DNA of 64,000 nucleotides from Paracoccaceae bacterium (lineage in GTDB: Bacteria > Pseudomonadota > Alphaproteobacteria > Rhodobacterales > Rhodobacteraceae), in NCBI GenBank assembly GCA_014872815.1, contig WKFK01000008.1, positions 240,534-304,533 on the forward strand, in the 5' to 3' direction. The position numbers and the translations under genes were made by a program. The notes under the pieces were generated by a model that saw nothing but the letters and a program-made list of their open reading frames with translations, did not search any database and was not told the DNA's origin. Below, in pieces: positions 1 through 64,000 of the stretch (positions are counted from its first letter, which is position 1; every line of letters begins with the position of its first letter).

Positions 1-1796
1 GCCGCGACTCTTGCTTTCTGCATGGCGCCACTAGACAAGGCGAGCTGAGGATCAATGAGGCGGAGGTGACATTCGCCAACGAAGTGTTTGAACTCAAAGG
101 AGAGATTATCCGTAACTGCGTTCTCGCCGAGGGCTGCCTGGCAGGCGACCGCAAGAAGCTCATTGGCCGCCATACAGACAGCACGCCGGTTGCCTTCGTC
201 GCCTTCTCTGCGAAACTGGCTACAGATCCACGCATCCAGAGCCTCTTCGTTGTCCAGGTCCCGAGTGGTGACAAAGCGGCTCCAGCCGGATGAAAGCCGT
301 GCGCGGATTTCTGCGGTGGGTGCGTATTCTATCACACGCCCATTCTGCATCATCAAAAGCCGATCACAGCGTTCCAACAAAGCCCGATTTTCGGTGACCA
401 AAAGGGTCGTATGCCCAAGGCGCGTTTCTGCGCGCAACTGATCGCTAAGGGCCGCCAAAAGGCTCTCGCTGGCCCCATCTTCGGGCCGGTCGATCAGCAA
501 CAGACTGGGGCGCAGAGCCAGAGCTCGCGCAAACGAGAGCGCCTTTTGCTCTGTTCTTGAAAGCGTACGCACATCCGTACAAGTCAGGATACGGGACACG
601 GTATCGGCCGTGAACACCAAGGATTGTAGGACCTTGCGTGCGCGTTGCAGCTGCTCTGGTCCAGAGAAGCAGCACAGGTTTTCTGGTCCGCCGCCGGGCA
701 CGGTTATTGGGTGAGACGGAACAAGCACGCTGCGCATTGCTTGTTCCTCAGCAGACCGTCCCCAAAGCGGGTCACCCCGCAGAGAGACATAGCCCTCAAC
801 GCGTAAGTCGGTCAGGTCATGGGGCGCCTGTATGGCGCGCAACAACAAGGATTTCCCGGCAAAGCTGTCGCCGGTCACGCCGATGATTTCGCCAGCCTCC
901 GCCCGGAAAGAAAGATTGGACACAAGAGGCTGGCCGTCGGAGGTGTGAATGGAGAGGTGAGACACAACTAAGGCCGTGTCATCGCTCTCAGGATCCAGGG
1001 AGAGCACCGGTGGAAGGGGGGTCACCGCCTCAGCCAGAGCGCTTTGTTCCGGATCCAGTTTGGTTGTCTGTCTGAAATAGCAGAAAAAAGCATCAACAGA
1101 CCAATAGGTGATCAAGGCAATGGTGGCGATTGCAGCGACGTTTAAAACATCCTGAGCGACAAGCCAGCTTGCCGCGGCAACCGCGGCGATCAACCCGCCC
1201 AAAGAGAGGATTTTGTGCATGGCGTCCAGCAGGGCGCTGTCGCCGCGCGCTGCATTGGCCAGCGTCACAGCCCGTTGATCTCTTCCGGACAGAAAGCTGG
1301 CCGCTTCCTTGGGGAGGAAATCCCACATAGGTTCTTTGCGGGTCCAGCGCGCAGCAAGTTGGCAACAGACCCAGCTCAGGACCGCCCCTAGCACAAATGG
1401 CACCGACAAAAGCGGGTGCAAGACACCAAATACGCCCCCCGCCAAAACCGCGACAAGGGCCTGTCCCCCTGCGGCATTGCGTATACGTATGTAACGATAT
1501 CCAGCGAGGGCGCGGGCGTGGCCAACCTCAAAAATCAGCATGCCAAGCAGCGGCACCAATGCGCCCAAAGCCAGAAGAGGCGCCAGGATCAGTTGGCGTT
1601 CCTGCGCAACCATTTCATACATGAAGGTCACAAAAACTGCGACAGCCAAAAGGCAAATACCGCCGCCGAGCGAAAAAAGAAACGAGAGACCGCGCGTCCA
1701 CGTTGGCACTGTGCGATCTTGAAATATCAGTGGCCCAGTGTGAGCCGGTGCCAAGGATGGAACGGACAGATCGGGCAACGAGCGATTGTCGGACAT
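1..1796 (-). CDS. Degenerate ABC transporter-like protein (partial, cut by window edge)
   Basis: One continuous reading frame starts at ATG 1794-1796 and runs off the left edge (about 598 codons visible). Residues about 30-250 hold several hydrophobic segments. An ABC nucleotide-binding domain follows, with Walker A GDSFAGKS (bases about 849-872). Key positions are altered: the signature reads LSRTEQ instead of LSGGQ, Walker B reads LLLIDRP with Arg in place of the catalytic Glu, and the H-loop position reads TEN, lacking His. About 100 residues follow the NBD without a clear family match. It is divergent from the DUF3131 gene across a 180-base AT-rich gap. Family knowledge suggests a half-transporter of type I secretion or CydCD style; the substitutions suggest weak or absent ATP hydrolysis. 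Substrate unknown. Confidence 0.7.
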   Translation of the reverse strand, partial: MSDNRSLPDLSVPSLAPAHTGPLIFQDRTVPTWTRGLSFLFSLGGGICLLAVAVFVTFMYEMVAQERQLILAPLLALGALVPLLGMLIFEVGHARALAGYRYIRIRNAAGGQALVAVLAGGVFGVLHPLLSVPFVLGAVLSWVCCQLAARWTRKEPMWDFLPKEAASFLSGRDQRAVTLANAARGDSALLDAMHKILSLGGLIAAVAAASWLVAQDVLNVAAIATIALITYWSVDAFFCYFRQTTKLDPEQSALAEAVTPLPPVLSLDPESDDTALVVSHLSIHTSDGQPLVSNLSFRAEAGEIIGVTGDSFAGKSLLLRAIQAPHDLTDLRVEGYVSLRGDPLWGRSAEEQAMRSVLVPSHPITVPGGGPENLCCFSGPEQLQRARKVLQSLVFTADTVSRILTCTDVRTLSRTEQKALSFARALALRPSLLLIDRPEDGASESLLAALSDQLRAETRLGHTTLLVTENRALLERCDRLLMMQNGRVIEYAPTAEIRARLSSGWSRFVTTRDLDNEEALDAWICSQFRREGDEGNRRAVCMAANELLAVACQAALGENAVTDNLSFEFKHFVGECHLRLIDPQLALSSGAMQKARVA

Positions 1797-1976
1797 AAAA
1801 CCAGAACCTAATTACCTACAACGCCACCATCTTAGGTGATGGAAGTTAATGATAAGTGTTCTTCAATTTTTCGTTCTTATTTTGTTTTTTCTGGTCTTTT
1901 TGTGATTTTCCGTTTTGGTCGCCAATTTTTAACGGTTTTCGGTTTTCATTGAATCATTCCGTCTGGAGTGTGTTGT
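1797..1976. promoter_or_regulatory. AT-rich divergent intergenic region
   Basis: A 180-base gap between the outward-facing ABC-like gene and the DUF3131 gene. It is markedly richer in T (runs at 1856-1960) than its surroundings and must carry both promoters. I see no convincing palindrome. A GGAG at 1965-1968 serves the rightward gene. Confidence 0.4.
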
Positions 1977-3665
1977 ATGAAGAGTGCTGTTGGTTTCGCA
2001 AAAAAGGCTCCCATTGTGGGTGTTTTGGTGTTCTGCGCTGGTGTGCTTTGCATTGCGGGCGTGAGCTATGCTGTGAGCAAGACGGCACGTCATGTATTTC
2101 TAGCCCAGGAAGAAGAGATTGTCCCGATTATTGCGGGTGGTGCGTTGGACAACATTCCTGCCTTAATGCGTGGAAACTTGCCAAGCGTTACAAGCAGCCT
2201 GGTTGGGGGGGAGCCGAAGCGAGAAAAACCGCCGCGCATGTGCGAGATGTCCGAAGGGTATTTCGATCACTTTGAGCTCGGGTCAGAAGTGCCGCATGGG
2301 TACAACAAACACAACGCCTATGTGCGTAAGTTTCGAAGCCGCCGTGGGGTCTTGAACCAGCGGGAGATGCGCGCCGCGCGGGTGGCTTGGCACTATTTTG
2401 AAAAGTTTACGCAAGACAGTACCGGCTTGGCCAATTCTGTTGGGAATTACCCGTCAACGACGCTTTGGGATACGGCATCCTATATCGCTGCAATGGTCAG
2501 TGCTTACGAATTATGTATTATCGAAAAGCCTGAGTTTGATCGACGGATCACCCAACTTTTGACAACGGTTAAGGGGTTGGACCTTTTCCGAAAGGAATTA
2601 CCCAATAAGGTGTATCATACGAAAACCGGTGCCAAGGTGGACTATACCAATAAGCCCGGTGAAATTGGGTTTTCCGCATTGGATATTGGGCGATTTCTGG
2701 TTTGGTTGCGGATTTGCAAGAACCGGTATCCATATCTTGCCAACACGATTGATTCCGTTCTGTTGAAATGGGATTTCAGCAATGTGCTCGATGACGAAGG
2801 GCTCTTGTTTGGCGCCTACATCGACAAGGAAACGGACGAAACCGTCTACGCTCAGGAAGGGCGGTTGGGATATGAAGAATACGCCGCCAAAGGTTTTGCG
2901 CTTTGGGGATTCCAGCCGCGCCTAGCGCATCGCGCTGAGCCGTTTTTGACCGCGTCTATTTTTGGTATCCAAGTGCCCTATGATGGCCGTGACCCGCGTA
3001 TTTTTCACTCACAAAACTACGTTGTGACAGAGAGCTATCTGCAGGACGGGCTTGAGCTTGGATTTGACATGCCACATGACGATAGCAGTCCGGAGTGGGT
3101 GCATACGGACGGCTGGCGGGCAGAGTTTGCTGATCGCATTTATCAGGTACAGGAAAACAGGTGGCGCCAGACAGGTTTTATGACCGCACGGTCGGAGCAC
3201 AACGTCAAAGGCCCCCCATATTTTACGTATGATACGATATTTTCTGATGGCTATCCGTGGAACACAGTGACACCGCGTGGTGACTATGTGCCGGACCATG
3301 CGGCGGTTTCGGCAAAGGCGGCCCTCGGGCTGTGGGCCCTGTGGGACACGGAGTACACGGATGTCCTCTATGAGGCCATGATCGAGCTCTATGATCCTGA
3401 AAACGGTATGTATGAAGGTTTGTATGAGCGCGGTCAGGGCAGGGTCAGCATTTTCACGGCCAATAACAATGGCATAATCCTCACTGCTCTGCTGCACAAA
3501 GTGCAGGGTACAATACTGACGCCCTACACCGGCGACACCGAGGTTTGGTACACGGCGTTTCGCGATCAAGACATCCGGTTGCGCCGTAACTATCCAGATC
3601 CTCCCCAGAAGGACGATTGGCTTCCTGCCTTGCGTCATTCGGTACAAGAGAAGGCTGATTTCTGA
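1977..3665 (+). CDS. DUF3131 domain-containing membrane-anchored protein
   Basis: A 562-residue protein. The frame opens at GTG 1968, but ATG 1977 has GGAG eight bases upstream and is preferred. Residues about 8-30 form one membrane segment or uncleaved signal. The rest resembles DUF3131: an aromatic-rich, probably alpha/alpha-toroid fold with the typical 'TTLWDTASYIAAM' and 'GFSALDIGRFLVWL' stretches. DUF3131 proteins often occur near glycan synthesis or export genes, so a periplasmic carbohydrate-related role is plausible; no catalytic residue assignment can be made. Its stop TGA shares one base with the ATG of the next gene, implying translational coupling. Confidence 0.75.
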   Translation: MKSAVGFAKKAPIVGVLVFCAGVLCIAGVSYAVSKTARHVFLAQEEEIVPIIAGGALDNIPALMRGNLPSVTSSLVGGEPKREKPPRMCEMSEGYFDHFELGSEVPHGYNKHNAYVRKFRSRRGVLNQREMRAARVAWHYFEKFTQDSTGLANSVGNYPSTTLWDTASYIAAMVSAYELCIIEKPEFDRRITQLLTTVKGLDLFRKELPNKVYHTKTGAKVDYTNKPGEIGFSALDIGRFLVWLRICKNRYPYLANTIDSVLLKWDFSNVLDDEGLLFGAYIDKETDETVYAQEGRLGYEEYAAKGFALWGFQPRLAHRAEPFLTASIFGIQVPYDGRDPRIFHSQNYVVTESYLQDGLELGFDMPHDDSSPEWVHTDGWRAEFADRIYQVQENRWRQTGFMTARSEHNVKGPPYFTYDTIFSDGYPWNTVTPRGDYVPDHAAVSAKAALGLWALWDTEYTDVLYEAMIELYDPENGMYEGLYERGQGRVSIFTANNNGIILTALLHKVQGTILTPYTGDTEVWYTAFRDQDIRLRRNYPDPPQKDDWLPALRHSVQEKADF

Positions 3666-5254
3666 TGCGAAATACCATGCAATTACTGTTTGTCACACTG
3701 GGTTTCTTTTCGGCAGGCTGGGCGCCAGCTTGGGCGCAAGGAAGTGTCCTTCAGGAGCGCAATGCAGAGGCTTTTGCGTCTGAAAACGCAATTTTGGACA
3801 CAGCCATTCCGTTTGCTATCGGCGCCCGCGAAGCCCGTCAGGCGCTGCGCGGCTCCTTTGGGTGGCCTAGTTTTCAAGAGGGGCTGGTTGAGGGGGTCTA
3901 CTTCCGATTTGACCCAGACGGGTATGCGCGTTTTGCGCCCACACCCAGGCTGGATGTGGATGTCTTTGAAGTTATATGTCGGACGCGGACCCATGCCTGT
4001 GCCGCGCGTAAAGACGGGTTTGAGGTGTTTTTGACAGACCGAGGGCAGTTGCAAATCCGTCTTGAGGAAGCGCTGGCGGGAGACACATTTTTTGTGTCCG
4101 AGGGGGTATCCGAAATTCAGGTGCCAGAGCGCATCTTGCAGCCGTTGGATGTCCAACTGGAGCTTCTTCTGGGAGCCGGTGGCGATTTAATCACCAGACG
4201 GGGAAACTCTGAGGTGGCACGCACGTCCCTCAAAGGGTTTTCTGCCGTAACCGCGTATTTGCGCTGGATCGCAGCGCGGCAGGACTATGCGGTTTTGCCA
4301 AGGGGGTGGCCGGTCCCGAACGCAGCCGCGGAGACGTCGGTGACGCAGCCAGCTTCCTGGAACTCGCCGATGCCACAACCACAGCTGCTTGCGCCTGGGT
4401 ACTCTGCCGGTTTCGGCATCGCGCCAGCGACCTCCGCGGCGCCCTTGACCGTGCCCTCACAGCCGCCGGCAGGGGGGGCGATGACCGGCCCCACTGTTTG
4501 GCCTGGTCAGCCGGTCGCAATCTCACCTACGCAGCCGAGCCATGGGACATCAACAGGACATGCGCTGGACGCAGAGGCGTTGCGCGATGAGTTGGCGGAT
4601 TTGAAAGCGCTGATTGTTGCCGCGCAAAATGGCGGTGGTCCGGTTCCGTCTGTCCGTGATACGGCCGTGTCACATCAGGATCAGATATCCAGCTTTGGGG
4701 CGGAAAGTCATGCTGCGCTTCAACCGGCCGATGTCGCGAAATTGCTTGCTGTGCTTGGGGAGTTGCAAGCCCAGGTGGCGACTTTGCAGAAAGCACAGTC
4801 AGATGTAGCTGCGGCGCCTTGGGGTGGGGGTACGGACGCTCAGGGGCTTGCGCCTTTGGGGGCGCCCGCGGCGGAGCGGCAAGGACAAGCGGATACGGCG
4901 CATGATGCAGAACGTTTGGCCTACTTGATGAAGCATCTTGGCTATGACGCGCAAACCGCGTTGACGATCCTAAAGGCTGCACCTGACGCGCAAGCCGGCG
5001 ATGATCTTGCAGGTGGCGTAAATCCGCAATGGAATGCAGAGACGCCGCCCCAAAGCGTGTTGTATGAAAACGCGCTCGTCGACCAGATTCTGGCTGAAAT
5101 GGAGGCTGAAATGGCGGCTGTTATTGGGCAAGAGCAGACTGTCGCGTCGACAGAGGCACCTGCCGCAAACATCGCGGAATATGAGCTGCTGTCTCGGTAT
5201 TTTGTGTCCGCCGGGCTGCCTGCGCTGCTGAAAATGGGTGCTGATGATGAGTAG
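3665..5254 (+). CDS. Secreted hypothetical protein, partner of the DUF3131 protein
   Basis: A 529-residue protein with a clear Sec signal (cleavage expected after 'APAWA', about residue 24). An N-terminal part of about 190 residues is followed by a long Pro/Gln/Ala-rich low-complexity linker (about 205-300). Two helical stretches follow (LRDELADLKALIVAA and LAVLGELQAQVATLQ) that could form coiled coil, then an acidic C-terminus. I recognise no family. The one-base overlap with the DUF3131 gene suggests the two products act together in the periplasm. Confidence 0.6.
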   Translation: MRNTMQLLFVTLGFFSAGWAPAWAQGSVLQERNAEAFASENAILDTAIPFAIGAREARQALRGSFGWPSFQEGLVEGVYFRFDPDGYARFAPTPRLDVDVFEVICRTRTHACAARKDGFEVFLTDRGQLQIRLEEALAGDTFFVSEGVSEIQVPERILQPLDVQLELLLGAGGDLITRRGNSEVARTSLKGFSAVTAYLRWIAARQDYAVLPRGWPVPNAAAETSVTQPASWNSPMPQPQLLAPGYSAGFGIAPATSAAPLTVPSQPPAGGAMTGPTVWPGQPVAISPTQPSHGTSTGHALDAEALRDELADLKALIVAAQNGGGPVPSVRDTAVSHQDQISSFGAESHAALQPADVAKLLAVLGELQAQVATLQKAQSDVAAAPWGGGTDAQGLAPLGAPAAERQGQADTAHDAERLAYLMKHLGYDAQTALTILKAAPDAQAGDDLAGGVNPQWNAETPPQSVLYENALVDQILAEMEAEMAAVIGQEQTVASTEAPAANIAEYELLSRYFVSAGLPALLKMGADDE

Positions 5255-5331
5255 AAACACGTCAAGCAGTGCGGCTGGCTGGGCGGGTTTTTGGGGGCAA
5301 ATCGCAAAGCGCTTGCAATAAGGGGGGGAGT

Positions 5332-5345
5332 TTAGCTACGGCTAA
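5332..5345. promoter_or_regulatory. Small inverted repeat upstream of modA
   Basis: TTAGC-tacg-GCTAA is a perfect 5-base inverted repeat 32 bases before the modA start. It does not match the TATATAACG-type Mop/ModE box known from other alphaproteobacteria, so a regulatory role is only a guess. No modE gene lies nearby. Confidence 0.2.
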
Positions 5346-5376
5346 CACTACACGGACTTAATGGCTTGCCCATCAT

Positions 5377-6165
5377 ATGATACCTGCGCTGCGCTTCCTT
5401 TTGACGACTTTCTTGCTTGCGGCCTCACTTTGGGGCACATCCTCCCATCCGGCCCGTGCCGAGCCGATCTTGGTGTTTGCGGCAGCCAGTCTTCAAGATG
5501 TGATGACAGACGTCATTTCCGGGTTCGAAGCTGAAAGTGGACACCGCGTTGTGGCCTCCTTTGCGGGCTCGTCGGCGGTTGCGCGACAACTGGAATATGG
5601 AGCGCCTGCAGATGTGGTAATGTTGGCGAATGTCAATTGGATGGACCATTTAAAGAGCAAGGGATTCCTAAAGCAAGAAACTGAAAAACGTATATTTGGG
5701 AATGCATTAGCGCTTGTAGTTCCTGTCAAAACTGAAGTGCCGCACGGGATGACGGATGTTTCAGAATTGTCTCAAATTTTAAATACGGGACGTATTGCCA
5801 TGGCGCTGGTTGAGGCGGTTCCAGCAGGAATTTACGGCAAGGAAGCCTTGATGTCACTTGGGCTCTGGCAAGCGGTTGAGCCAAATGTTGTAGAGACAGA
5901 CAATGTCCGAGCCGCCCTGTCGCTGGTGGCGTTGGGCGAGGTCGCGTCCGGAATTGTTTATGTGACCGATGCCTTGGCCGACGATCGCGTGGAGATTGTG
6001 GCGCTGTTTCCGGCCGACAGTCATGCAGAGATCGTCTATCCGGCGGCCGTTGTTGAGGGGCGTGATCGCCCGGAAGTGCTTGAATTTATGGCCTATCTGG
6101 ACGGAGAGGCAGCGCGACGAACCTTTGTAGAACGTGGGTTTTCGGTGCTGGAGCCGGCACAGTGA
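5377..6165 (+). CDS. modA: Molybdate ABC transporter, periplasmic binding protein ModA
   Basis: A 262-residue type II periplasmic binding protein with an N-terminal signal (cleavage near 'ARA', about residue 28). The first mature strand 'ILVFAAASLQDVM' and 'FAGSSAVARQL' carry the serines that ligate the oxyanion in ModA. 'GAPADVVMLAN' and 'GIVYVTDAL' are further family signatures. It binds molybdate (possibly tungstate) and delivers it to ModB. First gene of modABC; the last four bases overlap modB (GTGA). No strong Shine-Dalgarno precedes ATG 5377. Confidence 0.93.
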   Translation: MIPALRFLLTTFLLAASLWGTSSHPARAEPILVFAAASLQDVMTDVISGFEAESGHRVVASFAGSSAVARQLEYGAPADVVMLANVNWMDHLKSKGFLKQETEKRIFGNALALVVPVKTEVPHGMTDVSELSQILNTGRIAMALVEAVPAGIYGKEALMSLGLWQAVEPNVVETDNVRAALSLVALGEVASGIVYVTDALADDRVEIVALFPADSHAEIVYPAAVVEGRDRPEVLEFMAYLDGEAARRTFVERGFSVLEPAQ

Positions 6166-6857
6166 GCGACTGGCTGGGACCCCAGGAATGGGCCGCGGTG
6201 GGATTGTCGCTCAAGGTGGCGTTCTGGGCGATGATGGGCGCGGTGGTGCCGGGTGTTTTTGTGGCCTATGCGCTGGCGCGCTGGGAGTTCTTTGGTAAAC
6301 AATTTGTTAATGTTTTGGTGCATTTGCCGCTTGTTCTTCCACCAGTTGCAACAGGGTATTTGTTGCTGATTACCTTTGGCACACAGGGAGTTGTTGGCAG
6401 CGCGCTCAAAGAGATTGGTGTGGTCTTTGCCTTTCGCTGGACGGGGGCTGCCTTGGCGGCAGCCGTTATGGCTTTTCCCTTGTTGGTCCGCGCGATCCGC
6501 CTGTCAATTGAGGCGATTGACCCCAAATTGGAGCAGGCCGCGGCGACTTTGGGTGCGTCGCGGGGGCGGGTGTTTTTCACGGTCACACTGCCACTCATGT
6601 TGCCCGGGTTGCTGGCGGGCATGGTACTCGCTTTTGCGAAAGCGATGGGCGAGTTTGGCGCAACCATCACATTTGTCAGCAATATTCCGGGTCAAACCCG
6701 GACCTTACCCAGCGCGATCTACGCGTTTTTACAAGTGCCCGGTGGCGAAACCGCGGCGATGCGTTTGGTTGTGGTCAGCATCATTGTGGCCGCCGGGGCG
6801 TTAATACTGTCTGAAGTGCTCGCACGGCGGATCGCGGCGAAGGTGGGGCAGGCATGA
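6162..6857 (+). CDS. modB: Molybdate ABC transporter permease ModB
   Basis: A 231-residue inner-membrane protein with about five hydrophobic segments. The cytoplasmic EAA loop reads 'EQAAATLGASRGRVFFTVTL' (about residues 125-144), the ModB version of the coupling helix that contacts ModC. GTG start overlaps the modA stop by four bases, and its own stop overlaps modC as ATGA. Forms the homodimeric channel of the molybdate importer. Confidence 0.94.
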   Translation: MSDWLGPQEWAAVGLSLKVAFWAMMGAVVPGVFVAYALARWEFFGKQFVNVLVHLPLVLPPVATGYLLLITFGTQGVVGSALKEIGVVFAFRWTGAALAAAVMAFPLLVRAIRLSIEAIDPKLEQAAATLGASRGRVFFTVTLPLMLPGLLAGMVLAFAKAMGEFGATITFVSNIPGQTRTLPSAIYAFLQVPGGETAAMRLVVVSIIVAAGALILSEVLARRIAAKVGQA

Positions 6858-7939
6858 GTGTTGAGGTGCACATCCGCCAGGGTTTTCAGGGTTTTGACCT
6901 TGATGTGAGCTTTGCGGCGCCCGCTGGGCTGACGGTTTTGTTTGGCAGTTCGGGATCTGGAAAAACCTCTGTGATCAACGCGGTAGCGGGGTTGAGTAGG
7001 CCCGCGCAGAGCCGGATTGTTGTGAACGGCGAGGTGTTGAGCGACAGCGCGACGCGGCGCTGGGTGCCGCCACATCAACGCAGTCTTGGCTATGTGTTTC
7101 AGGAAGGACGGCTGTTCCCGCATATGAATGTGCGCAAAAACCTGTTGTATGGCAACGGGTTGTCCAAGGGGAGAGCCGAGGTTGCGAGCCTGGATCAGGT
7201 GGTGGAGATCCTCGGGATCGGCGGCCTGTTGGAGCGGCGACCTGCGGAATTGTCGGGCGGTGAAAAGCAGCGGGTGGCTATTGGGCGGGCATTGTTGGCG
7301 CGGCCAAAACTGATCCTTGCAGATGAGCCTTTGGCGGCGCTGGATGAGCCGCGCAAGGCGGAAATCTTGCCTTACTTTGAGCGGCTGCGGGATGAATTTT
7401 CCCTTCCTATTCTGTATGTTACCCATTCGATTGCCGAAGTGGCGCGGCTGGCGACCACGGTGGTTGCCTTGAAGGACGGAAAGGTGGAGCGGGTTGGGGC
7501 GGCGGCGGAGGTGCTGTCTGATCCGAGCTTTACGCCGATGGGGCCGCGCGCTGTTGGGGCGGTTTTGGACGCAAAAGTGGTCACTCACCACGAGGATGGG
7601 CTAACGGAACTGACCGCCAATGGGGTGGCTTTGATGCTGCCGCAGCTGTCCCACGCCATTGGAGATCAGGTGCGTGTGCGGGTGGCAGCGCATGATGTGA
7701 TCCTCTCAAGAGAGGCGCCTAAGGGGTTGTCAGCGCTTAATATTGTGGAGGGCAGGGTGCAGTCAGTGCGGTCCGGCGGTGGGCCAGGGGCGATCGTTTC
7801 TGTCGATACCAAAGCCGGACGGATTTTGGCGCGGATCACGCGGCGGTCAGCGGCGGCGCTGGAGCTGTCGGAAGGTGGGACCTGTTATGCGGTGATGAAA
7901 TCCGTGTCGGTGGCGCCGCAGGATATCGGTACGCGGTAG
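6854..7939 (+). CDS. modC: Molybdate ABC transporter ATP-binding protein ModC
   Basis: A 361-residue ATPase. Walker A GSSGSGKT (residues 31-38), Q-loop in 'GYVFQEGRLFP', signature LSGGEKQR, Walker B 'LILADEPLAALD' and H-loop 'YVTHS' are intact. A C-terminal Mop/TOBE-type domain (from about residue 290, 'ALNIVEGRVQSV') is typical of ModC and lets cytoplasmic oxyanion feed back on transport. Last gene of modABC, coupled to modB. Confidence 0.95.
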   Translation: MSVEVHIRQGFQGFDLDVSFAAPAGLTVLFGSSGSGKTSVINAVAGLSRPAQSRIVVNGEVLSDSATRRWVPPHQRSLGYVFQEGRLFPHMNVRKNLLYGNGLSKGRAEVASLDQVVEILGIGGLLERRPAELSGGEKQRVAIGRALLARPKLILADEPLAALDEPRKAEILPYFERLRDEFSLPILYVTHSIAEVARLATTVVALKDGKVERVGAAAEVLSDPSFTPMGPRAVGAVLDAKVVTHHEDGLTELTANGVALMLPQLSHAIGDQVRVRVAAHDVILSREAPKGLSALNIVEGRVQSVRSGGGPGAIVSVDTKAGRILARITRRSAAALELSEGGTCYAVMKSVSVAPQDIGTR

Positions 7940-7983
7940 GGCGCGGGTGTCGGTGATTTAACCAGCCCAAAGGCACTTAATTC

Positions 7984-8005
7984 CACGTCGGTATTGCGTC
8001 GGTAT
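7984..8005. repeat. Iterated 11-base element, copy 1 (inverted relative to copy 2)
   Basis: Two head-to-tail copies of an 11-base unit, reading ATACCGACGCA then ATACCGACGTG on the minus strand. The whole 22 bases recur exactly, in the opposite orientation, at 31218-31239. This copy lies in the convergent gap between modC and the DUF1489 gene. Eleven bases is one helical turn, as expected for phased protein binding; function unknown. Confidence 0.65.
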
Positions 8006-8082
8006 TACGACTGTTTTGCGGGGGTGCATTGTCCAGCGGGCAGGGCGCGCGCAACAGTTAAAGCGCCGCCCGTTGCATTCCG

Positions 8083-8514
8083 TCAGATCACGCCAATTTC
8101 GGCCAGCGCGCGGTTCAATTCAGCGGGCAATACATCATCTTTGGCGCGGTTGGCAGGCAGGTCGGCGGGGGCATCCTCAACCTTCAAATAGCGCCAGCCT
8201 TGAAAGGGGCGCTTGAGTGCGGCCTGCGTCAAATGAACCTCCGGGTCCAGCACAATGGCACATCGGCGCACACCATCTGATCCAATCACCTCGTCGAGAC
8301 GTAAGATACGCTGACGGCACTGAATGCTGCCCTTGATGACCCAATAGATTGAGCCACCGTTGAGGATTTCTGCCTCACGTTTAGGCCACATCCGAGTGAC
8401 ATGACGGGGCAAGCCATCGGGGAAACGCGCTTTGTTGGCCTCTTGCCAGGCGGCAAGTGTTTCTGGGCTCTCTGAGCCGACCGAAAGTTTCACGAGATGG
8501 ACAGTTTTGCTCAC
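8083..8514 (-). CDS. DUF1489 family protein
   Basis: A 143-residue soluble protein starting at GTG 8512-8514. The opening 'HLVKLSVGSESPETLAAWQ', the central 'YWVIKGSIQCRQRIL' and the closing 'RPFQGWRYLK' are typical of DUF1489, a conserved alphaproteobacterial family of unknown function. It is divergent from nrdJ across 180 bases and convergent with modC. Confidence 0.85.
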   Translation of the reverse strand: MSKTVHLVKLSVGSESPETLAAWQEANKARFPDGLPRHVTRMWPKREAEILNGGSIYWVIKGSIQCRQRILRLDEVIGSDGVRRCAIVLDPEVHLTQAALKRPFQGWRYLKVEDAPADLPANRAKDDVLPAELNRALAEIGVI

Positions 8515-8542
8515 AGGTTTTCCACAGGTTTATGCACGAGTG

Positions 8543-8558
8543 TCACAGTATATAGTGG
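8543..8558. promoter_or_regulatory. NrdR-box-like site, distal
   Basis: The 16 bases TCACAGTATATAGTGG match the NrdR box consensus acaCwAtATaTwGtgt at 13 positions. It lies upstream of nrdJ and exactly 32 bases (start to start) from a second, weaker match. Three helical turns is the usual spacing of NrdR box pairs. NrdR represses ribonucleotide reductase genes in response to dNTP/ATP status. Confidence 0.6.
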
Positions 8559-8574
8559 GCTTGTTAACCTTCAA

Positions 8575-8590
8575 CCCCAAAATAATGTGG
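8575..8590. promoter_or_regulatory. NrdR-box-like site, proximal
   Basis: CCCCAAAATAATGTGG matches the NrdR consensus at 11 of 16 positions. On its own it would be weak; its 32-base register with the site at 8543 makes it credible as the second half of a NrdR pair controlling nrdJ. Confidence 0.45.
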
Positions 8591-8620
8591 TTCCTTGGCG
8601 GAAATTTCCATATTTGGCCG

Positions 8621-8648
8621 TTGTCAGATCACGCTGGTTTGATATAGA
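8621..8648 (+). promoter_or_regulatory. Candidate sigma-70 promoter of nrdJ
   Basis: TTGTCA (8621-8626) and TATAGA (8643-8648) are separated by 16 bases and lie 47 bases before the nrdJ start. AAGGA near 8681 serves as ribosome-binding site. The two NrdR-like boxes lie just upstream. Confidence 0.45.
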
Positions 8649-8694
8649 TTAAGAAACCCTAAACAAACGCGCAGCACAAGCAAGGAAGCCAACG

Positions 8695-10977
8695 ATGAGT
8701 CGTTTCGCCGCCCCCATCGCAGAACAAATCTGGGACATGAAATATCGTTTCAAAGAGGCGGACGGAACGCCGATTGATTTGTCGGTGGAGGACAGCTGGC
8801 GTCGCATCGCACGCGACCTGGCTAAAGTTGAAAAAGATCCGGCCAAATGGGAAGAGAAATTCTACGGCGCGCTGGAAGATTTCAAGTACCTGCCTGCGGG
8901 CCGGATCACGGCCGGCGCAGGTACTGCGCGCAACGTGACCCTGTTCAACTGCTTTGTGATGGGCACCGTGCCTGACAGCATGTCGGGCATTTTTGATATG
9001 CTGAAAGAAGCGGCGCTGACCATGCAGCAGGGCGGCGGCATTGGGTATGATTTCTCTACCATCCGTCCGCGCGGCGCGGATGTGAAGGGCGTGGCGGCGG
9101 ATGCGTCTGGCCCGTTGTCTTTCATGGATGTGTGGGATGCGATGTGCCGCACCATCATGTCCGCAGGCTCCCGCCGCGGCGCGATGATGGCGACCATGCG
9201 CTGTGACCATCCAGACATCGAAGCGTTCATCACCGCGAAATCCGACCCGGCGCGCTTGCGCATGTTCAACATGTCCGTGCTGGTCACCGACGCGTTTATG
9301 GAAGCGGTAAAGGCGGACGGTCCTTGGGAGCTGGTCTTCGGCGATAAGGTCTATCACACCGTGCAGGCGCGTGATCTGTGGAACAAGATCATGCAGGGCA
9401 CCTATGATTATGCCGAGCCTGGCGTGATCTTCATCGACCGCATCAACCAGCGCAACAACCTGAACTACGTGGAGCAGATCGCGGCAACCAACCCGTGCGG
9501 CGAGCAGCCGCTGCCGCCATATGGCGCGTGTCTGCTGGGCTCGATCAACCTCGCGCGTCTGGTGACCGATCCGTTTGAAGATGCGGCGGAACTCAATGAG
9601 GATGCGCTGACCGATCTGGTGGCCACGGCCGTGCGGATGATGGACAATGTTGTTGATGCGTCCAAGTTCCCGTTGGATGCACAGGCGCAGGAAGCCCAAG
9701 CCAAGCGCCGCATTGGTCTTGGTGTGACTGGTCTGGCTGATGCGCTGCTGATGCTGGGTCTGAAGTACGGCACCGAAGAGGCGGCGGCGCAGACCGAAGC
9801 CTGGATGAAGGCGATTGCGCGTGCGTCCTATCTGGCGTCTGTTGATCTGGCCAAAGAGAAGGGGGCCTTCCCGCTCTTTGACAAAGAGAAATACATCAAC
9901 GGCGGTCTGGTTCAGGACATGGATCAGGACGTGAAAGACGCGATTGCCAAGCACGGTATCCGCAACGCACTTTTGACCTCCATTGCGCCAACCGGCACCA
10001 TTAGCCTCTATGCGGGCAACGTAAGCTCTGGCATCGAGCCGGTGTTTGCTTATGCCTACACCCGCAAGGTTCTGCAGAAAGACGGTTCCCGCACCGAAGA
10101 GGAAGTCGTTGATTACGCAGTGCAATTGTGGCGTGACAAGTTTGGTGACAAGGAGCTGCCAGATTACTTCGTGAACGCGCAGACGTTGGAGCCAGCGGCG
10201 CATGTGCGCATGCAGGCGGCGGCGCAGAAGTGGATCGACAGTTCGATCTCCAAGACCATCAACTGTCCCGAAGACATCAGTTTTGACGCGTTCAAAGACG
10301 TCTACATGCAGGCCTGGGACACAGGCTGTAAGGGCTGCACCACCTATCGTCCAAACGATGTGACCGGCTCGGTTCTGACCGTAAGCGAAAGCGACGAGAA
10401 GGCGCCGGGTGAACAGCCGGCAGATCACGTGGCCGACGGTGGCGAAGTGATCTACATGTCCGAGCCGCTGGAGCGTCCGCAGAGCCTGGAAGGCGCGACC
10501 TACAAGCTTAAGTGGCCTGACAGCGAACATGCGATTTACCTGACGGTGAACGATGTGATCATCAACGGCCATCGTCGTCCGTTTGAGGTCTTTATCAACT
10601 CCAAGAACATGGAGCACTACGCCTGGACGCTGGCGCTGACCCGGATGATTTCGGCGGTGTTCCGTCGCGGTGGCGATGTGTCCTTTGTGGTCGAAGAGCT
10701 GAAAGCGGTATTTGACCCGCGCGGTGGTGCCTGGATGGAAGGCAAGTACATTCCGTCCATTCTGGCCGCGATTGGCGGCGTGTTGGAGCGTCACATGATT
10801 GCGATTGGCTTCATCGAGGGCGAAGGCATGGGCCTGAAGTCTGATCCGCAGGCCGAGGTGATGGCCGTGGGCGAAGCGCCCCGGGGCAAGCCGTGCCCAA
10901 GCTGTGGCGAATATGGCTTGCAGATGGTCGAGGGCTGCATGACCTGCAACAGCTGTGGGTACAGTAAGTGCGGCTAA
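8695..10977 (+). CDS. nrdJ: Adenosylcobalamin-dependent (class II) ribonucleoside-diphosphate reductase
   Basis: A 760-residue short-form NrdJ that makes dNTPs with a B12-generated thiyl radical, independently of oxygen. Visible signatures are 'NCFVMGTVPDS' (N-terminal redox Cys), 'GGGIGYDFS', the radical-loop motif 'NPCGEQPLPPYGACLLGS' with the catalytic Cys and Glu, and 'SIAPTGTISL'. The C-terminal tail has paired Cys motifs (CPSCGEYG...CMTCNSCGYSKCG) that would shuttle reducing equivalents. Monocistronic, with a strong terminator 33 bases after the stop. No cobalamin riboswitch is evident in the leader. Confidence 0.95.
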   Translation: MSRFAAPIAEQIWDMKYRFKEADGTPIDLSVEDSWRRIARDLAKVEKDPAKWEEKFYGALEDFKYLPAGRITAGAGTARNVTLFNCFVMGTVPDSMSGIFDMLKEAALTMQQGGGIGYDFSTIRPRGADVKGVAADASGPLSFMDVWDAMCRTIMSAGSRRGAMMATMRCDHPDIEAFITAKSDPARLRMFNMSVLVTDAFMEAVKADGPWELVFGDKVYHTVQARDLWNKIMQGTYDYAEPGVIFIDRINQRNNLNYVEQIAATNPCGEQPLPPYGACLLGSINLARLVTDPFEDAAELNEDALTDLVATAVRMMDNVVDASKFPLDAQAQEAQAKRRIGLGVTGLADALLMLGLKYGTEEAAAQTEAWMKAIARASYLASVDLAKEKGAFPLFDKEKYINGGLVQDMDQDVKDAIAKHGIRNALLTSIAPTGTISLYAGNVSSGIEPVFAYAYTRKVLQKDGSRTEEEVVDYAVQLWRDKFGDKELPDYFVNAQTLEPAAHVRMQAAAQKWIDSSISKTINCPEDISFDAFKDVYMQAWDTGCKGCTTYRPNDVTGSVLTVSESDEKAPGEQPADHVADGGEVIYMSEPLERPQSLEGATYKLKWPDSEHAIYLTVNDVIINGHRRPFEVFINSKNMEHYAWTLALTRMISAVFRRGGDVSFVVEELKAVFDPRGGAWMEGKYIPSILAAIGGVLERHMIAIGFIEGEGMGLKSDPQAEVMAVGEAPRGKPCPSCGEYGLQMVEGCMTCNSCGYSKCG

Positions 10978-11010
10978 GGCGCTGAGCTAAAGCAAACAAA
11001 ACTAAAGAGA

Positions 11011-11039
11011 ATGGCGGTACGGGCGTGCCGCCATTTTTT
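11011..11039 (+). terminator. Intrinsic terminator of nrdJ
   Basis: Arms 11011-11020 (ATGGCGGTAC) and 11025-11034 (GTGCCGCCAT) pair with one wobble across a GGGC loop and run directly into six T residues. Confidence 0.9.
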
Positions 11040-11085
11040 GTCGTGGCACATGTTGCAAGCGGCGGCCTGTTGGGAGCGCCACACC

Positions 11086-11124
11086 AAAAAATGGCCCGGA
11101 TCGGTTGATTGCGATCCGGGCCAT
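11086..11124 (-). terminator. Intrinsic terminator of the FAH-family gene
   Basis: A perfect 13-base stem (11091-11103 with 11112-11124; arm ATGGCCCGGATCG) with an 8-base loop. Read on the minus strand it is followed by a run of six T (A run at 11086-11091), placing it just after the hydrolase stop at 11147. It stands back-to-back with the nrdJ terminator. Confidence 0.88.
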
Positions 11125-11146
11125 GTTGGAGGGGGTAATTTGTAGT

Positions 11147-11989
11147 TTACCCAGCAACCACTGTTTGTTTTTGGACGCCCAGGCCTTCAATTCCCAGTTC
11201 CATTTTGTCACCGGGTTTGAGGTAGACTTCCGGAGATTGCCCCATGCCCACGCCCGGAGGGGTGCCGGTGGAGATCACATCGCCCGGCTGCAGGCTCATG
11301 AACTGGGACAGGTGCGACACCACGGTGGCAACATCAAAGTGCATCGTGTTGGTTGATCCATCTTGATAACGATGGCCGTTGACCTCCAGGTACATCGCAA
11401 GATCCTGAGGGTCAGAGACTTCGTCTCGTGTCACCAGCCAAGGGCCGATTGGTCCGAAGGTGTCACAGCTTTTGCCTTTGACCCATTGACCGGAGCGGTG
11501 CAGTTGGAAGTCACGCTCAGAAAGGTCATTCACAACACAGTATCCGGCAACGTGGTCCAGCGCGTCTTCCTTGCTGACGTATTTTGTGTGTTTGCCAATC
11601 ACGACGCCCAGCTCGACCTCCCAGTCGGTCTTTTGCGAGGCACGTGGGATTTCAACATCGTCGTTAGGGCCGGATATGGCGGAAGTGGCTTTGAAGAAGA
11701 TCACAGGTTCGTCTGGCAAGGCCATGCCAGCCTCGGCGGCGTGATCGGCGTAGTTCAAACCGATGCAAATGAATTTGCCGACGTCGCCCACACATGCCCC
11801 AATACGCACAGAGGCCTCCACTTCGGGCAGGGTTTCCGGGTCAATGTCGCGCAGGTTTGCAAGCGTTTCATCGTTCAACGCGTCGCCGGAGATGTCGGCA
11901 ATCACACCGGATAGATCGCGCATGATGCCGTTCTCGTCCAGCAATCCGGGCTTTTCTGCGCCAGCTGCGCCAAATCGCAACAGTTTCAT
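11147..11989 (-). CDS. Fumarylacetoacetate hydrolase family protein (diketo-deoxy-sugar-acid hydrolase type)
   Basis: A 280-residue FAH-fold enzyme. 'CIGLNYADHAAEAG', 'DWEVELGVVIG' (metal-binding Glu), 'GYCVVNDLSERDFQ' and 'VISTGTPPGVG' are the family landmarks. The overall sequence looks closest to 2,4-diketo-3-deoxy-L-fuconate hydrolases of the non-phosphorylative L-fucose/rhamnose route, but this family is also annotated as ureidoglycolate lyase or catechol-pathway isomerase, so the substrate is inferred. A decayed SDR gene lies immediately 5' of it on the same strand; in fuconate operons an SDR of that type is the preceding enzyme. It has its own terminator. Confidence 0.82.
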   Translation of the reverse strand: MKLLRFGAAGAEKPGLLDENGIMRDLSGVIADISGDALNDETLANLRDIDPETLPEVEASVRIGACVGDVGKFICIGLNYADHAAEAGMALPDEPVIFFKATSAISGPNDDVEIPRASQKTDWEVELGVVIGKHTKYVSKEDALDHVAGYCVVNDLSERDFQLHRSGQWVKGKSCDTFGPIGPWLVTRDEVSDPQDLAMYLEVNGHRYQDGSTNTMHFDVATVVSHLSQFMSLQPGDVISTGTPPGVGMGQSPEVYLKPGDKMELGIEGLGVQKQTVVAG

Positions 11990-12007
11990 GTGAGGGTCCT
12001 TTCAGTC

Positions 12008-12180
12008 TCAGATCGCCCAGTCGCCACCATTGTCCAGCAGGGCGGGCAAAGTTGGCTGAATAAGGCGGCCTATGGTTGTGACGTGCATGCCGAAACCAAT
12101 ATCTCACTTTTTTCGCGCCTTCCAGAATAGAGCCGTTGGCCTCATACCCGGCACAGTCGAACAAAATGTCCAAAGGCGGC
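12008..12180 (-). pseudogene. Remnant of a short-chain dehydrogenase (BDH2/fuconate dehydrogenase type)
   Basis: On the minus strand the frame ending near 12100 reads 'LDILFDCAGYEANGSILEG', a clear SDR strand-4 motif (family form LDxLFNxAGxxxxGxxLxC). After a frame break the sequence continues 'DIGFGMHVTTIGRLIQPTLP...' to TGA at 12008-12010, matching the next SDR helix (DFSxxxNVxSMYxxIxAxLP). The N-terminal Rossmann motif, the catalytic Ser-Tyr-Lys and the C-terminus are absent. About 55 residues of a roughly 250-residue enzyme survive. Confidence 0.6.
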
Positions 12181-12279
12181 CGGGGCGCTGGGTGTGTGAG
12201 GAACACTCCGCGCTGGGGCGTGTCACACGGCCGGTTGCGACTCCTGAGTGAGACCTGACCGCAAACATCGGAGCAGGTT

Positions 12280-12840
12280 TCAGTACCACGCCACTTCACT
12301 GACATCGACCTGTGCGATGTGGTCTCTGCCAAACGCCACAAGTCCTATCGACGTGACGGCGTCGGCGCGCGGCGTTTTCCTGAGGAGACGACCGGACGGT
12401 TTGAACGCATCGAACGACAGGTGGACTTCTGTCCACTCTTGGGAGGTGGTGAACTCTGCCTGATAGTACTGCCAAGGCAAGCGCGTACCTTTGGTCCGCA
12501 GGTGGATAAAGTAGGCCCCACCGTTTCCACGCACCTTGAGGCGCACCCCTTGCGTGTCCGTAGGAAGACGCTCTGACAGCGGTCGGCGCACCTGAATGAA
12601 GCCGCCGTTGTTGTCGGTGCTCACTTCGCCTGCCAGCCGGACAAAGCTGCCAGACGCGTCTTGTTCAAATGTGGCCTCGCCAGTGGACACGCCGCCCATG
12701 ACGGCGTCGGCAAAATACGTCCAGCGCGCGGACGGATTGGTTTCGAAGGTTTCAAACATGTCTTCAGCCTTAGTCGCTCCCGTGCCAAACGCGACAATCA
12801 AGCCAGCTGCGATCAGAGTGCGCCATGTCATGGAGGTCAC
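12280..12840 (-). CDS. CIA30 family secreted protein
   Basis: A 186-residue protein with a Sec signal (cleavage about residue 25, 'TKA-ED'). The body matches the CIA30/galactose-binding-like fold (DUF family of complex I intermediate-associated protein 30): 'WTYFADAVMGGVSTG', 'FIQVRRPLSE', 'GVRLKVRGNGGAYFIHLRT' and 'FDAFKPSGR'. The eukaryotic relative is a complex I assembly chaperone; the bacterial secreted form has no settled role and probably binds a ligand or glycan. It lies five bases downstream of the tspO stop, so the two are probably co-transcribed. Confidence 0.78.
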   Translation of the reverse strand: MTSMTWRTLIAAGLIVAFGTGATKAEDMFETFETNPSARWTYFADAVMGGVSTGEATFEQDASGSFVRLAGEVSTDNNGGFIQVRRPLSERLPTDTQGVRLKVRGNGGAYFIHLRTKGTRLPWQYYQAEFTTSQEWTEVHLSFDAFKPSGRLLRKTPRADAVTSIGLVAFGRDHIAQVDVSEVAWY

Positions 12841-12844
12841 TCCT

Positions 12845-13297
12845 TCAGTTCAACAGAGCTATTGATAGGTTCAGGATCGTCGCAAAACTCACCCATGCGA
12901 GGTAGGGAATGAAAGCCAGAGCAGACAGGCGATCCGAGCGCCACGTGCCACGAATGAAGAGCACAATGACGGTCCAAAGTGCGCCTATGACCACAAGCGC
13001 CAGCCAAGGCATGTGCACCACAAAGAAGGCAGGGGACCAGAGGAAATTGAGGATCAGCTGCGCCCACCAAAGGCCCAGTGCAGAGCCGTGGTCGCGGGCT
13101 TCATACTGGCGCCACCCTGCCATTGCGATCAACACGTAGAGGGTGGTCCAAACCGGTGCAAAAATCCAGTTCGGTGGATTGAATACCGGCTTGTTGAGTT
13201 CTGCGTACCACGCCCCCGGTGCGGTCAAAGTGCCGATCAAAATGCCGCCCCCCATGACGAGGATCAGAAAGGCGATGCGGATGGTCCATTTTGTCAC
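12845..13297 (-). CDS. tspO: TspO/MBR tryptophan-rich sensory protein
   Basis: A 150-residue membrane protein with five hydrophobic helices. 'LNKPVFNPPNWIFAPVWTTLYVLIAMAGWR' region, 'LWWAQLILNFLWSPAFF' and 'PYLAWVSFATILN' carry the conserved Trp/Pro/Asn pattern of TspO. In Rhodobacter TspO binds porphyrins and tunes photosynthesis and tetrapyrrole gene expression. Located between two secreted-protein genes and near two photolyases, which suggests a light or oxidative-stress setting. Confidence 0.92.
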   Translation of the reverse strand: MTKWTIRIAFLILVMGGGILIGTLTAPGAWYAELNKPVFNPPNWIFAPVWTTLYVLIAMAGWRQYEARDHGSALGLWWAQLILNFLWSPAFFVVHMPWLALVVIGALWTVIVLFIRGTWRSDRLSALAFIPYLAWVSFATILNLSIALLN

Positions 13298-13334
13298 TGG
13301 TGATAGGTTCCTGTGTCGTATGTGTGCGGTTTTC

Positions 13335-13844
13335 TTAGCACGTCAGGCCTGTCACTTGCGCCTTTGCGTCGGAGCCAAAGCGTGCCGTTTGCGGGCCATC
13401 GGAACTGATAAGTTTAACCGTGGCGCCGGAAATCTCCGACCCTGTCACGGTGATTTCACGTGCGCTGAGGGTATCGTCTACGTCAATGGTAAAGGCGATG
13501 CTGGCCCCTGAGCTGAGTGTTGAAATTGGTAAGTCGACGGAGTTTTGTCCGTCCAGGATTGATGGCACGGCGGCCAAAGCGTCGCGTCCAGCCACGATCT
13601 CAAAAGGTTGGAACACCTCAACACCGGCACCGCTGTCTGTGACATCAAAAATGAGCGCGCCAAGAGATGGCGCAAGGTCTAGCGTGAGAGTGCTTCCTGA
13701 AATCGCACAGGCGCTTTGGTTGGTGATTTCGAAACGGTCTTTGGGGGCGCCCTCGATAAAGCGGACGTGCAGGTCAGCTTGTCCCGTTGCGGCAGTGAGA
13801 GGCAGCGCAAACACAGCCGCGGCGACGGATACCTTTGGCAACAT
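13335..13844 (-). CDS. Secreted protein of the 'aggregation factor core' type
   Basis: A 169-residue protein with a signal peptide (cleavage about residue 23, 'GQA-DL'). 'LHVRFIEGAPKDRFEITN', 'LGALIFDVTDSGAGVEVFQPFE' and 'IAFTIDVDDTLSAREITVTGSE' recall small beta-rich secreted Rhodobacteraceae proteins annotated as aggregation factor core protein. Two Cys residues (about 47 and 169) could form a disulphide. No enzymatic motif. Role in surface adhesion is inferred from the name only. Confidence 0.55.
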   Translation of the reverse strand: MLPKVSVAAAVFALPLTAATGQADLHVRFIEGAPKDRFEITNQSACAISGSTLTLDLAPSLGALIFDVTDSGAGVEVFQPFEIVAGRDALAAVPSILDGQNSVDLPISTLSSGASIAFTIDVDDTLSAREITVTGSEISGATVKLISSDGPQTARFGSDAKAQVTGLTC

Positions 13845-13974
13845 GGCGGGTCCTATCGGTTTTTCTAATGTATCAAGTACGTTGTCCGGCTAGTGCAGGA
13901 TCATTTTGGCCGTCTTTAAGTCGTCTGAAGGGGGATCGCTTTCGTATGCAGTGGAAAGACTGTGGGAGAGCGGG

Positions 13975-15474
13975 TTGCAAGTTGTCTGGTTCAAACGGGA
14001 CCTGCGCGTGCAGGACCATCGCGCGTTGGCCTATGCGGCGCAGCGTGGGCAGGTGCTGCCACTGTTTGTGGTCGAACCCGACTATTGGCGGCTTGAGGAT
14101 GTGTCCTATCGGCACTGGGACTTCGCCGCCGAGACCCTCGTGAGTTTGCGAGACAGCCTTGCCGCATTGGGACAGCCGCTGGTGACGCGGGTTGGAGACG
14201 TGTTGGACGTGTTGGAGAGGCTGCGCCGGACCGTTGGTGTGGACGGGCTTTGGTCACATGGAGAAACCGGCAACGGATGGACCTATGCCCGCGACGAACA
14301 GGTGGGCGCCTGGTGCCGCGCCCATGGGGTGCCTTGGAACGAAATCCCGCAACATGGGGTGCAAAGGCGGCTGGCCTCGCGCAACGGATGGGCGGCCCAG
14401 TGGGATCGGTTCATGGCGGAGCCGATTGTAAAAGCGCCTGTTCTGAAGCCGACCGGCATTGAGGTCGGCCTCATACCCTCTGCAAGGGACCTCAATCTGG
14501 TACTTGACGGGGTGCGCGATCGACAAGTCGGGGGACGGGCAGCGGCGGAAGGGGTGCTGTCGTCGTTCCTAACTGAACGGGGCCAGACCTATCGCCGTGC
14601 CATGTCGTCGCCTTTGGCCGGTGCAGGTGCGTGTTCCCGGCTGTCGCCGCATTTGGCCTGGGGCAGCCTGTCGATGCGAGAGGTCACGCAGGCCACTTGG
14701 GCCCGGCAACGGGACGTGAAAGCGCTTGGCGCGCGGGACGGCTGGAGCGGGGCACTGTCGTCCTTTTCCGGTCGGTTGCATTGGCATTGCCATTTCATCC
14801 AAAAACTGGAGGACGCGCCGCGCATCGAGTATGAGAACCTGCATCGCGGCTATGATGGCATCCGCCCCTCCGCCCCAGATGCAGAGCGGTTGGCAGCTTG
14901 GGCGCGAGGCGAAACTGGGTTGCCGTTTGTCGATGCCTGTATGCGGTCGTTGCGCGCGACGGGCTGGTTGAATTTCCGGATGCGCGCCATGGTTATGGCG
15001 GTGGCGAGCTATCACCTGTGGCTGCATTGGCGGGCGCCTGGATTGGAGCTGGCCCGATTGTTCACGGATTATGAGCCAGGCATTCATTGGAGCCAGGTGC
15101 AAATGCAATCTGGAACCACCGGCATCAACACAGTACGCATTTACAACCCAGTGAAGCAGGGCATGGATCAGGACCCGGCCGGAGACTTTACCCGTCGTTG
15201 GGTGCCCGAGTTGGCCAAGATTGATGATCAATTTTTGCAGGAGCCATGGAAGGCCGAAAACGCGGGCGCTGTGCTGGGGCGGGCGTATCCCATGCCCATT
15301 GTGGATCACCTGAGCGCCGCGCGTGACGCGCGGGAGCGTATTTGGGCGGTGCGCAAGGGGGATGCGTTTCGGCAAGAGGCGCAGGGGATTGTGGCAAAAC
15401 ATGCCAGCCGGAAAGCTCCCCGGCGGCGGTCGCGCAAAAGTGCCCCTTCCAAACAACTTGATCTGCCGTTTTAG
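13975..15474 (+). CDS. Cryptochrome/photolyase family protein with C-terminal clamp-binding-like motif
   Basis: About 499 residues from TTG 13975, which has GGGAGAG a few bases upstream and fits the family start (xQVVWFKRDLRVxDHRAL). A longer frame opens at 13906. The N-terminal alpha/beta domain and the C-terminal FAD domain are both complete. The FAD domain shows 'LSPHLAWGSLSMREV', 'FSGRLHWHCHFIQKLE', 'GLPFVDACMRSLRATGWLNFRMRAMV' and 'NTVRIYNPVKQG'. It should use blue light and FAD to repair cyclobutane dimers, or act as a related sensor. After a basic tail (RKAPRRRSRK) it ends in QLDLPF, a beta-clamp-binding-type hexapeptide. The DUF2256 gene follows after 12 bases. Confidence 0.88.
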   Translation: MQVVWFKRDLRVQDHRALAYAAQRGQVLPLFVVEPDYWRLEDVSYRHWDFAAETLVSLRDSLAALGQPLVTRVGDVLDVLERLRRTVGVDGLWSHGETGNGWTYARDEQVGAWCRAHGVPWNEIPQHGVQRRLASRNGWAAQWDRFMAEPIVKAPVLKPTGIEVGLIPSARDLNLVLDGVRDRQVGGRAAAEGVLSSFLTERGQTYRRAMSSPLAGAGACSRLSPHLAWGSLSMREVTQATWARQRDVKALGARDGWSGALSSFSGRLHWHCHFIQKLEDAPRIEYENLHRGYDGIRPSAPDAERLAAWARGETGLPFVDACMRSLRATGWLNFRMRAMVMAVASYHLWLHWRAPGLELARLFTDYEPGIHWSQVQMQSGTTGINTVRIYNPVKQGMDQDPAGDFTRRWVPELAKIDDQFLQEPWKAENAGAVLGRAYPMPIVDHLSAARDARERIWAVRKGDAFRQEAQGIVAKHASRKAPRRRSRKSAPSKQLDLPF

Positions 15475-15486
15475 AAGGAGCGTCTT

Positions 15487-15624
15487 ATGAAGATGCGCAA
15501 GAAATCTGATCTGCCGAGCAAGGTGTGCGCCCGCTGTCAGCGGCCATTTCGTTGGCGCAAGAAATGGGCCAAAGTCTGGGACGAGGTGCGCTATTGCTCA
15601 GACCGCTGTCGGCGTGGCGGCTAA
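15487..15624 (+). CDS. DUF2256 zinc-ribbon-like mini-protein
   Basis: A 45-residue protein with AAGGAG seven bases before ATG 15487. Four cysteines are arranged CARC...YCSDRC around an aromatic/basic core ([17 protein letters not shown]), which defines DUF2256, a small probable zinc-binding family regularly found beside photolyases. It is coupled to the upstream photolyase, and its stop overlaps the stop of the convergent FeS photolyase. A role as nucleic-acid-binding or folding partner is inferred from context only. Confidence 0.85.
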
Positions 15625-17171
15625 GATAACTTGTCAAGCACGGCGGCTGCACTGCTGCGATAGGCGTGTTGCTTCTCTTCGCTCATGCGGTCCCACGTGC
15701 GATAGGCATGTCCAAGGCGTGGATTGCCACGCAGCTTGGTTTCATTGCGCATCAGGAAGTCCCAGTAGAGCGGATTGAAGGGGCACGCGTCCGGTCCGGT
15801 TTTCTGCTTCACGTCATAGCGGCAGGTCTGGCAGTGATCCGACATCTTGTTGATGTAGTTGCCGCTGGCGGCATAGGGCTTGGAGGCCAGCAGGCCGCCA
15901 TCGGCAAATTGGCTCATGCCAATCACATTGGGCGCTTCGACCCACTCATAGGCATCCGCATAAACCGCCAGATACCACTCATGCACCTCATGCGGATCAA
16001 TGCCTGCCAGCATGGCAAAATTGCCGGTGACCATGAGGCGTTGGATGTGGTGCGCATAGGCGTGATCGCGGGTTTGGCCGATCGCGGCGGCCATGCAGGC
16101 CATGTCCGTTTGTGCGGTCCAGTAGAAAGCAGGCAGCGGACGTTTGGCATCTAGGAAATTGGCCTCTGTGTAGTCCGGCGTCTTGAGCCAGTAGATACCG
16201 CGCACATACTCCCGCCAGCCGATGATCTGGCGGATATATCCTTCCACGGCGTTGAGGGGCGCATCACCATCGTAATAGGCTCGCTCCACACGGTGGCAGA
16301 TTTCCAACGGGTCCAGCAATCCGGCGTTCAAGTATTGGGCCAGTACCGAATGATACAGAAACGGCTCGTCGGTCAGCATGGCGTCCTGATAGTCGCCAAA
16401 TTGTGGCAGGGCGGTCTGCACAAAATGTTCCAGCGCCAGAAGAGCATCCTCGCGCGTGACCGCCAGCCAGAACGGCTCCAGTGATCCGAAATTTTTGGTA
16501 AAGCGTGTCTCAACCAGCGTCAAAACGTCTTTGGTGGTCGCGTCACGTGCGACTTGCCGGGGCTGCGGCATGAACAGATCGCCTTTGGCAGGCTTTCGGT
16601 TCTCTGCGTCATAGTTCCATTTGCCACCTTCTGGCGCGTCGCCGTTCATCAAGAGCCCGGTTTTGCGGCGCATCTCGCGGTAGAAAAACTCCATGCGCAG
16701 CTGTTTGCGCCCGTCTGCCCAAGTTTGAAACTCCGCATGCGTGCAGACAAACCGCGTGTCTTCTCTCATGTCCAGAGCCACGCCATCCGCTTCGGCCCAA
16801 TCCAGCAGCGCGCGCTTCAGGCGATATTCTCCGGGCTCGGTCACCACGACGTGTGAGAGGTCTAATGTTGCCAACTCATGGTGCAGTTGATCGGGGAGGG
16901 AGCCCATGTTGGTGTCATCATCCAAATGGACATAACGCACAGTCCAGCCCTGACGGCGCAACAGGTCAGCGTGGTGCCGCATGGCTGAAAACAGAAAGGC
17001 GATTTTCTTTTTGTGGTGCGGCACATAGCTGGCTTCCTCTGCCACCTCCGCCATCAAGATCGCATCGCGGTCTTTGTTGCCGTCGCGCAGTGCGGAAAGG
17101 GTCAGGGAGAGTTGGTCACCTAACACAAGGATAAGCCGCCCGGACGGGGCCGCGAGAATGTCACTGGTCAT
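15621..17171 (-). CDS. Iron-sulfur bacterial cryptochrome/photolyase (FeS-BCP, (6-4) photolyase type)
   Basis: A 516-residue protein starting '[16 protein letters not shown]'. It has four cysteines at 359, 447, 450 and 463, spaced 88-3-13 exactly as in the FeS-BCP PhrB family, so it should bind a [4Fe-4S] cluster with FAD and a ribolumazine antenna. '[12 protein letters not shown]' and '[20 protein letters not shown]' are family landmarks. Members repair (6-4) photoproducts or act as blue-light sensors (CryB of Rhodobacter). Converges with and overlaps the DUF2256 gene. Confidence 0.93.
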
Positions 17172-17182
17172 GAGAAAACCGT

Positions 17183-17704
17183 TCAGTTCAGCAGAGCTTC
17201 GATTTGCGAGGTGACGGCGTTGGACATCGGCTTGGTCTTAGAAGAAAACTCGGCGACCACTGCGCCATCCGGGCCAATCAGGACCTTGCTGAAATTCCAG
17301 CGTGGCACATAGCCAGCGTCCTCACGGAGCGACACAAAAAGCGGATGTGCAGATTTGCCTTTGACCGAGGTGATGCCCGTCATCGGCATGTCGATGCCAT
17401 ATTGCAGCTCGCAAAACTCTTTGACCTCTGCGTTTGTGCCCAGCTCTTGTTTGAAGTCATCCGACGGCACAGCGAGCACCACCAGCCCTTGATCGCGGTA
17501 GGTGTCATAGAGGTCCTGCAGCCCGCGGTATTGTTTGGTGAAGGCACATTGCGACGCCGTATTCACCACCAGTACCGGCTGTCCGGCCCAGTCCGAAACC
17601 GCAAGTGTGCCGCCGTCAATCGAGTCAAATTTGGCCGATAAATCCAAGGCAAAGGCAGCGCCCGCCGTGGATAGCGCGCAGATCAATGCAGATAGAAACT
17701 TCAT
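17183..17704 (-). CDS. Periplasmic glutathione peroxidase-like thiol peroxidase
   Basis: A 173-residue GPx-fold protein with a Sec signal (cleavage about residue 19, 'AFA-LD'). The peroxidatic residue is Cys in 'NTASQCAFTKQY'; Gln in 'PSDDFKQE' and Trp in 'PRWNFSKVLI' complete the catalytic triad. There is no Sec codon. Bacterial Cys-GPx enzymes usually take electrons from thioredoxin-like partners and reduce lipid or hydrogen peroxides; export to the periplasm is the unusual feature. It starts 11 bases before the FeS photolyase start in the same direction, suggesting a light/oxidative stress operon. Confidence 0.88.
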   Translation of the reverse strand: MKFLSALICALSTAGAAFALDLSAKFDSIDGGTLAVSDWAGQPVLVVNTASQCAFTKQYRGLQDLYDTYRDQGLVVLAVPSDDFKQELGTNAEVKEFCELQYGIDMPMTGITSVKGKSAHPLFVSLREDAGYVPRWNFSKVLIGPDGAVVAEFSSKTKPMSNAVTSQIEALLN

Positions 17705-17776
17705 GACAACCCTCCGTTTGTCTCATTACGATACAGAGGACGCCTTGGATGTGCTTTTGGTGCTGCGCGAGATGGA

Positions 17777-18652
17777 TCACGCCTTCAGGTCATAAAACCG
17801 TGCGGCGTTGTCACCAAACACGGCGGCGTGCCAATCGTTGGGGACCAGCGTCTCCATGGCCGCGAACAGCGTGGAATAGTCTGAGTAGAGGCTGTCGACC
17901 GGGAAATTGGAGCCAAACATCACGCGGTCTTGGCCAAATTGGTTCAGGCAGGTTTGTACAATCGGCGCGATGGACTGCTGCGTCCACTGATGGTCAAACA
18001 TGCCAAGACCCGAGAGTTTGCAGGACACATTGGGCAGAGCGGAGAGAAGCGCTAGTTTCTTTGCCCAAGCCTCCAAGCCTGCCGTGCTGCGGTTATGCGG
18101 GGACCCGGCGTGGCAGAGCGCGACCTGTAAGTCTGGCACTTGCGCCAACACATGGGCGGTGTCCTCCATAAGCTCCGGGATCAGTTGCAGGTCAAAACGC
18201 AAACCACGCCGGGCAATCTCTTTCAAGCCAGCCAGAAAACGCGGATCTTGCAGCAAAGCGTTGGTGCCGGTTTGCGCATCCTCGCCCGGCGCGCGGCCGA
18301 CAATTTGGCGCACGCCTCGCAGAGTGGGGAGCGCTTGCAAGGTATCAAGGTCACGTGCAAGCGTATCCGCTGTGAGATCACAAAACGCGACTTGAACCAA
18401 AGGCCAATGCGGGTTTGCCTCTGCCACGTCTTGCACCCAGAGCGCCTCTTGCAGCGGATCTTCAGCACCCACTTGAATATGGACAGACCCTGAAATCCCG
18501 TGTTGTTTCGCTTCACCGCTGAATTCTTCCAGCAGGTAGTTGCGCTGAATGGGGGCTGGGTTGCCAAAGAACCGCCCAACCCCTTGCGCCATCAGCCAGG
18601 GGTAATGCACGGCGGTCAGATCCCAGAGGTGGTGATGCGCGTCGATCCTCAT
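17777..18652 (-). CDS. Amidohydrolase family protein (lactonase-like, COG3618 type)
   Basis: A 291-residue TIM-barrel hydrolase. 'IDAHHHLWDL' at the N-terminus, 'VALCHAGSP' and 'VMFGSNFPVD' carry the His and Asp residues that define the L-fuconolactonase / 2-pyrone-4,6-dicarboxylate lactonase group. It likely opens a lactone ring. Its start overlaps the stop of the SnoaL-like gene at 18649 by four bases, so it is the second gene of the leftward arm of the SnoaL-rich island, behind the two LacI-type operators. Confidence 0.82.
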   Translation of the reverse strand: MRIDAHHHLWDLTAVHYPWLMAQGVGRFFGNPAPIQRNYLLEEFSGEAKQHGISGSVHIQVGAEDPLQEALWVQDVAEANPHWPLVQVAFCDLTADTLARDLDTLQALPTLRGVRQIVGRAPGEDAQTGTNALLQDPRFLAGLKEIARRGLRFDLQLIPELMEDTAHVLAQVPDLQVALCHAGSPHNRSTAGLEAWAKKLALLSALPNVSCKLSGLGMFDHQWTQQSIAPIVQTCLNQFGQDRVMFGSNFPVDSLYSDYSTLFAAMETLVPNDWHAAVFGDNAARFYDLKA

Positions 18653-19653
18653 GTGCGGGGCATCTCCGCCATGCGGGCCAGAACATCGACGCCCTGCTGT
18701 TTCCAGAAGTGCAGCAGGTCGATGAAGATCCAGTTTTCAGCCAGTTTATCGCCGTCGCGGCGGTAGATGTCGATCACGCGGAACTCACCGGGCTTGCCGG
18801 TCGCGGGCATGCCCATGAAGCCACCGGTTGGCGTTGCGGTAAAGTTTGGCCAGCCAAAAAAGCCGCCAAAATGCCCTTCGGCCATACGGCAGATGTGATT
18901 GGTTTTGGAGCGATTCGTGAAGCCCGCACGGAAGGGACCGGAGTGTTGTTTCGCATAGCGCGGGATGGTGTAGGTCGCGCCAATGCCGGCTGGGCCCCAC
19001 CAGATCATGTCCTCATGCCAGGTTCGGCGCAGCTCGTCTTCTAGGCTCAATCCACTGTTCCATTGCCCGAGGTCGGTGATCATCGCGTTGATCGCAGCCA
19101 GGGTTTTTTCTCCGGTCTCGGGCGGCTGCGCTGTGAACATCAGGCCGTCATGCGTCATCGGGCCGGGTTGCACCAGGTGTGCGGCGGTTTGCGGTGGAAA
19201 CGGTCGTAGCCCCGCCTGCATCATCAGGTGGGGGATGTCGAAATACATCGCGGTTTCTGTCACTTGGCCGTTCTCAACCTTGTTGAACTCGCAGTAGCGT
19301 AGGAAGGCCATTTTGCCCGTGGGCGCGATGCCCAGCCACGGCGCATCAAACAGGCCCATCAGATGGCCCATGGACACCACCCATGTGGAGGTAAACCCGT
19401 CCATCTCGTTTTTGCCCGCCATAAAGACATCCTGGCGACGCTGCAGGTAGGTGAGGGCGGTTTTGAGCGGTGCCCAGAACTGGTCCGCCACAGCCTCGGG
19501 GGCATGGATTTCGTCAAACGGATGATAGCCGCGCCAGATATGATTCGACGCATAGTAACGTGTGAGGACTGCTTGGGTAGTCTCAGGCGAGGCGGCGTCC
19601 AAATACCTATAAAGCTCTGTTATTATACGTTTTTCTTCGGTGAAGTCAGTCAT
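18649..19653 (-). CDS. Tandem SnoaL/NTF2-like domain protein A
   Basis: A 334-residue protein with two NTF2-like cone domains (about 10-150 and 190-325). It shares with the protein at 26168 the signatures 'APWLGIAPTG', 'IPHLMMQAGL', 'WWGPAGIG' and 'ENWIFIDLL...QGVDVLARM', so the two are paralogues. SnoaL-like folds act as cyclases, isomerases, dehydratases or hydrolases; no mechanism can be assigned. It is the first gene of the leftward arm and its start codon lies 14 bases from operator 1. Confidence 0.7.
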   Translation of the reverse strand: MTDFTEEKRIITELYRYLDAASPETTQAVLTRYYASNHIWRGYHPFDEIHAPEAVADQFWAPLKTALTYLQRRQDVFMAGKNEMDGFTSTWVVSMGHLMGLFDAPWLGIAPTGKMAFLRYCEFNKVENGQVTETAMYFDIPHLMMQAGLRPFPPQTAAHLVQPGPMTHDGLMFTAQPPETGEKTLAAINAMITDLGQWNSGLSLEDELRRTWHEDMIWWGPAGIGATYTIPRYAKQHSGPFRAGFTNRSKTNHICRMAEGHFGGFFGWPNFTATPTGGFMGMPATGKPGEFRVIDIYRRDGDKLAENWIFIDLLHFWKQQGVDVLARMAEMPRT

Positions 19654-19666
19654 GGTTTGGGTTGCC

Positions 19667-19682
19667 TTGCATACGTTTGCAA
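19667..19682. promoter_or_regulatory. LacI-type operator 1
   Basis: TTGCATACGTTTGCAA is an inverted repeat with one mismatch and a central CG, the usual architecture of LacI/GalR operators. It differs at one base from the core of operator 2, whose centre is 55 bases away. It lies just upstream of the leftward SnoaL gene start. Confidence 0.62.
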
Positions 19683-19722
19683 AAAATTCTTGCCGAATTC
19701 CTAATCCTAAGTCTACCCTCTA

Positions 19723-19736
19723 TGCATACGTATGCA
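19723..19736. promoter_or_regulatory. LacI-type operator 2
   Basis: TGCATACGTATGCA is a perfect 14-base palindrome with central CG, 30 bases upstream of the ABC ATPase start. Together with operator 1 it probably binds the island's own LacI repressor (27987-29024) and controls both arms. Confidence 0.68.
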
Positions 19737-19766
19737 AAATGCATGTGACATCGGACGGGGGACCAC

Positions 19767-20819
19767 ATGGCCGAAATTCAGCTGCGCAATGTAGGCAAGC
19801 GCTGGGGCAGTTTTGTCGGGGTCGACAATTTTGATCTGACCATTGCGGATCAGGAGTTTCTGGTACTGCTTGGCCCCTCAGGCTGTGGCAAGACCACAAC
19901 CATGCGCATGATTGCTGGATTGGAAGACGCCAGCGAAGGCGACATCCTGATTGATGGCAAAAAGGTCAATGATCTCGAACCCAAAGACCGCGATGTGGCA
20001 ATGGTGTTCCAGTCCTACGCGCTTTACCCGAATATGAACGTCTATGAGAACATCCGCTTCCCACTGAAGGTGCGGGGGATTGATCCGGCGACACATGACG
20101 AAAAGGTGCGCCGCGCCTCTGCGATGGTTGAGCTGGACGAGTTTCTGCATCGCAAACCTGCAGAACTTTCCGGTGGTCAGCGTCAACGTGTGGCGCTCGC
20201 CCGCGCCATCGTGCGCGAACCCAATGTGTTCCTGATGGACGAACCGCTGTCCAATTTGGACGCGAAGCTGCGGGTTTCCACTCGTGCCCAGATCAAAAAC
20301 CTCAGCCATGAACTGTCCGTCACCACCATCTATGTGACCCACGACCAGATCGAAGCCATGACTTTGGCGGATCGTGTTGTGGTGATGAAAAAGGGTGTGG
20401 TGCAGCAGGTTGGTAGTCCAACAGAGATTTACGACGCACCCGCCAACACCTTTGTGGCCAGCTTCATTGGCAACCCGGCGATGAACCTGATGAGTGGCCG
20501 CATGGAAGGCGGCACTTTTGTCGCTGAAAACGTGCGTGTGGAAGGATTGTCTGCGCCGGACGGTCCTGTGACCTTGGGCTTCCGCGCTGAGGATGCGGGC
20601 CTTGGGGACGCAGGCCACCATGAAATCACCGCACCGATCTACACACTCGAGCTGCTCGGGGACGCCACCATGGTGACCGTCCGCATTGGCGGCGAGTTGG
20701 TCGCCGTGCGCGCACCCAAAGATTACCGATCACAGATTGGCGACACGGTATCTTTGTCCGTGCCCGCCGAGATTTGCCACCTGTTTGACGCCGAAACCGG
20801 CGCCAGAATTGAGGCCTGA
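19767..20819 (+). CDS. CUT1-type sugar ABC transporter ATP-binding protein (UgpC/MalK family)
   Basis: A 350-residue ATPase with Walker A 'GPSGCGKTT' (about residues 36-44), signature LSGGQRQR, Walker B 'VFLMDEPLSNLD', H-loop 'YVTHD' and a C-terminal TOBE domain (from about 235, 'FIGNPAMNLMSG'). It powers the importer formed with the two permeases downstream. It heads the rightward arm of the island. Confidence 0.93.
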   Translation: MAEIQLRNVGKRWGSFVGVDNFDLTIADQEFLVLLGPSGCGKTTTMRMIAGLEDASEGDILIDGKKVNDLEPKDRDVAMVFQSYALYPNMNVYENIRFPLKVRGIDPATHDEKVRRASAMVELDEFLHRKPAELSGGQRQRVALARAIVREPNVFLMDEPLSNLDAKLRVSTRAQIKNLSHELSVTTIYVTHDQIEAMTLADRVVVMKKGVVQQVGSPTEIYDAPANTFVASFIGNPAMNLMSGRMEGGTFVAENVRVEGLSAPDGPVTLGFRAEDAGLGDAGHHEITAPIYTLELLGDATMVTVRIGGELVAVRAPKDYRSQIGDTVSLSVPAEICHLFDAETGARIEA

Positions 20820-20836
20820 CGGCTTCACACCAACAA

Positions 20837-20884
20837 CCGGCGATCAACGCCGGGGGCGAGAGGGTGCGCGATTGCAAGGCGCAC
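20837..20884 (+). other. Two intercistronic stem-loops before the binding-protein gene
   Basis: CCGGCG (20837-20842) pairs with CGCCGG (20848-20853), and GTGCGC (20864-20869) pairs with GCGCAC (20879-20884). Neither has a T run. Such hairpins between transporter genes typically protect mRNA segments and allow higher expression of the binding protein. Confidence 0.45.
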
Positions 20885-20918
20885 CTGCAACCACAGAAAC
20901 GCAACAGGGAGATAAGTT

Positions 20919-22163
20919 ATGTTTCTAAAGAAAGTAACCGCCGCCGGTGCCTTTGCCGGTCTCATGGGAACCGCAGCCTTTGCTGCTGATTGCGGGCCAG
21001 AGGGCCAGTCGATCCGCATTCTCGCGTCCGACTTCCCAGCCATCCACGCGGTCGCCGGTGCCGCGGAAGCCAACTGTGCAAGTGGCGCCGCGGAGTTCAC
21101 CCGCAACCACACCACAGAGGCGCGCCAGATCATGAACGCGGCGCTGACGCCAAATCCGGCCGAGTACACCTCTGTGATCGTGGCCAACTCGACACTGACT
21201 CAACTGATGAACGACGGCCTTGTGCGTCCGCTCAACGATCTGGTTGAAAAATATGGACAAAACATTCCAGAGAACCTGCTGATCAGCATCGATGGCAACA
21301 TCATGGCTGTGGCCTTCATGGCAAACTCTCAGCATCTTTTCTCCCGTAAAGATCTTCTGGAGAAGGCAGGTGTTGCCGAGGTCCCATCTACCTATGCGGA
21401 AATGATCGATGCGGCCAAATCTATCCGCGACGCGGGCATCATGGAATATCCGGTGGTCATGAACATGAAAACCGGTTGGAACGTTGGTGAGTCATTCAAC
21501 CTCGCGTTCATGGCGCATGGCGGTGAGTTCTTTAAACCCGGCACCGCAGAGCCATCCGTGAACAGCCCAGCCGGTGTGGCCGCGTTGGAGACCCTCAAAG
21601 GTCTGGTGGAATATGCGCATCCGGATCACCTCACCCAAGCTTCCAACGAGACCCAAGGTCTGTGGGAAGCAGGCCAAGCGGCGCTGGGCATCATGTGGGG
21701 CTCGCGCGGCGCGCCGATCCTTGATGATGAAGGCTCCACCGCCGAGATTACCTCCAACACCGTTCTGTCCGCGGCTCCATCTGTTGAGGAAGGCGGCGTG
21801 CCAGGGGCAACTCTGTGGTGGGATGGCTTCACTATTGCCTCCAACGTTTCTGATGAAGAAGCCGAAGCAACCTTTGCCGCGCTGGCAAGTGCGCTGACCA
21901 AAGAGATGGTTATGGCCAACAACGACGACGCGGTCTGGCTGCTTGATGGCTTTACACCGGGTGCTGCCGCGGAAGGTGTTTCTGCTACTGCCAAGGCAGG
22001 CGCGAAGCCTTACCCAATGATCCCGCAGATCGGCCTGATGCACAATGCGCTGGGCGCGGAGTTGGCGGACTTCCTCAAAGGCGATGAAAGCGCAGAACAG
22101 GCGCTGGCGGATGTCGAGGCGGCCTACATCACCGCTGCCAAAGAAGCGGGCTTCCTCCAGTAA
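20919..22163 (+). CDS. Extracellular solute-binding protein of the CUT1 importer
   Basis: A 414-residue family 1 binding protein with a Sec signal (cleavage after 'AAFA', about residue 23). 'NAALTPNPAEYTSVIVANSTL', 'LVRPLNDLVEKYGQNIP' and 'AEVPSTYAEMIDAAKSI' follow the maltose/glycerol-phosphate binder pattern. It captures the unknown substrate in the periplasm. GGGAGA lies a few bases before ATG 20919. Confidence 0.9.
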   Translation: MFLKKVTAAGAFAGLMGTAAFAADCGPEGQSIRILASDFPAIHAVAGAAEANCASGAAEFTRNHTTEARQIMNAALTPNPAEYTSVIVANSTLTQLMNDGLVRPLNDLVEKYGQNIPENLLISIDGNIMAVAFMANSQHLFSRKDLLEKAGVAEVPSTYAEMIDAAKSIRDAGIMEYPVVMNMKTGWNVGESFNLAFMAHGGEFFKPGTAEPSVNSPAGVAALETLKGLVEYAHPDHLTQASNETQGLWEAGQAALGIMWGSRGAPILDDEGSTAEITSNTVLSAAPSVEEGGVPGATLWWDGFTIASNVSDEEAEATFAALASALTKEMVMANNDDAVWLLDGFTPGAAAEGVSATAKAGAKPYPMIPQIGLMHNALGAELADFLKGDESAEQALADVEAAYITAAKEAGFLQ

Positions 22164-22232
22164 CACTCCCCCTGAGCGGCTCTTCGGGGCCTCTCACCCC
22201 TCACTCTGATTTTCTCCACCGGGACGTAGGCT

Positions 22233-23264
22233 ATGAAGCATCGCACCTTTTTCTGGTTCATCTTACCGACGCTCTCCGCGATGATCCTATTCATCGCGCT
22301 GCCCATCGTTTCGGTGTTTGTTCAGTCGCTGTTTGTGGCGCATGAACAAGTGCTTGTGGTGTCTGAAAGCTGCGGTCCGTTTGGCTGTACCCCCACGACA
22401 TCCGTCGATCTGGAAGCCACCGAGAAGCTCCGCGAAGAGGCGCCTTTGGGGCGGTTCAACGGGTTGGGCACCTATTTCAACCGCTCCCATCTGGCGATTG
22501 CCGAAATCGGTGAAGCCTGGGCGAATTCTGACAGTCTGGGGACGTTCTGGACCCAGATTTACAACCTGCCATTCTACAACGCGTTGATCTTCACGCTGAC
22601 CTACACCTTTGTGGTCACACCGGCAGTGCTGGTCCTTGGCCTTGCCATCGCGGTTGGGGTGAACAACCTGCCACGCGCGCTCAAAGGCCCGTCGATCTTT
22701 GTCTCTCTCCTGCCGTTCCTTGTAACACCTCTGGTGGGGTCGCTGATCCTGTTTTGGATGGTGGATGGGGACGGTGTTATTGGCGCGACCATTCAGAAAA
22801 TCTTCAACGATCCTTCGCTGAGCCTGAAAGCCTCCACCGCGCTCACATGGATCATGCTGATCGTTTACGGCATCTGGCACACGCTGCCGTTCAGCTTCAT
22901 CACTTTTTACGCCGGGTTGCAGACCGTCCCAGACGACACGCTTGAGGCCGCACAGATCGATGGGGCGTCCAAGTGGCAGACCATGATCCACGTGGTGGTG
23001 CCGCATCTGATGCCGCTGGTCTCGTTTGTGACGCTGATGCTGATCATGGACAACCTGCGCGTCTTTGAACCGATCGTCAGCTTTTCGGCCGAGGCCCATG
23101 CCCGCTCCCTCAGCTGGGTGATCTTCAACGACCTGCGCGAAAGCGGCAATCCGCTCTACGCCTCCGCCGGAGCCACCTCCTTGCTGACCATCATTATCGT
23201 GATCTTCCTGATGATGCCCGTCTTGGTGCGCACCTGGCGCGACTTCACCCGCAAATCCCACTGA
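22233..23264 (+). CDS. Sugar-type ABC transporter permease 1 (MalF/UgpA-like)
   Basis: A 343-residue inner-membrane protein with about six helices and a periplasmic insert after helix 1 (about residues 40-110), as in MalF. The EAA loop reads 'EAAQIDGASKWQTMIHVVVP', the coupling helix to the ATPase. The next permease starts ten bases after its stop. Confidence 0.92.
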   Translation: MKHRTFFWFILPTLSAMILFIALPIVSVFVQSLFVAHEQVLVVSESCGPFGCTPTTSVDLEATEKLREEAPLGRFNGLGTYFNRSHLAIAEIGEAWANSDSLGTFWTQIYNLPFYNALIFTLTYTFVVTPAVLVLGLAIAVGVNNLPRALKGPSIFVSLLPFLVTPLVGSLILFWMVDGDGVIGATIQKIFNDPSLSLKASTALTWIMLIVYGIWHTLPFSFITFYAGLQTVPDDTLEAAQIDGASKWQTMIHVVVPHLMPLVSFVTLMLIMDNLRVFEPIVSFSAEAHARSLSWVIFNDLRESGNPLYASAGATSLLTIIIVIFLMMPVLVRTWRDFTRKSH

Positions 23265-23274
23265 GGACAGACCC

Positions 23275-24156
23275 ATGGCGACCAAAGCACAATCCCGTAT
23301 GACCCCGCTGAAGCTGTTCTCCTACACCTTCGTGGCGCTCTGGCTGATCATCGCAGCTTTCCCTTTCTTCTGGACCTTCTGGGGCAGCTTTAAAGTGCAG
23401 GCTGACTTCCTCTCCAAGGCGGACTGGCGCAATGCGCTTTATGGGGCCAACACCATTGCGCAGACCGGCAGCGCCTTTACCGCAGAGGCCTATCGCGGGG
23501 CCTGGATCGACGAAGAATTCTGGTTCAACTTCAAAAACACCGGCATCGTGGTGTTCTTCACCGTGGTGATTTCGCTGACCTTCGGTACGCTCGGCGGCTA
23601 TGCTTTGGCGCGCTCCGGCTTCCGCTACGCCTTCTGGATCCTGATGGCCGCGTTGGTATTCCGCGCCATGCCGCATATCACGCTGGTGTCCGGCTATCTG
23701 CTGCCATTTTTTGAGTGGAACGTCTGGGGCATCCTGCCCACCACCATCATCGTGCTTGTGGCCATTAATCAGCCGTTTACGCTCTGGATGCTGCACAGCT
23801 TTTTCAAAAACATCCCCAAAGACATGGACGAAAGCGCCATGGTCGACGGCTGCACCCGCTTCCAGGCCTTCCGCTATGTCATCGTGCCGGTGATGTGGCC
23901 AGGTGTGATCACCACAGGTCTGTTCAGTTTCCTCCTAGCCTATAACGATTTTACCGTCGCGGCGATGTTGTTGAGCGAAGAGAATGAGACCATCATTCCG
24001 GCGATCAACAGCTTCATGGGCACCACCCAGGTCGAGGGCAAAGTTATGTACGCCGTGGCCGCCGTGGTCTCCACCGTTGCACCGCTCTTTGTGCTGATCT
24101 TGTTCTTCCAGCGCCAGATTGTCTCCGGCCTGACCGCAGGGGCGGTAAAGGGATGA
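23275..24156 (+). CDS. Sugar-type ABC transporter permease 2 (MalG/UgpE-like)
   Basis: A 293-residue six-helix permease. The EAA loop is 'ESAMVDGCTRFQAFRYVIVP'. It pairs with permease 1 to form the channel. A roughly 130-base spacer follows, with a G/C hairpin at 24230-24246, then the single-domain SnoaL gene. Confidence 0.92.
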   Translation: MATKAQSRMTPLKLFSYTFVALWLIIAAFPFFWTFWGSFKVQADFLSKADWRNALYGANTIAQTGSAFTAEAYRGAWIDEEFWFNFKNTGIVVFFTVVISLTFGTLGGYALARSGFRYAFWILMAALVFRAMPHITLVSGYLLPFFEWNVWGILPTTIIVLVAINQPFTLWMLHSFFKNIPKDMDESAMVDGCTRFQAFRYVIVPVMWPGVITTGLFSFLLAYNDFTVAAMLLSEENETIIPAINSFMGTTQVEGKVMYAVAAVVSTVAPLFVLILFFQRQIVSGLTAGAVKG

Positions 24157-24229
24157 GTTCTTCCGCCCGTCATAGCGCCATGGCGCGTCATCCGGCGCTC
24201 AACAGAATGCCACGGGATTTCATAGGGCA

Positions 24230-24246
24230 GGGGGCATCACGCCCCC
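24230..24246 (+). other. Intercistronic hairpin
   Basis: GGGGGC-atcac-GCCCCC forms a perfect 6-base stem between the permease operon and the SnoaL gene at 24284. No T run follows, so processing or partial attenuation is more likely than full termination. Confidence 0.4.
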
Positions 24247-24283
24247 TCACAATCCCCAAAACCATTCTGAAAGGAGAGGCCCC

Positions 24284-24814
24284 ATGAAAGGCTCCCGCCC
24301 CGAACAAGCCGTGCTGTCGCGCGATACCGATATGAGCAAGACCGAAGCTACTCGCGCCGTGATTGAAGGCATGGTGGACGGCCTGAATGACCACCGCATC
24401 GACGATATTGGCGAGTTCTTCGCCCAAGGGTTCCGCTGGATGGGCAACCAAGGCTGCGGCACCAAAACCGGCCTGCAAGAGTTTCAAGACAACTGGCAGC
24501 GCCCGTTTCAGGCGGCGTTTTCGGATAAGACCTGCATCGATGAAGCCCGCCTCTACATGGGCGAATGGGCCGCTGCTTTTGGCCGTCAGGAAGCCACGCA
24601 CAGTGGCGAATTCCTCGGCATCGCTCCCACCGGCAAGCGGGTGGAAATTCGCTACATGGACTTCTGGAAAGTCGTCGACGGCAAAATCGTCGACAATTGG
24701 GTGAATGTGGATTTCGCCCATGTCGCCGCTCAGTTGGGCGTCGACCTCTTTAACGGCGAAGGCTGGGAAGCCTTTGACCGCGGCGAAAAAACCGCGCCGC
24801 GCCCCCAAAACTGA
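24284..24814 (+). CDS. Single-domain SnoaL/NTF2-like protein B
   Basis: A 176-residue protein; AGGAGAG lies just before ATG 24284. The fold region is about residues 17-160, with the SnoaL signature '[32 protein letters not shown]' and '[11 protein letters not shown]'. Its C-terminal half resembles the second domain of the tandem proteins at 18649 and 26168, suggesting duplication within the island. Function unknown; isomerase, cyclase or dehydratase are possibilities. Confidence 0.75.
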
Positions 24815-24837
24815 TCCTGTCAATTGAGGATAAGACA

Positions 24838-26166
24838 ATGACAATCGAGTATCTGAAACGCGGCAAAGACCAAGCGGAGCGTGCTGAAGACGACGCAAAA
24901 ACGCGCGCCGTTGTTGAGGCCACGCTGAAGGACATCGAAACCCGTGGCGACGCAGCTGTGCGCGACTTGTCGGAGAAATTCGACAATTACTCTCCAGCCT
25001 CGTTCAAATTGAGCCAGCAGGAAATCGACGATCTGATGGCGCAGTTGAGCGACCGAGAGTTGTCGGACATCAGGTTTGCTCAGGAACAAGTGCGCAACTT
25101 TGCTCAGGCACAGCGTGACACGATGCTTGACCTGGAAGTGGAAACGCTCCCCGGCGTTGTCCTCGGGCACAAAAACATCCCGGTCCAATCTGTGGGATGC
25201 TATGTGCCCGGGGGCAAGTTCCCGATGGTGGCCTCTGCACATATGTCGGTGGCCACTGCCTCGGTGGCTGGCGTGCCGCGCATCATTGCCTGCACGCCAC
25301 CATTTCAAGGCAAGCCCAACGCCGCTGTGATTGCGGCGATGCATCTTGGTGGCGCCCATGAGATTTATGTTATGGGCGGCATTCAGGCGATTGGCGCCAT
25401 GGCGCTGGGCACGGAAACCATTGATCCCGTGCATATGCTGGTTGGCCCCGGCAACGCCTTTGTTGCGGAAGCCAAGCGCCAGCTGTTTGGCCGCGTCGGC
25501 ATCGACCTCTTTGCCGGACCCACCGAGACCATGGTGATTGCGGACGAAACCGTGGATGCGGAAATCTGCGCCACCGACCTCTTGGGGCAGGCGGAACACG
25601 GCTACAACAGCCCCTGCGTGATGGTCACCAATTCCCGCCAGTTGGCTGAGGACACGCTTTCGGAAATCGACCGCATTCTGAAAATCCTACCGACAGCGGA
25701 TACCGCCTCTGTGAGCTGGGAAGAATACGGCGAAGTCATTGTTTGTGACACTTACGAGGAAATGCTCGAAGTGGCGGACGACATTGCGTCCGAGCACGTG
25801 CAGGTGATGACGGACCGCGATGACTGGTTCCTTGAGAACATGACCTGCTATGGCGCGCTGTTCTTGGGGCCGCGCACCAACGTCTCCAACGGGGACAAAG
25901 TGATTGGCACCAACCACACGCTGCCGACTAAAAAGGCCGGGCGTTACACCGGTGGTCTCTGGGTGGGCAAGTTCCTGAAAACCCACAGCTATCAGAAGGT
26001 GCTGACCGATGAGGCGGCTACGATGATTGGCGAATACGGCTCACGCCTATGCATGCTTGAGGGCTTTGTGGGCCATGCGGAGCAGTGCAATGTGCGGGTG
26101 CGTCGCTACGGTGGCATCAACGTGCCGTACGGCGAAGGTGCACCTTATCGGGAGGCGGCTGAGTAA
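24838..26166 (+). CDS. Histidinol-dehydrogenase-family alcohol dehydrogenase (HpsN-like)
   Basis: A 442-residue NAD- and zinc-dependent HisD-fold enzyme. Zinc and catalytic residues are present: '[11 protein letters not shown]' (Gln, His), 'ASEHVQVMT' (Glu-His) and 'GFVGHAEQC' (His). No histidine biosynthesis genes are nearby. HisD relatives in catabolic loci oxidise other primary alcohols in two steps to acids; the known example is sulfopropanediol 3-dehydrogenase HpsN. Here it likely oxidises the imported substrate or an intermediate. Coupled by two bases to the next SnoaL gene. Confidence 0.82.
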
Positions 26167-26167
26167 C

Positions 26168-27226
26168 ATGGCTGTCGACAAGCACACGCATCACAAACAG
26201 CTTGTCCAAGCGTTTCGCGATGCGACCTACAACTTCACCGAAGAGGGCGTCCGCAAGGCGCTCTCTGATCTTGCGACACCGGATGCGCTTTTCCGGCTGT
26301 GTCACCCTTTTGGTGACATGACCGGGCCGAATGCGTTTTATGAGGGCGCTTACGAGGGGCTGTTTGACGCTTGGCCCGATTTGGAGCGGCGGGACTATAT
26401 CGTCATGGCGGGACCGGATGAATTCGGCAACGACTGGGTCGGCTGCGGTGGCTACTACACCGGCGTGTTCACCGCGCCGTGGTTGGACATTCCTCCCACC
26501 GGCCATCAGGTGTCGATGCGCTATCACGAGTTCTTCCGTTTTGTAGATGGCAAAGTGGTTGAGTATCAGGCGCTCTGGGACATTCCTGAGGTGATGATGC
26601 AGGCCGATGCCTGGCCCATGGCGCCGTCGCTGGGGCGCGAATGGCATGTGCCTGGCCCCGCAACCGCAGACGGCTTGGTGCCCGGACCCTATGATGAAGC
26701 CAAAGGTAAAGAGACCTGCCAGCACATCATTGATATGCTGGAGCACCTGAAAAAGCACCCGCGTGATCCGGACCCACGCGCCATGAAGATGGATCACTAC
26801 TGGCATGAGCGTATGAGTTGGTATGGCCCAGCCGGTATTGGCACAGGACGTGGCGTGGCAGGGTTTCGCAACTGGCACCAGATCCCGTTTCTCAACGGCA
26901 TGCCGGATCGCGGCCAATATGTGGATGAGATCACCTATCACTTCTTTGGCGATGGCGAATATGCCGCGGTCACGGGCTGGCCCAACATGATCCAGACTGT
27001 CACCCACGACGGCTGGATGGGCATCGCGCCTGCCGGCAAAAAGATCACCATGCGCAGCTTGGATTTTTGGCGGTTGGAAAACGGAAAAATCCGCGAAAAC
27101 TGGGTCTTGGTCGATCTTTTGGATGCCTATCGCCAATTGGGTGTGGACGTCTTTGCCCGGTTGCGGGAATTCAACAAGGTGCGCAGTATGGCGCGGCTGA
27201 ATATCCCGGATGGAATGAGCCAATGA
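26168..27226 (+). CDS. Tandem SnoaL/NTF2-like domain protein C
   Basis: A 352-residue protein from ATG 26168, immediately after the HisD-like stop (a longer frame opens at 26027). Two NTF2-like domains lie at about 5-150 and 195-335. Landmarks are 'APWLDIPPTGHQVSMRYHEFF', 'IPEVMMQADAW', 'WYGPAGIG' and 'GWMGIAPAGKKITMRSLDFWR'. It is a paralogue of the protein at 18649 with the same domain order. Its stop overlaps the SDR start (ATGA). Confidence 0.75.
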   Translation: MAVDKHTHHKQLVQAFRDATYNFTEEGVRKALSDLATPDALFRLCHPFGDMTGPNAFYEGAYEGLFDAWPDLERRDYIVMAGPDEFGNDWVGCGGYYTGVFTAPWLDIPPTGHQVSMRYHEFFRFVDGKVVEYQALWDIPEVMMQADAWPMAPSLGREWHVPGPATADGLVPGPYDEAKGKETCQHIIDMLEHLKKHPRDPDPRAMKMDHYWHERMSWYGPAGIGTGRGVAGFRNWHQIPFLNGMPDRGQYVDEITYHFFGDGEYAAVTGWPNMIQTVTHDGWMGIAPAGKKITMRSLDFWRLENGKIRENWVLVDLLDAYRQLGVDVFARLREFNKVRSMARLNIPDGMSQ

Positions 27227-27987
27227 CTGACCTGCCCCGCACCCCTTCCTTTTCACTGAGCGGCAAAACCGCCCTTGTCACCGGTGCCTCGTCAGGCATT
27301 GGGCAGGGCTGTGCCGTGGCGCTGGCCGAGGCTGGCGCCCATGTGATTTGCGCAGCGCGCGGGGCAGATAAGCTAGAAGACACCGTCGCGGCCATGACGG
27401 CGGCGGGTATGAGCGCCGAGGCGTTGGTGTTGGACCAAAGCGACCTCACCGCGCTGGCGCAGGTGTTTGAAACGCACGACATCGACGTTGTGGTGAATTC
27501 TGCCGGTCTGGCGCGGCACGGCCCAGCTGTTGAGACCACGCCAGAGGATTATGACGCGGCCATGAGCCTCAACCTGCGCTCAGCCTATTTCCTGTCAGCC
27601 TATGCGGCTAACGCGTTGATCGCGGCGGGCAAACCCGGTTCCATCATCCACATCTCCAGCCAAATGGGCCATGTTGGCGGTGTGGACCGCGCGGTCTACT
27701 GCGCCTCCAAACACGGCCTTGAAGGCATGGTGAAAGCCATGGCGATTGAGTGGGGACCGTCACAAATCCGCATCAACACGGTCTGCCCGACGTTTATCAA
27801 AACGCCGCTCACGGCGCAGACTTTTGAGCGGCCTGAGCGCAAAGCCTGGGTCGAGGAGAAAATCAAACTTGGCCGCATTGGCGAGGTTGAGGACATCATG
27901 GGCGCGGTGCTTTACCTCTCCTCTGATGCCAGCGCCTTGGTCACAGGCACTTCCATGTTGATTGACGGCGGGTGGACGGCAGACTGA
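27223..27987 (+). CDS. Short-chain dehydrogenase/reductase (classical SDR)
   Basis: A 254-residue NAD(P)-dependent oxidoreductase. Cofactor motif 'GASSGIG' (about residues 23-29), structural 'VVNSAG', catalytic Ser in 'HISSQMG' and Tyr/Lys in 'VYCASK' are all present, and it ends in the usual 'MLIDGGWTAD'. It probably oxidises a secondary hydroxyl of the pathway intermediate. ATG 27223 overlaps the upstream SnoaL stop, and its own stop overlaps the LacI start. Confidence 0.9.
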   Translation: MTDLPRTPSFSLSGKTALVTGASSGIGQGCAVALAEAGAHVICAARGADKLEDTVAAMTAAGMSAEALVLDQSDLTALAQVFETHDIDVVVNSAGLARHGPAVETTPEDYDAAMSLNLRSAYFLSAYAANALIAAGKPGSIIHISSQMGHVGGVDRAVYCASKHGLEGMVKAMAIEWGPSQIRINTVCPTFIKTPLTAQTFERPERKAWVEEKIKLGRIGEVEDIMGAVLYLSSDASALVTGTSMLIDGGWTAD

Positions 27988-29024
27988 TGGCTGAGAAAGT
28001 AACCTCCCTCCAAGTTGCCGAACGCGCCGGTGTCAGCCAATCCGCTGTGAGCCGCGTGTTCACACCCGGCGCCTCCGCCTCCAAAGCCACTGTTGAGAAG
28101 GTGCGCAAAGCTGCTGAGGAATTGGGATATCGCCCCAATGTTCTCGCCCGCGCCATGGTGTCCGGCAAAAGCCGCATCATCGGCCTCGTCGTGGCTTATC
28201 TGGACAACTATTTTTACCCGGAAGCGCTGGAAATCCTCTCAAACGCGTTGCAGGAAAAAGGCTACCACGTGCTTGTTTTCATGGCGTCGCAAACCGCCGG
28301 AAACATCGACGGCGTGGTCGAAGAAATCTTGGACTATCAGGTGGATGGCATTGTCACAGCCTCTGTAGCGATGTCTTCCGATCTGTCGGCGCGGTGTTTG
28401 CAGGTGGGCGTGCCTGTGGTGCATTTCAACAGATTTGAAGAGGCCAAAGGTGTCAGCTGTGTCACCTCCGACAACTTCGAAGGCGGTCGCCAACTGGCAC
28501 AGTTCCTCGTCGCAGGCGGCCACAAAAAAATCGGCCACATCGCCGGTTGGGAAGGCGCGTCTACCCAACGCGATCGCGAAGCCGGGTTCCGCGCGGGACT
28601 TAAAGAAGCGGGGCAGGACTTGTTCGCCCGCGAGGTTGGCGATTTTGACGTGGATCGCGCCCGCGCCGCAGCCTCCGCCATGTTCGACGTGCCGGAAGCC
28701 AAACGCCCGGACGCGGTTTTTGTGGCCAATGATCACATGGCCTTTGCTGTCATGGACGAGCTGCGCTTTGGTCTTGGGCTTAAGATCCCTGACGACGTGT
28801 CCGTTGTCGGCTTTGACGACGTGCCGCCCGCGGCATGGCGCGCCTATGACCTCACCACCATGCGCCAGCGCGCCAATCTGATGGTGGAAGAAACCGTCGA
28901 GGCGCTGCTGGCGCATATCGAAAATCCGGCAACTGCCACTCCAAGGCAGGTCGCCATTTCAACCCCGCTGATCGTGCGCGGTTCTGCGCGCCTACCAGGC
29001 ACCTGGCCTCCAAAAGAAGGATAG
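27987..29024 (+). CDS. LacI/GalR family transcriptional regulator
   Basis: A 345-residue repressor. The N-terminal HTH and hinge read 'TSLQVAERAGVSQSAVSRVF' and 'KVRKAAEELGYRPN'. A periplasmic-binding-protein-like effector domain follows (from about 60), suggesting a sugar or small polyol ligand. ATG 27987 overlaps the SDR stop by one base. It most likely recognises the TGCATACGTATGCA palindromes at 19667-19736 and so controls both arms of the island. Confidence 0.88.
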   Translation: MAEKVTSLQVAERAGVSQSAVSRVFTPGASASKATVEKVRKAAEELGYRPNVLARAMVSGKSRIIGLVVAYLDNYFYPEALEILSNALQEKGYHVLVFMASQTAGNIDGVVEEILDYQVDGIVTASVAMSSDLSARCLQVGVPVVHFNRFEEAKGVSCVTSDNFEGGRQLAQFLVAGGHKKIGHIAGWEGASTQRDREAGFRAGLKEAGQDLFAREVGDFDVDRARAAASAMFDVPEAKRPDAVFVANDHMAFAVMDELRFGLGLKIPDDVSVVGFDDVPPAAWRAYDLTTMRQRANLMVEETVEALLAHIENPATATPRQVAISTPLIVRGSARLPGTWPPKEG

Positions 29025-29030
29025 ACCCCC

Positions 29031-30020
29031 ATGCAAGGCTTCGATGCGAAATTTCAGGATTTCCCCGATTACATCATCGGCATCACCAAAGAGATTTGGG
29101 AAGATCGGGGCATTGCCACGCTGCACCACTATTACAGCGATGACATCGTTGTGCGATCTCCGGCCTCCGTGGTGCTGGGCAATCAAAATGTCATCGGCGC
29201 AACCATGGCCACATTGGCGGAATTTCCGGATCGGCAGTTGCTGGGTGAAGATGTGATTTGGTCCGGTACGCCGGAGGAGGGCATGCTCAGCTCTCACCGG
29301 ATCATCTCCACCGCCACTCATATGGCGGATGGCGTCTATGGCAAGGCGACCGGCAAGCAACTGCGCTATCGCATCCTGGCGGACTGTCATGCGATCAACA
29401 ATCAGATCAATGACGAATGGCTGATCCGCGATCAGGGCGCCATCGTGCGTCAAATGGGGTGGGAGCCCAAGGAATACGCCGCCAACCTGATCGAGGCCGA
29501 AGGTGGCTCGGCCAACTGCGTGAAGCCTCTAACGCCACACACGGACCAGCCTGGCCCTTACAAAGGCAAGGGCAACGACAACGCTTGGGGCGCCCGTTAC
29601 GGCGATATTCTCAACCGCATCATGGGCGCGGATATTGCGGCGATTGAGGCGGAGTACGACCGCGCTGTGCAATCCGAATATGTCGGTGGCGTGACTGGCC
29701 ACGGCTGGGACGCGGTGGACCGCTTCTGGATGGGATTGCGCGCCAGCTTCCCGAACGCGGAGTTTAAAATCGAGCACCAGATTGGTCGCGATGATCCGAT
29801 GATGCCGCCCCGCGCCGCGATCCGGTGGAGCCTCTGGGGCAAACACGACGGCTGGGGCTCTTTTGGGGCGCCTACGGGCGCAGAGGTCTATGTGCTGGGC
29901 ATCAGCCACGCCGACTTCGGTGCACTGATCACCGATCAGCCCAAAGTGCGCCGTGAATACACGCTGTTTGATGAAACCTCGGTCTGGAAACAGATCCTCC
30001 TGCAAACCGGTCAGGCGTGA
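29031..30020 (+). CDS. Tandem SnoaL/NTF2-like domain protein D
   Basis: A 329-residue protein with AAGGA before ATG 29031. Two SnoaL-like regions are visible, about 10-140 ('YYSDDIVVRSPASVVLG', 'NQINDEWLIRDQGAIVRQMG') and about 190-320 ('GVTGHGWDAVDRFW', 'GSFGAPTGAEVYVLGISH'). It diverges more from proteins A and C than they do from each other. It raises the island's total to about seven NTF2-like domains in four proteins. Biochemical role unknown. Confidence 0.68.
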   Translation: MQGFDAKFQDFPDYIIGITKEIWEDRGIATLHHYYSDDIVVRSPASVVLGNQNVIGATMATLAEFPDRQLLGEDVIWSGTPEEGMLSSHRIISTATHMADGVYGKATGKQLRYRILADCHAINNQINDEWLIRDQGAIVRQMGWEPKEYAANLIEAEGGSANCVKPLTPHTDQPGPYKGKGNDNAWGARYGDILNRIMGADIAAIEAEYDRAVQSEYVGGVTGHGWDAVDRFWMGLRASFPNAEFKIEHQIGRDDPMMPPRAAIRWSLWGKHDGWGSFGAPTGAEVYVLGISHADFGALITDQPKVRREYTLFDETSVWKQILLQTGQA

Positions 30021-30174
30021 ATTTTAGCCTGACATATCCACGGCTGTGCAACACGCAGGCGGCGCGGCGTTTTCATGCGCATCGTGCCGCGTTGCGCGCA
30101 CGGCGCTTGAACAACCGTCCTCCTGGGGCGGGGTCCTTTTCGATCCCAATCCAAACCCCACAAGGAGACACAAG

Positions 30175-31131
30175 ATGAGTTCTATCCAATCCCGCATTGT
30201 CCGTTACGGCGAATTGAAACCCTGCAAAACCGCCTTCATCGACGCCCACACACCGGGCAGCGATCAGAAAGAAAACTTCACTATTGTTGGCGGCGGTGTG
30301 TCTGAATCTCCAGACCAGCATGTGCACATCACCGACAAGATCGGCTTTAACATAGGCGCGGCGGGACAGCCGCCTAAATGTCGCAACAGCTTGCACAGCC
30401 ACACCACCGCTGAAGTGTTCTTCGTGGCAAAAGGCCGCTGGCGCTTTTTCTGGGGCCTGCACGGTGACGCCGGAGAGTTCATCGCTGAAGAAGGCGATAT
30501 CTTCAACATTCCCACCGGGATTTTCCGGGGCTTTGAAAACGTTGGTCAGGACTACGGGATGATCATGGCGATCCTCGGCGGCGATGACGCGGGTGGCGGC
30601 GTCACCTGGGCACCCCATGTGATTGAAGACGCGCAGGCCCATGGCCTGATGCTGGGCGACAATGGTGTGCTTTACGACAGCAAGAAGGGCGAAGAGCTTC
30701 CCCACAATGTGCGTCCTATGCCGCTGTTGACCGAAGAGGACTTAAAAGCCTTCCCCGAAGTGCCGGTGGAAGAGGTGATGCCTTATGTGGCGCGGTATTG
30801 GGATCTGATGGCGTTGGCAGCAAAGGTCCCGGCCAAGGTCATTGGCGAGAACGCGATCATCAAAGACAAGCCGGGGTTTGAGGTCGATTTCCTCACACGT
30901 GGCTCTGCCGTAACAGATCCGGTGACCACCACGCAGCCTGTGGTGCTGATGCCCGCCAGTGGCCACTGGCGCATCACCATCAACGACGTGGAGGTCACCT
31001 TGTCCGCAGGGGACACAGCCGTGGCATTGCCGGGCGAAAGCTACAGCGTGGCACCGTCGATGACGGGAGAAGCGGGGCTTTACCGCATCACCGCGACAGA
31101 CGATGCCGCGGGTGCCACCTGGACCGGGTAA
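30175..31131 (+). CDS. Bicupin protein
   Basis: A 318-residue protein with AAGGAG eight bases before ATG 30175. The first cupin (about 60-150) has 'NSLHSHTTAEVFFVAKGRWRFFWG' and 'EEGDIFNIPTGIFRGFEN', with His/Glu positions fit for a metal. The second (about 245-310) reads 'LMPASGHWRITINDVEVTLSAGDTAVALPGESY' and seems to lack the metal His set. Bicupins include sugar-acid isomerases and dioxygenases. Last gene of the island; a hairpin follows. Confidence 0.72.
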   Translation: MSSIQSRIVRYGELKPCKTAFIDAHTPGSDQKENFTIVGGGVSESPDQHVHITDKIGFNIGAAGQPPKCRNSLHSHTTAEVFFVAKGRWRFFWGLHGDAGEFIAEEGDIFNIPTGIFRGFENVGQDYGMIMAILGGDDAGGGVTWAPHVIEDAQAHGLMLGDNGVLYDSKKGEELPHNVRPMPLLTEEDLKAFPEVPVEEVMPYVARYWDLMALAAKVPAKVIGENAIIKDKPGFEVDFLTRGSAVTDPVTTTQPVVLMPASGHWRITINDVEVTLSAGDTAVALPGESYSVAPSMTGEAGLYRITATDDAAGATWTG

Positions 31132-31139
31132 ATTATCAA

Positions 31140-31173
31140 GCCTTGCGCGGGGCGGTCTGCCGCCGCGCAAGGC
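31140..31173 (+). terminator. Strong stem-loop after the bicupin gene
   Basis: GCCTTGCGCGG (31140-31150) pairs perfectly with CCGCGCAAGGC (31163-31173). There is no T run, so it may be a factor-assisted terminator or a 3' mRNA-stabilising hairpin closing the SnoaL island transcript. Confidence 0.55.
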
Positions 31174-31217
31174 GCTCAAACGTTAACGGTGTTGGCTGGC
31201 GGAGTGCACCTCCGCGA

Positions 31218-31239
31218 TACCGACGCAATACCGACGTGA
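31218..31239. repeat. Iterated 11-base element, copy 2 (upstream of the MetE-like operon)
   Basis: ATACCGACGCA followed by ATACCGACGTG, then a third degenerate unit (ATACAGACAGG, 31240-31250). The 22-base block is identical to 7984-8005 in the opposite orientation. It sits 23 bases before the MetE-like start, so it covers the promoter or leader. A small palindrome CGGAG-tgcac-CTCCG lies just before it (31200-31214). Confidence 0.65.
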
Positions 31240-31261
31240 TACAGACAGGGAAAACGGCACG

Positions 31262-32386
31262 ATGAGCAAAATCTTAACAACCCATGTGGGCAGCCTGCCA
31301 CGCACCCAAGAAGTGGTGGATTTCATCTTCGCCCGTGAGCACGAAAAACCCTATGACCCGGCAGCGTTTGATGCGGCGATGACTGCGGCCGTGAACGAGA
31401 CGGTGCGCAAGCAGGTTGATGCTGGCGTTGATATCGTAAGTGACGGGGAAACCAGCAAAATCTCCTACGCCACGTATGTTAAAGATCGCTACACGGGGTT
31501 CTCGGGAGACAGCGAGCGCAACGCGCCAGCAGACCTCAAGATGTTCCCGTCTTTCCTGAAGCGATTGGCCGATGATGGAGGCACACCGCAATACGCCCGC
31601 CCGAAATGCACCGGTGAGGTACGCAGCAAAGGGCAGAGGGAATTGATGAAAGATATCAATAACCTGAAGGCCGCTATGAAGGCTCACGGCGTGGAGCGGG
31701 GGTTTATGAATGCCGCCTCGCCGGGAGTGATTTCGCTGTTTTTGCAGAACGATCACTACGCCAGCCGCGAAGCTTATCTGGCCGCCCTCGCGGATGCCAT
31801 GAAGGATGAGTATGAAACCATTGTTTCCAATGACTTAGACCTGCAATTGGATTGCCCTGATTTGGCCCTGTCCCGCCATATGTTGTTTAACGATCTAAGT
31901 GATGCGGAGTTCCTTGAGATCGCGAACTTGCATGTGGAGGCCCTCAATCACGCCCTGGAGAACGTGCCGCAAGAGCGTGTAAGGGTCCATATTTGCTGGG
32001 GAAATTACGAGGGTCCACATTGTTGCGACATCCCGATGGACAAGGTGTTTAGCACATTGATGGCGACAAAGTCGCGTTACGTGCTGTTTGAAACCTCCAA
32101 TCCGCGTCACGCGCATGAGTGGACGGTGTTTCGTGACCGCAAATCTGACATCCCTGATGACAAAACACTTGTGCCTGGTGTCGTCGATACCACCACCAAT
32201 TTTGTCGAGCATCCGGAGCTGGTTTCCCAACGTATTCAACGCTTTACTGACATTGTTGGTGCAGACAGGGTGATCGCCGGCAGTGACTGCGGTTTTGGCA
32301 CCTTTGCAGGGTTTGGGGCAGTGGACCCAGACATCGCCTACGCCAAACTGTCTGCCTTGAGCGAAGGGGCGGCTGCGCTGTCATGA
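31262..32386 (+). CDS. Cobalamin-independent methionine synthase II-like protein (MetE C-terminal domain family)
   Basis: A 374-residue (beta/alpha)8 protein corresponding to the catalytic half of MetE only. 'TTHVGSLPRT' opens it; 'VRVHICWGN' and 'IAGSDCGFGTF' carry the His and Cys zinc ligands. Stand-alone proteins of this type are thought to demethylate small methylated substrates rather than make methionine from folate. It is coupled by ATGA to the hydrolase at 32383, so it probably acts in a small catabolic pathway. Confidence 0.8.
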   Translation: MSKILTTHVGSLPRTQEVVDFIFAREHEKPYDPAAFDAAMTAAVNETVRKQVDAGVDIVSDGETSKISYATYVKDRYTGFSGDSERNAPADLKMFPSFLKRLADDGGTPQYARPKCTGEVRSKGQRELMKDINNLKAAMKAHGVERGFMNAASPGVISLFLQNDHYASREAYLAALADAMKDEYETIVSNDLDLQLDCPDLALSRHMLFNDLSDAEFLEIANLHVEALNHALENVPQERVRVHICWGNYEGPHCCDIPMDKVFSTLMATKSRYVLFETSNPRHAHEWTVFRDRKSDIPDDKTLVPGVVDTTTNFVEHPELVSQRIQRFTDIVGADRVIAGSDCGFGTFAGFGAVDPDIAYAKLSALSEGAAALS

Positions 32387-33078
32387 CCCCTTTGGTGTTG
32401 CTCCCCGGCATGATGTGCGATGCGCGCCTTTTTGGGCCGCAAATCAATGCGTTGTCTGGTCGTTTTCCGATCATGACAGCTCCGCTGGGTACCTGTGACA
32501 CCATCGAGAAACTTGCCTCGGACGTTTTGGAAAATGCGCCTCACAAATTTGCGCTGGCGGGGCTGTCGATGGGCGGCATTGTTGCGATGGAAATACTAAG
32601 GCAGGCGCGGGACCGGGTTGTCGGGCTGGCCCTTTTGGACACCAACCCGCTTGCGGAAACTGAGACGATAAAGGACCGTAGAGCGCTGCAAATTGCGGCT
32701 ACCTTGGCGGGCGACATGCGGCGTGTGATGCGCGAGGAGATGAAGCCCAACTACCTGGCGGATGGGCCTAACCAAGGCGCCATTTTGGATCTCTGTATGG
32801 CGATGGCCACTGATCTTGGTCCTGAGGTTTTTGTGCGACAATCCAAAGCGTTGCGAGACCGTCGCGATCAAACGGAAACCCTCCGTGGGTATAGTGGCCG
32901 AACGCTGATCTTGTGCGGGCGGGAAGATAGTCTTTGCCCCGTGGAACGCCACCGCTTGATGCAAAAACTCATCCCCGGCAGCACGCTGCAAATCGTTGAA
33001 AACGCGGGTCATCTGCCGACTTTGGAACAACCTGAATTGACGACAGCGGCACTTGCCCGCTGGCTGGAGAGCTTATGA
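32383..33078 (+). CDS. Alpha/beta hydrolase
   Basis: A 231-residue soluble hydrolase. The nucleophile elbow is 'LAGLSMGGIVAME' (Ser), the acid is Asp in 'CGREDSLCPV' and the base His in 'ENAGHLPTLEQPE'. 'LLPGMMCDARLF' supplies the oxyanion region. It likely cleaves an ester or thioester made or used by its two operon partners, with which it overlaps by four bases at each end. Confidence 0.85.
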   Translation: MTPLVLLPGMMCDARLFGPQINALSGRFPIMTAPLGTCDTIEKLASDVLENAPHKFALAGLSMGGIVAMEILRQARDRVVGLALLDTNPLAETETIKDRRALQIAATLAGDMRRVMREEMKPNYLADGPNQGAILDLCMAMATDLGPEVFVRQSKALRDRRDQTETLRGYSGRTLILCGREDSLCPVERHRLMQKLIPGSTLQIVENAGHLPTLEQPELTTAALARWLESL

Positions 33079-33770
33079 ACGACGCACTGTTAAAACTGCT
33101 GCAATCTGTGGACACCCCGACCGTTTGCAACGCGATTGAAGTGGCCCAAGGTCAACGCGGCTTCGACCAATTTACTCGCGGCACCATGCTGAGTTCTGAT
33201 CCCGAAGGAGGGGCGATTGTGGGCTATGCCCGTACCGCGAAAATCGCGGCTTTGGAGCCGCCGCAAGAGACGCCAGAGGTGATCAAAGCCCGTCGCATGG
33301 CGTATTACAAGCATATGTCTGAAGGACCGCGTCCGGCCGTCACAGTGATTGAAGACCTGGACTATCCCAATTGCGTTGGTGCCTATTGGGGGGAGATCAA
33401 TACCACCGTGCATAAAGGGTTAGGAGTAAGCGGTGCATTGACCAACGGTGTCATGCGGGACTTGGGGGATTTGCCAAGCGGCTTTCCCGTCGTTGCAGGC
33501 TCTATTGGGCCGAGCCATGGTTTTGTGCATGTCAAGGACATTGGAACGCCGGTGGACGTCTTTGGTCTTCAGGTGCGGGACGGCGATTTGATCCATGCTG
33601 ATCGTCATGGTGCTGTTGTGGTTCCAAGTGACGTGATTGCGGCACTTGAGAGCGCCATTCATAAACTCTTGGAAACAGAGCGCCTGATCTTGGAGCCAGC
33701 ACGCAAAGATGGGTTTGATTTTGCTGCATTTGAAGCCGCTTGGGCTGAGTTTGAGGCATCTCGTACTTAG
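33075..33770 (+). CDS. RraA family protein (oxaloacetate decarboxylase / HMG-aldolase type)
   Basis: A 231-residue RraA-fold protein. 'VSGALTNGVMRDLGDLP' holds the conserved Arg-Asp metal and substrate motif and 'HADRHGAVVVP' is the closing signature. Catabolic members split 4-hydroxy-4-methyl-2-oxoglutarate-like acids or decarboxylate oxaloacetate. Third gene of the coupled operon. Its TAG stop (33768-33770) uses the TA duplicated by the adjoining IS remnant plus the first base of that element. Confidence 0.8.
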   Translation: MNDALLKLLQSVDTPTVCNAIEVAQGQRGFDQFTRGTMLSSDPEGGAIVGYARTAKIAALEPPQETPEVIKARRMAYYKHMSEGPRPAVTVIEDLDYPNCVGAYWGEINTTVHKGLGVSGALTNGVMRDLGDLPSGFPVVAGSIGPSHGFVHVKDIGTPVDVFGLQVRDGDLIHADRHGAVVVPSDVIAALESAIHKLLETERLILEPARKDGFDFAAFEAAWAEFEASRT

Positions 33771-34002
33771 GCTCAGGACCCATTGATGTCCAGTTGGCGG
33801 CGTGGGCGTCAGATTGGCCGCACTCAGGGGGACATGACATACGACAAGCGCCGCGACAAAAGACGCAACCGCATCGAGATCATGTTCGGCAGGCTGAAGG
33901 ACTGGCGGCGGGTGGCAACCCGATACGACAGATGTCCAAAAGTCTTTCTGTCCGCAATCGTTTTCGCGGCTCTCGTTATCTATTGGCTATGAGTCCTGAG
34001 CC
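33770..34002. mobile_element. IS5-family (IS427-like) internally deleted element
   Basis: About 233 bases bounded by near-perfect inverted repeats: left GGCTCAGGACCCAT, right ATGAGTCCTGAGCC, differing at one base. They are flanked by TA (33768-33769 and 34003-34004), consistent with a TA target duplication. Only the transposase C-terminus remains, so it cannot move by itself but could be mobilised in trans. It landed exactly at the junction of two convergent stop codons. Confidence 0.78.
33834..33992 (+). pseudogene. C-terminal fragment of an IS5-type DDE transposase
   Basis: 52 codons read 'YDKRRDKRRNRIEIMFGRLK' and onward to 'WRRVATRYD' and 'AALVIYWL', the last helix of IS5 transposases. 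The Glu in 'RIEIMFGRLK' is the third catalytic acid of the DDE triad. Both catalytic Asp residues and the N-terminal domain are missing. Confidence 0.85.
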
Positions 34003-34763
34003 TAGATTTCCCATGTATTCCAGCATTTAGCCCCGTAGTCGCTGTTCATATGGAATACATCGTTGTCTCGGTGTGGTTGGTTGAGACCTTCACGAAACAG
34101 CACGGAGCCGCGAGAGAACTCTTCTTTGGTCATCACACCTTGCGCAAGCGTGTCCTTGGGTTGTTGCAGGACGGAAAAGCCTTCGTCAAAAAGGCGGGTT
34201 TCGACGGCGCGCATCCGTGCATGAATGTAGTCTTGATCGTTGTTTTCAAGGATCGGGGACATCTGCGCGGCGCGCCATTCAATGTTGAAGAGCGCCTCTG
34301 ACCAGAAAGCCTGCCAAACCAGGTGCACCGGTGCATCGGTCACGGCGCGCACGAGCCGGGCACAATGCATCATCATGGAGCGGTCAATGTGGTCCCAGAG
34401 CAGATCGTCAAGACACGCGTCACTCACATAGTATTCGGCGCTTGTGTTGTGTGTGCTGGGCGTGGAGTAGCTGGCGTAGTTGTTGAACACGGGATTGGGG
34501 AACATGCCCATGCCGCAGAGCACAAAGGCCTCGTAGTCTTCGGGGATGGCGCCGGTGCCTTTGCCGGAGCTATTGCAATAGAACGCGGCAGCTTCGGGAT
34601 CTGACGGAAGCAGTTTGCCGTCGATCAGGGCGAGGCTTTCCATGCCTTTTGACAGGGCTCCAAAGAAATCCGGGCTGAGCGGCTTGGCAGGGGAGGCGGT
34701 TTCCCAGCCGCCCTTGAGAGCTGCGATATGAGAGTTTCCGAGAACACAGATTTTGCGGCTCAT
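34002..34763 (-). CDS. SGNH-like hypothetical protein, partner of the GSCFA protein
   Basis: A 253-residue protein. The N-terminus 'ICVLGNSHIAALKGGW' resembles the first block of SGNH/GDSL hydrolases (G-N/D-S-H), and it is coupled by four bases to a GSCFA gene, itself of the SGNH clan. No signal peptide. It may modify a glycan or polysaccharide in the cytoplasm. Its stop TAG (34002-34004) uses the last base of the IS remnant; before insertion it would have been TAA. Confidence 0.6.
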   Translation of the reverse strand: MSRKICVLGNSHIAALKGGWETASPAKPLSPDFFGALSKGMESLALIDGKLLPSDPEAAAFYCNSSGKGTGAIPEDYEAFVLCGMGMFPNPVFNNYASYSTPSTHNTSAEYYVSDACLDDLLWDHIDRSMMMHCARLVRAVTDAPVHLVWQAFWSEALFNIEWRAAQMSPILENNDQDYIHARMRAVETRLFDEGFSVLQQPKDTLAQGVMTKEEFSRGSVLFREGLNQPHRDNDVFHMNSDYGAKCWNTWEI

Positions 34764-35824
34764 GGGGCAAAGGCCTCCAGAAAGGCCTCTTCGCAGGCCA
34801 GATCGTCTTCAGGTGTTTGAACATCGGTCTGCTTGGGGGCGTCTTTTGCGGGGGTAATGGGCGCACCGTCAGGGTCGTGCTGTTCCAGAAAGGTGCGCAT
34901 TGCCGTATTCACACCCGCCTCGGTCACGCTGCGTTGGTTTGCCTCAAAGAAGGTGCCGCCCGTCACCGGTGCGGTAATGATTTCGTAAGACGGGAAGTAA
35001 TCCACGTCGCGATGGGTTTCAAAAAGCTCACCAGCAACACCGCGCAACACCGATTTTGAATAGGTCGAAGCCGCCAAGACGTGCTGGCCGGTTGCGGTGG
35101 CGGTTAACGGCACAGGGGACACGGTTACGAGATACCGTGGTGTCTTTTTTCGTTCTCGTTTCAGAACCCGTTTGAACCGCACAAAAGATTGCAGGGTTTC
35201 GGCGTGGGTGAAGTTTTTGAACTCATAGACCTCAGGGTCAAACGTGCCTGCGATGGTGCCGGGGGCAGTTGGAAACACGGTTCTGCTTTCGCGATTAATC
35301 CAGGCTTCGGTTAGGCCAAAGGTGAACACAAACACGTCCATTTCCAGCAGCATGCGGCGGACGTGTGCGAGGTGGTGTTCACGGGCCGCCAGAACCTCTT
35401 CTGGGCTGGCAAATCCACCGGGCTCAACACCCGGGCGCTGGGCATCAAAGAAGCGTCCGTCTTTCTCCCAAACCCGGTCTGCCGGGATCGTGTTGCCAAA
35501 AGCCTCCCGCGCCAGCTGTAGCAGTTGCGCGGCCGTGTAGATATTGCCGTAGCGACAGCTGTAGGTGCCAAACTGGTACTTCTGCGCCAGGTCGTCTCGC
35601 ATGCCTCTCGGGGCGGGTTCGTAGTTGAGGACGTTGAATTTCCGCGCTCTGAGGTTGCGCGCGATATGTTGGGCAAAACAGCTGCCTGCGGTGGCCACCG
35701 CTTCGTGCCGCCGGATAGGGAACTTCGGCGTGTACAACTCTTTGATGGCATGTGGATTTTGCTCCACTACGCCACTGCGCCAAAAACCGCGTCCGGGGAC
35801 GTCTTCATACGGAGAACTGCTCAT
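34760..35824 (-). CDS. GSCFA domain protein
   Basis: About 354 residues from ATG 35822-35824 (a TTG directly precedes it). The family signature 'VATAGSCFAQHIARNL' lies at about residues 45-60, and 'VFTFGLTEAWINRESRTVFPTAPG' and 'VSPVPLTATATGQHVLAAS' are also typical. GSCFA proteins belong to the SGNH clan and often occur in glycan or lipopolysaccharide loci; substrate unknown. It overlaps the SGNH-like gene at 34763. Confidence 0.82.
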   Translation of the reverse strand: MSSSPYEDVPGRGFWRSGVVEQNPHAIKELYTPKFPIRRHEAVATAGSCFAQHIARNLRARKFNVLNYEPAPRGMRDDLAQKYQFGTYSCRYGNIYTAAQLLQLAREAFGNTIPADRVWEKDGRFFDAQRPGVEPGGFASPEEVLAAREHHLAHVRRMLLEMDVFVFTFGLTEAWINRESRTVFPTAPGTIAGTFDPEVYEFKNFTHAETLQSFVRFKRVLKRERKKTPRYLVTVSPVPLTATATGQHVLAASTYSKSVLRGVAGELFETHRDVDYFPSYEIITAPVTGGTFFEANQRSVTEAGVNTAMRTFLEQHDPDGAPITPAKDAPKQTDVQTPEDDLACEEAFLEAFAP

Positions 35825-35956
35825 CAACTCTTATCGCTCAATGCCGACGCGCTTGAGGGCGCCCTTTGTTTTGAGCAGTTTACACAGATTGGCTGTGCTT
35901 AGGAAGGTTTGCATGACTCAAATGCTTGCTGATGTCTCCTGCGGGCTGGACCGACC

Positions 35957-38050
35957 TCAAAAGGCCATCAAGGTGACCATGCGCCCGACGGCGCAGGTGA
36001 TATCGCGGGCGTAATCCAAGTCTATCACCTGATCGCTTTGGCGGTGGTAGTTGGGGTTTGGATCGGCGGAAGGCTCGGATGCGTAATTTGCGAAGAAGTC
36101 CTCGCTCGCCAGTACCGCACCGTAGCCTTGTTGATGGAAAGCGGCATGATCAGAGCGGTTGATGGCGCCGTCATAGACGTTGCGGTTCGGTGCACCGTTC
36201 CAACTGGTGCCTTTGTAGATTTGTGCAGGGGCCAGAGCGCCGTATTCCGCCGCCGCATTGGCGAGTTTGTCGGCCAATGGCAGGCTGAGATCGCGGACTG
36301 CGGGATCGGTGTAGCCCGCGTGGACTTCAAACAGGCGGTTGGCATCGGAGTTAAAGCCAATCATGTCCGCGCAAACCACACCTTTGATGGGCGCGTTCTG
36401 GCCTTTGAGGGCGGCGGCATAGGCTTTGGAACCGATTAAGCCGGATTCTTCTGCGTTGAAAAAGCAAAACCGTACCGTGTGGGTCAGGTGGCCTGCGAGC
36501 GAGCGGAAATGGCGGGCGAGGCTCAACAGCGCGGCGACCCCGGAGCCGTTGTCATCACAGCCCGGAGCGGCGTCACTGCTGGCGGCGTAGCCTGGTTCAA
36601 AGCCCGCGGTGGAATCCATATGGGCACCGACGACGATGATCTTGGCGCCAAGGCCAGGTTGGGGGTATTTGAGTTTCCACCATGGATACCAAGGCTGAAG
36701 TTGCAAAACGCGTTCGATGTCGTGTCGAATTTCCGCATCTGAGAGCCCGCGCAGGCGGTCGCCAAGCCCGAGGTCGGGAAAATCTCTGTCAATCTCGCGA
36801 AGGATTGGGGCCCACGGGCGTGGACGGGGATCGCGCAGGATCTTGCGGTAGCGTTTGAGGATGTCGGGGCGAATGCGGAAGCGTCCGACGCCGGGCAAAT
36901 CGGCGATGATGTTGCTGTGCACTTGGCCCGCATGGGTGAAGGTGTGCCGCCACGGGCAATACCCCAGCGCGCGTAGATCCCGCAGAAGCTGGGCTTCGGC
37001 GCGCTTGTTGTCCGGATGCGCTGAGTGCCGAGACGTGATTGGCCCTTGGGAGTCCAGGTCGGCCACACCTGTGTATCGGTCAAGATAGCCTTTGTAGGAG
37101 GCGGTGACCGCAGAGCAGCGCGGGCGCAAGCGACGTATGGCTTTGCGGATGCGCGGATTGATTTCGACCGCTTCCAAAATGTCCGGCAGGCGCCCGACTT
37201 TCACGGTTTCAAAATCGGCGCCGTCGGCGCGTGGCGGCAGCAGAAGCCCGGGGTCGGGGGCAAGGAACTCGGAATGCCCATGCGCGCCATGGACATGGAA
37301 AGCATCGGCGTCCTCCTCGGCCTTGAGGGCGATCAGAACCTGGTGGGGTTCGGCGTAGATCAGCCGCCGACCTTTGAGTTCGTGGCGCATGTCGTTGATT
37401 TTGCCGTCAGGGCGCGCCCAGAGCAGATCTTCCGTGCGCGGGTCATAGTCCAGCGGGAGCACGCCAAACTGTTGTAGGGCGGCTTCGGACAGGTCTTGGT
37501 CTGACATGAGGGCAATCAGCGCCCAATCTCTTTCGTCCTGCGTGGGCTGGAAGGACATCGGCACCACGGCCCGTTTGGTGGCAAACCGTTGGAGGGCATC
37601 TTTGGGGCCGGTCAGGCGGGCCCCCAGTGGCGTGTGCCCCTGCGCCATCATGGGTAATAGCGCTGGATGGGGTGTGGCATGAAACCCGGTTTTGGCCGCA
37701 TCGCCCCGCAGCCTGCGATCTGCGGACACAAAGGCGGTGGGCGTTTTGGGGGCGGGCAGGGTGGACAAGGTATCAGACGCGGCATCGGAATAGGTCACGG
37801 GCGGCACCGATGTGATGCGTAGCCCGGGATGTTCGAAGCTTGTAAAACGCCGCCCTGAAAAGCTGTCGGTGTCTTCTGTTTGGGGCACGATCAGCGTGAC
37901 TTCAAACCCGGCAAAAGCGTTTTGGCTGGCTTGGAGCGCCTTTGTCAGGGTTGGCGCCACATCCAGCCCCACGACCTGACCGTTCTCATCTTGGCGCAAC
38001 GCGCCGCTCAGTTGATCGAGCATCACAATAGCGTGGGTGATTTCGGGCAT
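35957..38050 (-). CDS. M28 family zinc aminopeptidase with large N-terminal extension
   Basis: A 697-residue protein from ATG 38048-38050, with GGAG six bases upstream. The C-terminal 260 residues are a complete M28 domain: 'VVGAHMDSTAG' (His about 477), 'CDDNGSGVAAL' (Asp), 'FFNAEESGLIGS' (Glu), 'VCADMIGFN' (Asp) and 'YHRQSDQ' (His), enough for two zinc ions. The first 400 residues match nothing I recognise. No signal peptide, so it may act in the cytoplasm or be exported non-classically. It heads toward the GSCFA pair and follows the phosphatase gene. Confidence 0.83.
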   Translation of the reverse strand: MPEITHAIVMLDQLSGALRQDENGQVVGLDVAPTLTKALQASQNAFAGFEVTLIVPQTEDTDSFSGRRFTSFEHPGLRITSVPPVTYSDAASDTLSTLPAPKTPTAFVSADRRLRGDAAKTGFHATPHPALLPMMAQGHTPLGARLTGPKDALQRFATKRAVVPMSFQPTQDERDWALIALMSDQDLSEAALQQFGVLPLDYDPRTEDLLWARPDGKINDMRHELKGRRLIYAEPHQVLIALKAEEDADAFHVHGAHGHSEFLAPDPGLLLPPRADGADFETVKVGRLPDILEAVEINPRIRKAIRRLRPRCSAVTASYKGYLDRYTGVADLDSQGPITSRHSAHPDNKRAEAQLLRDLRALGYCPWRHTFTHAGQVHSNIIADLPGVGRFRIRPDILKRYRKILRDPRPRPWAPILREIDRDFPDLGLGDRLRGLSDAEIRHDIERVLQLQPWYPWWKLKYPQPGLGAKIIVVGAHMDSTAGFEPGYAASSDAAPGCDDNGSGVAALLSLARHFRSLAGHLTHTVRFCFFNAEESGLIGSKAYAAALKGQNAPIKGVVCADMIGFNSDANRLFEVHAGYTDPAVRDLSLPLADKLANAAAEYGALAPAQIYKGTSWNGAPNRNVYDGAINRSDHAAFHQQGYGAVLASEDFFANYASEPSADPNPNYHRQSDQVIDLDYARDITCAVGRMVTLMAF

Positions 38051-38065
38051 TTCAATCTCCAAAGG

Positions 38066-38605
38066 TCAGGGCGTGGGCGCGCCGTACCGCAGGCGCAAAA
38101 GCCGCGTGGCACACCAACTGCGTGTGATGACGAACATGCGGTCGAAGTGCGGTTCTTCCAGTTCGAGAACCGCAGAGGCGCCAAAGGCGGACGCGATGTT
38201 GTCCACCGTGTTTGAGTGCGCGACGATCAGTACGGTCTTGCCAGCATGGCGCGCGCGAACGCGGGCTCTTAGCCACGCGGCATCGTGGGCTTGGTACTGG
38301 GTCAACGGCACGCCTTCGGCTGCTGCGGTGGGGGTACCGGTTTGCCGTGACCGGTTGGTGTTGGTGACAAAAACCGCGTCGATCCGAGCGTCTTGTAGCA
38401 TATCGCGCAAGAGCGCGGCTCGGGCGTGACCTGCGGCTGAGAGGTCAGGGTTACCGCTGCCGCTGGCCTTTTCTGCATGGCGCACGAGGATGACGGTCGC
38501 CGTCCATAGGCGCAGCGCATATTTTCGGCGCAGAACGGGCGTAGGCGTGATCCGGTGCGCAGGAAAACGGCGGCGTATCAGTGGATACCGTGTTGGATGT
38601 CGCAT
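38066..38605 (-). CDS. Histidine phosphatase family protein
   Basis: A 179-residue protein. 'VILVRHAEKASGSGNPDLSAAG' contains the RHxE/RHG-type phosphohistidine motif at about residue 42, 'NRSRQTGTPTA' the second Arg, and 'VLIVAHSNTVDNI' the second catalytic His. The strongly basic first 35 residues may be a spurious extension or a targeting segment. It resembles SixA/PhoE-like phosphatases. It starts 87 bases after the stop of the zincin gene on the same strand, and the M28 start is 16 bases beyond its stop. Confidence 0.75.
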   Translation of the reverse strand: MRHPTRYPLIRRRFPAHRITPTPVLRRKYALRLWTATVILVRHAEKASGSGNPDLSAAGHARAALLRDMLQDARIDAVFVTNTNRSRQTGTPTAAAEGVPLTQYQAHDAAWLRARVRARHAGKTVLIVAHSNTVDNIASAFGASAVLELEEPHFDRMFVITRSWCATRLLRLRYGAPTP

Positions 38606-38636
38606 GTGAGCCTCCCATTGGGGTGTCCTGAGGGGG

Positions 38637-38675
38637 CACCCCCGCCTTCGGTTCAGGTGTCCGAAGGCGGGGGTG
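38637..38675 (-). terminator. Large perfect hairpin after the zincin gene
   Basis: A 15-base perfect stem (CACCCCCGCCTTCGG at 38637-38651 with its complement at 38661-38675) and a 9-base loop lie between the 949-codon protease gene and the phosphatase gene. The flanks lack a long T run, so it may act as attenuator or processing site as well as terminator. Confidence 0.65.
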
Positions 38676-38691
38676 TTTGGTCAGCGAGAGG

Positions 38692-41541
38692 TCAGTCGTC
38701 CATGTCGTGATCGTCGTAGAAGTCGTCATAGAGCTCGTCGTCCTCATCATCGAAGTCCAGCTCAAGCCGGATCGTGCGGATCGGGCTGGAGGTGCGGCGA
38801 CCAACTTGGCCGCGCAGAATTCTCAGGATTTCTTCGATTGTGGGGCGACGTGGAATGACAATACGTCCGTCTCTTGGCTTTTCAGGCTTGTCGTCTTCAG
38901 GATCAGGTTTTTCATCCTGCCCGTCTTCAAACGTCAATTGATAGGTCATGCCACCGGAGATTTCGCCATCCAGATATGTGGTGAGCAGGATTTGATCATC
39001 GCCTTCGGCCATGGCCTTGCGGGCCAATTCGGGCTCAAACTGTTCCCCCGGCTCCAGATGCAGGACCAGTTCATGTTTCTCGCGTGGGCCCATTTCAAAT
39101 TTGGTCCCACCGCGCGACACAACCTTCATCTCCCAGCCCAAGCGGTGCAGGAAGCGCGGCAGTTTGATGTCAATGTGGGCGACAACCGGGATTTTGTACG
39201 GGTTGCGCACCAGAACAATATGCTTCTCAAACCATTTCACGAGGAAGCGGAATTTGGGCAAGATTGGGCTGACGTTGCGCTGGCCGATGTTGTTGTCAAA
39301 GGGCACAAGCCGGTTTTCAGGGATAGTGCCGTTAATTGTGGTGTCGTTGCCTGCATCGCCATCGGCGTGGGCGATTGCGAGAAGGCATTCGTGTCCAACC
39401 TGCGTGGGCACAAAGGCGAAGGGACCCACGATGGTTTCGCCGCCAGAGGCAATTGGACCGGCCGCCGGAAGCGTGCTGGTTGCCATGGCTTGCCAATCGT
39501 CCGGGAAGGCCAGCCCGGTTCCAGGCAGGGCGTGATAGGCGTCGACCCGCACGTTTTGGGCGGTTTGAATGCCCCGGTTTTTGACCCGCACATACATGTA
39601 GTTTGTTTGACCAACGATGGGTTGCTGGTGAGACAGCCCGCCATCAGCAGCACGGCGTACCCACATGTCCTGACAGGACCAGTGGTTGGCGAGGTATTCG
39701 TATTCGCCGTCACGCCCATCGTCGATATAGACATCCACATCCGGCGGATTGCCTTCCGAGTTGACATTATTGCCCTGTCCGGGGGCCGCGCCGGGCTGGA
39801 ACAGGCCTTGTTTCTCAAAGGACCACCGCACGACTTTGTGCAAAGCGCCGCCAGGGATGCCTTTGAAGCTCGAGGTGGTTTTGTCCGCGGTTTCCAAATT
39901 GCCTTCGTAGACTTCAGGGAAAGTCGTTGTGGAGGACAGCAGGCCAATTGCCTTGAAGATCAGGAAAGCAGTCCAATCCGCCGCCCGACGTTGCGTATTG
40001 ACGTTTGGTGAGTCTCCACCAATGGAGCGGTAGAGGCGGAACAGCGTTGTGCTGAGCACCTGTTCACCGCCGTATTGGGTATTCCAGTTGGGGCCAAACC
40101 AGGCCCATCCTGCGCCAACAGCGCGGTCATGCCGGCGGCTGAGGCCGGGCACGCTGGCCAGCACCCAAGGGAAGGTGGCAAAGCGGTCCGGTTCATTGCT
40201 GCCGGGATCGTTAAGGATGGCCGCAAGGGCGTCTCCTGCGGAATGGGCGAAACCAAAGTTCGGGCTGTTCACGTGGTCCCACAGAAGTGCGTGGCCAAAC
40301 TCATGCCAGCACACTCGGTTTGAGGTCGCTATGCCAATGGTCCGCCCAGTGGCAAGCTTACCGTAGCGCAATTCCTCCAAGCCTCCGCTGCCATTCCCTG
40401 GAGCCTGAGCGTTTATTGCGTCACCAAGTGCGCGCGCATCCACGGGCACGGGAAAGGTGGTGTTGTTGAAGTAGTTCTGCACATTGAAGCCAAAGTCTTG
40501 CATCGTGCGGAACAGCCGATCATTGTTGTGATAGGCGTTCACGGCGTTGAAGTCTTCGGTTTGAGCATTGAAGTTAAACGCGCCTGCCGGGGACCCGACC
40601 GTTGGCGGGGCTTGAACCGGGGCCTGGGTTTCTGTCACATGCACAAACTCGCCGCGCAGATCCTGCGGCGTGTTGGCGATCAGCCCTTGCAGTGTCACAT
40701 TGGAGCGGAAGGGGTTCAGTTGCGCATTTGTACTGGCAGCAGAGACATTCGCGCCGGTTTGTGTTTGGGGATCGCGATCGAACACCATGCCCGTTGCGCA
40801 GGCGACAAGAGCGCGCAAGTAAAGAACGGTTCCAGTTTCCGGTTCTACCAGTGCACGCCAATGCACAGGGGATTGGTCTTTGGCAAGTGGTGCCTGAAAC
40901 ATCACCTCGTCCACGATGTAGTGTTTGCCCTTTGCCAATCCGGCAAAATCCGCGTCTTTTAGGGCCGGGATTTCGGACGAGTCCGCGATGCAGCCACCAT
41001 GTTCGTGCCGTTCCTCTCGCTCATCTGGTTCGTAGCGGTATATCACCTGACGCTCGATACGGATGTTGTCCGCCCCTTTCAGGTCAAACCCCAAGTATTT
41101 TTTGAGATCCGATTTACGTACTGACCGGCTGTCAGTGGCATCAGACAAAGCGGTGGGGTTTTCAATCATCACGCTGCCATGCACAGAGGATTGTAGAGAG
41201 GTCATGGTGAGGCTCTCGCCGTCCATAGACATTCCCAAGCGGGCGCCAAAGACGTCCAGCCCCATCACCGTCTGGCGGTAGACCACCACCTTTGTTCCCG
41301 CGATGTCTTTTTCGTTCTCAAACGTTAGGAGGGGTTGTGATTGAGCGCCTTCGAGTTGGGTGGATGGATCATCTTCCATTAGATTTCCAGCCAGCCCAGC
41401 CTCCCCACGCATTGCACGTAGGTACCAATCGGCCACCTGCTGCGGAGTCGTGAGCGGCACAGCTGATTCAAGTTTAGGTTGAGTTGGGTTGGTCAGATAG
41501 ACGACCTCTCCGTACTCATTACGGATCGTGTCATTCGCCAT
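38692..41541 (-). CDS. Large HExxH zincin metalloprotease with acidic tail
   Basis: A 949-residue protein without a signal peptide. An N-terminal region of about 300 residues resembles the propeptide-like part of fungalysin/thermolysin-type enzymes. The catalytic motif 'VCWHEFGHALLWDH' places HEFGH at residues 413-417, followed by 'FGFAHSAGDALAAIL'; the third zinc ligand is not certain. A CARD/Ig-like beta region lies at about 640-760. The last 20 residues are almost all Asp/Glu/Tyr (DDEDDELYDDFYDDHDMDD). Divergent from the S8-S1 protease across 310 bases. Confidence 0.75.
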   Translation of the reverse strand: MANDTIRNEYGEVVYLTNPTQPKLESAVPLTTPQQVADWYLRAMRGEAGLAGNLMEDDPSTQLEGAQSQPLLTFENEKDIAGTKVVVYRQTVMGLDVFGARLGMSMDGESLTMTSLQSSVHGSVMIENPTALSDATDSRSVRKSDLKKYLGFDLKGADNIRIERQVIYRYEPDEREERHEHGGCIADSSEIPALKDADFAGLAKGKHYIVDEVMFQAPLAKDQSPVHWRALVEPETGTVLYLRALVACATGMVFDRDPQTQTGANVSAASTNAQLNPFRSNVTLQGLIANTPQDLRGEFVHVTETQAPVQAPPTVGSPAGAFNFNAQTEDFNAVNAYHNNDRLFRTMQDFGFNVQNYFNNTTFPVPVDARALGDAINAQAPGNGSGGLEELRYGKLATGRTIGIATSNRVCWHEFGHALLWDHVNSPNFGFAHSAGDALAAILNDPGSNEPDRFATFPWVLASVPGLSRRHDRAVGAGWAWFGPNWNTQYGGEQVLSTTLFRLYRSIGGDSPNVNTQRRAADWTAFLIFKAIGLLSSTTTFPEVYEGNLETADKTTSSFKGIPGGALHKVVRWSFEKQGLFQPGAAPGQGNNVNSEGNPPDVDVYIDDGRDGEYEYLANHWSCQDMWVRRAADGGLSHQQPIVGQTNYMYVRVKNRGIQTAQNVRVDAYHALPGTGLAFPDDWQAMATSTLPAAGPIASGGETIVGPFAFVPTQVGHECLLAIAHADGDAGNDTTINGTIPENRLVPFDNNIGQRNVSPILPKFRFLVKWFEKHIVLVRNPYKIPVVAHIDIKLPRFLHRLGWEMKVVSRGGTKFEMGPREKHELVLHLEPGEQFEPELARKAMAEGDDQILLTTYLDGEISGGMTYQLTFEDGQDEKPDPEDDKPEKPRDGRIVIPRRPTIEEILRILRGQVGRRTSSPIRTIRLELDFDDEDDELYDDFYDDHDMDD

Positions 41542-41851
41542 GAATCTATTCCTTTATTTGGTAAATACGCTCAGTGAGCTGTCCAAATGGTCGTTCTAAA
41601 AAGTAAGTGGGCGCGACGTTGAAATGGCGCCAAATAATGACACAAGGATGCCAGAAAAACACGATTCTCGCAAGGTGACCCCAACTATGGTTATGCCTAC
41701 CTGGCTGTCCTGCTGTGCGAAATTCTTTGACCGCCTGCGTATGTGAGCCTAACGTTTTGGTGGTAGGAGTGGCCGACCATTGATTTTTGAAATGTCGGTA
41801 TTCCTGTCTCTATTTATTGAAATTAAATAATAAAAATTATGTGGGTGTGTT
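41542..41851. promoter_or_regulatory. Divergent control region between two large protease genes
   Basis: A 310-base gap with no credible gene. It is AT-rich near the rightward start (41805-41845, with many A/T runs) and must hold both promoters. A single GTCGGTAT (41795-41802) echoes the unit of the 11-base repeat but is not iterated. No strong palindrome is evident. The Shine-Dalgarno of the rightward gene is weak. Confidence 0.4.
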
Positions 41852-44668
41852 ATGGCCGATACTCAAGGTTTGAATTTTCTGAAACAATTAATGAGCTCTG
41901 CGACAACCGAAGACAGGCCGTTGTATGCGCCAGGAAGACTGCGTTTTGGCATGGAAGTCGCGCCAAATGGTCTTGACGAAGGCGCATTGCGCGGTCGGCT
42001 TGAAGACCTGCTCGGAAGTGAGGAGTTTTCGCTGGAACCGTTGTTTGAGGGGGGGGAGGAAGACGATCCGAGGTTCTACACCTTCTCTCCTTTGGGAGTG
42101 GATCGGACCCTCCCGACAGACCTGCTTTTTGACATTTCGGAGGCCCTGAAAAACAATTTAAAGTTGATTTCATGCGAACCTGATACTGGCGCGCGGGTCT
42201 TTTCAGAGCCCACTGCCGAGGACAGCGCGCTGACCGAAAGTGCTGCGCTGGAATGGACCTGTTGGGTAAAGGGGGATCCGCCCCCGGACGCGAAATGGCC
42301 TCTCAAACAAACAAAAGTGCCCGAAGCCTGGGGCATTGCGACAAGGAAAGGTGCTGGGATTGTCGTCGCTCAGATTGACACGGGCATAGCCGAGCACGAA
42401 GAAATCGATGGGACGACCTTTGATTTGGCCCGCAGCGCGAACCTCGTGGAAGGCGGGACCGATCCCACCGATCCGATGTCTCCCGATATGTCGAGTCCCG
42501 GGCATGGCACCGCCACCTGCAGTGTGCTGGCTGGGGATGAAGGAGGGGAGCTCGTCGGGTCGGCTCCGGGTGTGACCCACGTGCCAATCAGGTGCATCAA
42601 TGACGTGAAGGTGTTTGATGCCCTGCCCGTCGCCCGGGCTATCAACCATGCGGTCGCTCAGGGCGCGCATGTCATTTCGATGAGCCTAGGTGGTGTGTGG
42701 CATCGCGCGCTTCGCCAAGCGGTGCGCAATGCTTTGCGCGCAGATGTTTTGGTGTTGGCAGCCGCGGGAAACTGCGTAAGGCTGGTTGTGTGGCCTGCGC
42801 GGTATCAGGAAGTGATCGCTGTTGGCGGCAATAATCATGCCATGAAGAAGTGGCGGGGATCGTCCATCGGAAAGGCCGTGGATTTTTCTGGGCCTGCAGA
42901 GATGGTGCCGCGCGCCAAACGTCTGCCTGGTGACACGTCCAAGGATTTGGTCGAACCGTCGCAAGGGACGTCTTACGCGGTGGCCTTGTCGGCGGGCATT
43001 GCCGCGCTGTGGTTGGATCATTGGGGGCGAGACAAGCTGATCCAGGAGGCTCGGCGGCGTGGGGTTTCGCTGCAGGATCTGTTCCGCGAAGCCGTCAAAC
43101 AAACCGCGCATCGGCCATCAGGTTTTCATAAAGGGCTGGGCGCAGGGGTTATTGACGCAGAAGCCTTGTTGTCGCGTGATCCGTTTTCCAGCGCGATGCT
43201 TGAAACGCCCGTCGCCCCTCCGGATGATCCAAGTGGTGGGTTGCAGGATGCGCTCGCCGAAGTCATGGGGCCTGGCACTGATGATCCCGATTTCGATTGG
43301 GCAGCGCACGGTGCGGAGCTTTCGTCTTTGATCTTGGCAGATGCCCGTGCAGGACGCGAGCCTGAGGGACCCGCGGCTGAAGCGCGTGCGTTTCAGTTCA
43401 CCTCGCCGGGATTGGCGCGTGCGGCGGAAGCGTCCACAGATCCGCGTCTTCGTGCTTTGACGGCACGTGGCGAGATGCCGAGCCCCTCCATTGTCATACC
43501 GACGCCCGTTGATGAAGAGCGTAAGGCGAACATAATCAAGTCTTTCGGGGCCATCGCCAATCCGGGGTTGTCGCCGGAGTCCGCCGCGACACTCTCACCG
43601 GACGATGGGTTGAATATTCTGTCGTCAGTTGGCGTGGATGAGGCGCTTGGCCCCTTGACGCGACGTGTGCAAGCGGAGGGCAGTGACGCATACAATGACC
43701 TGGTGGAAGATATCCAGCGGGATCTAGGCACGCTGTCTCAAGACGGGGTGAATGCGACGCTGGATGAAAGCGCAACAGTGCGATTGGAGGCACTCGTGTC
43801 AATTGTCGATCGCCCGGCCATTGCTGTCACTGACACCGAGATGGCCGATGGGAGCATGCGGCAAAGCATGGATGTCAATAATCCGGAGTTTGGGCGTTTT
43901 GCGGCTTTGGCCAGTCTGGCGCTGCCTGATTTGGAAACGAAGGTCTTTCCCGCTGTTGGGCGGATTGATGGAGCTGGTGTGCATCTGGGAACCGGGTTTG
44001 TGGTTGCGCCGGGTCTGATTATGACCAACCGACATGTGTTGGAAGAAATTGCCGCGCCATTGCCCAAGGCAACGGCGCCCGTGCGGTGGCAGATCACGCG
44101 GGACGCGACCATCGACTTTTCTCCCTTCGGTCACGATCCAAAACGGCGATTTGTGATTGAAGAGGTGGTCTTTGCGGGCGCTGATCCGATCCGGCTGTGG
44201 CCGGTGAGTTTTGACAAACTTGATTTGGCCCTCCTGAAGGTGCAGACGCAGAATGCTGATGGCACGCCGCTTCCAGATCCAATTGAACTTGCGCGGGATG
44301 CTTCTTGGCGTACCGGAGTCCCAAGCGTTTACGTTCTTGGGTATCCTGCACCACCCGGTTTTATCCCGCGGGACGAACACGGCCGTTTTCGTCAGGATGT
44401 GCTCGAACGGTTGCGCACTCTGTTTCAGCTCAACTATCGGCGCAAGTATTTCAGCCCAGGGAGTATCACCGGCCAAAGCCATACATGGGTCTTTGACCAT
44501 GATGCCACGTCGTTGGGTGGCAATTCCGGCTCGCCTACAGGAATATTGGGGGGCAACTTGCAGGCTGTTGGGCTGCATTTTGCAGGCGATTGGTTGCGGG
44601 CAAACTATGCGCATGACCTGAGCGTGGTGCTCCAAAATGAGCCAGGTTTGGCGGCGCTGTTGCCGTAA
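41852..44668 (+). CDS. Tandem serine protease: subtilisin (S8) plus trypsin-like (S1) domains
   Basis: A 938-residue protein with two complete but unrelated serine protease domains. S8: Asp176 (VVAQIDTGI), His218 (SPGHGTAT) and Ser374 (SQGTSYAVA). S1/HtrA-like: His728 (MTNRHVLEE), Asp791 (KLDLALLKV) and Ser892 (LGGNSGSPT). The first 130 residues could be an inhibitor-like prodomain. The linker (about 430-680) is acidic, with no recognised fold. No signal peptide. Such fusions are uncommon; both active sites look intact. Convergent with the iron transporter 12 bases downstream. Confidence 0.88.
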   Translation: MADTQGLNFLKQLMSSATTEDRPLYAPGRLRFGMEVAPNGLDEGALRGRLEDLLGSEEFSLEPLFEGGEEDDPRFYTFSPLGVDRTLPTDLLFDISEALKNNLKLISCEPDTGARVFSEPTAEDSALTESAALEWTCWVKGDPPPDAKWPLKQTKVPEAWGIATRKGAGIVVAQIDTGIAEHEEIDGTTFDLARSANLVEGGTDPTDPMSPDMSSPGHGTATCSVLAGDEGGELVGSAPGVTHVPIRCINDVKVFDALPVARAINHAVAQGAHVISMSLGGVWHRALRQAVRNALRADVLVLAAAGNCVRLVVWPARYQEVIAVGGNNHAMKKWRGSSIGKAVDFSGPAEMVPRAKRLPGDTSKDLVEPSQGTSYAVALSAGIAALWLDHWGRDKLIQEARRRGVSLQDLFREAVKQTAHRPSGFHKGLGAGVIDAEALLSRDPFSSAMLETPVAPPDDPSGGLQDALAEVMGPGTDDPDFDWAAHGAELSSLILADARAGREPEGPAAEARAFQFTSPGLARAAEASTDPRLRALTARGEMPSPSIVIPTPVDEERKANIIKSFGAIANPGLSPESAATLSPDDGLNILSSVGVDEALGPLTRRVQAEGSDAYNDLVEDIQRDLGTLSQDGVNATLDESATVRLEALVSIVDRPAIAVTDTEMADGSMRQSMDVNNPEFGRFAALASLALPDLETKVFPAVGRIDGAGVHLGTGFVVAPGLIMTNRHVLEEIAAPLPKATAPVRWQITRDATIDFSPFGHDPKRRFVIEEVVFAGADPIRLWPVSFDKLDLALLKVQTQNADGTPLPDPIELARDASWRTGVPSVYVLGYPAPPGFIPRDEHGRFRQDVLERLRTLFQLNYRRKYFSPGSITGQSHTWVFDHDATSLGGNSGSPTGILGGNLQAVGLHFAGDWLRANYAHDLSVVLQNEPGLAALLP

Positions 44669-44680
44669 CGGGTTGACGAT

Positions 44681-45445
44681 TTAGAGTGCCGAGACGGCCG
44701 GGGTGCCAGTTACCGGATCTGCGTAGACGCGGGCATCAATACCGTACACTGCCGAAAGCATGTCTTCGGTAATGATGTCAGTGGGTTTGCCTACGGCACG
44801 GACTTGTGCGTCTTTCATCACCACTAAGTCGGTTGCGTAACGTGCAGCCTGTGCAATGTCATGCAAGACGGCGACAACCGTTTTGCCTTGCTCATGCAGT
44901 GTCGCCATCAAATCCAGAACTTCATACTGATAGCGAATGTCCAGAAAGCTGGTAGGCTCATCAAACAGGACATATGGCGTGTCTTGCGCGATGCACATGG
45001 CCACAAAGGCGCGCTGTCTTTGTCCTCCCGAGAGAGCGCTGACCAGTTTGTCTTTGAGCGGCGACAGGTCGACAATTTCCAAAGCGTCCTCCACGCGCAA
45101 TCGATCCTCGCTGGAGCGCAAACCCAGCAAGTTCTGGTAAGGTGCGCGTCCGTAGCCAACCAATTGTTCTACTGTGATGCCGGGGGGGACAACTGGGTGC
45201 TGCGGTAGGACGGATATTTGTCTGGCGACCAATTTGCTGCGCTGCTGTGTGACGTCTTTGGAGTCTAGCAGAACCCGCCCACCGCGCGGATGCAGCTCGC
45301 GCGATATGGTTTTGAGCAAAGTGGATTTGCCGCAGCCGTTTGGACCAATCAGAACAGTGAGGCTGTCACGCGCGATCTGCAGAGAGACGTCTTTGAGCCT
45401 AAAGCCGTCATAGCCGGACTGAATGTTCTTGAGATCAATGCTCAT
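44681..45445 (-). CDS. Iron-siderophore ABC transporter ATP-binding protein (FecE/FepC family)
   Basis: A 254-residue ATPase: Walker A 'GPNGCGKST' (about residues 33-41), signature LSGGQRQR, Walker B 'YVLFDEPTSFLD' and H-loop 'VLHDI'. It powers uptake through the two permeases upstream and overlaps the permease stop by four bases. Confidence 0.93.
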   Translation of the reverse strand: MSIDLKNIQSGYDGFRLKDVSLQIARDSLTVLIGPNGCGKSTLLKTISRELHPRGGRVLLDSKDVTQQRSKLVARQISVLPQHPVVPPGITVEQLVGYGRAPYQNLLGLRSSEDRLRVEDALEIVDLSPLKDKLVSALSGGQRQRAFVAMCIAQDTPYVLFDEPTSFLDIRYQYEVLDLMATLHEQGKTVVAVLHDIAQAARYATDLVVMKDAQVRAVGKPTDIITEDMLSAVYGIDARVYADPVTGTPAVSAL

Positions 45446-46449
45446 CCGCGGGCCTCTGATGTATTGGATAGGAGAAGGAAAACAAAAAATGGCGCGCCGA
45501 ACATCGCGGTTAGAATACCAGCCGACACCTCCAGTGGGGCAAACAATGCGCGTCCGGCAGCGTCAGCAACCACTACCAGGATTGCGCCCACGAGCATCGC
45601 AACTGGGAGTAGGCCGCGATGCGTGCCTCCGACCATTTGGCGGGCGATGTGCGGTGCCATCAGGCCCACAAACCCGAGCACGCCAACAACACTGACGGAA
45701 AGTGCCGCGAGCAATGTTGCCAAAGCCAAAAGGACCAGTCGCTCGCGCCGCACATTTAATCCCAAGCTGGTTGCCTGGGCGGTGCCAAGGCGGATCAGGT
45801 CAAGGCGATAAGAGTACAGAAGTGTAATTGCGGATAGGCCCACAAGGAGGGGCCAAACCGCATTAAGGTGTGCCCAACCGCGATTCCATAGGGAACCTGT
45901 CATCCAGACCAAAGGTGCAGAGACCTCATACAGCTCTGACGTGGCCAGAATGAAATCCACGGCTGCGTCGCAGGTCATGCCAATCGCAATGCCAACCAAG
46001 GCCAATCGGGCGGGGGACACCGTGGCAATTTCTGCGACGGTAAAGATTGCAGCCGCTGCCAAAATTCCGCCACAGGCAGCTACGACAGGCAGCCAGTTGA
46101 GGTTCAATGTCGGCGCTAAGATAAATGTGAGCAGCACGCCCAAGGCGGCGCCCGAGTTGATCCCGATGATTTTTGGGCTGGCGAGGGGATTGCGCAAGAG
46201 GGCCTGCACAATAGCGCCGGAAAGGGCGAGGCTGCCGCCTGTGCAAAACGCAAGCAGGCTGCGCGGCAAGCGGGATTTGTTGATAATGAAACTCTGCTTA
46301 GGTCCGTCCAGATCAAACAACGTATTGATAATTGTGGCAATTGGGATGTGCACAGCCCCTGCGGAGAGGCTCCAGAGGAATACGGCTATGGCTGCAAAGG
46401 TCAGGCCCAATAGGGTCCATATGAGCCGGGTTGAGCTGGCGTGTCTCAT
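45442..46449 (-). CDS. Iron-siderophore ABC transporter permease (FecD-like)
   Basis: About 335 residues from the ATG that overlaps the preceding permease stop (a longer TTG-started frame begins 13 codons earlier). About nine to ten transmembrane helices; 'GGSLALSGAIVQALLRNPLASPKIIGINSGAALG' region and 'VGLMAPHIARQMVGGTHR' (coupling motif) are FecCD landmarks. Confidence 0.92.
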   Translation of the reverse strand: MRHASSTRLIWTLLGLTFAAIAVFLWSLSAGAVHIPIATIINTLFDLDGPKQSFIINKSRLPRSLLAFCTGGSLALSGAIVQALLRNPLASPKIIGINSGAALGVLLTFILAPTLNLNWLPVVAACGGILAAAAIFTVAEIATVSPARLALVGIAIGMTCDAAVDFILATSELYEVSAPLVWMTGSLWNRGWAHLNAVWPLLVGLSAITLLYSYRLDLIRLGTAQATSLGLNVRRERLVLLALATLLAALSVSVVGVLGFVGLMAPHIARQMVGGTHRGLLPVAMLVGAILVVVADAAGRALFAPLEVSAGILTAMFGAPFFVFLLLSNTSEARG

Positions 46450-47444
46450 GAGACATCTCGCGCAAAGATGGTGTGCCACAAGAACCAAGGCGCGCCCATC
46501 AGGGCTGCGACGACGCCGATCGGGGCTTCGATTGGCGCGGTTAAGGTTTTGGAGAGGCCGTCGGCAAACAGCATCAGCGCCGCGCCTAGCAAGGCTGTCG
46601 TCGGGGTCAAAACGCGATGATCTCCGCCAAAAAGGAACTTTGCGAGGTGGGGGACGATCAGGCCCGCAAAGGCAATTGGGCCCGCCACAGTAACGCTGGC
46701 TCCCGCCAACGCGGCTGCAACGATTGTTCCTAGCAGCAGTGTGATGCGGGGATCAGCGCCAAGACCGCGGGCGGAGGCTTGTCCCAGCGCCATGAGGTTG
46801 AACCTTTGGGCCATGACGAGGGAGGCCAAGAAGCCCGGGACGGCCCAGACAGCGAGACGTTTGGTTTCGGACCAGCGGATGTCGGTAATGTCGCCGACGG
46901 TCCAGCGGATCACCGAGCGGGCAATGTCATCGTCCAGTGTGTAAGTGAACCGCACCATGGCGTAGGAAAACGCACCAACAGCAACGCCGCCTAACACAAG
47001 TCGGAGGGAGTCGATTTTGCCACCGAAGCCGCCGGAAATTGCAAAAGTTACCACACCGGCGGTTAGGGCTCCGGTTAAAGCGTAAAGGTCCAGCGGCAGG
47101 TCTATAGTGTTGGGAAGAACCACGCCCAACGCAAGGCCAAGCGCTGCGCCCTGATTGATCCCAAGGATGGCTGGGGAGGCCAGTGGGTTTCGGGTAATGG
47201 CTTGCAGAACGAGGCCAGCCATACCCAGGTTCACACCCAAAAGCGCAGCCGCGCATGTGCGCGGCATGCGAATGTCAAAGAGGACAGTCCGCGCCATGCC
47301 TTCCGGGCGAAAGATGTCGGCCAGCCCGACGTCTGTTCTTCCACCCGTGGCGAGCGAAAACAAAGTGCCGCAAGAAATTGCCAACGTCAGGCAGACGATG
47401 GAGATTTTGAGCGGCACGCTGCTGGACTGCCCCCTTAGAGCCAT
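46446..47444 (-). CDS. Iron-siderophore ABC transporter permease (FecC-like)
   Basis: About 332 residues from ATG 47442-47444 (GTG at 47445-47447 is an alternative overlapping the binding-protein stop). 'NLGMAGLVLQAITRNPLASPAILGINQGAALG' region and 'AGLIVPHLAKFLFGGDHR' identify it as a FecCD permease. It forms the heterodimeric channel with the next gene. Confidence 0.92.
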   Translation of the reverse strand: MALRGQSSSVPLKISIVCLTLAISCGTLFSLATGGRTDVGLADIFRPEGMARTVLFDIRMPRTCAAALLGVNLGMAGLVLQAITRNPLASPAILGINQGAALGLALGVVLPNTIDLPLDLYALTGALTAGVVTFAISGGFGGKIDSLRLVLGGVAVGAFSYAMVRFTYTLDDDIARSVIRWTVGDITDIRWSETKRLAVWAVPGFLASLVMAQRFNLMALGQASARGLGADPRITLLLGTIVAAALAGASVTVAGPIAFAGLIVPHLAKFLFGGDHRVLTPTTALLGAALMLFADGLSKTLTAPIEAPIGVVAALMGAPWFLWHTIFARDVS

Positions 47445-48355
47445 CACTGTTTCATGATCTCTACAATATCGGCTGCAGTCATCTCTGCCGCCAACATGCC
47501 GCGCAGGCGGGACCAGTTATGAGCGGTGACGTTGAAGACCTTTTCAGACTTAACCGCTGTCAAATCTTCAAAGAGCGTTTCGCCTTTCCAGCTGTCGACT
47601 TGGCTTGGGTTTGCGTAGGCCCCAAAGATTAGAATATCCGGGTTCACTTCGGAGAGTTGTTCCAGCGTGGTCGGGACATAGACCTTTTCGTAGACGTCGC
47701 CGTCTGCTGGCTTCATTGTGCTGTCAAAGCCAAACATCTCTAAAAGGGAGCCATTGTAGCTCACTGGTGCGTGCAGCCACAGACCGGTGGCATTGGTCAC
47801 ACCAAATTGAGCGGACAGGCCTTCAGACAGGGGTTTAAGCTGGGAGACATATGCGTCCATTGTGGCTTTGTGCTGAGTGATGCGCGCGTCCATTTCGTCC
47901 TTTTTGCCTATGGCTTCGCCAATCACGGCCATTTGGGCAACGGAGTCGTGGTAATCGCCACCTAGGCTGTCCAATACAATGGTTGGGGCAATCTCAGACA
48001 GGGTGTCATAGGCGGCGGAATGACGTGTCTTGTCCGCGATGATGAGGTCGGGCGCCAGAGATGCGATCACCTCCAAACTAGGCGTTTTCCGCGTGCCGAC
48101 AGAGATCCATTCATCGCCAATAATGTCTGTATAGGCTGGGATAACACGGTCACGTTTGTTGTCGTCTGCAATGCCCACCGGGGCAACGCCAACAGATGCC
48201 AGCGCATCAATGAAACTGAACTCCAGCACCACGATCCGTTGGACATCGTCAGGCACGTCGGTGGTGCCTGCTTCATGGGTGATTTCTCCGGCGGAGAGGG
48301 GCGTTGTGGCGAGTGCAGCGCACAGGCCAAACACAGCAAAAATATTGCGCTTCAT
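47444..48355 (-). CDS. Iron-siderophore periplasmic binding protein (FecB/FatB-like)
   Basis: 303 residues from ATG 48353-48355, preceded by GAGG; the frame is open further upstream but without signal-peptide logic. A Sec signal precedes 'LSAGEITHEAG'. 'RIVVLEFSFIDALASVGVAPVGIADD' and 'PDLIIADKTRHSAAYDTLSEIAPTI' are cluster A-III/TroA-like binder motifs, typical of ferric citrate or hydroxamate siderophores. First gene of a four-gene importer operon. No TonB receptor lies in the window. Confidence 0.88.
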   Translation of the reverse strand: MKRNIFAVFGLCAALATTPLSAGEITHEAGTTDVPDDVQRIVVLEFSFIDALASVGVAPVGIADDNKRDRVIPAYTDIIGDEWISVGTRKTPSLEVIASLAPDLIIADKTRHSAAYDTLSEIAPTIVLDSLGGDYHDSVAQMAVIGEAIGKKDEMDARITQHKATMDAYVSQLKPLSEGLSAQFGVTNATGLWLHAPVSYNGSLLEMFGFDSTMKPADGDVYEKVYVPTTLEQLSEVNPDILIFGAYANPSQVDSWKGETLFEDLTAVKSEKVFNVTAHNWSRLRGMLAAEMTAADIVEIMKQ

Positions 48356-48568
48356 CTGATCCTCGAGACTGAGTTGGATGGCTTGCGCAAAGGCTGGCTG
48401 ATGCGCGCATCTATACGACTTAGAGTGCGGTGCGCAAGAGCTACAAATCCTTTTCAAATAATGACTTGTACTGAAATCAAGAGAAGATGTGTTGAAAGTG
48501 ACTTCACATTGGGTTTTGCGGGTGGTCTTGCTTTGGTGCGTTCTGCTTTGGTGCGTTCTGCTTTCGGT
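48356..48568. promoter_or_regulatory. Upstream region of the iron importer
   Basis: A 213-base gap between the M16 gene and the binding protein, both read leftward. It must hold the importer promoter. The stretch 48448-48475 (TCCTTTTCAAATAATGACT and flanks) is AT-rich, but I cannot match it confidently to a Fur, Irr or RirA consensus. Confidence 0.35.
48531..48560. repeat. 15-base exact tandem duplication
   Basis: CTTTGGTGCGTTCTG occurs twice head to tail (48531-48545, 48546-48560), followed by a partial third (CTTTCGG). It lies just past the stop codon of the M16 gene at 48569, so it does not alter the protein. Confidence 0.9.
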
Positions 48569-49954
48569 CTAGTTTTGCGCTGTGGACAATGCTCGGAGGC
48601 AGTGACTGAGCGGTGTGTTGGGCGGAAGGGCGCAATAGCCCTCTGATTTCTGTGTTGCGCTGGGCTTAGGGCCGCCGCCAACCAAAACCAAAAGAAACTC
48701 GTCTATGGCAGGGAGGAACGTGTCCGCCTTTTCTATTACCGCATCCACCGAGGCCTGTTCCAAAGCCGTGAAAACCGGAAGGGAGATCTCGTCGCTAGCG
48801 CCATTGGGATATTCAAACAGGAGTTGGCGTACACCCCACACCGGGCGATTGAAGAAGTAGTTGCCGAAATCCTGCACGATGCGGTTATGTTGAGTAGACA
48901 ACTCGCCCGAGTTTACGTTCCCGGTTCGTGTGGAGGTGTAGATGTCCCGCATTTTCTGGTAGATTTCAGGCCAGCGGTTTGCCGCAACTGTCGCGCTGAC
49001 CGAGATGATGGCCCGGTTCTTTCCCATAGGGACATAGTCGGAGCGGGGGGCGTAGGCTGCGCGCATATCCTGACGCAGGATGCGAAACATCTCGGAGCCT
49101 TGATTGGCGCCGATGTAATCTACCAAGAGATTGGCGCCAACTACGGCCTCCGCATTCTCAAATTTTGCCGCTTTGACCAACAGGATAAGGGTTTCTGACG
49201 CATTTGGGTCAGTGAAATGAATGATCCCCTTCGGCAGGGAGAATGTGGTTTGGTCTTCACCGCCAAAGAAAGAGGTCCATCTCTCAAAAGTCGTTCCCAG
49301 TGTCACGGGCGCACTGGGGAGTTTTTCGACCAGCTTGCGGGCGCGGCGTTCAACCTCTGCATCGCCAGACCGCAGGATAACCTGCTCTGGGCGACCAAAG
49401 CGAATGCTGTTCTGGAATGCGCCAAGGTCATGAGGCGCTGTTGGGAAGTCGAGAAAAAACGCAACCTCGTTCAAGAGGTCGTTGGGCCTGCGGGTCTTGC
49501 TGGAAAGGTTGAGGCGCGAGCCTTCCAGTTCCCGCGCATACCATGCTTCGGTGTAGTTTGGCTCCAGCAAGGTGTTTTCCAGATGGACGAGTGTTTCTGG
49601 GAATACTTCATTTGGGGCGGTGACAGTCAGGAGCAACTTGTTGCCATTGGTCGCAACGGTTTGGGAGATACCTTTGAGGCGCAGGTAATCGTATATTTCG
49701 GGGGCAGAACGGGTTTCGGTGCCGCCAAAAGCCGTGCTTGAGAGCGCCGCTTTGAGGTGTGTGATGCGCCGTTGGTCCGGTTGGTTTATGTCCCAAACTA
49801 GAGTGATGGCAGACAGCCCATTGCGGAGCGGAACCAGATACACGAGACGGGTGTCTTTGTTGGTTGCTATGAGGTCCGCACTGGCCTGAGACGCAGGAAG
49901 CAAAGACAGGCAAACCGCAAGGGCAGCGGCCAAATGTGTCGCGATTTTGCGCAT
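48569..49954 (-). CDS. M16 family peptidase-like protein, non-catalytic subunit
   Basis: A 461-residue protein with a signal peptide (cleavage about residue 27, 'ASA-DL'). The M16 fold is recognisable ('LLVKAAKFENAEAVVGANLLVDYIG', 'YAPRSDYVPMG'), but the HxxEH zinc motif is absent: the corresponding segment reads 'RITHLKAALSSTAFGG'. It starts one base after the catalytic subunit stop, so the two probably form an exported heterodimer of the mitochondrial-processing-peptidase type. Confidence 0.85.
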   Translation of the reverse strand: MRKIATHLAAALAVCLSLLPASQASADLIATNKDTRLVYLVPLRNGLSAITLVWDINQPDQRRITHLKAALSSTAFGGTETRSAPEIYDYLRLKGISQTVATNGNKLLLTVTAPNEVFPETLVHLENTLLEPNYTEAWYARELEGSRLNLSSKTRRPNDLLNEVAFFLDFPTAPHDLGAFQNSIRFGRPEQVILRSGDAEVERRARKLVEKLPSAPVTLGTTFERWTSFFGGEDQTTFSLPKGIIHFTDPNASETLILLVKAAKFENAEAVVGANLLVDYIGANQGSEMFRILRQDMRAAYAPRSDYVPMGKNRAIISVSATVAANRWPEIYQKMRDIYTSTRTGNVNSGELSTQHNRIVQDFGNYFFNRPVWGVRQLLFEYPNGASDEISLPVFTALEQASVDAVIEKADTFLPAIDEFLLVLVGGGPKPSATQKSEGYCALPPNTPLSHCLRALSTAQN

Positions 49955-49955
49955 A

Positions 49956-51245
49956 TCAATCTACCTTTTTTGCCAAAACAACCGCCGTCGCGGACGGGCG
50001 CATCGTGGTGTGGATGAAATCGCGCACCTTTTGATCTGAGGTTTCATTGAGCATGTCTTCGAGCACGGTAGGTGTGACAGGCGGGAAGCCATCTGCAGCC
50101 ACGTTTTTTAAGAAAAGCAGGAAAGACCGAGGATTGCGCGCGGCGGCGCGCGCGTTCACAATCGCTTTCTTTCGAGATTCTTGAATTTCTTCTGCTGTGA
50201 TTGGCTCATTCAGAAGGGTCGCCATCGTCTTAACGAGATTTGCGTGCGCGGCGGCCAAGCTAAATCCGGGCATAAGTTGCACGTCAATCGTCAATTCCAG
50301 ATCGGCGTTTTTTGCAAAGTACCAATCAATATTATTGCTGAGGAACCTGAGATCGCCAAAGTATAGAGCCTTCTGCAAGCGCGCGTTCAGGATGTCGACT
50401 GCAATAAAAAACGTGCCCTGCATGTCAATGCTGGTCTGTTGATCGGCAAAATCAACGAACTTTGCGTAGACCAGCGTGTCACGGGGGAGTGCACTGGACT
50501 CAATAGTCTCTACAGAACGCAGGTCGGGCTTTGGCTTGTGATCCAGCCAAGGCTTTGGGGGGACAGCTGAGGGTTGGGTGTCTCCAAACGTCTGTGACAC
50601 CAACTCGGCCACAGTGTCGGCGTCAATTTTCCCTGAGACAATCAATGTGACGTTGGATGGAACGTAGTGTTCACTGTGAAATTTGTGAGCCGCCTCAAGG
50701 TTCAAATTGGGGAGATCCTCCACCGGATTGCCAGCCCGGCCACGCAAGGTGCCGTAAAGGTTTTGAAGTACCGCCCTGTGCAGCCAACGGCGGGGCGAGG
50801 TGCGTTCCCCGAGCAGGGTTTCTCGGTGAACAATATCAATTTCACTGTCGGCAAACCCATCAGGAAGGTTTGGCGGATCAAGCACGGCTCGAGACAGGCG
50901 TAAGAGTTTTTCCAGCTCGGTTGGCGGGCCAGAATTGGTATAGACCGTCGATACATTGTAGGTTGTTGCGTGAATGTCGCGTTCGCGGGCTTGGCGTAAG
51001 ACGGTTGCGTCTGCGGAAAATGCGGCCAAGTGTTCCGTTAAATGCGCTGTGCCGGATGGGTTCGGGTCGTCATAAGCGCCAGACAACACAATGAGCTGCA
51101 CATCGACACGGTGATATGTGTCTGTTGGAACGACATAGGCCGCATGAAGCCCGCCTATTTGGGTCAATGGGATGATTTCTTGCGTCTGTGCGGCACTGCC
51201 AAGTGCCACAAAAACCATAACGAGAAAGTGCCAACCTGCGCGCAT
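49956..51245 (-). CDS. M16 family zinc peptidase, catalytic subunit
   Basis: A 429-residue exported protein (signal cleavage about residue 20). 'SGTAHLTEHLAAF' carries the inverted zinc motif HxxEH and 'FADSEIDIVHRE' supplies the distal Glu. It degrades or processes peptides in the periplasm. It forms a pair with the HxxEH-less subunit downstream. Confidence 0.9.
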   Translation of the reverse strand: MRAGWHFLVMVFVALGSAAQTQEIIPLTQIGGLHAAYVVPTDTYHRVDVQLIVLSGAYDDPNPSGTAHLTEHLAAFSADATVLRQARERDIHATTYNVSTVYTNSGPPTELEKLLRLSRAVLDPPNLPDGFADSEIDIVHRETLLGERTSPRRWLHRAVLQNLYGTLRGRAGNPVEDLPNLNLEAAHKFHSEHYVPSNVTLIVSGKIDADTVAELVSQTFGDTQPSAVPPKPWLDHKPKPDLRSVETIESSALPRDTLVYAKFVDFADQQTSIDMQGTFFIAVDILNARLQKALYFGDLRFLSNNIDWYFAKNADLELTIDVQLMPGFSLAAAHANLVKTMATLLNEPITAEEIQESRKKAIVNARAAARNPRSFLLFLKNVAADGFPPVTPTVLEDMLNETSDQKVRDFIHTTMRPSATAVVLAKKVD

Positions 51246-51522
51246 TTGGTGCCTTTAAATTTTTGCTTCTGCCGGGAGGAGTGCTTCACTCCTGCCAAAA
51301 AGAACTGTGATAGCAATTATCGTTAGGGTTGCGTTAAAATGGGCGCAGGTTCAAGCACGTTCCGTGGAGCTGCTTCGAGATTGTCCCATTGACACATGCA
51401 AAGAGACAGAATGTCCCTTTCAGAGCGGGTCAAGCTGATTAAGGTTTGTTTGTGTTGCGCTTTTTCTTGGCTTTGAGATAACGCGAAAGGTGTTTTGAAG
51501 TCCTCCACGAAAGAGATTTGCG
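51246..51522. promoter_or_regulatory. Divergent region between M16 pair and PLP enzyme
   Basis: A 277-base gap without a gene. AGGAGTG-ctt-CACTCCT (about 51279-51295) forms a 7-base stem in the M16 leader. TGATAGCAATTATCG (about 51308-51322) is a partial palindrome vaguely like a Fur box. AAAGAGATTTGCG precedes the PLP gene without a classical Shine-Dalgarno. Confidence 0.35.
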
Positions 51523-52701
51523 ATGTCCCTAAAAAACCGCGCCGCTTTGGCAACTCGAGTTATCCATGCCGGTCAGGAGCCAGATCCGGCAACGGGTGCG
51601 GTGGTGCCTCCGCTGTACACGGCAACGACGTTTGTTCAGGACGGGATCGGGAAAAATCGTGGGTATGACTATTCGCGATCAGGAAACCCAACTCGCCAGC
51701 GGGTTGAGACCTGCCTCGCGGATCTGGAAAATGCTGCAGCGGCGTTTGTCTTTCCTTCCGGTCTGTCTGCTGCATCCATCATGGTGGCAACTCTGAAACC
51801 AGGGGCACGGATTGTGGCTCATGAAGACCTGTATGGTGGGGTTTACCGGCTATTGGCGCAGGTGGCGCCTGCCATGTCTGGTGTGCAGGTTGATTTGATT
51901 GACTTTTGCGACACTGAAACTCTCGCCGCGTCGGCACAAGGCGCGGACCTCCTTTGGTTTGAAACGCCTTCAAATCCGCTGTTAAAGGTTGTCGACTTGC
52001 AGGCGGTGGCTGCGATTGCACGCGATGTTGGGGCGGTGTCCGTGTGTGACAGCACGTTTGCGTCGCCTTGTGGTCAACTCCCATTGGATCACGGCATTGA
52101 TGTGGTGATGCATTCTGCGACCAAGTTTTTGGGTGGGCATTCCGACTTTCTGGGTGGCGTCTTGGCGGTTTCAGAGCGGGCACCAAAGGGGTTGGCAGAT
52201 CGTGTTGGTTATCTGCAAAATGCGCTGGGCGCGGTGATGTGTCCAAGCGATTGCGCACTTTTGTTGCGGTCATTGCGGACATTGGCATTGCGTGTGGAAC
52301 GCCAAGGCGCTTCGGCAGCGTTTTTGGCGCAGCAGCTGGAAGCACAGGCAGAAGAGTTTGGCATCTCGGAGGTGATTTATCCGGGGCTTGCTTCACATCC
52401 CGGGCATGGTGTCGCGGCGCAGCAGATGACCAGTTTTGGCGCCTTGATTTCGCTTCGGTTGACCGGAGGGACCAAGCGTGTGGAGCGTGTTTTGACATCT
52501 ACCGAGTTGTTTCACTTCGCGGTCAGCCTGGGCAGCGTCGAAAGTTTGATCCAGCATCCGGCTTCTTTGACCCATGCGGCAGTGGCCGAGGAACATAGGG
52601 AGAAAATCAGTATCGGTGATGATCTGGTTCGCTTGTCGGTGGGCTGCGAAGATCCGAACGATTTGTTGGCAGATCTGGTGAGCGCGTTTGCGGCTGGGTA
52701 G
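51523..52701 (+). CDS. Cys/Met metabolism PLP-dependent enzyme (cystathionine gamma-synthase/lyase family)
   Basis: A 392-residue fold-type I PLP enzyme. 'GYDYSRSGNPTRQRVETCLADLE' near the N-terminus, 'WFETPSNPLLKV', 'CDSTFASP' and the Schiff-base Lys in 'HSATKFLGGHSD' are diagnostic. It catalyses gamma-replacement or elimination on homoserine or cystathionine derivatives; synthase versus lyase cannot be decided from sequence by eye. Monocistronic. Confidence 0.88.
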   Translation: MSLKNRAALATRVIHAGQEPDPATGAVVPPLYTATTFVQDGIGKNRGYDYSRSGNPTRQRVETCLADLENAAAAFVFPSGLSAASIMVATLKPGARIVAHEDLYGGVYRLLAQVAPAMSGVQVDLIDFCDTETLAASAQGADLLWFETPSNPLLKVVDLQAVAAIARDVGAVSVCDSTFASPCGQLPLDHGIDVVMHSATKFLGGHSDFLGGVLAVSERAPKGLADRVGYLQNALGAVMCPSDCALLLRSLRTLALRVERQGASAAFLAQQLEAQAEEFGISEVIYPGLASHPGHGVAAQQMTSFGALISLRLTGGTKRVERVLTSTELFHFAVSLGSVESLIQHPASLTHAAVAEEHREKISIGDDLVRLSVGCEDPNDLLADLVSAFAAG

Positions 52702-52845
52702 CGGGCGGGTGTTTCCAAGGGCAGATCGAAGCCAAGTTGCCGCCCTGAGATGAATAGCGGCCTGTTGTCAAAGCAGAACTATTGTTTTGAGGAGGCTGCC
52801 ATCTGGTGTAGAGTTGTTTTGCTACATTTGTGAAGGATCTATTGG

Positions 52846-53259
52846 ATGACACCTGAACAGATTTCCCTTGTGCAGGATAGTTTTCGCAAAGTTGCCCCGA
52901 TTGCGGATCATATTGCTGACTTGTTTTATGATCGCTTGTTTGCAATCGCGCCGGAAACGCGCGCTTTGTTTGTGGACGATTTGGCGGAGCAGAAGAGAAA
53001 ACTCATGCAGATGTTGGGGGCGGCGGTGTCTGGATTGAATAGACTAGACACGCTGCTGCCTGCAGTCGTTCAGCTTGGTGAACGTCATCACAGCTATGAG
53101 GTCGTGCCTGAACACTATGACCAAGTTGGGCAGGCGCTTCTCTGGGCTTTGGAGCAAGGCCTTGGGACCCACTTTAATGGAGATGTGCGTGAAGCGTGGG
53201 CGGCCATTTATGGAACGCTGGCTGACATGATGATCGGGGCAGCGGCGGGGCACACGTGA
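52846..53259 (+). CDS. Single-domain globin
   Basis: A 137-residue globin related to Vitreoscilla haemoglobin and the haem domain of flavohaemoglobins. 'LVQDSFRKVAPIADHIADLFYDRLFAIAPETRALF' covers helices A-C, with a proximal His in 'LGERHHSYEVVPEHY' (F helix). It lacks a reductase domain. Likely roles are NO detoxification or oxygen handling with a separate reductase. It stands alone, 144 bases after the PLP gene. Confidence 0.88.
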   Translation: MTPEQISLVQDSFRKVAPIADHIADLFYDRLFAIAPETRALFVDDLAEQKRKLMQMLGAAVSGLNRLDTLLPAVVQLGERHHSYEVVPEHYDQVGQALLWALEQGLGTHFNGDVREAWAAIYGTLADMMIGAAAGHT

Positions 53260-53307
53260 GAGCGTTTCTTTTGGACGATCCATGTCCATGCTGACTTTGG
53301 TCCATCG

Positions 53308-53345
53308 AAAAAGGGCGACACTGCTCTCGCGATGCCGCCCTTGTT
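53308..53345. terminator. Bidirectional terminator-like hairpin
   Basis: AAGGGCG (53311-53317) pairs with CGCCCTT (53336-53342). A run of A before it gives T's on the minus strand, and GTTT follows on the plus strand. It separates the convergent globin and aldehyde dehydrogenase genes. Confidence 0.55.
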
Positions 53346-53360
53346 TCTAACGATTGGCCT

Positions 53361-53386
53361 GTCCCAGATTTAGGTCCCAGATTTAG
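53361..53386. repeat. 13-base tandem duplication across a stop codon
   Basis: GTCCCAGATTTAG occurs twice in direct tandem (53361-53373 and 53374-53386). The right copy contains the TAA stop of the aldehyde dehydrogenase (53383-53385), so the duplication lies at the gene's 3' end without lengthening it. Confidence 0.88.
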
Positions 53387-54897
53387 GTCTCGGTTGTTGG
53401 GTCCAGCGCCGCTGGCAGGTTTTGATAGCAAACCGGGCGTAGGAAGCGGCGGATAGACAAGGTGCCGACAGACGTTGCGCCAAAGTTGGTGGAGGCCGGG
53501 TATGGTCCGCCATGCACCATTGTGTCGCTCACTTCAACGCCGGTAGGGAAACCGTTGGCAAGAACACGGCCCGCTTTGCGTTCCAGAATAGGCAGAAGGC
53601 TGCGTGCCGCATCGGTATCTGCGTCGTCCATGTGAATGGTGCAGGTCAGCTGACCTTGCAGTTGTTTGGCCACAGCCCGCATTTCGTCTAGGTCTTCTGC
53701 AACCAGGATCACTCCTAGTGGACCAAAGACTTCCTCGCCCAGCACTTCATTGGCGAGCCAGTTCTGTGCGGTGGTTTGGTAGAGATAGGGCGTGGCGCCC
53801 CGCAGGTCACAGCTGGTTTTTAGAAGCTCCTGAACGCCCGTCGTTTCCGCGACCAAGTTTTGGCCTTTGCGATAGGCGGCAGCGATGCCATCGGTGAGCA
53901 TGGTTTGCTCTGGTTGATCTGCGAGTGCAGCCGTGGCCTCTTGGGCAAAGGTTTCTGCGTCGGAACCAGCGAGCACTACTGCAATGCCGGGATTGGTGCA
54001 GAACTGGCCTGCGCCCATGGTGAGGGAGGCTGCCCAACCTGTTGCCAGATCAGCGTGGCGGTTTGCCAGAGCGTTTTCAAAGATGAACATTGGGTTGACG
54101 GACCCCAGTTCACCAAAGAAGGGGATCGGTTCCGGGCGTGCGGCACAGAGGTCAAACAGGGCGCGGCCACCGGCGAGGGACCCTGTGAAGCCCACGGCTT
54201 TGATGAGCGGGTGTTGCACCAGCGCAGAGCCTACGGCACGGTTTCCGCCCTGGATCAGGCTGAAAACGCCAGGATGCATGCCGCAGGATTTGATCGCGGC
54301 GTGGATGGCCTCGGCGATAATTTCACCAGTGCCGGGGTGGGCTGAGTGGCCTTTGACCACAACCGGGCAACCCGCGGCCAATGCGGCGGCTGTGTCGCCT
54401 CCGGCGGTGGAGAAGGCCAGCGGGAAGTTGGAAGCGCCAAACACGGCAACGGGGCCAATCGGGCGCTGCATCATTTTGAGCTCTGGGCGCGGCAGAGGTG
54501 CGCGATCCGGCAGGGCAGGGTCGTGGCGCAGATCAAGATAGTCACCTTTTAGGATGTGCTCGGCAAAGAGGCGCAGCTGGCCGGTGGTGCGGCCACGTTC
54601 CCCTTGAAGGCGGGCTTCGGGCAGGCCGGTTTCTTGGGTGCCAATTTGGGTGATCGCTTCGGCGCGCGCTTCGATTTCGTCAGCGATGGCGTTCAGGAAG
54701 GCTGCGCGATCTGCACGGGTGGAATAGCCAAAGCTCCAGAATGCCTCTTCTGCGGCTTGTACGGCGGCGTCCACGTCGTTGACGGTGCCAACAGAGAACT
54801 CATGGGCCGGGCCGTGGGCCGGTTCGGATGGGAATTTTACGTCGCCGGACACCCAAGTGCCTGCAATCAGATGCTTGCCGTGAGGAACAAAAGTCAT
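53383..54897 (-). CDS. Alpha-ketoglutarate semialdehyde (2,5-dioxovalerate) dehydrogenase
   Basis: A 504-residue aldehyde dehydrogenase of the NADP-preferring KGSADH group. 'FGASNFPLAFSTAGGDTAAALAAGCPVVVKGH' region binds the cofactor, 'GELGSVNPMFIFENA' carries the general-base Glu, and the catalytic Cys lies in 'GQFCTNPGIAVVL'. It performs the last step of trans-4-hydroxyproline breakdown, giving 2-oxoglutarate. It is divergent from nothing but lies just beyond gntR on the same strand, with a GntR-type box 34 bases before its start. Confidence 0.9.
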   Translation of the reverse strand: MTFVPHGKHLIAGTWVSGDVKFPSEPAHGPAHEFSVGTVNDVDAAVQAAEEAFWSFGYSTRADRAAFLNAIADEIEARAEAITQIGTQETGLPEARLQGERGRTTGQLRLFAEHILKGDYLDLRHDPALPDRAPLPRPELKMMQRPIGPVAVFGASNFPLAFSTAGGDTAAALAAGCPVVVKGHSAHPGTGEIIAEAIHAAIKSCGMHPGVFSLIQGGNRAVGSALVQHPLIKAVGFTGSLAGGRALFDLCAARPEPIPFFGELGSVNPMFIFENALANRHADLATGWAASLTMGAGQFCTNPGIAVVLAGSDAETFAQEATAALADQPEQTMLTDGIAAAYRKGQNLVAETTGVQELLKTSCDLRGATPYLYQTTAQNWLANEVLGEEVFGPLGVILVAEDLDEMRAVAKQLQGQLTCTIHMDDADTDAARSLLPILERKAGRVLANGFPTGVEVSDTMVHGGPYPASTNFGATSVGTLSIRRFLRPVCYQNLPAALDPTTET

Positions 54898-54930
54898 TTT
54901 GGTCTCGCTGTTAAAGATTGTTTGTGGATA

Positions 54931-54940
54931 TTGTATCCAA
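54931..54940. promoter_or_regulatory. GntR-type operator 1 (aldehyde dehydrogenase promoter)
   Basis: TTGTATCCAA within ATTGTATCCAATTT, 34 bases upstream of the dehydrogenase start. The same decamer occurs at 55777-55786 and, inverted, at 55688-55697, each just before a gene of the hydroxyproline locus. Confidence 0.65.
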
Positions 54941-54984
54941 TTTAATCAATCAAGCAAGGCCAATCGCGTAAAATGCGTGTCGTT

Positions 54985-55662
54985 TCAGGTTTCGATCGCG
55001 CGCTTGGCTTCGATCAACTCAAGGAGTTCGTTTTTGGTGCGTTCGATATGCGCGGCCAAAAGCTCACAGGCTGCTGTCTCTTTGCGCTCGCGCGCCAGTT
55101 TGAGAAGTTCGCGGTGTTCTTCTTTGGCAGGTTCACGTTGTTCCATGACACTAAGATGAAGTCGGACATAGCGATCGGACTGCAGGTTAATGCGTTCCAA
55201 AATCTCCGTGGACAGGTTGCGGCCAGCCGCGGCGTATAGAGCGCCATGGTACTGGTGGTTCAGAGTACCCCAACGTGCCACGTCATCTTCATCATAGGAG
55301 GCTTCCATTTGCGTGAGGATCGCGTCGCATTTTTCAAAATCGGCCAGGGACATCTGGGGAATTGCGCGGCGAAACAGGTCGGTTTCGATCAGGATGCGCA
55401 GATCAAAAATTTCGCCGATCTCGGCAATTGAATGTTTGGTTACCGAACCGCCGCGGTTGTTTGCCCACTGGATCAGGCCTTCGGCATTGAGCCGTTTGAG
55501 GGCTTCGCGTATCGGCATGCGGGACACGTCATATTCTTCGGCCAGCGCTTCTTGGCGGATTGGTTCGCCTTCGGACATGTCACCACTCAGAATGCGCTCG
55601 CGCAGATCATTGGCGATCATTTCCGGCAAACTCTGTTTGGTAACCGCGCGCTTTCCAGCCAT
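54985..55662 (-). CDS. GntR family regulator with FCD domain
   Basis: A 225-residue regulator. The winged HTH is at about residues 10-75 ('EEYDVSRMPIREALKRLNAEGLI'). The C-terminal FCD domain (85-215) has 'IFDLRILIETDLFRRAI', 'NHQYHGALYAAAG' and a final His (EEHRELLKLA), the positions that bind metal and carboxylate effectors. It probably senses a hydroxyproline-derived acid and controls the flanking genes through TTGTATCCAA sites. Confidence 0.9.
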   Translation of the reverse strand: MAGKRAVTKQSLPEMIANDLRERILSGDMSEGEPIRQEALAEEYDVSRMPIREALKRLNAEGLIQWANNRGGSVTKHSIAEIGEIFDLRILIETDLFRRAIPQMSLADFEKCDAILTQMEASYDEDDVARWGTLNHQYHGALYAAAGRNLSTEILERINLQSDRYVRLHLSVMEQREPAKEEHRELLKLARERKETAACELLAAHIERTKNELLELIEAKRAIET

Positions 55663-55687
55663 GCTGTATCCCTCTTTAAGGTGTGTT

Positions 55688-55697
55688 TTGGATACAA
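55688..55697. promoter_or_regulatory. GntR-type operator 2 (gntR promoter)
   Basis: TTGGATACAA, the inverse of TTGTATCCAA, lies 25 bases upstream of the gntR start codon, suggesting autoregulation. Confidence 0.6.
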
Positions 55698-55776
55698 CTA
55701 CCGTTCATGCACTGATTTTCCAACAGTATTTGCGGTACTGGTGTCAGTTTTTGGCTTGAGGAGTGCGTTGGGATTA

Positions 55777-55786
55777 TTGTATCCAA
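55777..55786. promoter_or_regulatory. GntR-type operator 3 (reductase promoter)
   Basis: TTGTATCCAA in ATTGTATCCAATAT, 27 bases upstream of ATG 55814. Nearly identical over 14 bases to operator 1 before the aldehyde dehydrogenase. Confidence 0.65.
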
Positions 55787-55813
55787 TATCCTATAATTAA
55801 TGGGGAAGACGTA

Positions 55814-56830
55814 ATGACTGAGATGGTTCAAGTTGCACTGGAAGAGGTGCGTCAGTTGTCAGTGCGGATACTCACGAAAGTGGGGTATGGCGATCAGCAT
55901 GCGCAGGCCATCGCGGAGATGCTGTATCAGTGTCAACGCGATGATTGTCAGTCTCATGGATTGTTTCGGCTGCTTATGTGCCATCAAACGATGAAGGCCG
56001 GGAAAATTGACGGTCATGCCTTGCCCCATGTCATTCCCTCCGAGGGGGGCATTGTGCGGGTAGATGCCCGCAACGCTATGTCTCTACTTGGGGTAAATGA
56101 GGCGATGCCGCTTTTGATCGAGAAAGCCCGCAAATATGGCATGGCGGCCATGGCTGTGAACAATTGCTTCCATTTTTCCGCTCTCTGGCCTGAAGTGGAA
56201 CGCCTTTCCTCTGAAGGTTTGGCCGGATTATCTATGGTGCCAAGCCATTCCTGGGTGGCTCCGGCAGGAGGAAAGCGCGGTACATTAGGAACCAATCCGT
56301 TGGCGTTTTCTTGGCCGCGGGCAGGAAAAGACCCGTTCACGTTTGACTTTGCCACCAGCGGGTTTGCGCGGGGAGAGATCGAGCTATACTTGCGCGCTGG
56401 TAAGCCTCTGCCTGAAGGCGTGGCAGTGGATGCAGACGGAAATCCAACCACAGATCCACAGGCCGCTCTGGACGGCGCGATGCTGACTTTTGGCGGTTAC
56501 AAGGGGTCTGCGCTTTCGATCATGATTGAACTGATGGCAGGGCCATTGATTGATGATTTGACCAGTGCGGAAAGCATGGCATTTGCCGAGGGGCAGGGCG
56601 GTGCGCCCTATCACGGGCAGATTATTCTGGCGTTTGATCCGTATCATTTGAGTGGCGGGCGGGTTGCCGACAATGATGCGCGGGCCGAACGGTTGTTTGC
56701 GGATATTCTGGATCAGGGAGCGCGGTTGCCGTCGCAGCGCCGATTTGAGGCGCGGGCGCGCAATACAGAGCGCGGATATGTCGAGGTGCCAAAGACCCTT
56801 TTAGAAGATCTCAAGAAACTGGGCGGCTAA
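55814..56830 (+). CDS. Malate/L-lactate dehydrogenase family reductase (delta-1-pyrroline-2-carboxylate reductase type)
   Basis: 338 residues from ATG 55814, with GGGGAAG upstream (the frame opens earlier at 55763). The Ldh_2/YlbC-type fold shows 'CQRDDCQSHGLFRL' (catalytic His region), 'AMAVNNCFHFSALWPEVE', 'GTNPLAFSWP' and 'GGYKGSALSIMIELM'. In hydroxyproline loci this family reduces delta-1-pyrroline-2-carboxylate to L-proline (LhpI/DpkA), which suits the two 3-hydroxyproline-dehydratase candidates beside it. Its stop TAA lies in the loop of a 7-base hairpin. Confidence 0.82.
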   Translation: MTEMVQVALEEVRQLSVRILTKVGYGDQHAQAIAEMLYQCQRDDCQSHGLFRLLMCHQTMKAGKIDGHALPHVIPSEGGIVRVDARNAMSLLGVNEAMPLLIEKARKYGMAAMAVNNCFHFSALWPEVERLSSEGLAGLSMVPSHSWVAPAGGKRGTLGTNPLAFSWPRAGKDPFTFDFATSGFARGEIELYLRAGKPLPEGVAVDADGNPTTDPQAALDGAMLTFGGYKGSALSIMIELMAGPLIDDLTSAESMAFAEGQGGAPYHGQIILAFDPYHLSGGRVADNDARAERLFADILDQGARLPSQRRFEARARNTERGYVEVPKTLLEDLKKLGG

Positions 56831-56839
56831 AGGCCGCCC
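56821..56839 (+). terminator. Hairpin overlapping the reductase stop codon
   Basis: GGGCGGC (56821-56827) pairs with GCCGCCC (56833-56839), with the stop codon TAA in the loop. Only a weak T run (TCCTGTTT) follows. It separates the convergent genes at 56830 and 56847. Confidence 0.55.
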
Positions 56840-56846
56840 ATCCTGT

Positions 56847-57872
56847 TTAGGCGCCCCAGGTGTCGCTAAGGCGGTAGCCTGTGGGCCAGGGGTCGTCTGG
56901 ATCCAGCATGTGTTGATGGATGCCAGTCACCCATCCACGTCCTGAGATTTCCGGCACGATCGCCGAGCGGTCTCCCACCGTTGTACTCTCGACGATGCGG
57001 CCGGAGAAGCGAGAACCAATGATGGATACGGCCTCAAATGTCTCGTTGGGTTTCATCTGCCCTTTTGCAGACATAAGCGCCATACGCGCTGAGACAGCTG
57101 TTCCAGTGGGCGACCGGTCTACTTTGCCCGGCTGGATCGCGACGGCGGATTTACCAGTGAGGCCGGTCTCTGTGCGGGAGAGAGGGCCGCAGAACGCGCA
57201 GAACGATATGTGGTCCCAATCCGGATTCTCCGGATGTGTGAAGCCAAGTTGATCGTTGGCGGCGTTGGTGATGGCCACCCCCAGACGCGCGATGTCTTTG
57301 GCCTCGTGCTCCACAATGTCAAAGCCAAGTGCCTTCGCGTCCACAACCACAAAGCTGTCGCCGCCATAGGCCGTGTCGACCGTGATTGTTCCGTGACCCG
57401 GCACCTCAAGCGGCACGCCGATTTTGTCGGCAAAGCTGGGCAGGTTTTGCACAAAGATACGCTGTGCCTTGCCGTCTTTGCACTCGGCTCGGACTTTCAC
57501 CAAACCGCCTGGGGCCTCCAGCGTCATACGGGTTTCCGGTTCCTGCATCGGGATGATGCCGCCATCCAGGAGCACGGTGGACACACAGATTGAGTTGGAG
57601 CCGGACATGGGGGGGGTGTCTTCGGGCTCCATGATGATCCAGGCGGCGTCCGCGTCAGGGTGTTTGGGTGGCACCAAAAGGTTCACATGGCGGAAAACGC
57701 CGCCACGCGGTTCGTTCAGCACGAAATTTCGCAGGGTTTGATCCTTGGCAATGAAACTGCGTTGGTCCCAGATTGTATCGCCGGGCGGTGGGGCGACACC
57801 GCCGACAATCACGTCGCCCACTTCGCCTTCGGCATGGGCGGAGATCAAATGGATGGTTTTGCTGCTGCGCAT
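56847..57872 (-). CDS. Proline racemase superfamily protein with Ser/Thr active site (probable 3-hydroxyproline dehydratase)
   Basis: A 341-residue diaminopimelate-epimerase-fold protein. Where epimerases have MCGHG and DRSPCGTG, this one has '[10 protein letters not shown]' and '[12 protein letters not shown]': both catalytic Cys positions are replaced, the first by Ser and the second by Thr. In this superfamily Cys/Cys pairs racemise or epimerise, and a Thr at the second site marks trans-3-hydroxyproline dehydratases, so loss of racemase activity and a dehydratase role are inferred. It heads away from the reductase and is 12 bases beyond the enolase-type gene. Confidence 0.8.
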
Positions 57873-57883
57873 TATGTGGTCCT

Positions 57884-58987
57884 TCAGCGGTAAGTGGCGA
57901 CAGGCTCGCCGAGGGCGTCAAGAATGGGCGTTACCCCCAAGCCCGGCGTGTCCGGCGCGGTCATGCGGCCATTTTTGCGCTTCGGTGCACCCTTGGCGAT
58001 GGTGACTGTGCCGTATGAGTTGAAGTCTGTCGCGGAGAAAGTGAACTCCGCGGGCGTGGACCGGGCCAGATGGGCAATGGCTGCGGTGGTGATATCGCCG
58101 CCCCAGGTGTCTTCAATGGTCATGGGAATGCCATGGGCGACACAGAGGTCACGCATCTGGCGGGCTTTGGTGAGGCCGCCAACCTTGGAGATTTTCAGGT
58201 TGATGGCGTCCATCGCGTCCTCAGCGATGCCTTTCACCAAAGTGTTAGGCGTGTCGATGACCTCGTCCATCACAAACGGCAGGGAGGTGCGGCGACGGAT
58301 CGAGACGCTCTCTTCGTAGGTTAGGCAGGGCTGTTCGATGTAGACATCCAGATTGGATACGGCATTCACAACACGAGCGGCTTCGTGGCGGGTCCAGCCT
58401 GTGTTGGCGTCGGCAACCAACTGATCGGTTTTCTTCAGCACAGCGCGCGTGGCGTGGATGCGGTCGATGTCGTCATTGGCTGCGCCGCCAACCTTCAGTT
58501 GGAACTTGGTGTAGCCCTCAGCGGCATAGCCTTCGATTTTCTTGGCCATGACATCTGGGTCTTCCTGACTGATGGCGCGGTAGAGCACCACGTCGTCTTG
58601 CGCAGCGCCGCCGAGCAAGGTGTAGACCGGCAACTGGGTCGCTTTGCCAAGCAAGTCCCAGCAAGCGATGTCGACTGGGGCCTTGGCGTAAGGGTGACCG
58701 CGCAGCGCCGCGTCCATGGTGCGATTAATGGCGCCCATGTTGAGTGGGTCCTCACCAATGAGGTGCGGAGCCAGTTCGGCAAGACCTGCGCGCACGCCTT
58801 TGGCGAAGGACGGTAGGTAGGCCGACCCCAAGGGGCAACATTCGGCGTAGCCTTTCAGGCCTTCATCGGTGAGAATTTCCAGCACAGTGCTGTCAAAGAC
58901 TTCGATGAAGTTTCCGTTGGACCAGTTGTAGCGCCCTTCTTTGAGAGGCAGGTCCACTTGATACACATTCAATGCAGTGATTTTCAT
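57884..58987 (-). CDS. Enolase-superfamily (MR/MLE) enzyme, probable cis-3-hydroxyproline dehydratase
   Basis: 367 residues from ATG 58985-58987; the open frame extends upstream without a plausible start. Barrel Lys residues are in 'FQLKVGG' and 'LKISKVGG', and metal ligands in 'VADANTGW' (Asp), 'YIEQPC' (Glu) and 'VMDEVI' (Asp). A Lys on each side of the barrel suits racemisation-type proton abstraction. Relatives in hydroxyproline loci are cis-3-hydroxy-L-proline dehydratase and hydroxyproline-betaine epimerase; the first fits the neighbouring reductase better. Confidence 0.8.
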
Positions 58988-59000
58988 GCGAGTTCTTCCT

Positions 59001-60239
59001 TTAAAAACGGCTGGCCGAGTAGGCGGTGAGGGGGATGGCGGGCTTGGTGTTGTCCGCCAAATCCGCAATCAGTTCGGCTGTGCCCGCAGATTGGGTCAGG
59101 CCCAAATGTCCGTGACCGAAGGCATAGAGGATGTTGTTGCTGTGTGCTGATGGACCAATCACCGGTAGGCTGTCAGGGAGAGAAGGACGGAACCCCATCC
59201 ATTGCTTTCCCCCGTTCGTGTCTAGATCAGGTAGGAATTTGGCCGCTTTTTGTAGCAGTGTATCAGCGCGTTTGTAGTTAGGCTTGAGTTTGAGGCCGCC
59301 AAGCTCGACCGCGCCGCCTACGCGCACGCCACCGTTGATTTTGGTCACGACGAAGCCATGACCGCCAAAAGTCAGGTGAGTGCGTAGAGGGAAAGCGCCA
59401 GCAGGCAGCGTGGTGTTGTAGCCGCGCTCGGTTTCAAGCGGGATTTTGTCTCCCATGGTTTGCGCGAGGTGGTGCGACCACGCGCCCGCTGCGACAACCA
59501 CTTTGGGGGCTGTGATGGGGCCGTTTTCAGTATGCACAACAGTGGCGCTGTCATGACATTTCAGTGCGTGGATCGTCGCTTTCTCGATACGACCACCAAG
59601 GGCGAGAAAGGCTTTGGCAAGATGCTGTGTCCAGGCCTGTGGGTCGACTGTGTTCATCCAACCGGGGGTGAACACCGCGTGCGTGAAGCGCGGATCCAAA
59701 CCGGGTTGGATCTCCGCGATGGCTTCGGGGCTTTCAAGCGTTTGAAAGTCGATACCGTGAGAGCGACGCAGCTCCCAGCCAGGCAAACTGAAGCGGAATT
59801 CTTTTTCGCCTTCGTAGAGCTGCAATTGGCCTTCGCGTTGCATCATGTCTTCGCCGTTTGTGGCTGTGATCTGACGCTCCAGCGCGGCACGGGAATGGGT
59901 CATCAGCTGGGTTTGCGCGTCCACCGAGGCGGTATAGCGGTCTTGCCAACTGGCGCGCCAGAAACGCAGCATCCACGGGGCGATTTTCAGAGCGTAGGCA
60001 GGTGGGATCGACAGGGGGCCAAGCGGGTCAAGCAGCCATTTGGGGGCTTTACGCATGATGCCAGGGGTGGCGAGTGGGACAATATCGGTGAAGGCAAAGG
60101 CGCCTGCGTTGCCTTGGGAGGCTTCCGCCGCAACACCGCTGCGATCCAAAACACGGACCTGATGGCCGCGGCGTTGCAGTTCCAGCGCGGTGGAGATGCC
60201 GATGATGCCGGCGCCGATGACGATGATGTCGTTTGTCAT
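59001..60239 (-). CDS. FAD-dependent D-amino-acid oxidase/dehydrogenase (D-hydroxyproline oxidase type)
   Basis: A 412-residue DadA-like flavoprotein. The dinucleotide motif '[20 protein letters not shown]' opens it, and '[13 protein letters not shown]', '[12 protein letters not shown]' and '[11 protein letters not shown]' are the DAO landmarks. In the trans-4-hydroxyproline pathway it oxidises cis-4-hydroxy-D-proline to delta-1-pyrroline-4-hydroxy-2-carboxylate. Follows the epimerase gene on the same strand after a hairpin-bearing 66-base spacer. Confidence 0.88.
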
Positions 60240-60267
60240 GCCTGTAACCTGTCGTGAGAGGTAGGGA

Positions 60268-60299
60268 CCGGACAGGCATGGGAAGGAATGTCTGTCCGG
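60268..60299 (-). other. Intercistronic hairpin between epimerase and oxidase genes
   Basis: CCGGACAG (60268-60275) pairs with CTGTCCGG (60292-60299), and the stem can extend by CAT/ATG past one mismatch. There is no T run, so it is likely an mRNA processing or stabilising element inside the hydroxyproline operon. Confidence 0.5.
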
Positions 60300-60305
60300 A
60301 AGGCG

Positions 60306-61238
60306 CTAATGCGCAATGCCGTTTTTGAACGGATCGTTGCCGTCAAACAGGATGGTGCTTTGTGCAGTGACGAAGGCCTGTCCTGTGATGGACGGGATCA
60401 CGCCGCCGTTTGGGCCGGTTTGGTAGGACAACCTGTAGGGGCTGCCGATCACGCTGTGCTGCACGATCTCTTCCCCCGGTGCCAAACGGTTGTCTGCGGC
60501 TAAGCAGGCCAGCCGCGCCGAACTGCCTGTGCCGCAAGGCGAGCGGTCGTAAGTGTCATCCGGGCACAGCACAAAGTTGCGGCTGTGCACGTCTCTTTGC
60601 GGCGCCTCGCCTTGGAAGATCACGTGGTCGATGGGTTCGCCGTTTTCGCCACCAGCGCCTTGGGCGATAGCGGCCTCGCGTACCGAGATTGCCAGGTCGG
60701 TGAGTGCGCGTATGTTTCCTGTGTTAACGGGCAGCGGGCTTGGGTCGACAATGAAGAACCAGTTGCCGCCGTAAGCAACATCCCCTTCAATGACGCCATG
60801 CCCCGGCACATCAACGGCAACTTTGGAGTGTACGCGTCGGCTTTCGACGTTTTTCACAGTCACAGTATTGGCGTCGCTGAGTTCGACCTCCACGACACCA
60901 ACCGGGGTTTCAATGCGATGCACCCCTGGCGATATGCGGCCTAGATGAGCAAGCGTCACTGTGAGGCCAATGGTGCCATGGCCGCACATGCCAAGCACGG
61001 CGCCCATGTCAAAATAGATGACACCAGCCACACAGGTGGGATCCACCGGTTCTACCAGAAGCGCGCCCACCATTGCCGGTTGGCCACGCGGCTCCCGCAT
61101 GACGGAGAGGTAGAATTCTTCATGGTCCGTCGCTAGACGACGGGCGCGCTCTGCGAGGGAGCCGGTCCCCAGATCCGGCCCCCCATCGAGGATCACCCGG
61201 GTGGGCTCTCCCCCTGTATGACTGTCGATCACATGCAT
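60306..61238 (-). CDS. 4-hydroxyproline 2-epimerase (proline racemase superfamily, Cys/Cys type)
   Basis: A 310-residue enzyme. Both catalytic cysteines are present: 'GMCGHGTIGLTVTL' and 'YDRSPCGTGSSAR'. 'IDSHTGGEPTRVI' opens it. It interconverts trans-4-hydroxy-L-proline and cis-4-hydroxy-D-proline, the entry step of the pathway. Its start overlaps the end of the deaminase gene by ten bases. Confidence 0.92.
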   Translation of the reverse strand: MHVIDSHTGGEPTRVILDGGPDLGTGSLAERARRLATDHEEFYLSVMREPRGQPAMVGALLVEPVDPTCVAGVIYFDMGAVLGMCGHGTIGLTVTLAHLGRISPGVHRIETPVGVVEVELSDANTVTVKNVESRRVHSKVAVDVPGHGVIEGDVAYGGNWFFIVDPSPLPVNTGNIRALTDLAISVREAAIAQGAGGENGEPIDHVIFQGEAPQRDVHSRNFVLCPDDTYDRSPCGTGSSARLACLAADNRLAPGEEIVQHSVIGSPYRLSYQTGPNGGVIPSITGQAFVTAQSTILFDGNDPFKNGIAH

Positions 61239-62188
61239 TCAGCGATGACTCCGCCTTGCTTGGACCAGTCGGCAAACCAGGTGCGGAACAGGCTGTATTG
61301 CTGCTCACAGTAGTTGCGCTGAGCGTCGCTCAGAACATCGGTTTCGTTGAAGTGCAGGCGGTATTCTTCCTCGCCGTTCAGGACCAGCAGGTATTTGTAA
61401 TAGAGTACCAGATCGGTGCCTTCATCGAAGCTGGCCAGAACGCCGAAAGCCTCTTCCAGCTCTTTGGCGCGCATGCGGGCTTCGGCGTGACCTGCAGCTG
61501 CTTTTTGCGAAAGCGCGGCGAGCAGCAGGGCTTCTTTGGGAAGTGCCGTGCCGATGCCAGTGATAGAGCCAGTGGCGCCACAGTTGACAAAGCCGTGGTA
61601 GACTTCGGTGTCCACGCCAACCATCAGGGTGACCTGATCGTCTTGCGAAGTGATGTGTTCTGCGGCGTAACGCAGATCATCTTTGCCGCCGAACTCTTTG
61701 AAGCCAATCAGATTTTTGTGTTCCGCGCGCAGTGCGAAGAACAGTTCTGCGCGAGTGGCGAAACCATATACCGGGCTGTTGTAGATGATGGCTGGTACAT
61801 CTGGAGCGGCTTCAAGAATGGCTTTGAAGTGGTTCTTTTGTGCCGCAATGGAAGAGCCGCGGGACAGAACGCGTGGGATGACCATAAGGCCAACCGCGCC
61901 AACTTTCTGTGCGTGCGCGGCATGGGCAACGGCGGATTTCGAGTTGATGGCACCGGTGCCAACAACGACGGGGATGCCTGCCTCCACCAGACGTTCCACG
62001 CCGGTCATGCGCTCTTCGTCGGTCAGCAGGGGCCAGTCGCCCATGGAGCCACAGTAAACAACGGCGGACATGCCCGCCGCGATCATGTCGTGGCCTTTTT
62101 TCACCAGCGCGTCGTAATCCGGGGTGCGGTCGGCTTTGCATGGGGTCATGAGGGCCGGCATGGTACCGGAGAAGATATTTTTGGTCAT
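61229..62188 (-). CDS. Dihydrodipicolinate synthase family protein (pyrroline-hydroxycarboxylate deaminase)
   Basis: 319 residues from ATG 62186-62188; the frame is open 54 codons further upstream without a plausible start. A TIM-barrel class I aldolase fold: 'VYCGSMGDWPLLT', Tyr in 'IIYNSPVYG' and the Schiff-base Lys in 'IGFKEFGGKDD'. Between the epimerase and importer genes it should deaminate and dehydrate delta-1-pyrroline-4-hydroxy-2-carboxylate to alpha-ketoglutarate semialdehyde, the substrate of the dehydrogenase at 53383. Confidence 0.88.
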   Translation of the reverse strand: MTKNIFSGTMPALMTPCKADRTPDYDALVKKGHDMIAAGMSAVVYCGSMGDWPLLTDEERMTGVERLVEAGIPVVVGTGAINSKSAVAHAAHAQKVGAVGLMVIPRVLSRGSSIAAQKNHFKAILEAAPDVPAIIYNSPVYGFATRAELFFALRAEHKNLIGFKEFGGKDDLRYAAEHITSQDDQVTLMVGVDTEVYHGFVNCGATGSITGIGTALPKEALLLAALSQKAAAGHAEARMRAKELEEAFGVLASFDEGTDLVLYYKYLLVLNGEEEYRLHFNETDVLSDAQRNYCEQQYSLFRTWFADWSKQGGVIAECM

Positions 62189-62219
62189 AGCTTGAGCCTT
62201 TTTGGTCTTGCGTGCGGGG

Positions 62220-62942
62220 TTAGCGCACGTTGGCGAGGAATTTTTGGGTGTGTTCAGATTGTGGGGTTCCGAAGATCTGCTCGGGTGGGCCGATCTCTTC
62301 CATGACGCCCTGATGGAAAAAGGCGACACGGTCGCTAACGTCGCGGGCAAAGCCCATTTCGTGGGTGACGCAGATCATGGTCATGCCTTCTTCGGCCAGC
62401 ATGCGCATGGTCTCGAGCACTTCGCCGACGAGCTCTGGGTCGAGCGCGGAGGTGGCTTCGTCAAAGAGCATGTATTCCGGCTCCATGGCGAGGGCGCGGG
62501 CGATTGCTAGACGCTGTTGCTGACCACCGGAAAGGGCCGATGGGTAGACGTCCAGCTTTTCTCCCAGGCCGACGTGCTTGAGCTGTTGCGCAGCAATTTC
62601 ACGGGCTTCGGCTTTGGATTTGCCTTTCACGATCTTAGGCGCAAGCGCGACGTTTTCCAAAGCGGTCAGGTGTGGGAAGCTGTTCCATTGCTGAAATACC
62701 ATGCCTAGTTGCTGACGCAGTTTGTTGATGTCGGTGCCTTTGGCATGCACGTCGGTGCCATCCACGACCACCTTGCCTTGTTGCACAGGCTCTAGCCCGT
62801 TGATGCAATAGAGCAGGGTGGATTTGCCGGAACCGGAGGCGCCGATGACGGAGAGCACCTCGCCTTTTTCCACGTTTAGGTTGATGCCTTTGAGCACGTG
62901 AAGCGCGCCAAAGTACTTATGCAGATCTTGAATTTCGATCAT
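62220..62942 (-). CDS. Polar amino-acid ABC transporter ATP-binding protein (GlnQ/HisP family)
   Basis: 240 residues from ATG 62940-62942, overlapping the permease stop (ATGA). Walker A 'GASGSGKST', signature LSGGQQQR, Walker B '[12 protein letters not shown]' and H-loop 'CVTHE' are intact. By context it powers import of hydroxyproline or a related amino acid. Confidence 0.93.
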
Positions 62943-63601
62943 TGGGCCCACTTTCTTTCAAGCGACGCGGCGTAGCGCGAAATTGGGTAGCTGAGCGCGA
63001 AGTAGAACGCGCCTGCGAGTGTGAGTATGAGGAAGGGTTCTTGAGTCCGTGTGATCAGGATCTGGCTGGCTTTGAGCAACTCGACGTAGCCCAGCACAGA
63101 GACCAGCGCGCTGTCTTTCATGACGCCAAGAGCAACCCCGACCCAGGCTGGGAAAACGGCGCGGCCGCCGATGGGCAGCACCACATGGCGCAGGTCTTGC
63201 CAATAGCTCATGCCCAGGCTGCGCGCGGCGCGGCGCATAGAAGGCTGCACGGCCTCGATCCCGCCGCGGGCAACGTTGGCGACAAGCGAAGCGGTGTAGA
63301 TCGTCAGGATCACCACGCCGGAGGCAAAGGGATCAAGATTGAGGCCCACAATCGGTGCGAAGTTGTAAAACAAAACCAATTGGATGATCAGTGGCACGGA
63401 TCGGAAGACATCCAGGATGGGAGCAACCGTCAGTGCGGCGGCCCACTTACCTTCGTACAAGATCCAGCCAAAGACCACGCCCAGAACGGTGCCGATGGAG
63501 ATCGACAGGACCGAAATCCACATGGTGCGCAGGGCGGCTTCGCCGAGAAACAGGAGGTCTTTGGGAGCAAAGCCGCTGAAGAAGCTTACAGTAGGTTCCA
63601 T
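62939..63601 (-). CDS. Amino-acid ABC transporter permease (HisM/GlnP family)
   Basis: A 220-residue membrane protein with about five helices. '[32 protein letters not shown]' region is the EAA-type coupling loop. It pairs with the permease at 63612. Confidence 0.92.
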
Positions 63602-63611
63602 TGGGCGCTCC

Positions 63612-64000
63612 TCAGTACCGGAAGAGCCGGGTCGCCAAGAGGCGGGAGGCTCCGAGGATGAGTTTCACGATCACGTAGTAGATGACCGCAGTGACGGCGA
63701 AGTATTCAAAGATCCGGAAGGTACGGGAGGCAAAGAATTGTGTCTCACCGGAGAGCTCGCGGAAGCCTACTAGCATGCCAAGAGAGGACATGAGCACAGC
63801 CCAGACCATCTGGTTGGTGATCGGGTGGTAGACAATACGGAACACCTGCGGGATCACGATGCGGGTGTAAGCTTGCCAGGCGGTCATACCGAGGCTGCGC
63901 GAGGCGCGGATTTGTGTGTCTGGCACAGCTTGGAAGCCGCCGCGGAAGTTCTCCGCCAAGTAACCTGCGCAGTTAAAGGTCAGACCGGCGAGCACAATCA
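63612..64000 (-). CDS. Amino-acid ABC transporter permease, second subunit (partial)
   Basis: The C-terminal 129 codons of a HisM/GlnP-family permease; the start lies beyond the right edge. 'AENFRGGFQAVPDTQIRASRSLGMTAWQAYTRIVIP' region is the EAA loop, and the last helix runs near 'FAVTAVIYYVIVKLIL'. The binding protein of this importer is not in the window and probably lies just beyond it. Confidence 0.9.
   Translation of the reverse strand, partial: IVLAGLTFNCAGYLAENFRGGFQAVPDTQIRASRSLGMTAWQAYTRIVIPQVFRIVYHPITNQMVWAVLMSSLGMLVGFRELSGETQFFASRTFRIFEYFAVTAVIYYVIVKLILGASRLLATRLFRY

Follow-up and report, generated by a model that had tools for sequence, protein, structure and literature searches.

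The window, the whole 64,000-nucleotide stretch of DNA analyzed here, carries an island of two divergent operons (17777-33770). It is best explained, at somewhat better than even probability, as a dedicated, substrate-induced catabolic cassette for imported polar, methylated, hydroxymethyl-bearing small molecules with a ring or polyol core and variable decorations. As a preliminary description had supposed, no described pathway with this gene set was found in the open-access literature, subscription papers and preprints lying mostly outside the search. The island contains the following features.

17777..18652, minus strand: Amidohydro_2 family hydrolase, lactonase-like, accessory (PF04909, 127 bits)
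18649..19653, minus strand: snoA, tandem SnoaL protein of the leftward operon (PF07366, two stretches)
19667..19682, no strand: LacI-type operator 1, TTGCATACGTTTGCAA
19722..19737, no strand: LacI-type operator 2, ATGCATACGTATGCAA, 55 bp from operator 1
19767..20819, plus strand: CUT1-type importer ATPase, UgpC/MalK type (PRK11650, 449 bits, cut-off 432)
20919..22163, plus strand: extracellular solute-binding protein, sugar type
22233..23264, plus strand: importer permease 1 (UgpA-type match, 54.7 bits, below cut-off)
23275..24156, plus strand: importer permease 2 (MalG-type match, 79.4 bits, below cut-off)
24284..24814, plus strand: snoB, single SnoaL domain (PF07366, 77.5 bits)
24838..26166, plus strand: HisD-like dehydrogenase of a putative third subfamily, motif GKFPM (PF00815, 445 bits)
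26168..27226, plus strand: snoC, tandem SnoaL protein (PF07366, two stretches)
27217..27987, plus strand: SDR oxidoreductase, KduD-like (PF13561, 195 bits; kduD model 202.7 bits, cut-off 338.85)
27972..29024, plus strand: LacI-family regulator, presumed to bind both operators (PF00356 and PF13377)
29031..30020, plus strand: snoD, tandem SnoaL protein (PF07366, residues 19-141; PF12680, residues 199-295)
30172..31131, plus strand: cupin protein, one cupin domain with a conserved HxHxxxE (PF07883, residues 68-131)
31262..32386, plus strand: MetE-like protein, Meth_synt_2 (PF01717, 48.4 bits; conserved HxC and C)
32383..33078, plus strand: alpha/beta-hydrolase, PcaD-like (PF12697, 51.3 bits; PcaDC model 94.9 bits, cut-off 390)
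33075..33770, plus strand: RraA-family protein, probable class II pyruvate aldolase (PF03737, 61.3 bits)

The genes and coordinates of the preliminary description, which placed the island at 17777..31131, are correct, but its right boundary is too short. The MetE-like, alpha/beta-hydrolase and RraA-like genes (31262, 32383 and 33075) are part of the unit, since 51, 55 and 51, respectively, of 59 full-length related loci carry them, and none carries the next genes out. The described importer is present, with an ATPase above the UgpC cut-off (449 against 432 bits), two permeases and a sugar-type binding protein. Pfam also bears out the four SnoaL proteins with seven domains (two each in 18649, 26168 and 29031, one in 24284) and the HisD-like (PF00815, 445 bits), SDR, Amidohydro_2 and LacI assignments. 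The proteins at 18649 and 26168 are indeed paralogues (34% identity, E 6.9e-50). The overlapping starts and stops are seen in the coordinates of the open reading frames (18652/18649, 27226/27217, 27987/27972), and the genes at 32383 and 33075 each overlap the preceding gene by 4 bp. The "bicupin", on the other hand, has a single detected Cupin_2 domain (68-131), its C-terminal half being without any Pfam match. Points beyond the preliminary description are the three downstream genes, the operator pair, the candidate aldolase end step and MetE-like step, and the proximity of the HisD-like enzyme to HpsN without the sulfonate signature.

The idea of one import-and-catabolism unit was upheld by a neighborhood comparison of relatives, in which the unit is kept together across Rhodobacteraceae and beyond. 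The 59 full-length loci come from the best 80 of 342 confirmed loci, and this sample therefore leans to close relatives. Most island genes are present in 51-59 of the 59 (snoA in 55, snoB in all), the MetE-like gene is absent from eight, and the amidohydrolase is found in 32. A collinear 14-gene operon is kept in 45 of them. None of the six tested flanking genes occurs in the 59 loci, and the peroxidase-like one occurs in one of the 80 overall. The co-occurrence exceeds chance, as collinear genes are kept while the flanks change. Within the genus the cassette is patchy: of 24 other genomes, 12 match it strongly. Its GC content resembles that of the flanks, and no match to the island was found in phage records. 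Versions occur in many marine bacteria, some rhizobia, Deinococcus and one haloarchaeon, which makes it probable that the substrate is a common natural compound. The Vibrio and Halobellus versions contain the importer and SnoaL proteins, but HisD, cupin and RraA were not found nearby, and the downstream route is thus optional.

Both copies of the LacI-type operator lie between the divergent operons, and this genome has no further site (at most two mismatches). Exactly two sites per genome were found in 10 of 10 relatives (at most one mismatch). All 67 related promoters carry one site or more, and 63 of them carry two (at most 4 of 18 mismatches). As a point against, the operator pattern at three mismatches was matched twice in 2 of 100 shuffles of the window. 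The confinement of the pair to the shared promoter, here and in relatives, indicates that the cassette probably is one dedicated regulon. Binding of the substrate or of an intermediate would lift the repression of both operons by the LacI regulator. The promoter- and terminator-like sites did not stand out clearly from shuffled sequence.

The importer shares with CUT1 sugar importers of the UgpC/MalK type an ATPase over the UgpC cut-off and the sugar-type fold of the binding protein, for which a profile search returned a single distant match (5iai). It differs from them in that the binding proteins of 72 related loci fall in five groups at 60% identity. In 56% of 914 locus pairs whose HisD identity is 90% or more, identity of the binding protein falls below 60%, which it never does for the cupin, MetE-like and RraA-like proteins. 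Loci swap importers but retain similar HisD, cupin, MetE-like and RraA-like proteins.

In the proposed pathway, the compound would be taken up by the ABC importer, and the tandem SnoaL enzymes would perform early acid/base steps (dehydration, isomerization, imine or aldol chemistry). By analogy with characterized relatives, the HisD-like enzyme may use NAD in two successive steps to take a primary alcohol to the acid. A secondary alcohol next to it may be oxidized by the SDR. Opening of the skeleton would fall to the cupin and the alpha/beta-hydrolase, and the RraA-type aldolase, elsewhere an HpcH/HpaI-type one, would release pyruvate from a 4-hydroxy-2-oxo acid. The MetE-like enzyme would transfer a methyl group onto a thiol, for instance homocysteine.

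The conserved residues of the downstream enzymes are consistent with these roles. RDxxD is the metal-site motif of the LigK CHA aldolase; the RraA-like protein has it as RDLGD, which at least 95% of the 74 sequences aligned conserve. The solved structure 3noj is matched at E 4e-4. A point against is that the protein resembles LigK weakly (TIGR02798, 29.5 bits, cut-off 304.5). Among 32 divergent loci examined, 14 have either aldolase: RraA only in seven, HpcH only in five and both in two. The HpcH proteins match HpaI/GarL-type and rhamnonate aldolase models, all below cut-off, and HpcH/HpaI-type aldolases appear to replace RraA in distant versions of the cassette. The GxSxG, Asp and His of the alpha/beta-hydrolase are conserved among relatives. 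No solved structure matched the cupin, a further point against the proposed pathway.

A sugar, sugar-acid or polyol pathway is possible, though rather doubtful. Here the SDR would produce a lactone, the amidohydrolase would open it, SnoaL proteins would dehydrate the product and an aldolase would cleave a 2-oxo-3-deoxy acid. The sugar-type fold of the binding protein, the LacI regulator, the KduD-like SDR with the fuconolactonase-like hydrolase, and the replacing aldolases that resemble GarL and rhamnonate aldolases all point this way. The amidohydrolase, however, scores far below the L-fuconolactonase model (NF052480, 115.9 bits, cut-off 400) and is missing from 19 of the 51 full-length loci where its position is covered, so ring opening by this enzyme is not a general step. 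For the imported sugar-like or polyol compound suggested previously, the SDR and the replacing aldolases favor a sugar acid; the amidohydrolase is at most a putative lactonase. Also against this route, sugar kinase, glycosidase and sugar-acid dehydratase families were not found among the island proteins, and to our knowledge known sugar routes have no role for a MetE-like enzyme or seven SnoaL domains.

It is unlikely, though worth setting out, that the cassette degrades the sunscreens that algae, corals and cyanobacteria have, namely mycosporine-like amino acids or gadusols. Their C7 core has a C(OH)(CH2OH) carbon in its ring and is further substituted with a methoxy and with keto or imino functions. 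The HisD-like enzyme would oxidize the CH2OH, the SnoaL proteins would release amino acids and the cupin would cleave the ring oxidatively beside the methoxy carbon, the methyl being lost by ester hydrolysis or MetE-like transfer. The seven carbons would map exactly onto 4-carboxy-4-hydroxy-2-oxoadipate, which the RraA-family aldolase could split into pyruvate and oxaloacetate, and varied binding proteins would fit many amino-acid decorations. The open-access literature search found no bacterial catabolic gene set for these compounds. Were one of the mycosporine-like amino acids the substrate, the cassette would give a genetic handle on the recycling of the sea's sunscreens.

A methoxylated aromatic (lignin-type) pathway that would lead to 4-carboxy-4-hydroxy-2-oxoadipate, like syringate catabolism, is still less probable. 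It is suggested by the neighbors of related genes and by LigK being a member of the RraA family. In six of six listed sphingomonad plasmid records, a DesA-type gene is found no more than 7 kb from the MetE-like relative, and alpha/beta-hydrolase relatives (34-37% identity in a large family) adjoin DesA-type genes as well. The MetE-like link concerns one lineage and a sub-threshold case in Halobellus; partners other than DesA were found in Dietzia, Rhodococcus and three haloarchaeal records examined. It is also one-way only: most of 60 listed DesA-type records (of 81) are from Rhizobium or Agrobacterium, and none of these recurs in the 40 MetE-like records listed (of 49). The syringate/3-O-methylgallate system of sphingomonads (DesA, LigAB, LigK) thus shares with the island an RraA-family protein and, beside DesA, related alpha/beta-hydrolase and MetE-like genes. 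In contrast, importer, tandem SnoaL and HisD-like genes stand on the island side. The reading is weakened because neither a DesA/LigM-type demethylase (best match 52.6 bits, cut-off 800) nor a LigB-type ring-cleaving dioxygenase was found in this genome, and the importer is of the sugar type. Cobalamin-independent methionine synthases bind zinc through HxC and Cys, a pattern that at least 95% of the 74 MetE-like sequences aligned conserve, although its best score against their models is 87.5 bits (cut-off 406).

The HisD-like enzyme has DHPS-3-dehydrogenases as nearest solved relatives (8v35, E 1e-114). Overall it is homologous to HpsN, and EH and DK align with the catalytic Glu318, His319, Asp352 and Lys353. 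In PMC11382572, HpsN is given a motif GRY[A/S]H with the sulfonate-binding His126. The island enzyme has GKFPM instead, as do the 100 matches counted (some loci twice, the window's own included), with Met in place of the sulfonate-recognizing His. It scores 427 bits against the HisD model TIGR00069 (cut-off 243.8), which may not separate HisD from HpsN-like proteins, and GKFPM also replaces the HisD motif GSAPL. A better HisD match (563 bits) and a second HpsN-like gene (GRYRH) lie elsewhere in this genome. Judged by these motifs, histidinol dehydrogenase and HpsN are joined by a putative third subfamily, which this enzyme represents. With the hps clusters the island shares PF00815, the nearest solved structures, the catalytic Glu-His and Asp-Lys and an SDR in the operon; sulfolyases occur there, and importer, SnoaL, cupin, MetE-like and aldolase genes here.

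A sulfonate pathway, with the enzyme acting as HpsN on dihydroxypropanesulfonate or a relative, is very improbable despite its nearest solved relatives: the missing HpsN motif ruled it out as the main reading, the genome has another HpsN-like gene, and no sulfolyase was found among the annotated genes of ten tandem-SnoaL loci (incomplete gene tables). Equally remote is a route degrading a glyceryl compound, for instance the head group of a betaine lipid, in which the HisD-like enzyme would oxidize the glyceryl CH2OH and the MetE-like protein take a quaternary-amine methyl. The UgpC-like ATPase, the MetE-like relatives that adjoin a PhnY/PhnZ-like pair (below cut-offs) in Dietzia and the HpsN substrate, a glycerol analogue (PMC11382572), speak for it, but no ether-cleaving or betaine-specific enzyme was recognized in the island, the seven SnoaL domains have no role and the chemistry is our own construction.

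For enzymology, the cassette brings forward a large tandem SnoaL family and the putative third HisD subfamily. The predicted structure of snoC (pLDDT 91.6) has two NTF2-like domains. The island proteins agree in fold and Pfam domain with SnoaL-like polyketide cyclases, and score below the methyl-ester-cyclase model (44.1 bits for 24284 and 24.8 for 26168, cut-off 200). Their catabolic setting distinguishes them from these cyclases and from the tandem-NTF2 epoxide hydrolases Lsd19/MonB, with which whole-protein superposition is poor (rmsd 16-17). Tandem SnoaL relatives number 5276 at E up to 1e-20, and the 120 listed carry generic names or none.

Amino-acid disposal genes near tandem SnoaL genes offer weak support for sunscreens as substrate, in a tally without background control. 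Other tandem SnoaL neighbors have no amino-acid link, namely Trk transport (L183), a 2-oxoacid dehydrogenase (L237), and a 2-hydroxyacid dehydrogenase with an M32 peptidase (L243). A serine dehydratase lies about 3 kb from a tandem SnoaL gene in L182 (by Pfam) and L172 (by similarity), both of the same genus. Aminotransferase and PLP-lyase genes adjoin one in L238, and a sarcosine oxidase is located near one in Vibrio.

The cassette is a conserved, self-contained and operator-defined unit, which carries an importer together with a full enzyme set. In the genome of this alphaproteobacterium (G000; 3.96 Mb in 16 contigs), it spans window positions 17777-33770 and consists of two divergent operons:

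17777-18652, leftward operon: Amidohydro_2 protein
18649-19653, leftward operon: snoA, a tandem SnoaL protein
Rightward operon, first half: importer ATPase, binding protein, two permeases, snoB (one SnoaL domain), HisD-like dehydrogenase, snoC (tandem SnoaL)
Rightward operon, second half: SDR, LacI, snoD (tandem SnoaL), cupin, MetE-like protein, α/β-hydrolase, RraA-like protein

A scan with snoC yielded 342 confirmed loci in named genomes. Among the best 80 of these, which were kept, 59 have at least 20.9 kb of sequence and constitute the full-length set. The snoB, snoC and snoD genes are each present in all 59, the importer and lacI in 58, hisD in 56, and snoA, SDR, cupin and hydrolase in 55. 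The metE and rraA genes are found in 51 and thus belong to the unit, like the hydrolase; the right boundary in the preliminary description, 31131, was too short. The amidohydrolase gene occurs in 32 loci and is missing in 19 others although its stretch is covered; in the remaining loci, either the stretch is too short (two) or the leftward snoA is lacking (six). All 14 rightward genes are collinear in 45/59 loci, and six flanking genes were found in none of the 59. This gene-neighbourhood search in relatives supports the earlier reading of a single import and catabolism unit. A second claim, that no described pathway has this set, agrees with the open full-text literature, in which none was found (most subscription papers and bioRxiv preprints lie outside it). 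Directly to the left of the cassette (13906-17704), the translations read as two photolyase/cryptochrome-like proteins and a glutathione-peroxidase-like protein, neighbours conserved with it in 0/59 full-length loci.

A snoC match (E ≤ 0.001) is present in 17 of 60 drawn genomes, G000 counted, 15 of them below 1e-150; the strong matches include 12 of 24 other genomes of the same genus. Phylum-wide, 22/398 genomes match at 1e-30, and snoA is matched at 1e-25 in 9/369 genomes of the class of another genome, G309. Some cassette copies are plasmid-borne.

Palindromes of the form TTTGCATACGTATGCAAA lie inside the divergent promoter. With up to 4 of 18 positions mismatched, each of the 67 promoters examined has at least one, and 63 have two. 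Genome-wide in G000, the sole two sites at up to two mismatches are 19667-19682 and 19722-19737. The genome of each of the ten relatives likewise has two sites (up to one mismatch), spaced 54-56 bp and adjoining the snoA matches. A reversed control pattern had no match in G000 and a single one in the ten relatives together; when only the window was scanned, with three mismatches allowed, 2/100 shuffles also reached two matches. Because the operator pair sits solely in its promoter, in G000 as in the relatives, the LacI protein most likely governs this cassette only, presumably by binding at the two putative operators.

Of the 914 locus pairs that share at least 90% identity in HisD, 56% have binding proteins less than 60% identical, whereas the cupin, MetE-like and RraA-like proteins never fall below this value. 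The SnoaL proteins are intermediate: snoA is below 60% in 4% of these pairs, and in 51% of the 1289 pairs with HisD at 80-90%. At 60% identity, 72 binding proteins form five groups (41, 18, 9, 2 and 2), and additional tandem SnoaL genes have been inserted next to the importer in some loci. Since the importer is exchanged while the cupin, MetE-like and RraA-like proteins stay alike, the substrate would be a class of compounds that share one core but differ in their decorations. Transport also differs among versions, with TRAP in two loci (L132, L171), TonB and SSF in two (L173, L169), and TonB and MFS in one (L133). In two gammaproteobacterial loci of one genus (L172, L182), a snoA relative stands with LacI and an MFS-like gene, opposite an SSF symporter and a serine dehydratase; we read a neighbouring protein, without Pfam match, as porin-like. 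Another gammaproteobacterial version contains a sulfatase gene (L236:12674-14956) adjoining a TonB-receptor-like gene.

The step order and chemistry of the pathway are putative. RraA and HpcH replace each other among divergent loci, and we therefore infer a route ending with a pyruvate-type aldolase step. Among 32 such loci, whose cut edges can hide either gene, RraA occurs without HpcH in seven, HpcH without RraA in five, both in two and neither in 18. The five HpcH proteins checked all carry PF03328, and their matches to HpaI, GarL and rhamnonate aldolase models stay below the cut-offs. Deinococcus taeanensis retains the HisD-like, tandem SnoaL, importer, cupin, hydrolase, LacI and SDR genes and has an HpcH-type aldolase. 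Such an end step also fits the rival reading of a sugar, sugar-acid or polyol pathway, close to the preliminary one, in which an aldolase would cleave a 2-oxo-3-deoxy acid.

In all six of the listed plasmid records from sphingomonads (US6-1, PP1Y, RL4, RAC03 and two Croceicoccus), a relative of the MetE-like protein (51-54% identity) is encoded no more than 7 kb from a DesA-type gene. In US6-1 and RAC03, the DesA-type neighbours score above the cut-off for syringate O-demethylase (849.9 and 834.9 bits vs 800). This adjacency points, not firmly, to methyl-group release in the pathway. A DesA-type relative in the Halobellus SnoaL neighbourhood is sub-threshold at 470 bits, and no consistent MetE-like partner was seen in three haloarchaeal records. 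On the Halobellus limi plasmid (L124), a MetE-like gene is grouped with an importer and five SnoaL genes, four tandem and one single, and a DesA-like gene is close by; this is an inter-domain version of the cassette, in a haloarchaeon. On Dietzia and Rhodococcus plasmids (L247, L248), a MetE-like gene heads a shared set of a 2-oxoglutarate oxygenase, a YaaH-type transporter, a PhyH dioxygenase and an HD-domain protein; in Dietzia, it adjoins the last two, which form a PhnY/PhnZ-like pair scoring below cut-offs and possibly mark a methylated-phosphonate pathway. In Ruegeria sp. THAF33, the cupin and MetE-like genes are separated by an inserted gene for a class I SAM-dependent methyltransferase (L130:18994-19596). 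The same gap is wider in many Ruegeria loci, which suggests this insertion there too.

In G000, neither a DesA/LigM-type protein (best match 52.6 bits) nor LigB was found, and the only protein with a LigK-like match is encoded in the cassette itself. A methoxylated-ring substrate, if such it is, would therefore not be opened via the known LigAB route. Mycosporine-like amino acids, which have a C7 core, are a bold but unlikely candidate substrate; the reading arises because this core and these enzyme classes would lead exactly to 4-carboxy-4-hydroxy-2-oxoadipate. Serine dehydratase, aminotransferases and sarcosine oxidase among tandem-SnoaL neighbours are weak hints in its favour, taken without background control. 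Elsewhere in G000, a second gene resembling HpsN, the DHPS-3-dehydrogenase, with the motif GRYSH, is in pieces with stops (C3:815282-816509; L122, L123), and another copy, at C13:72936 with the motif GRYRH, has an open reading frame.
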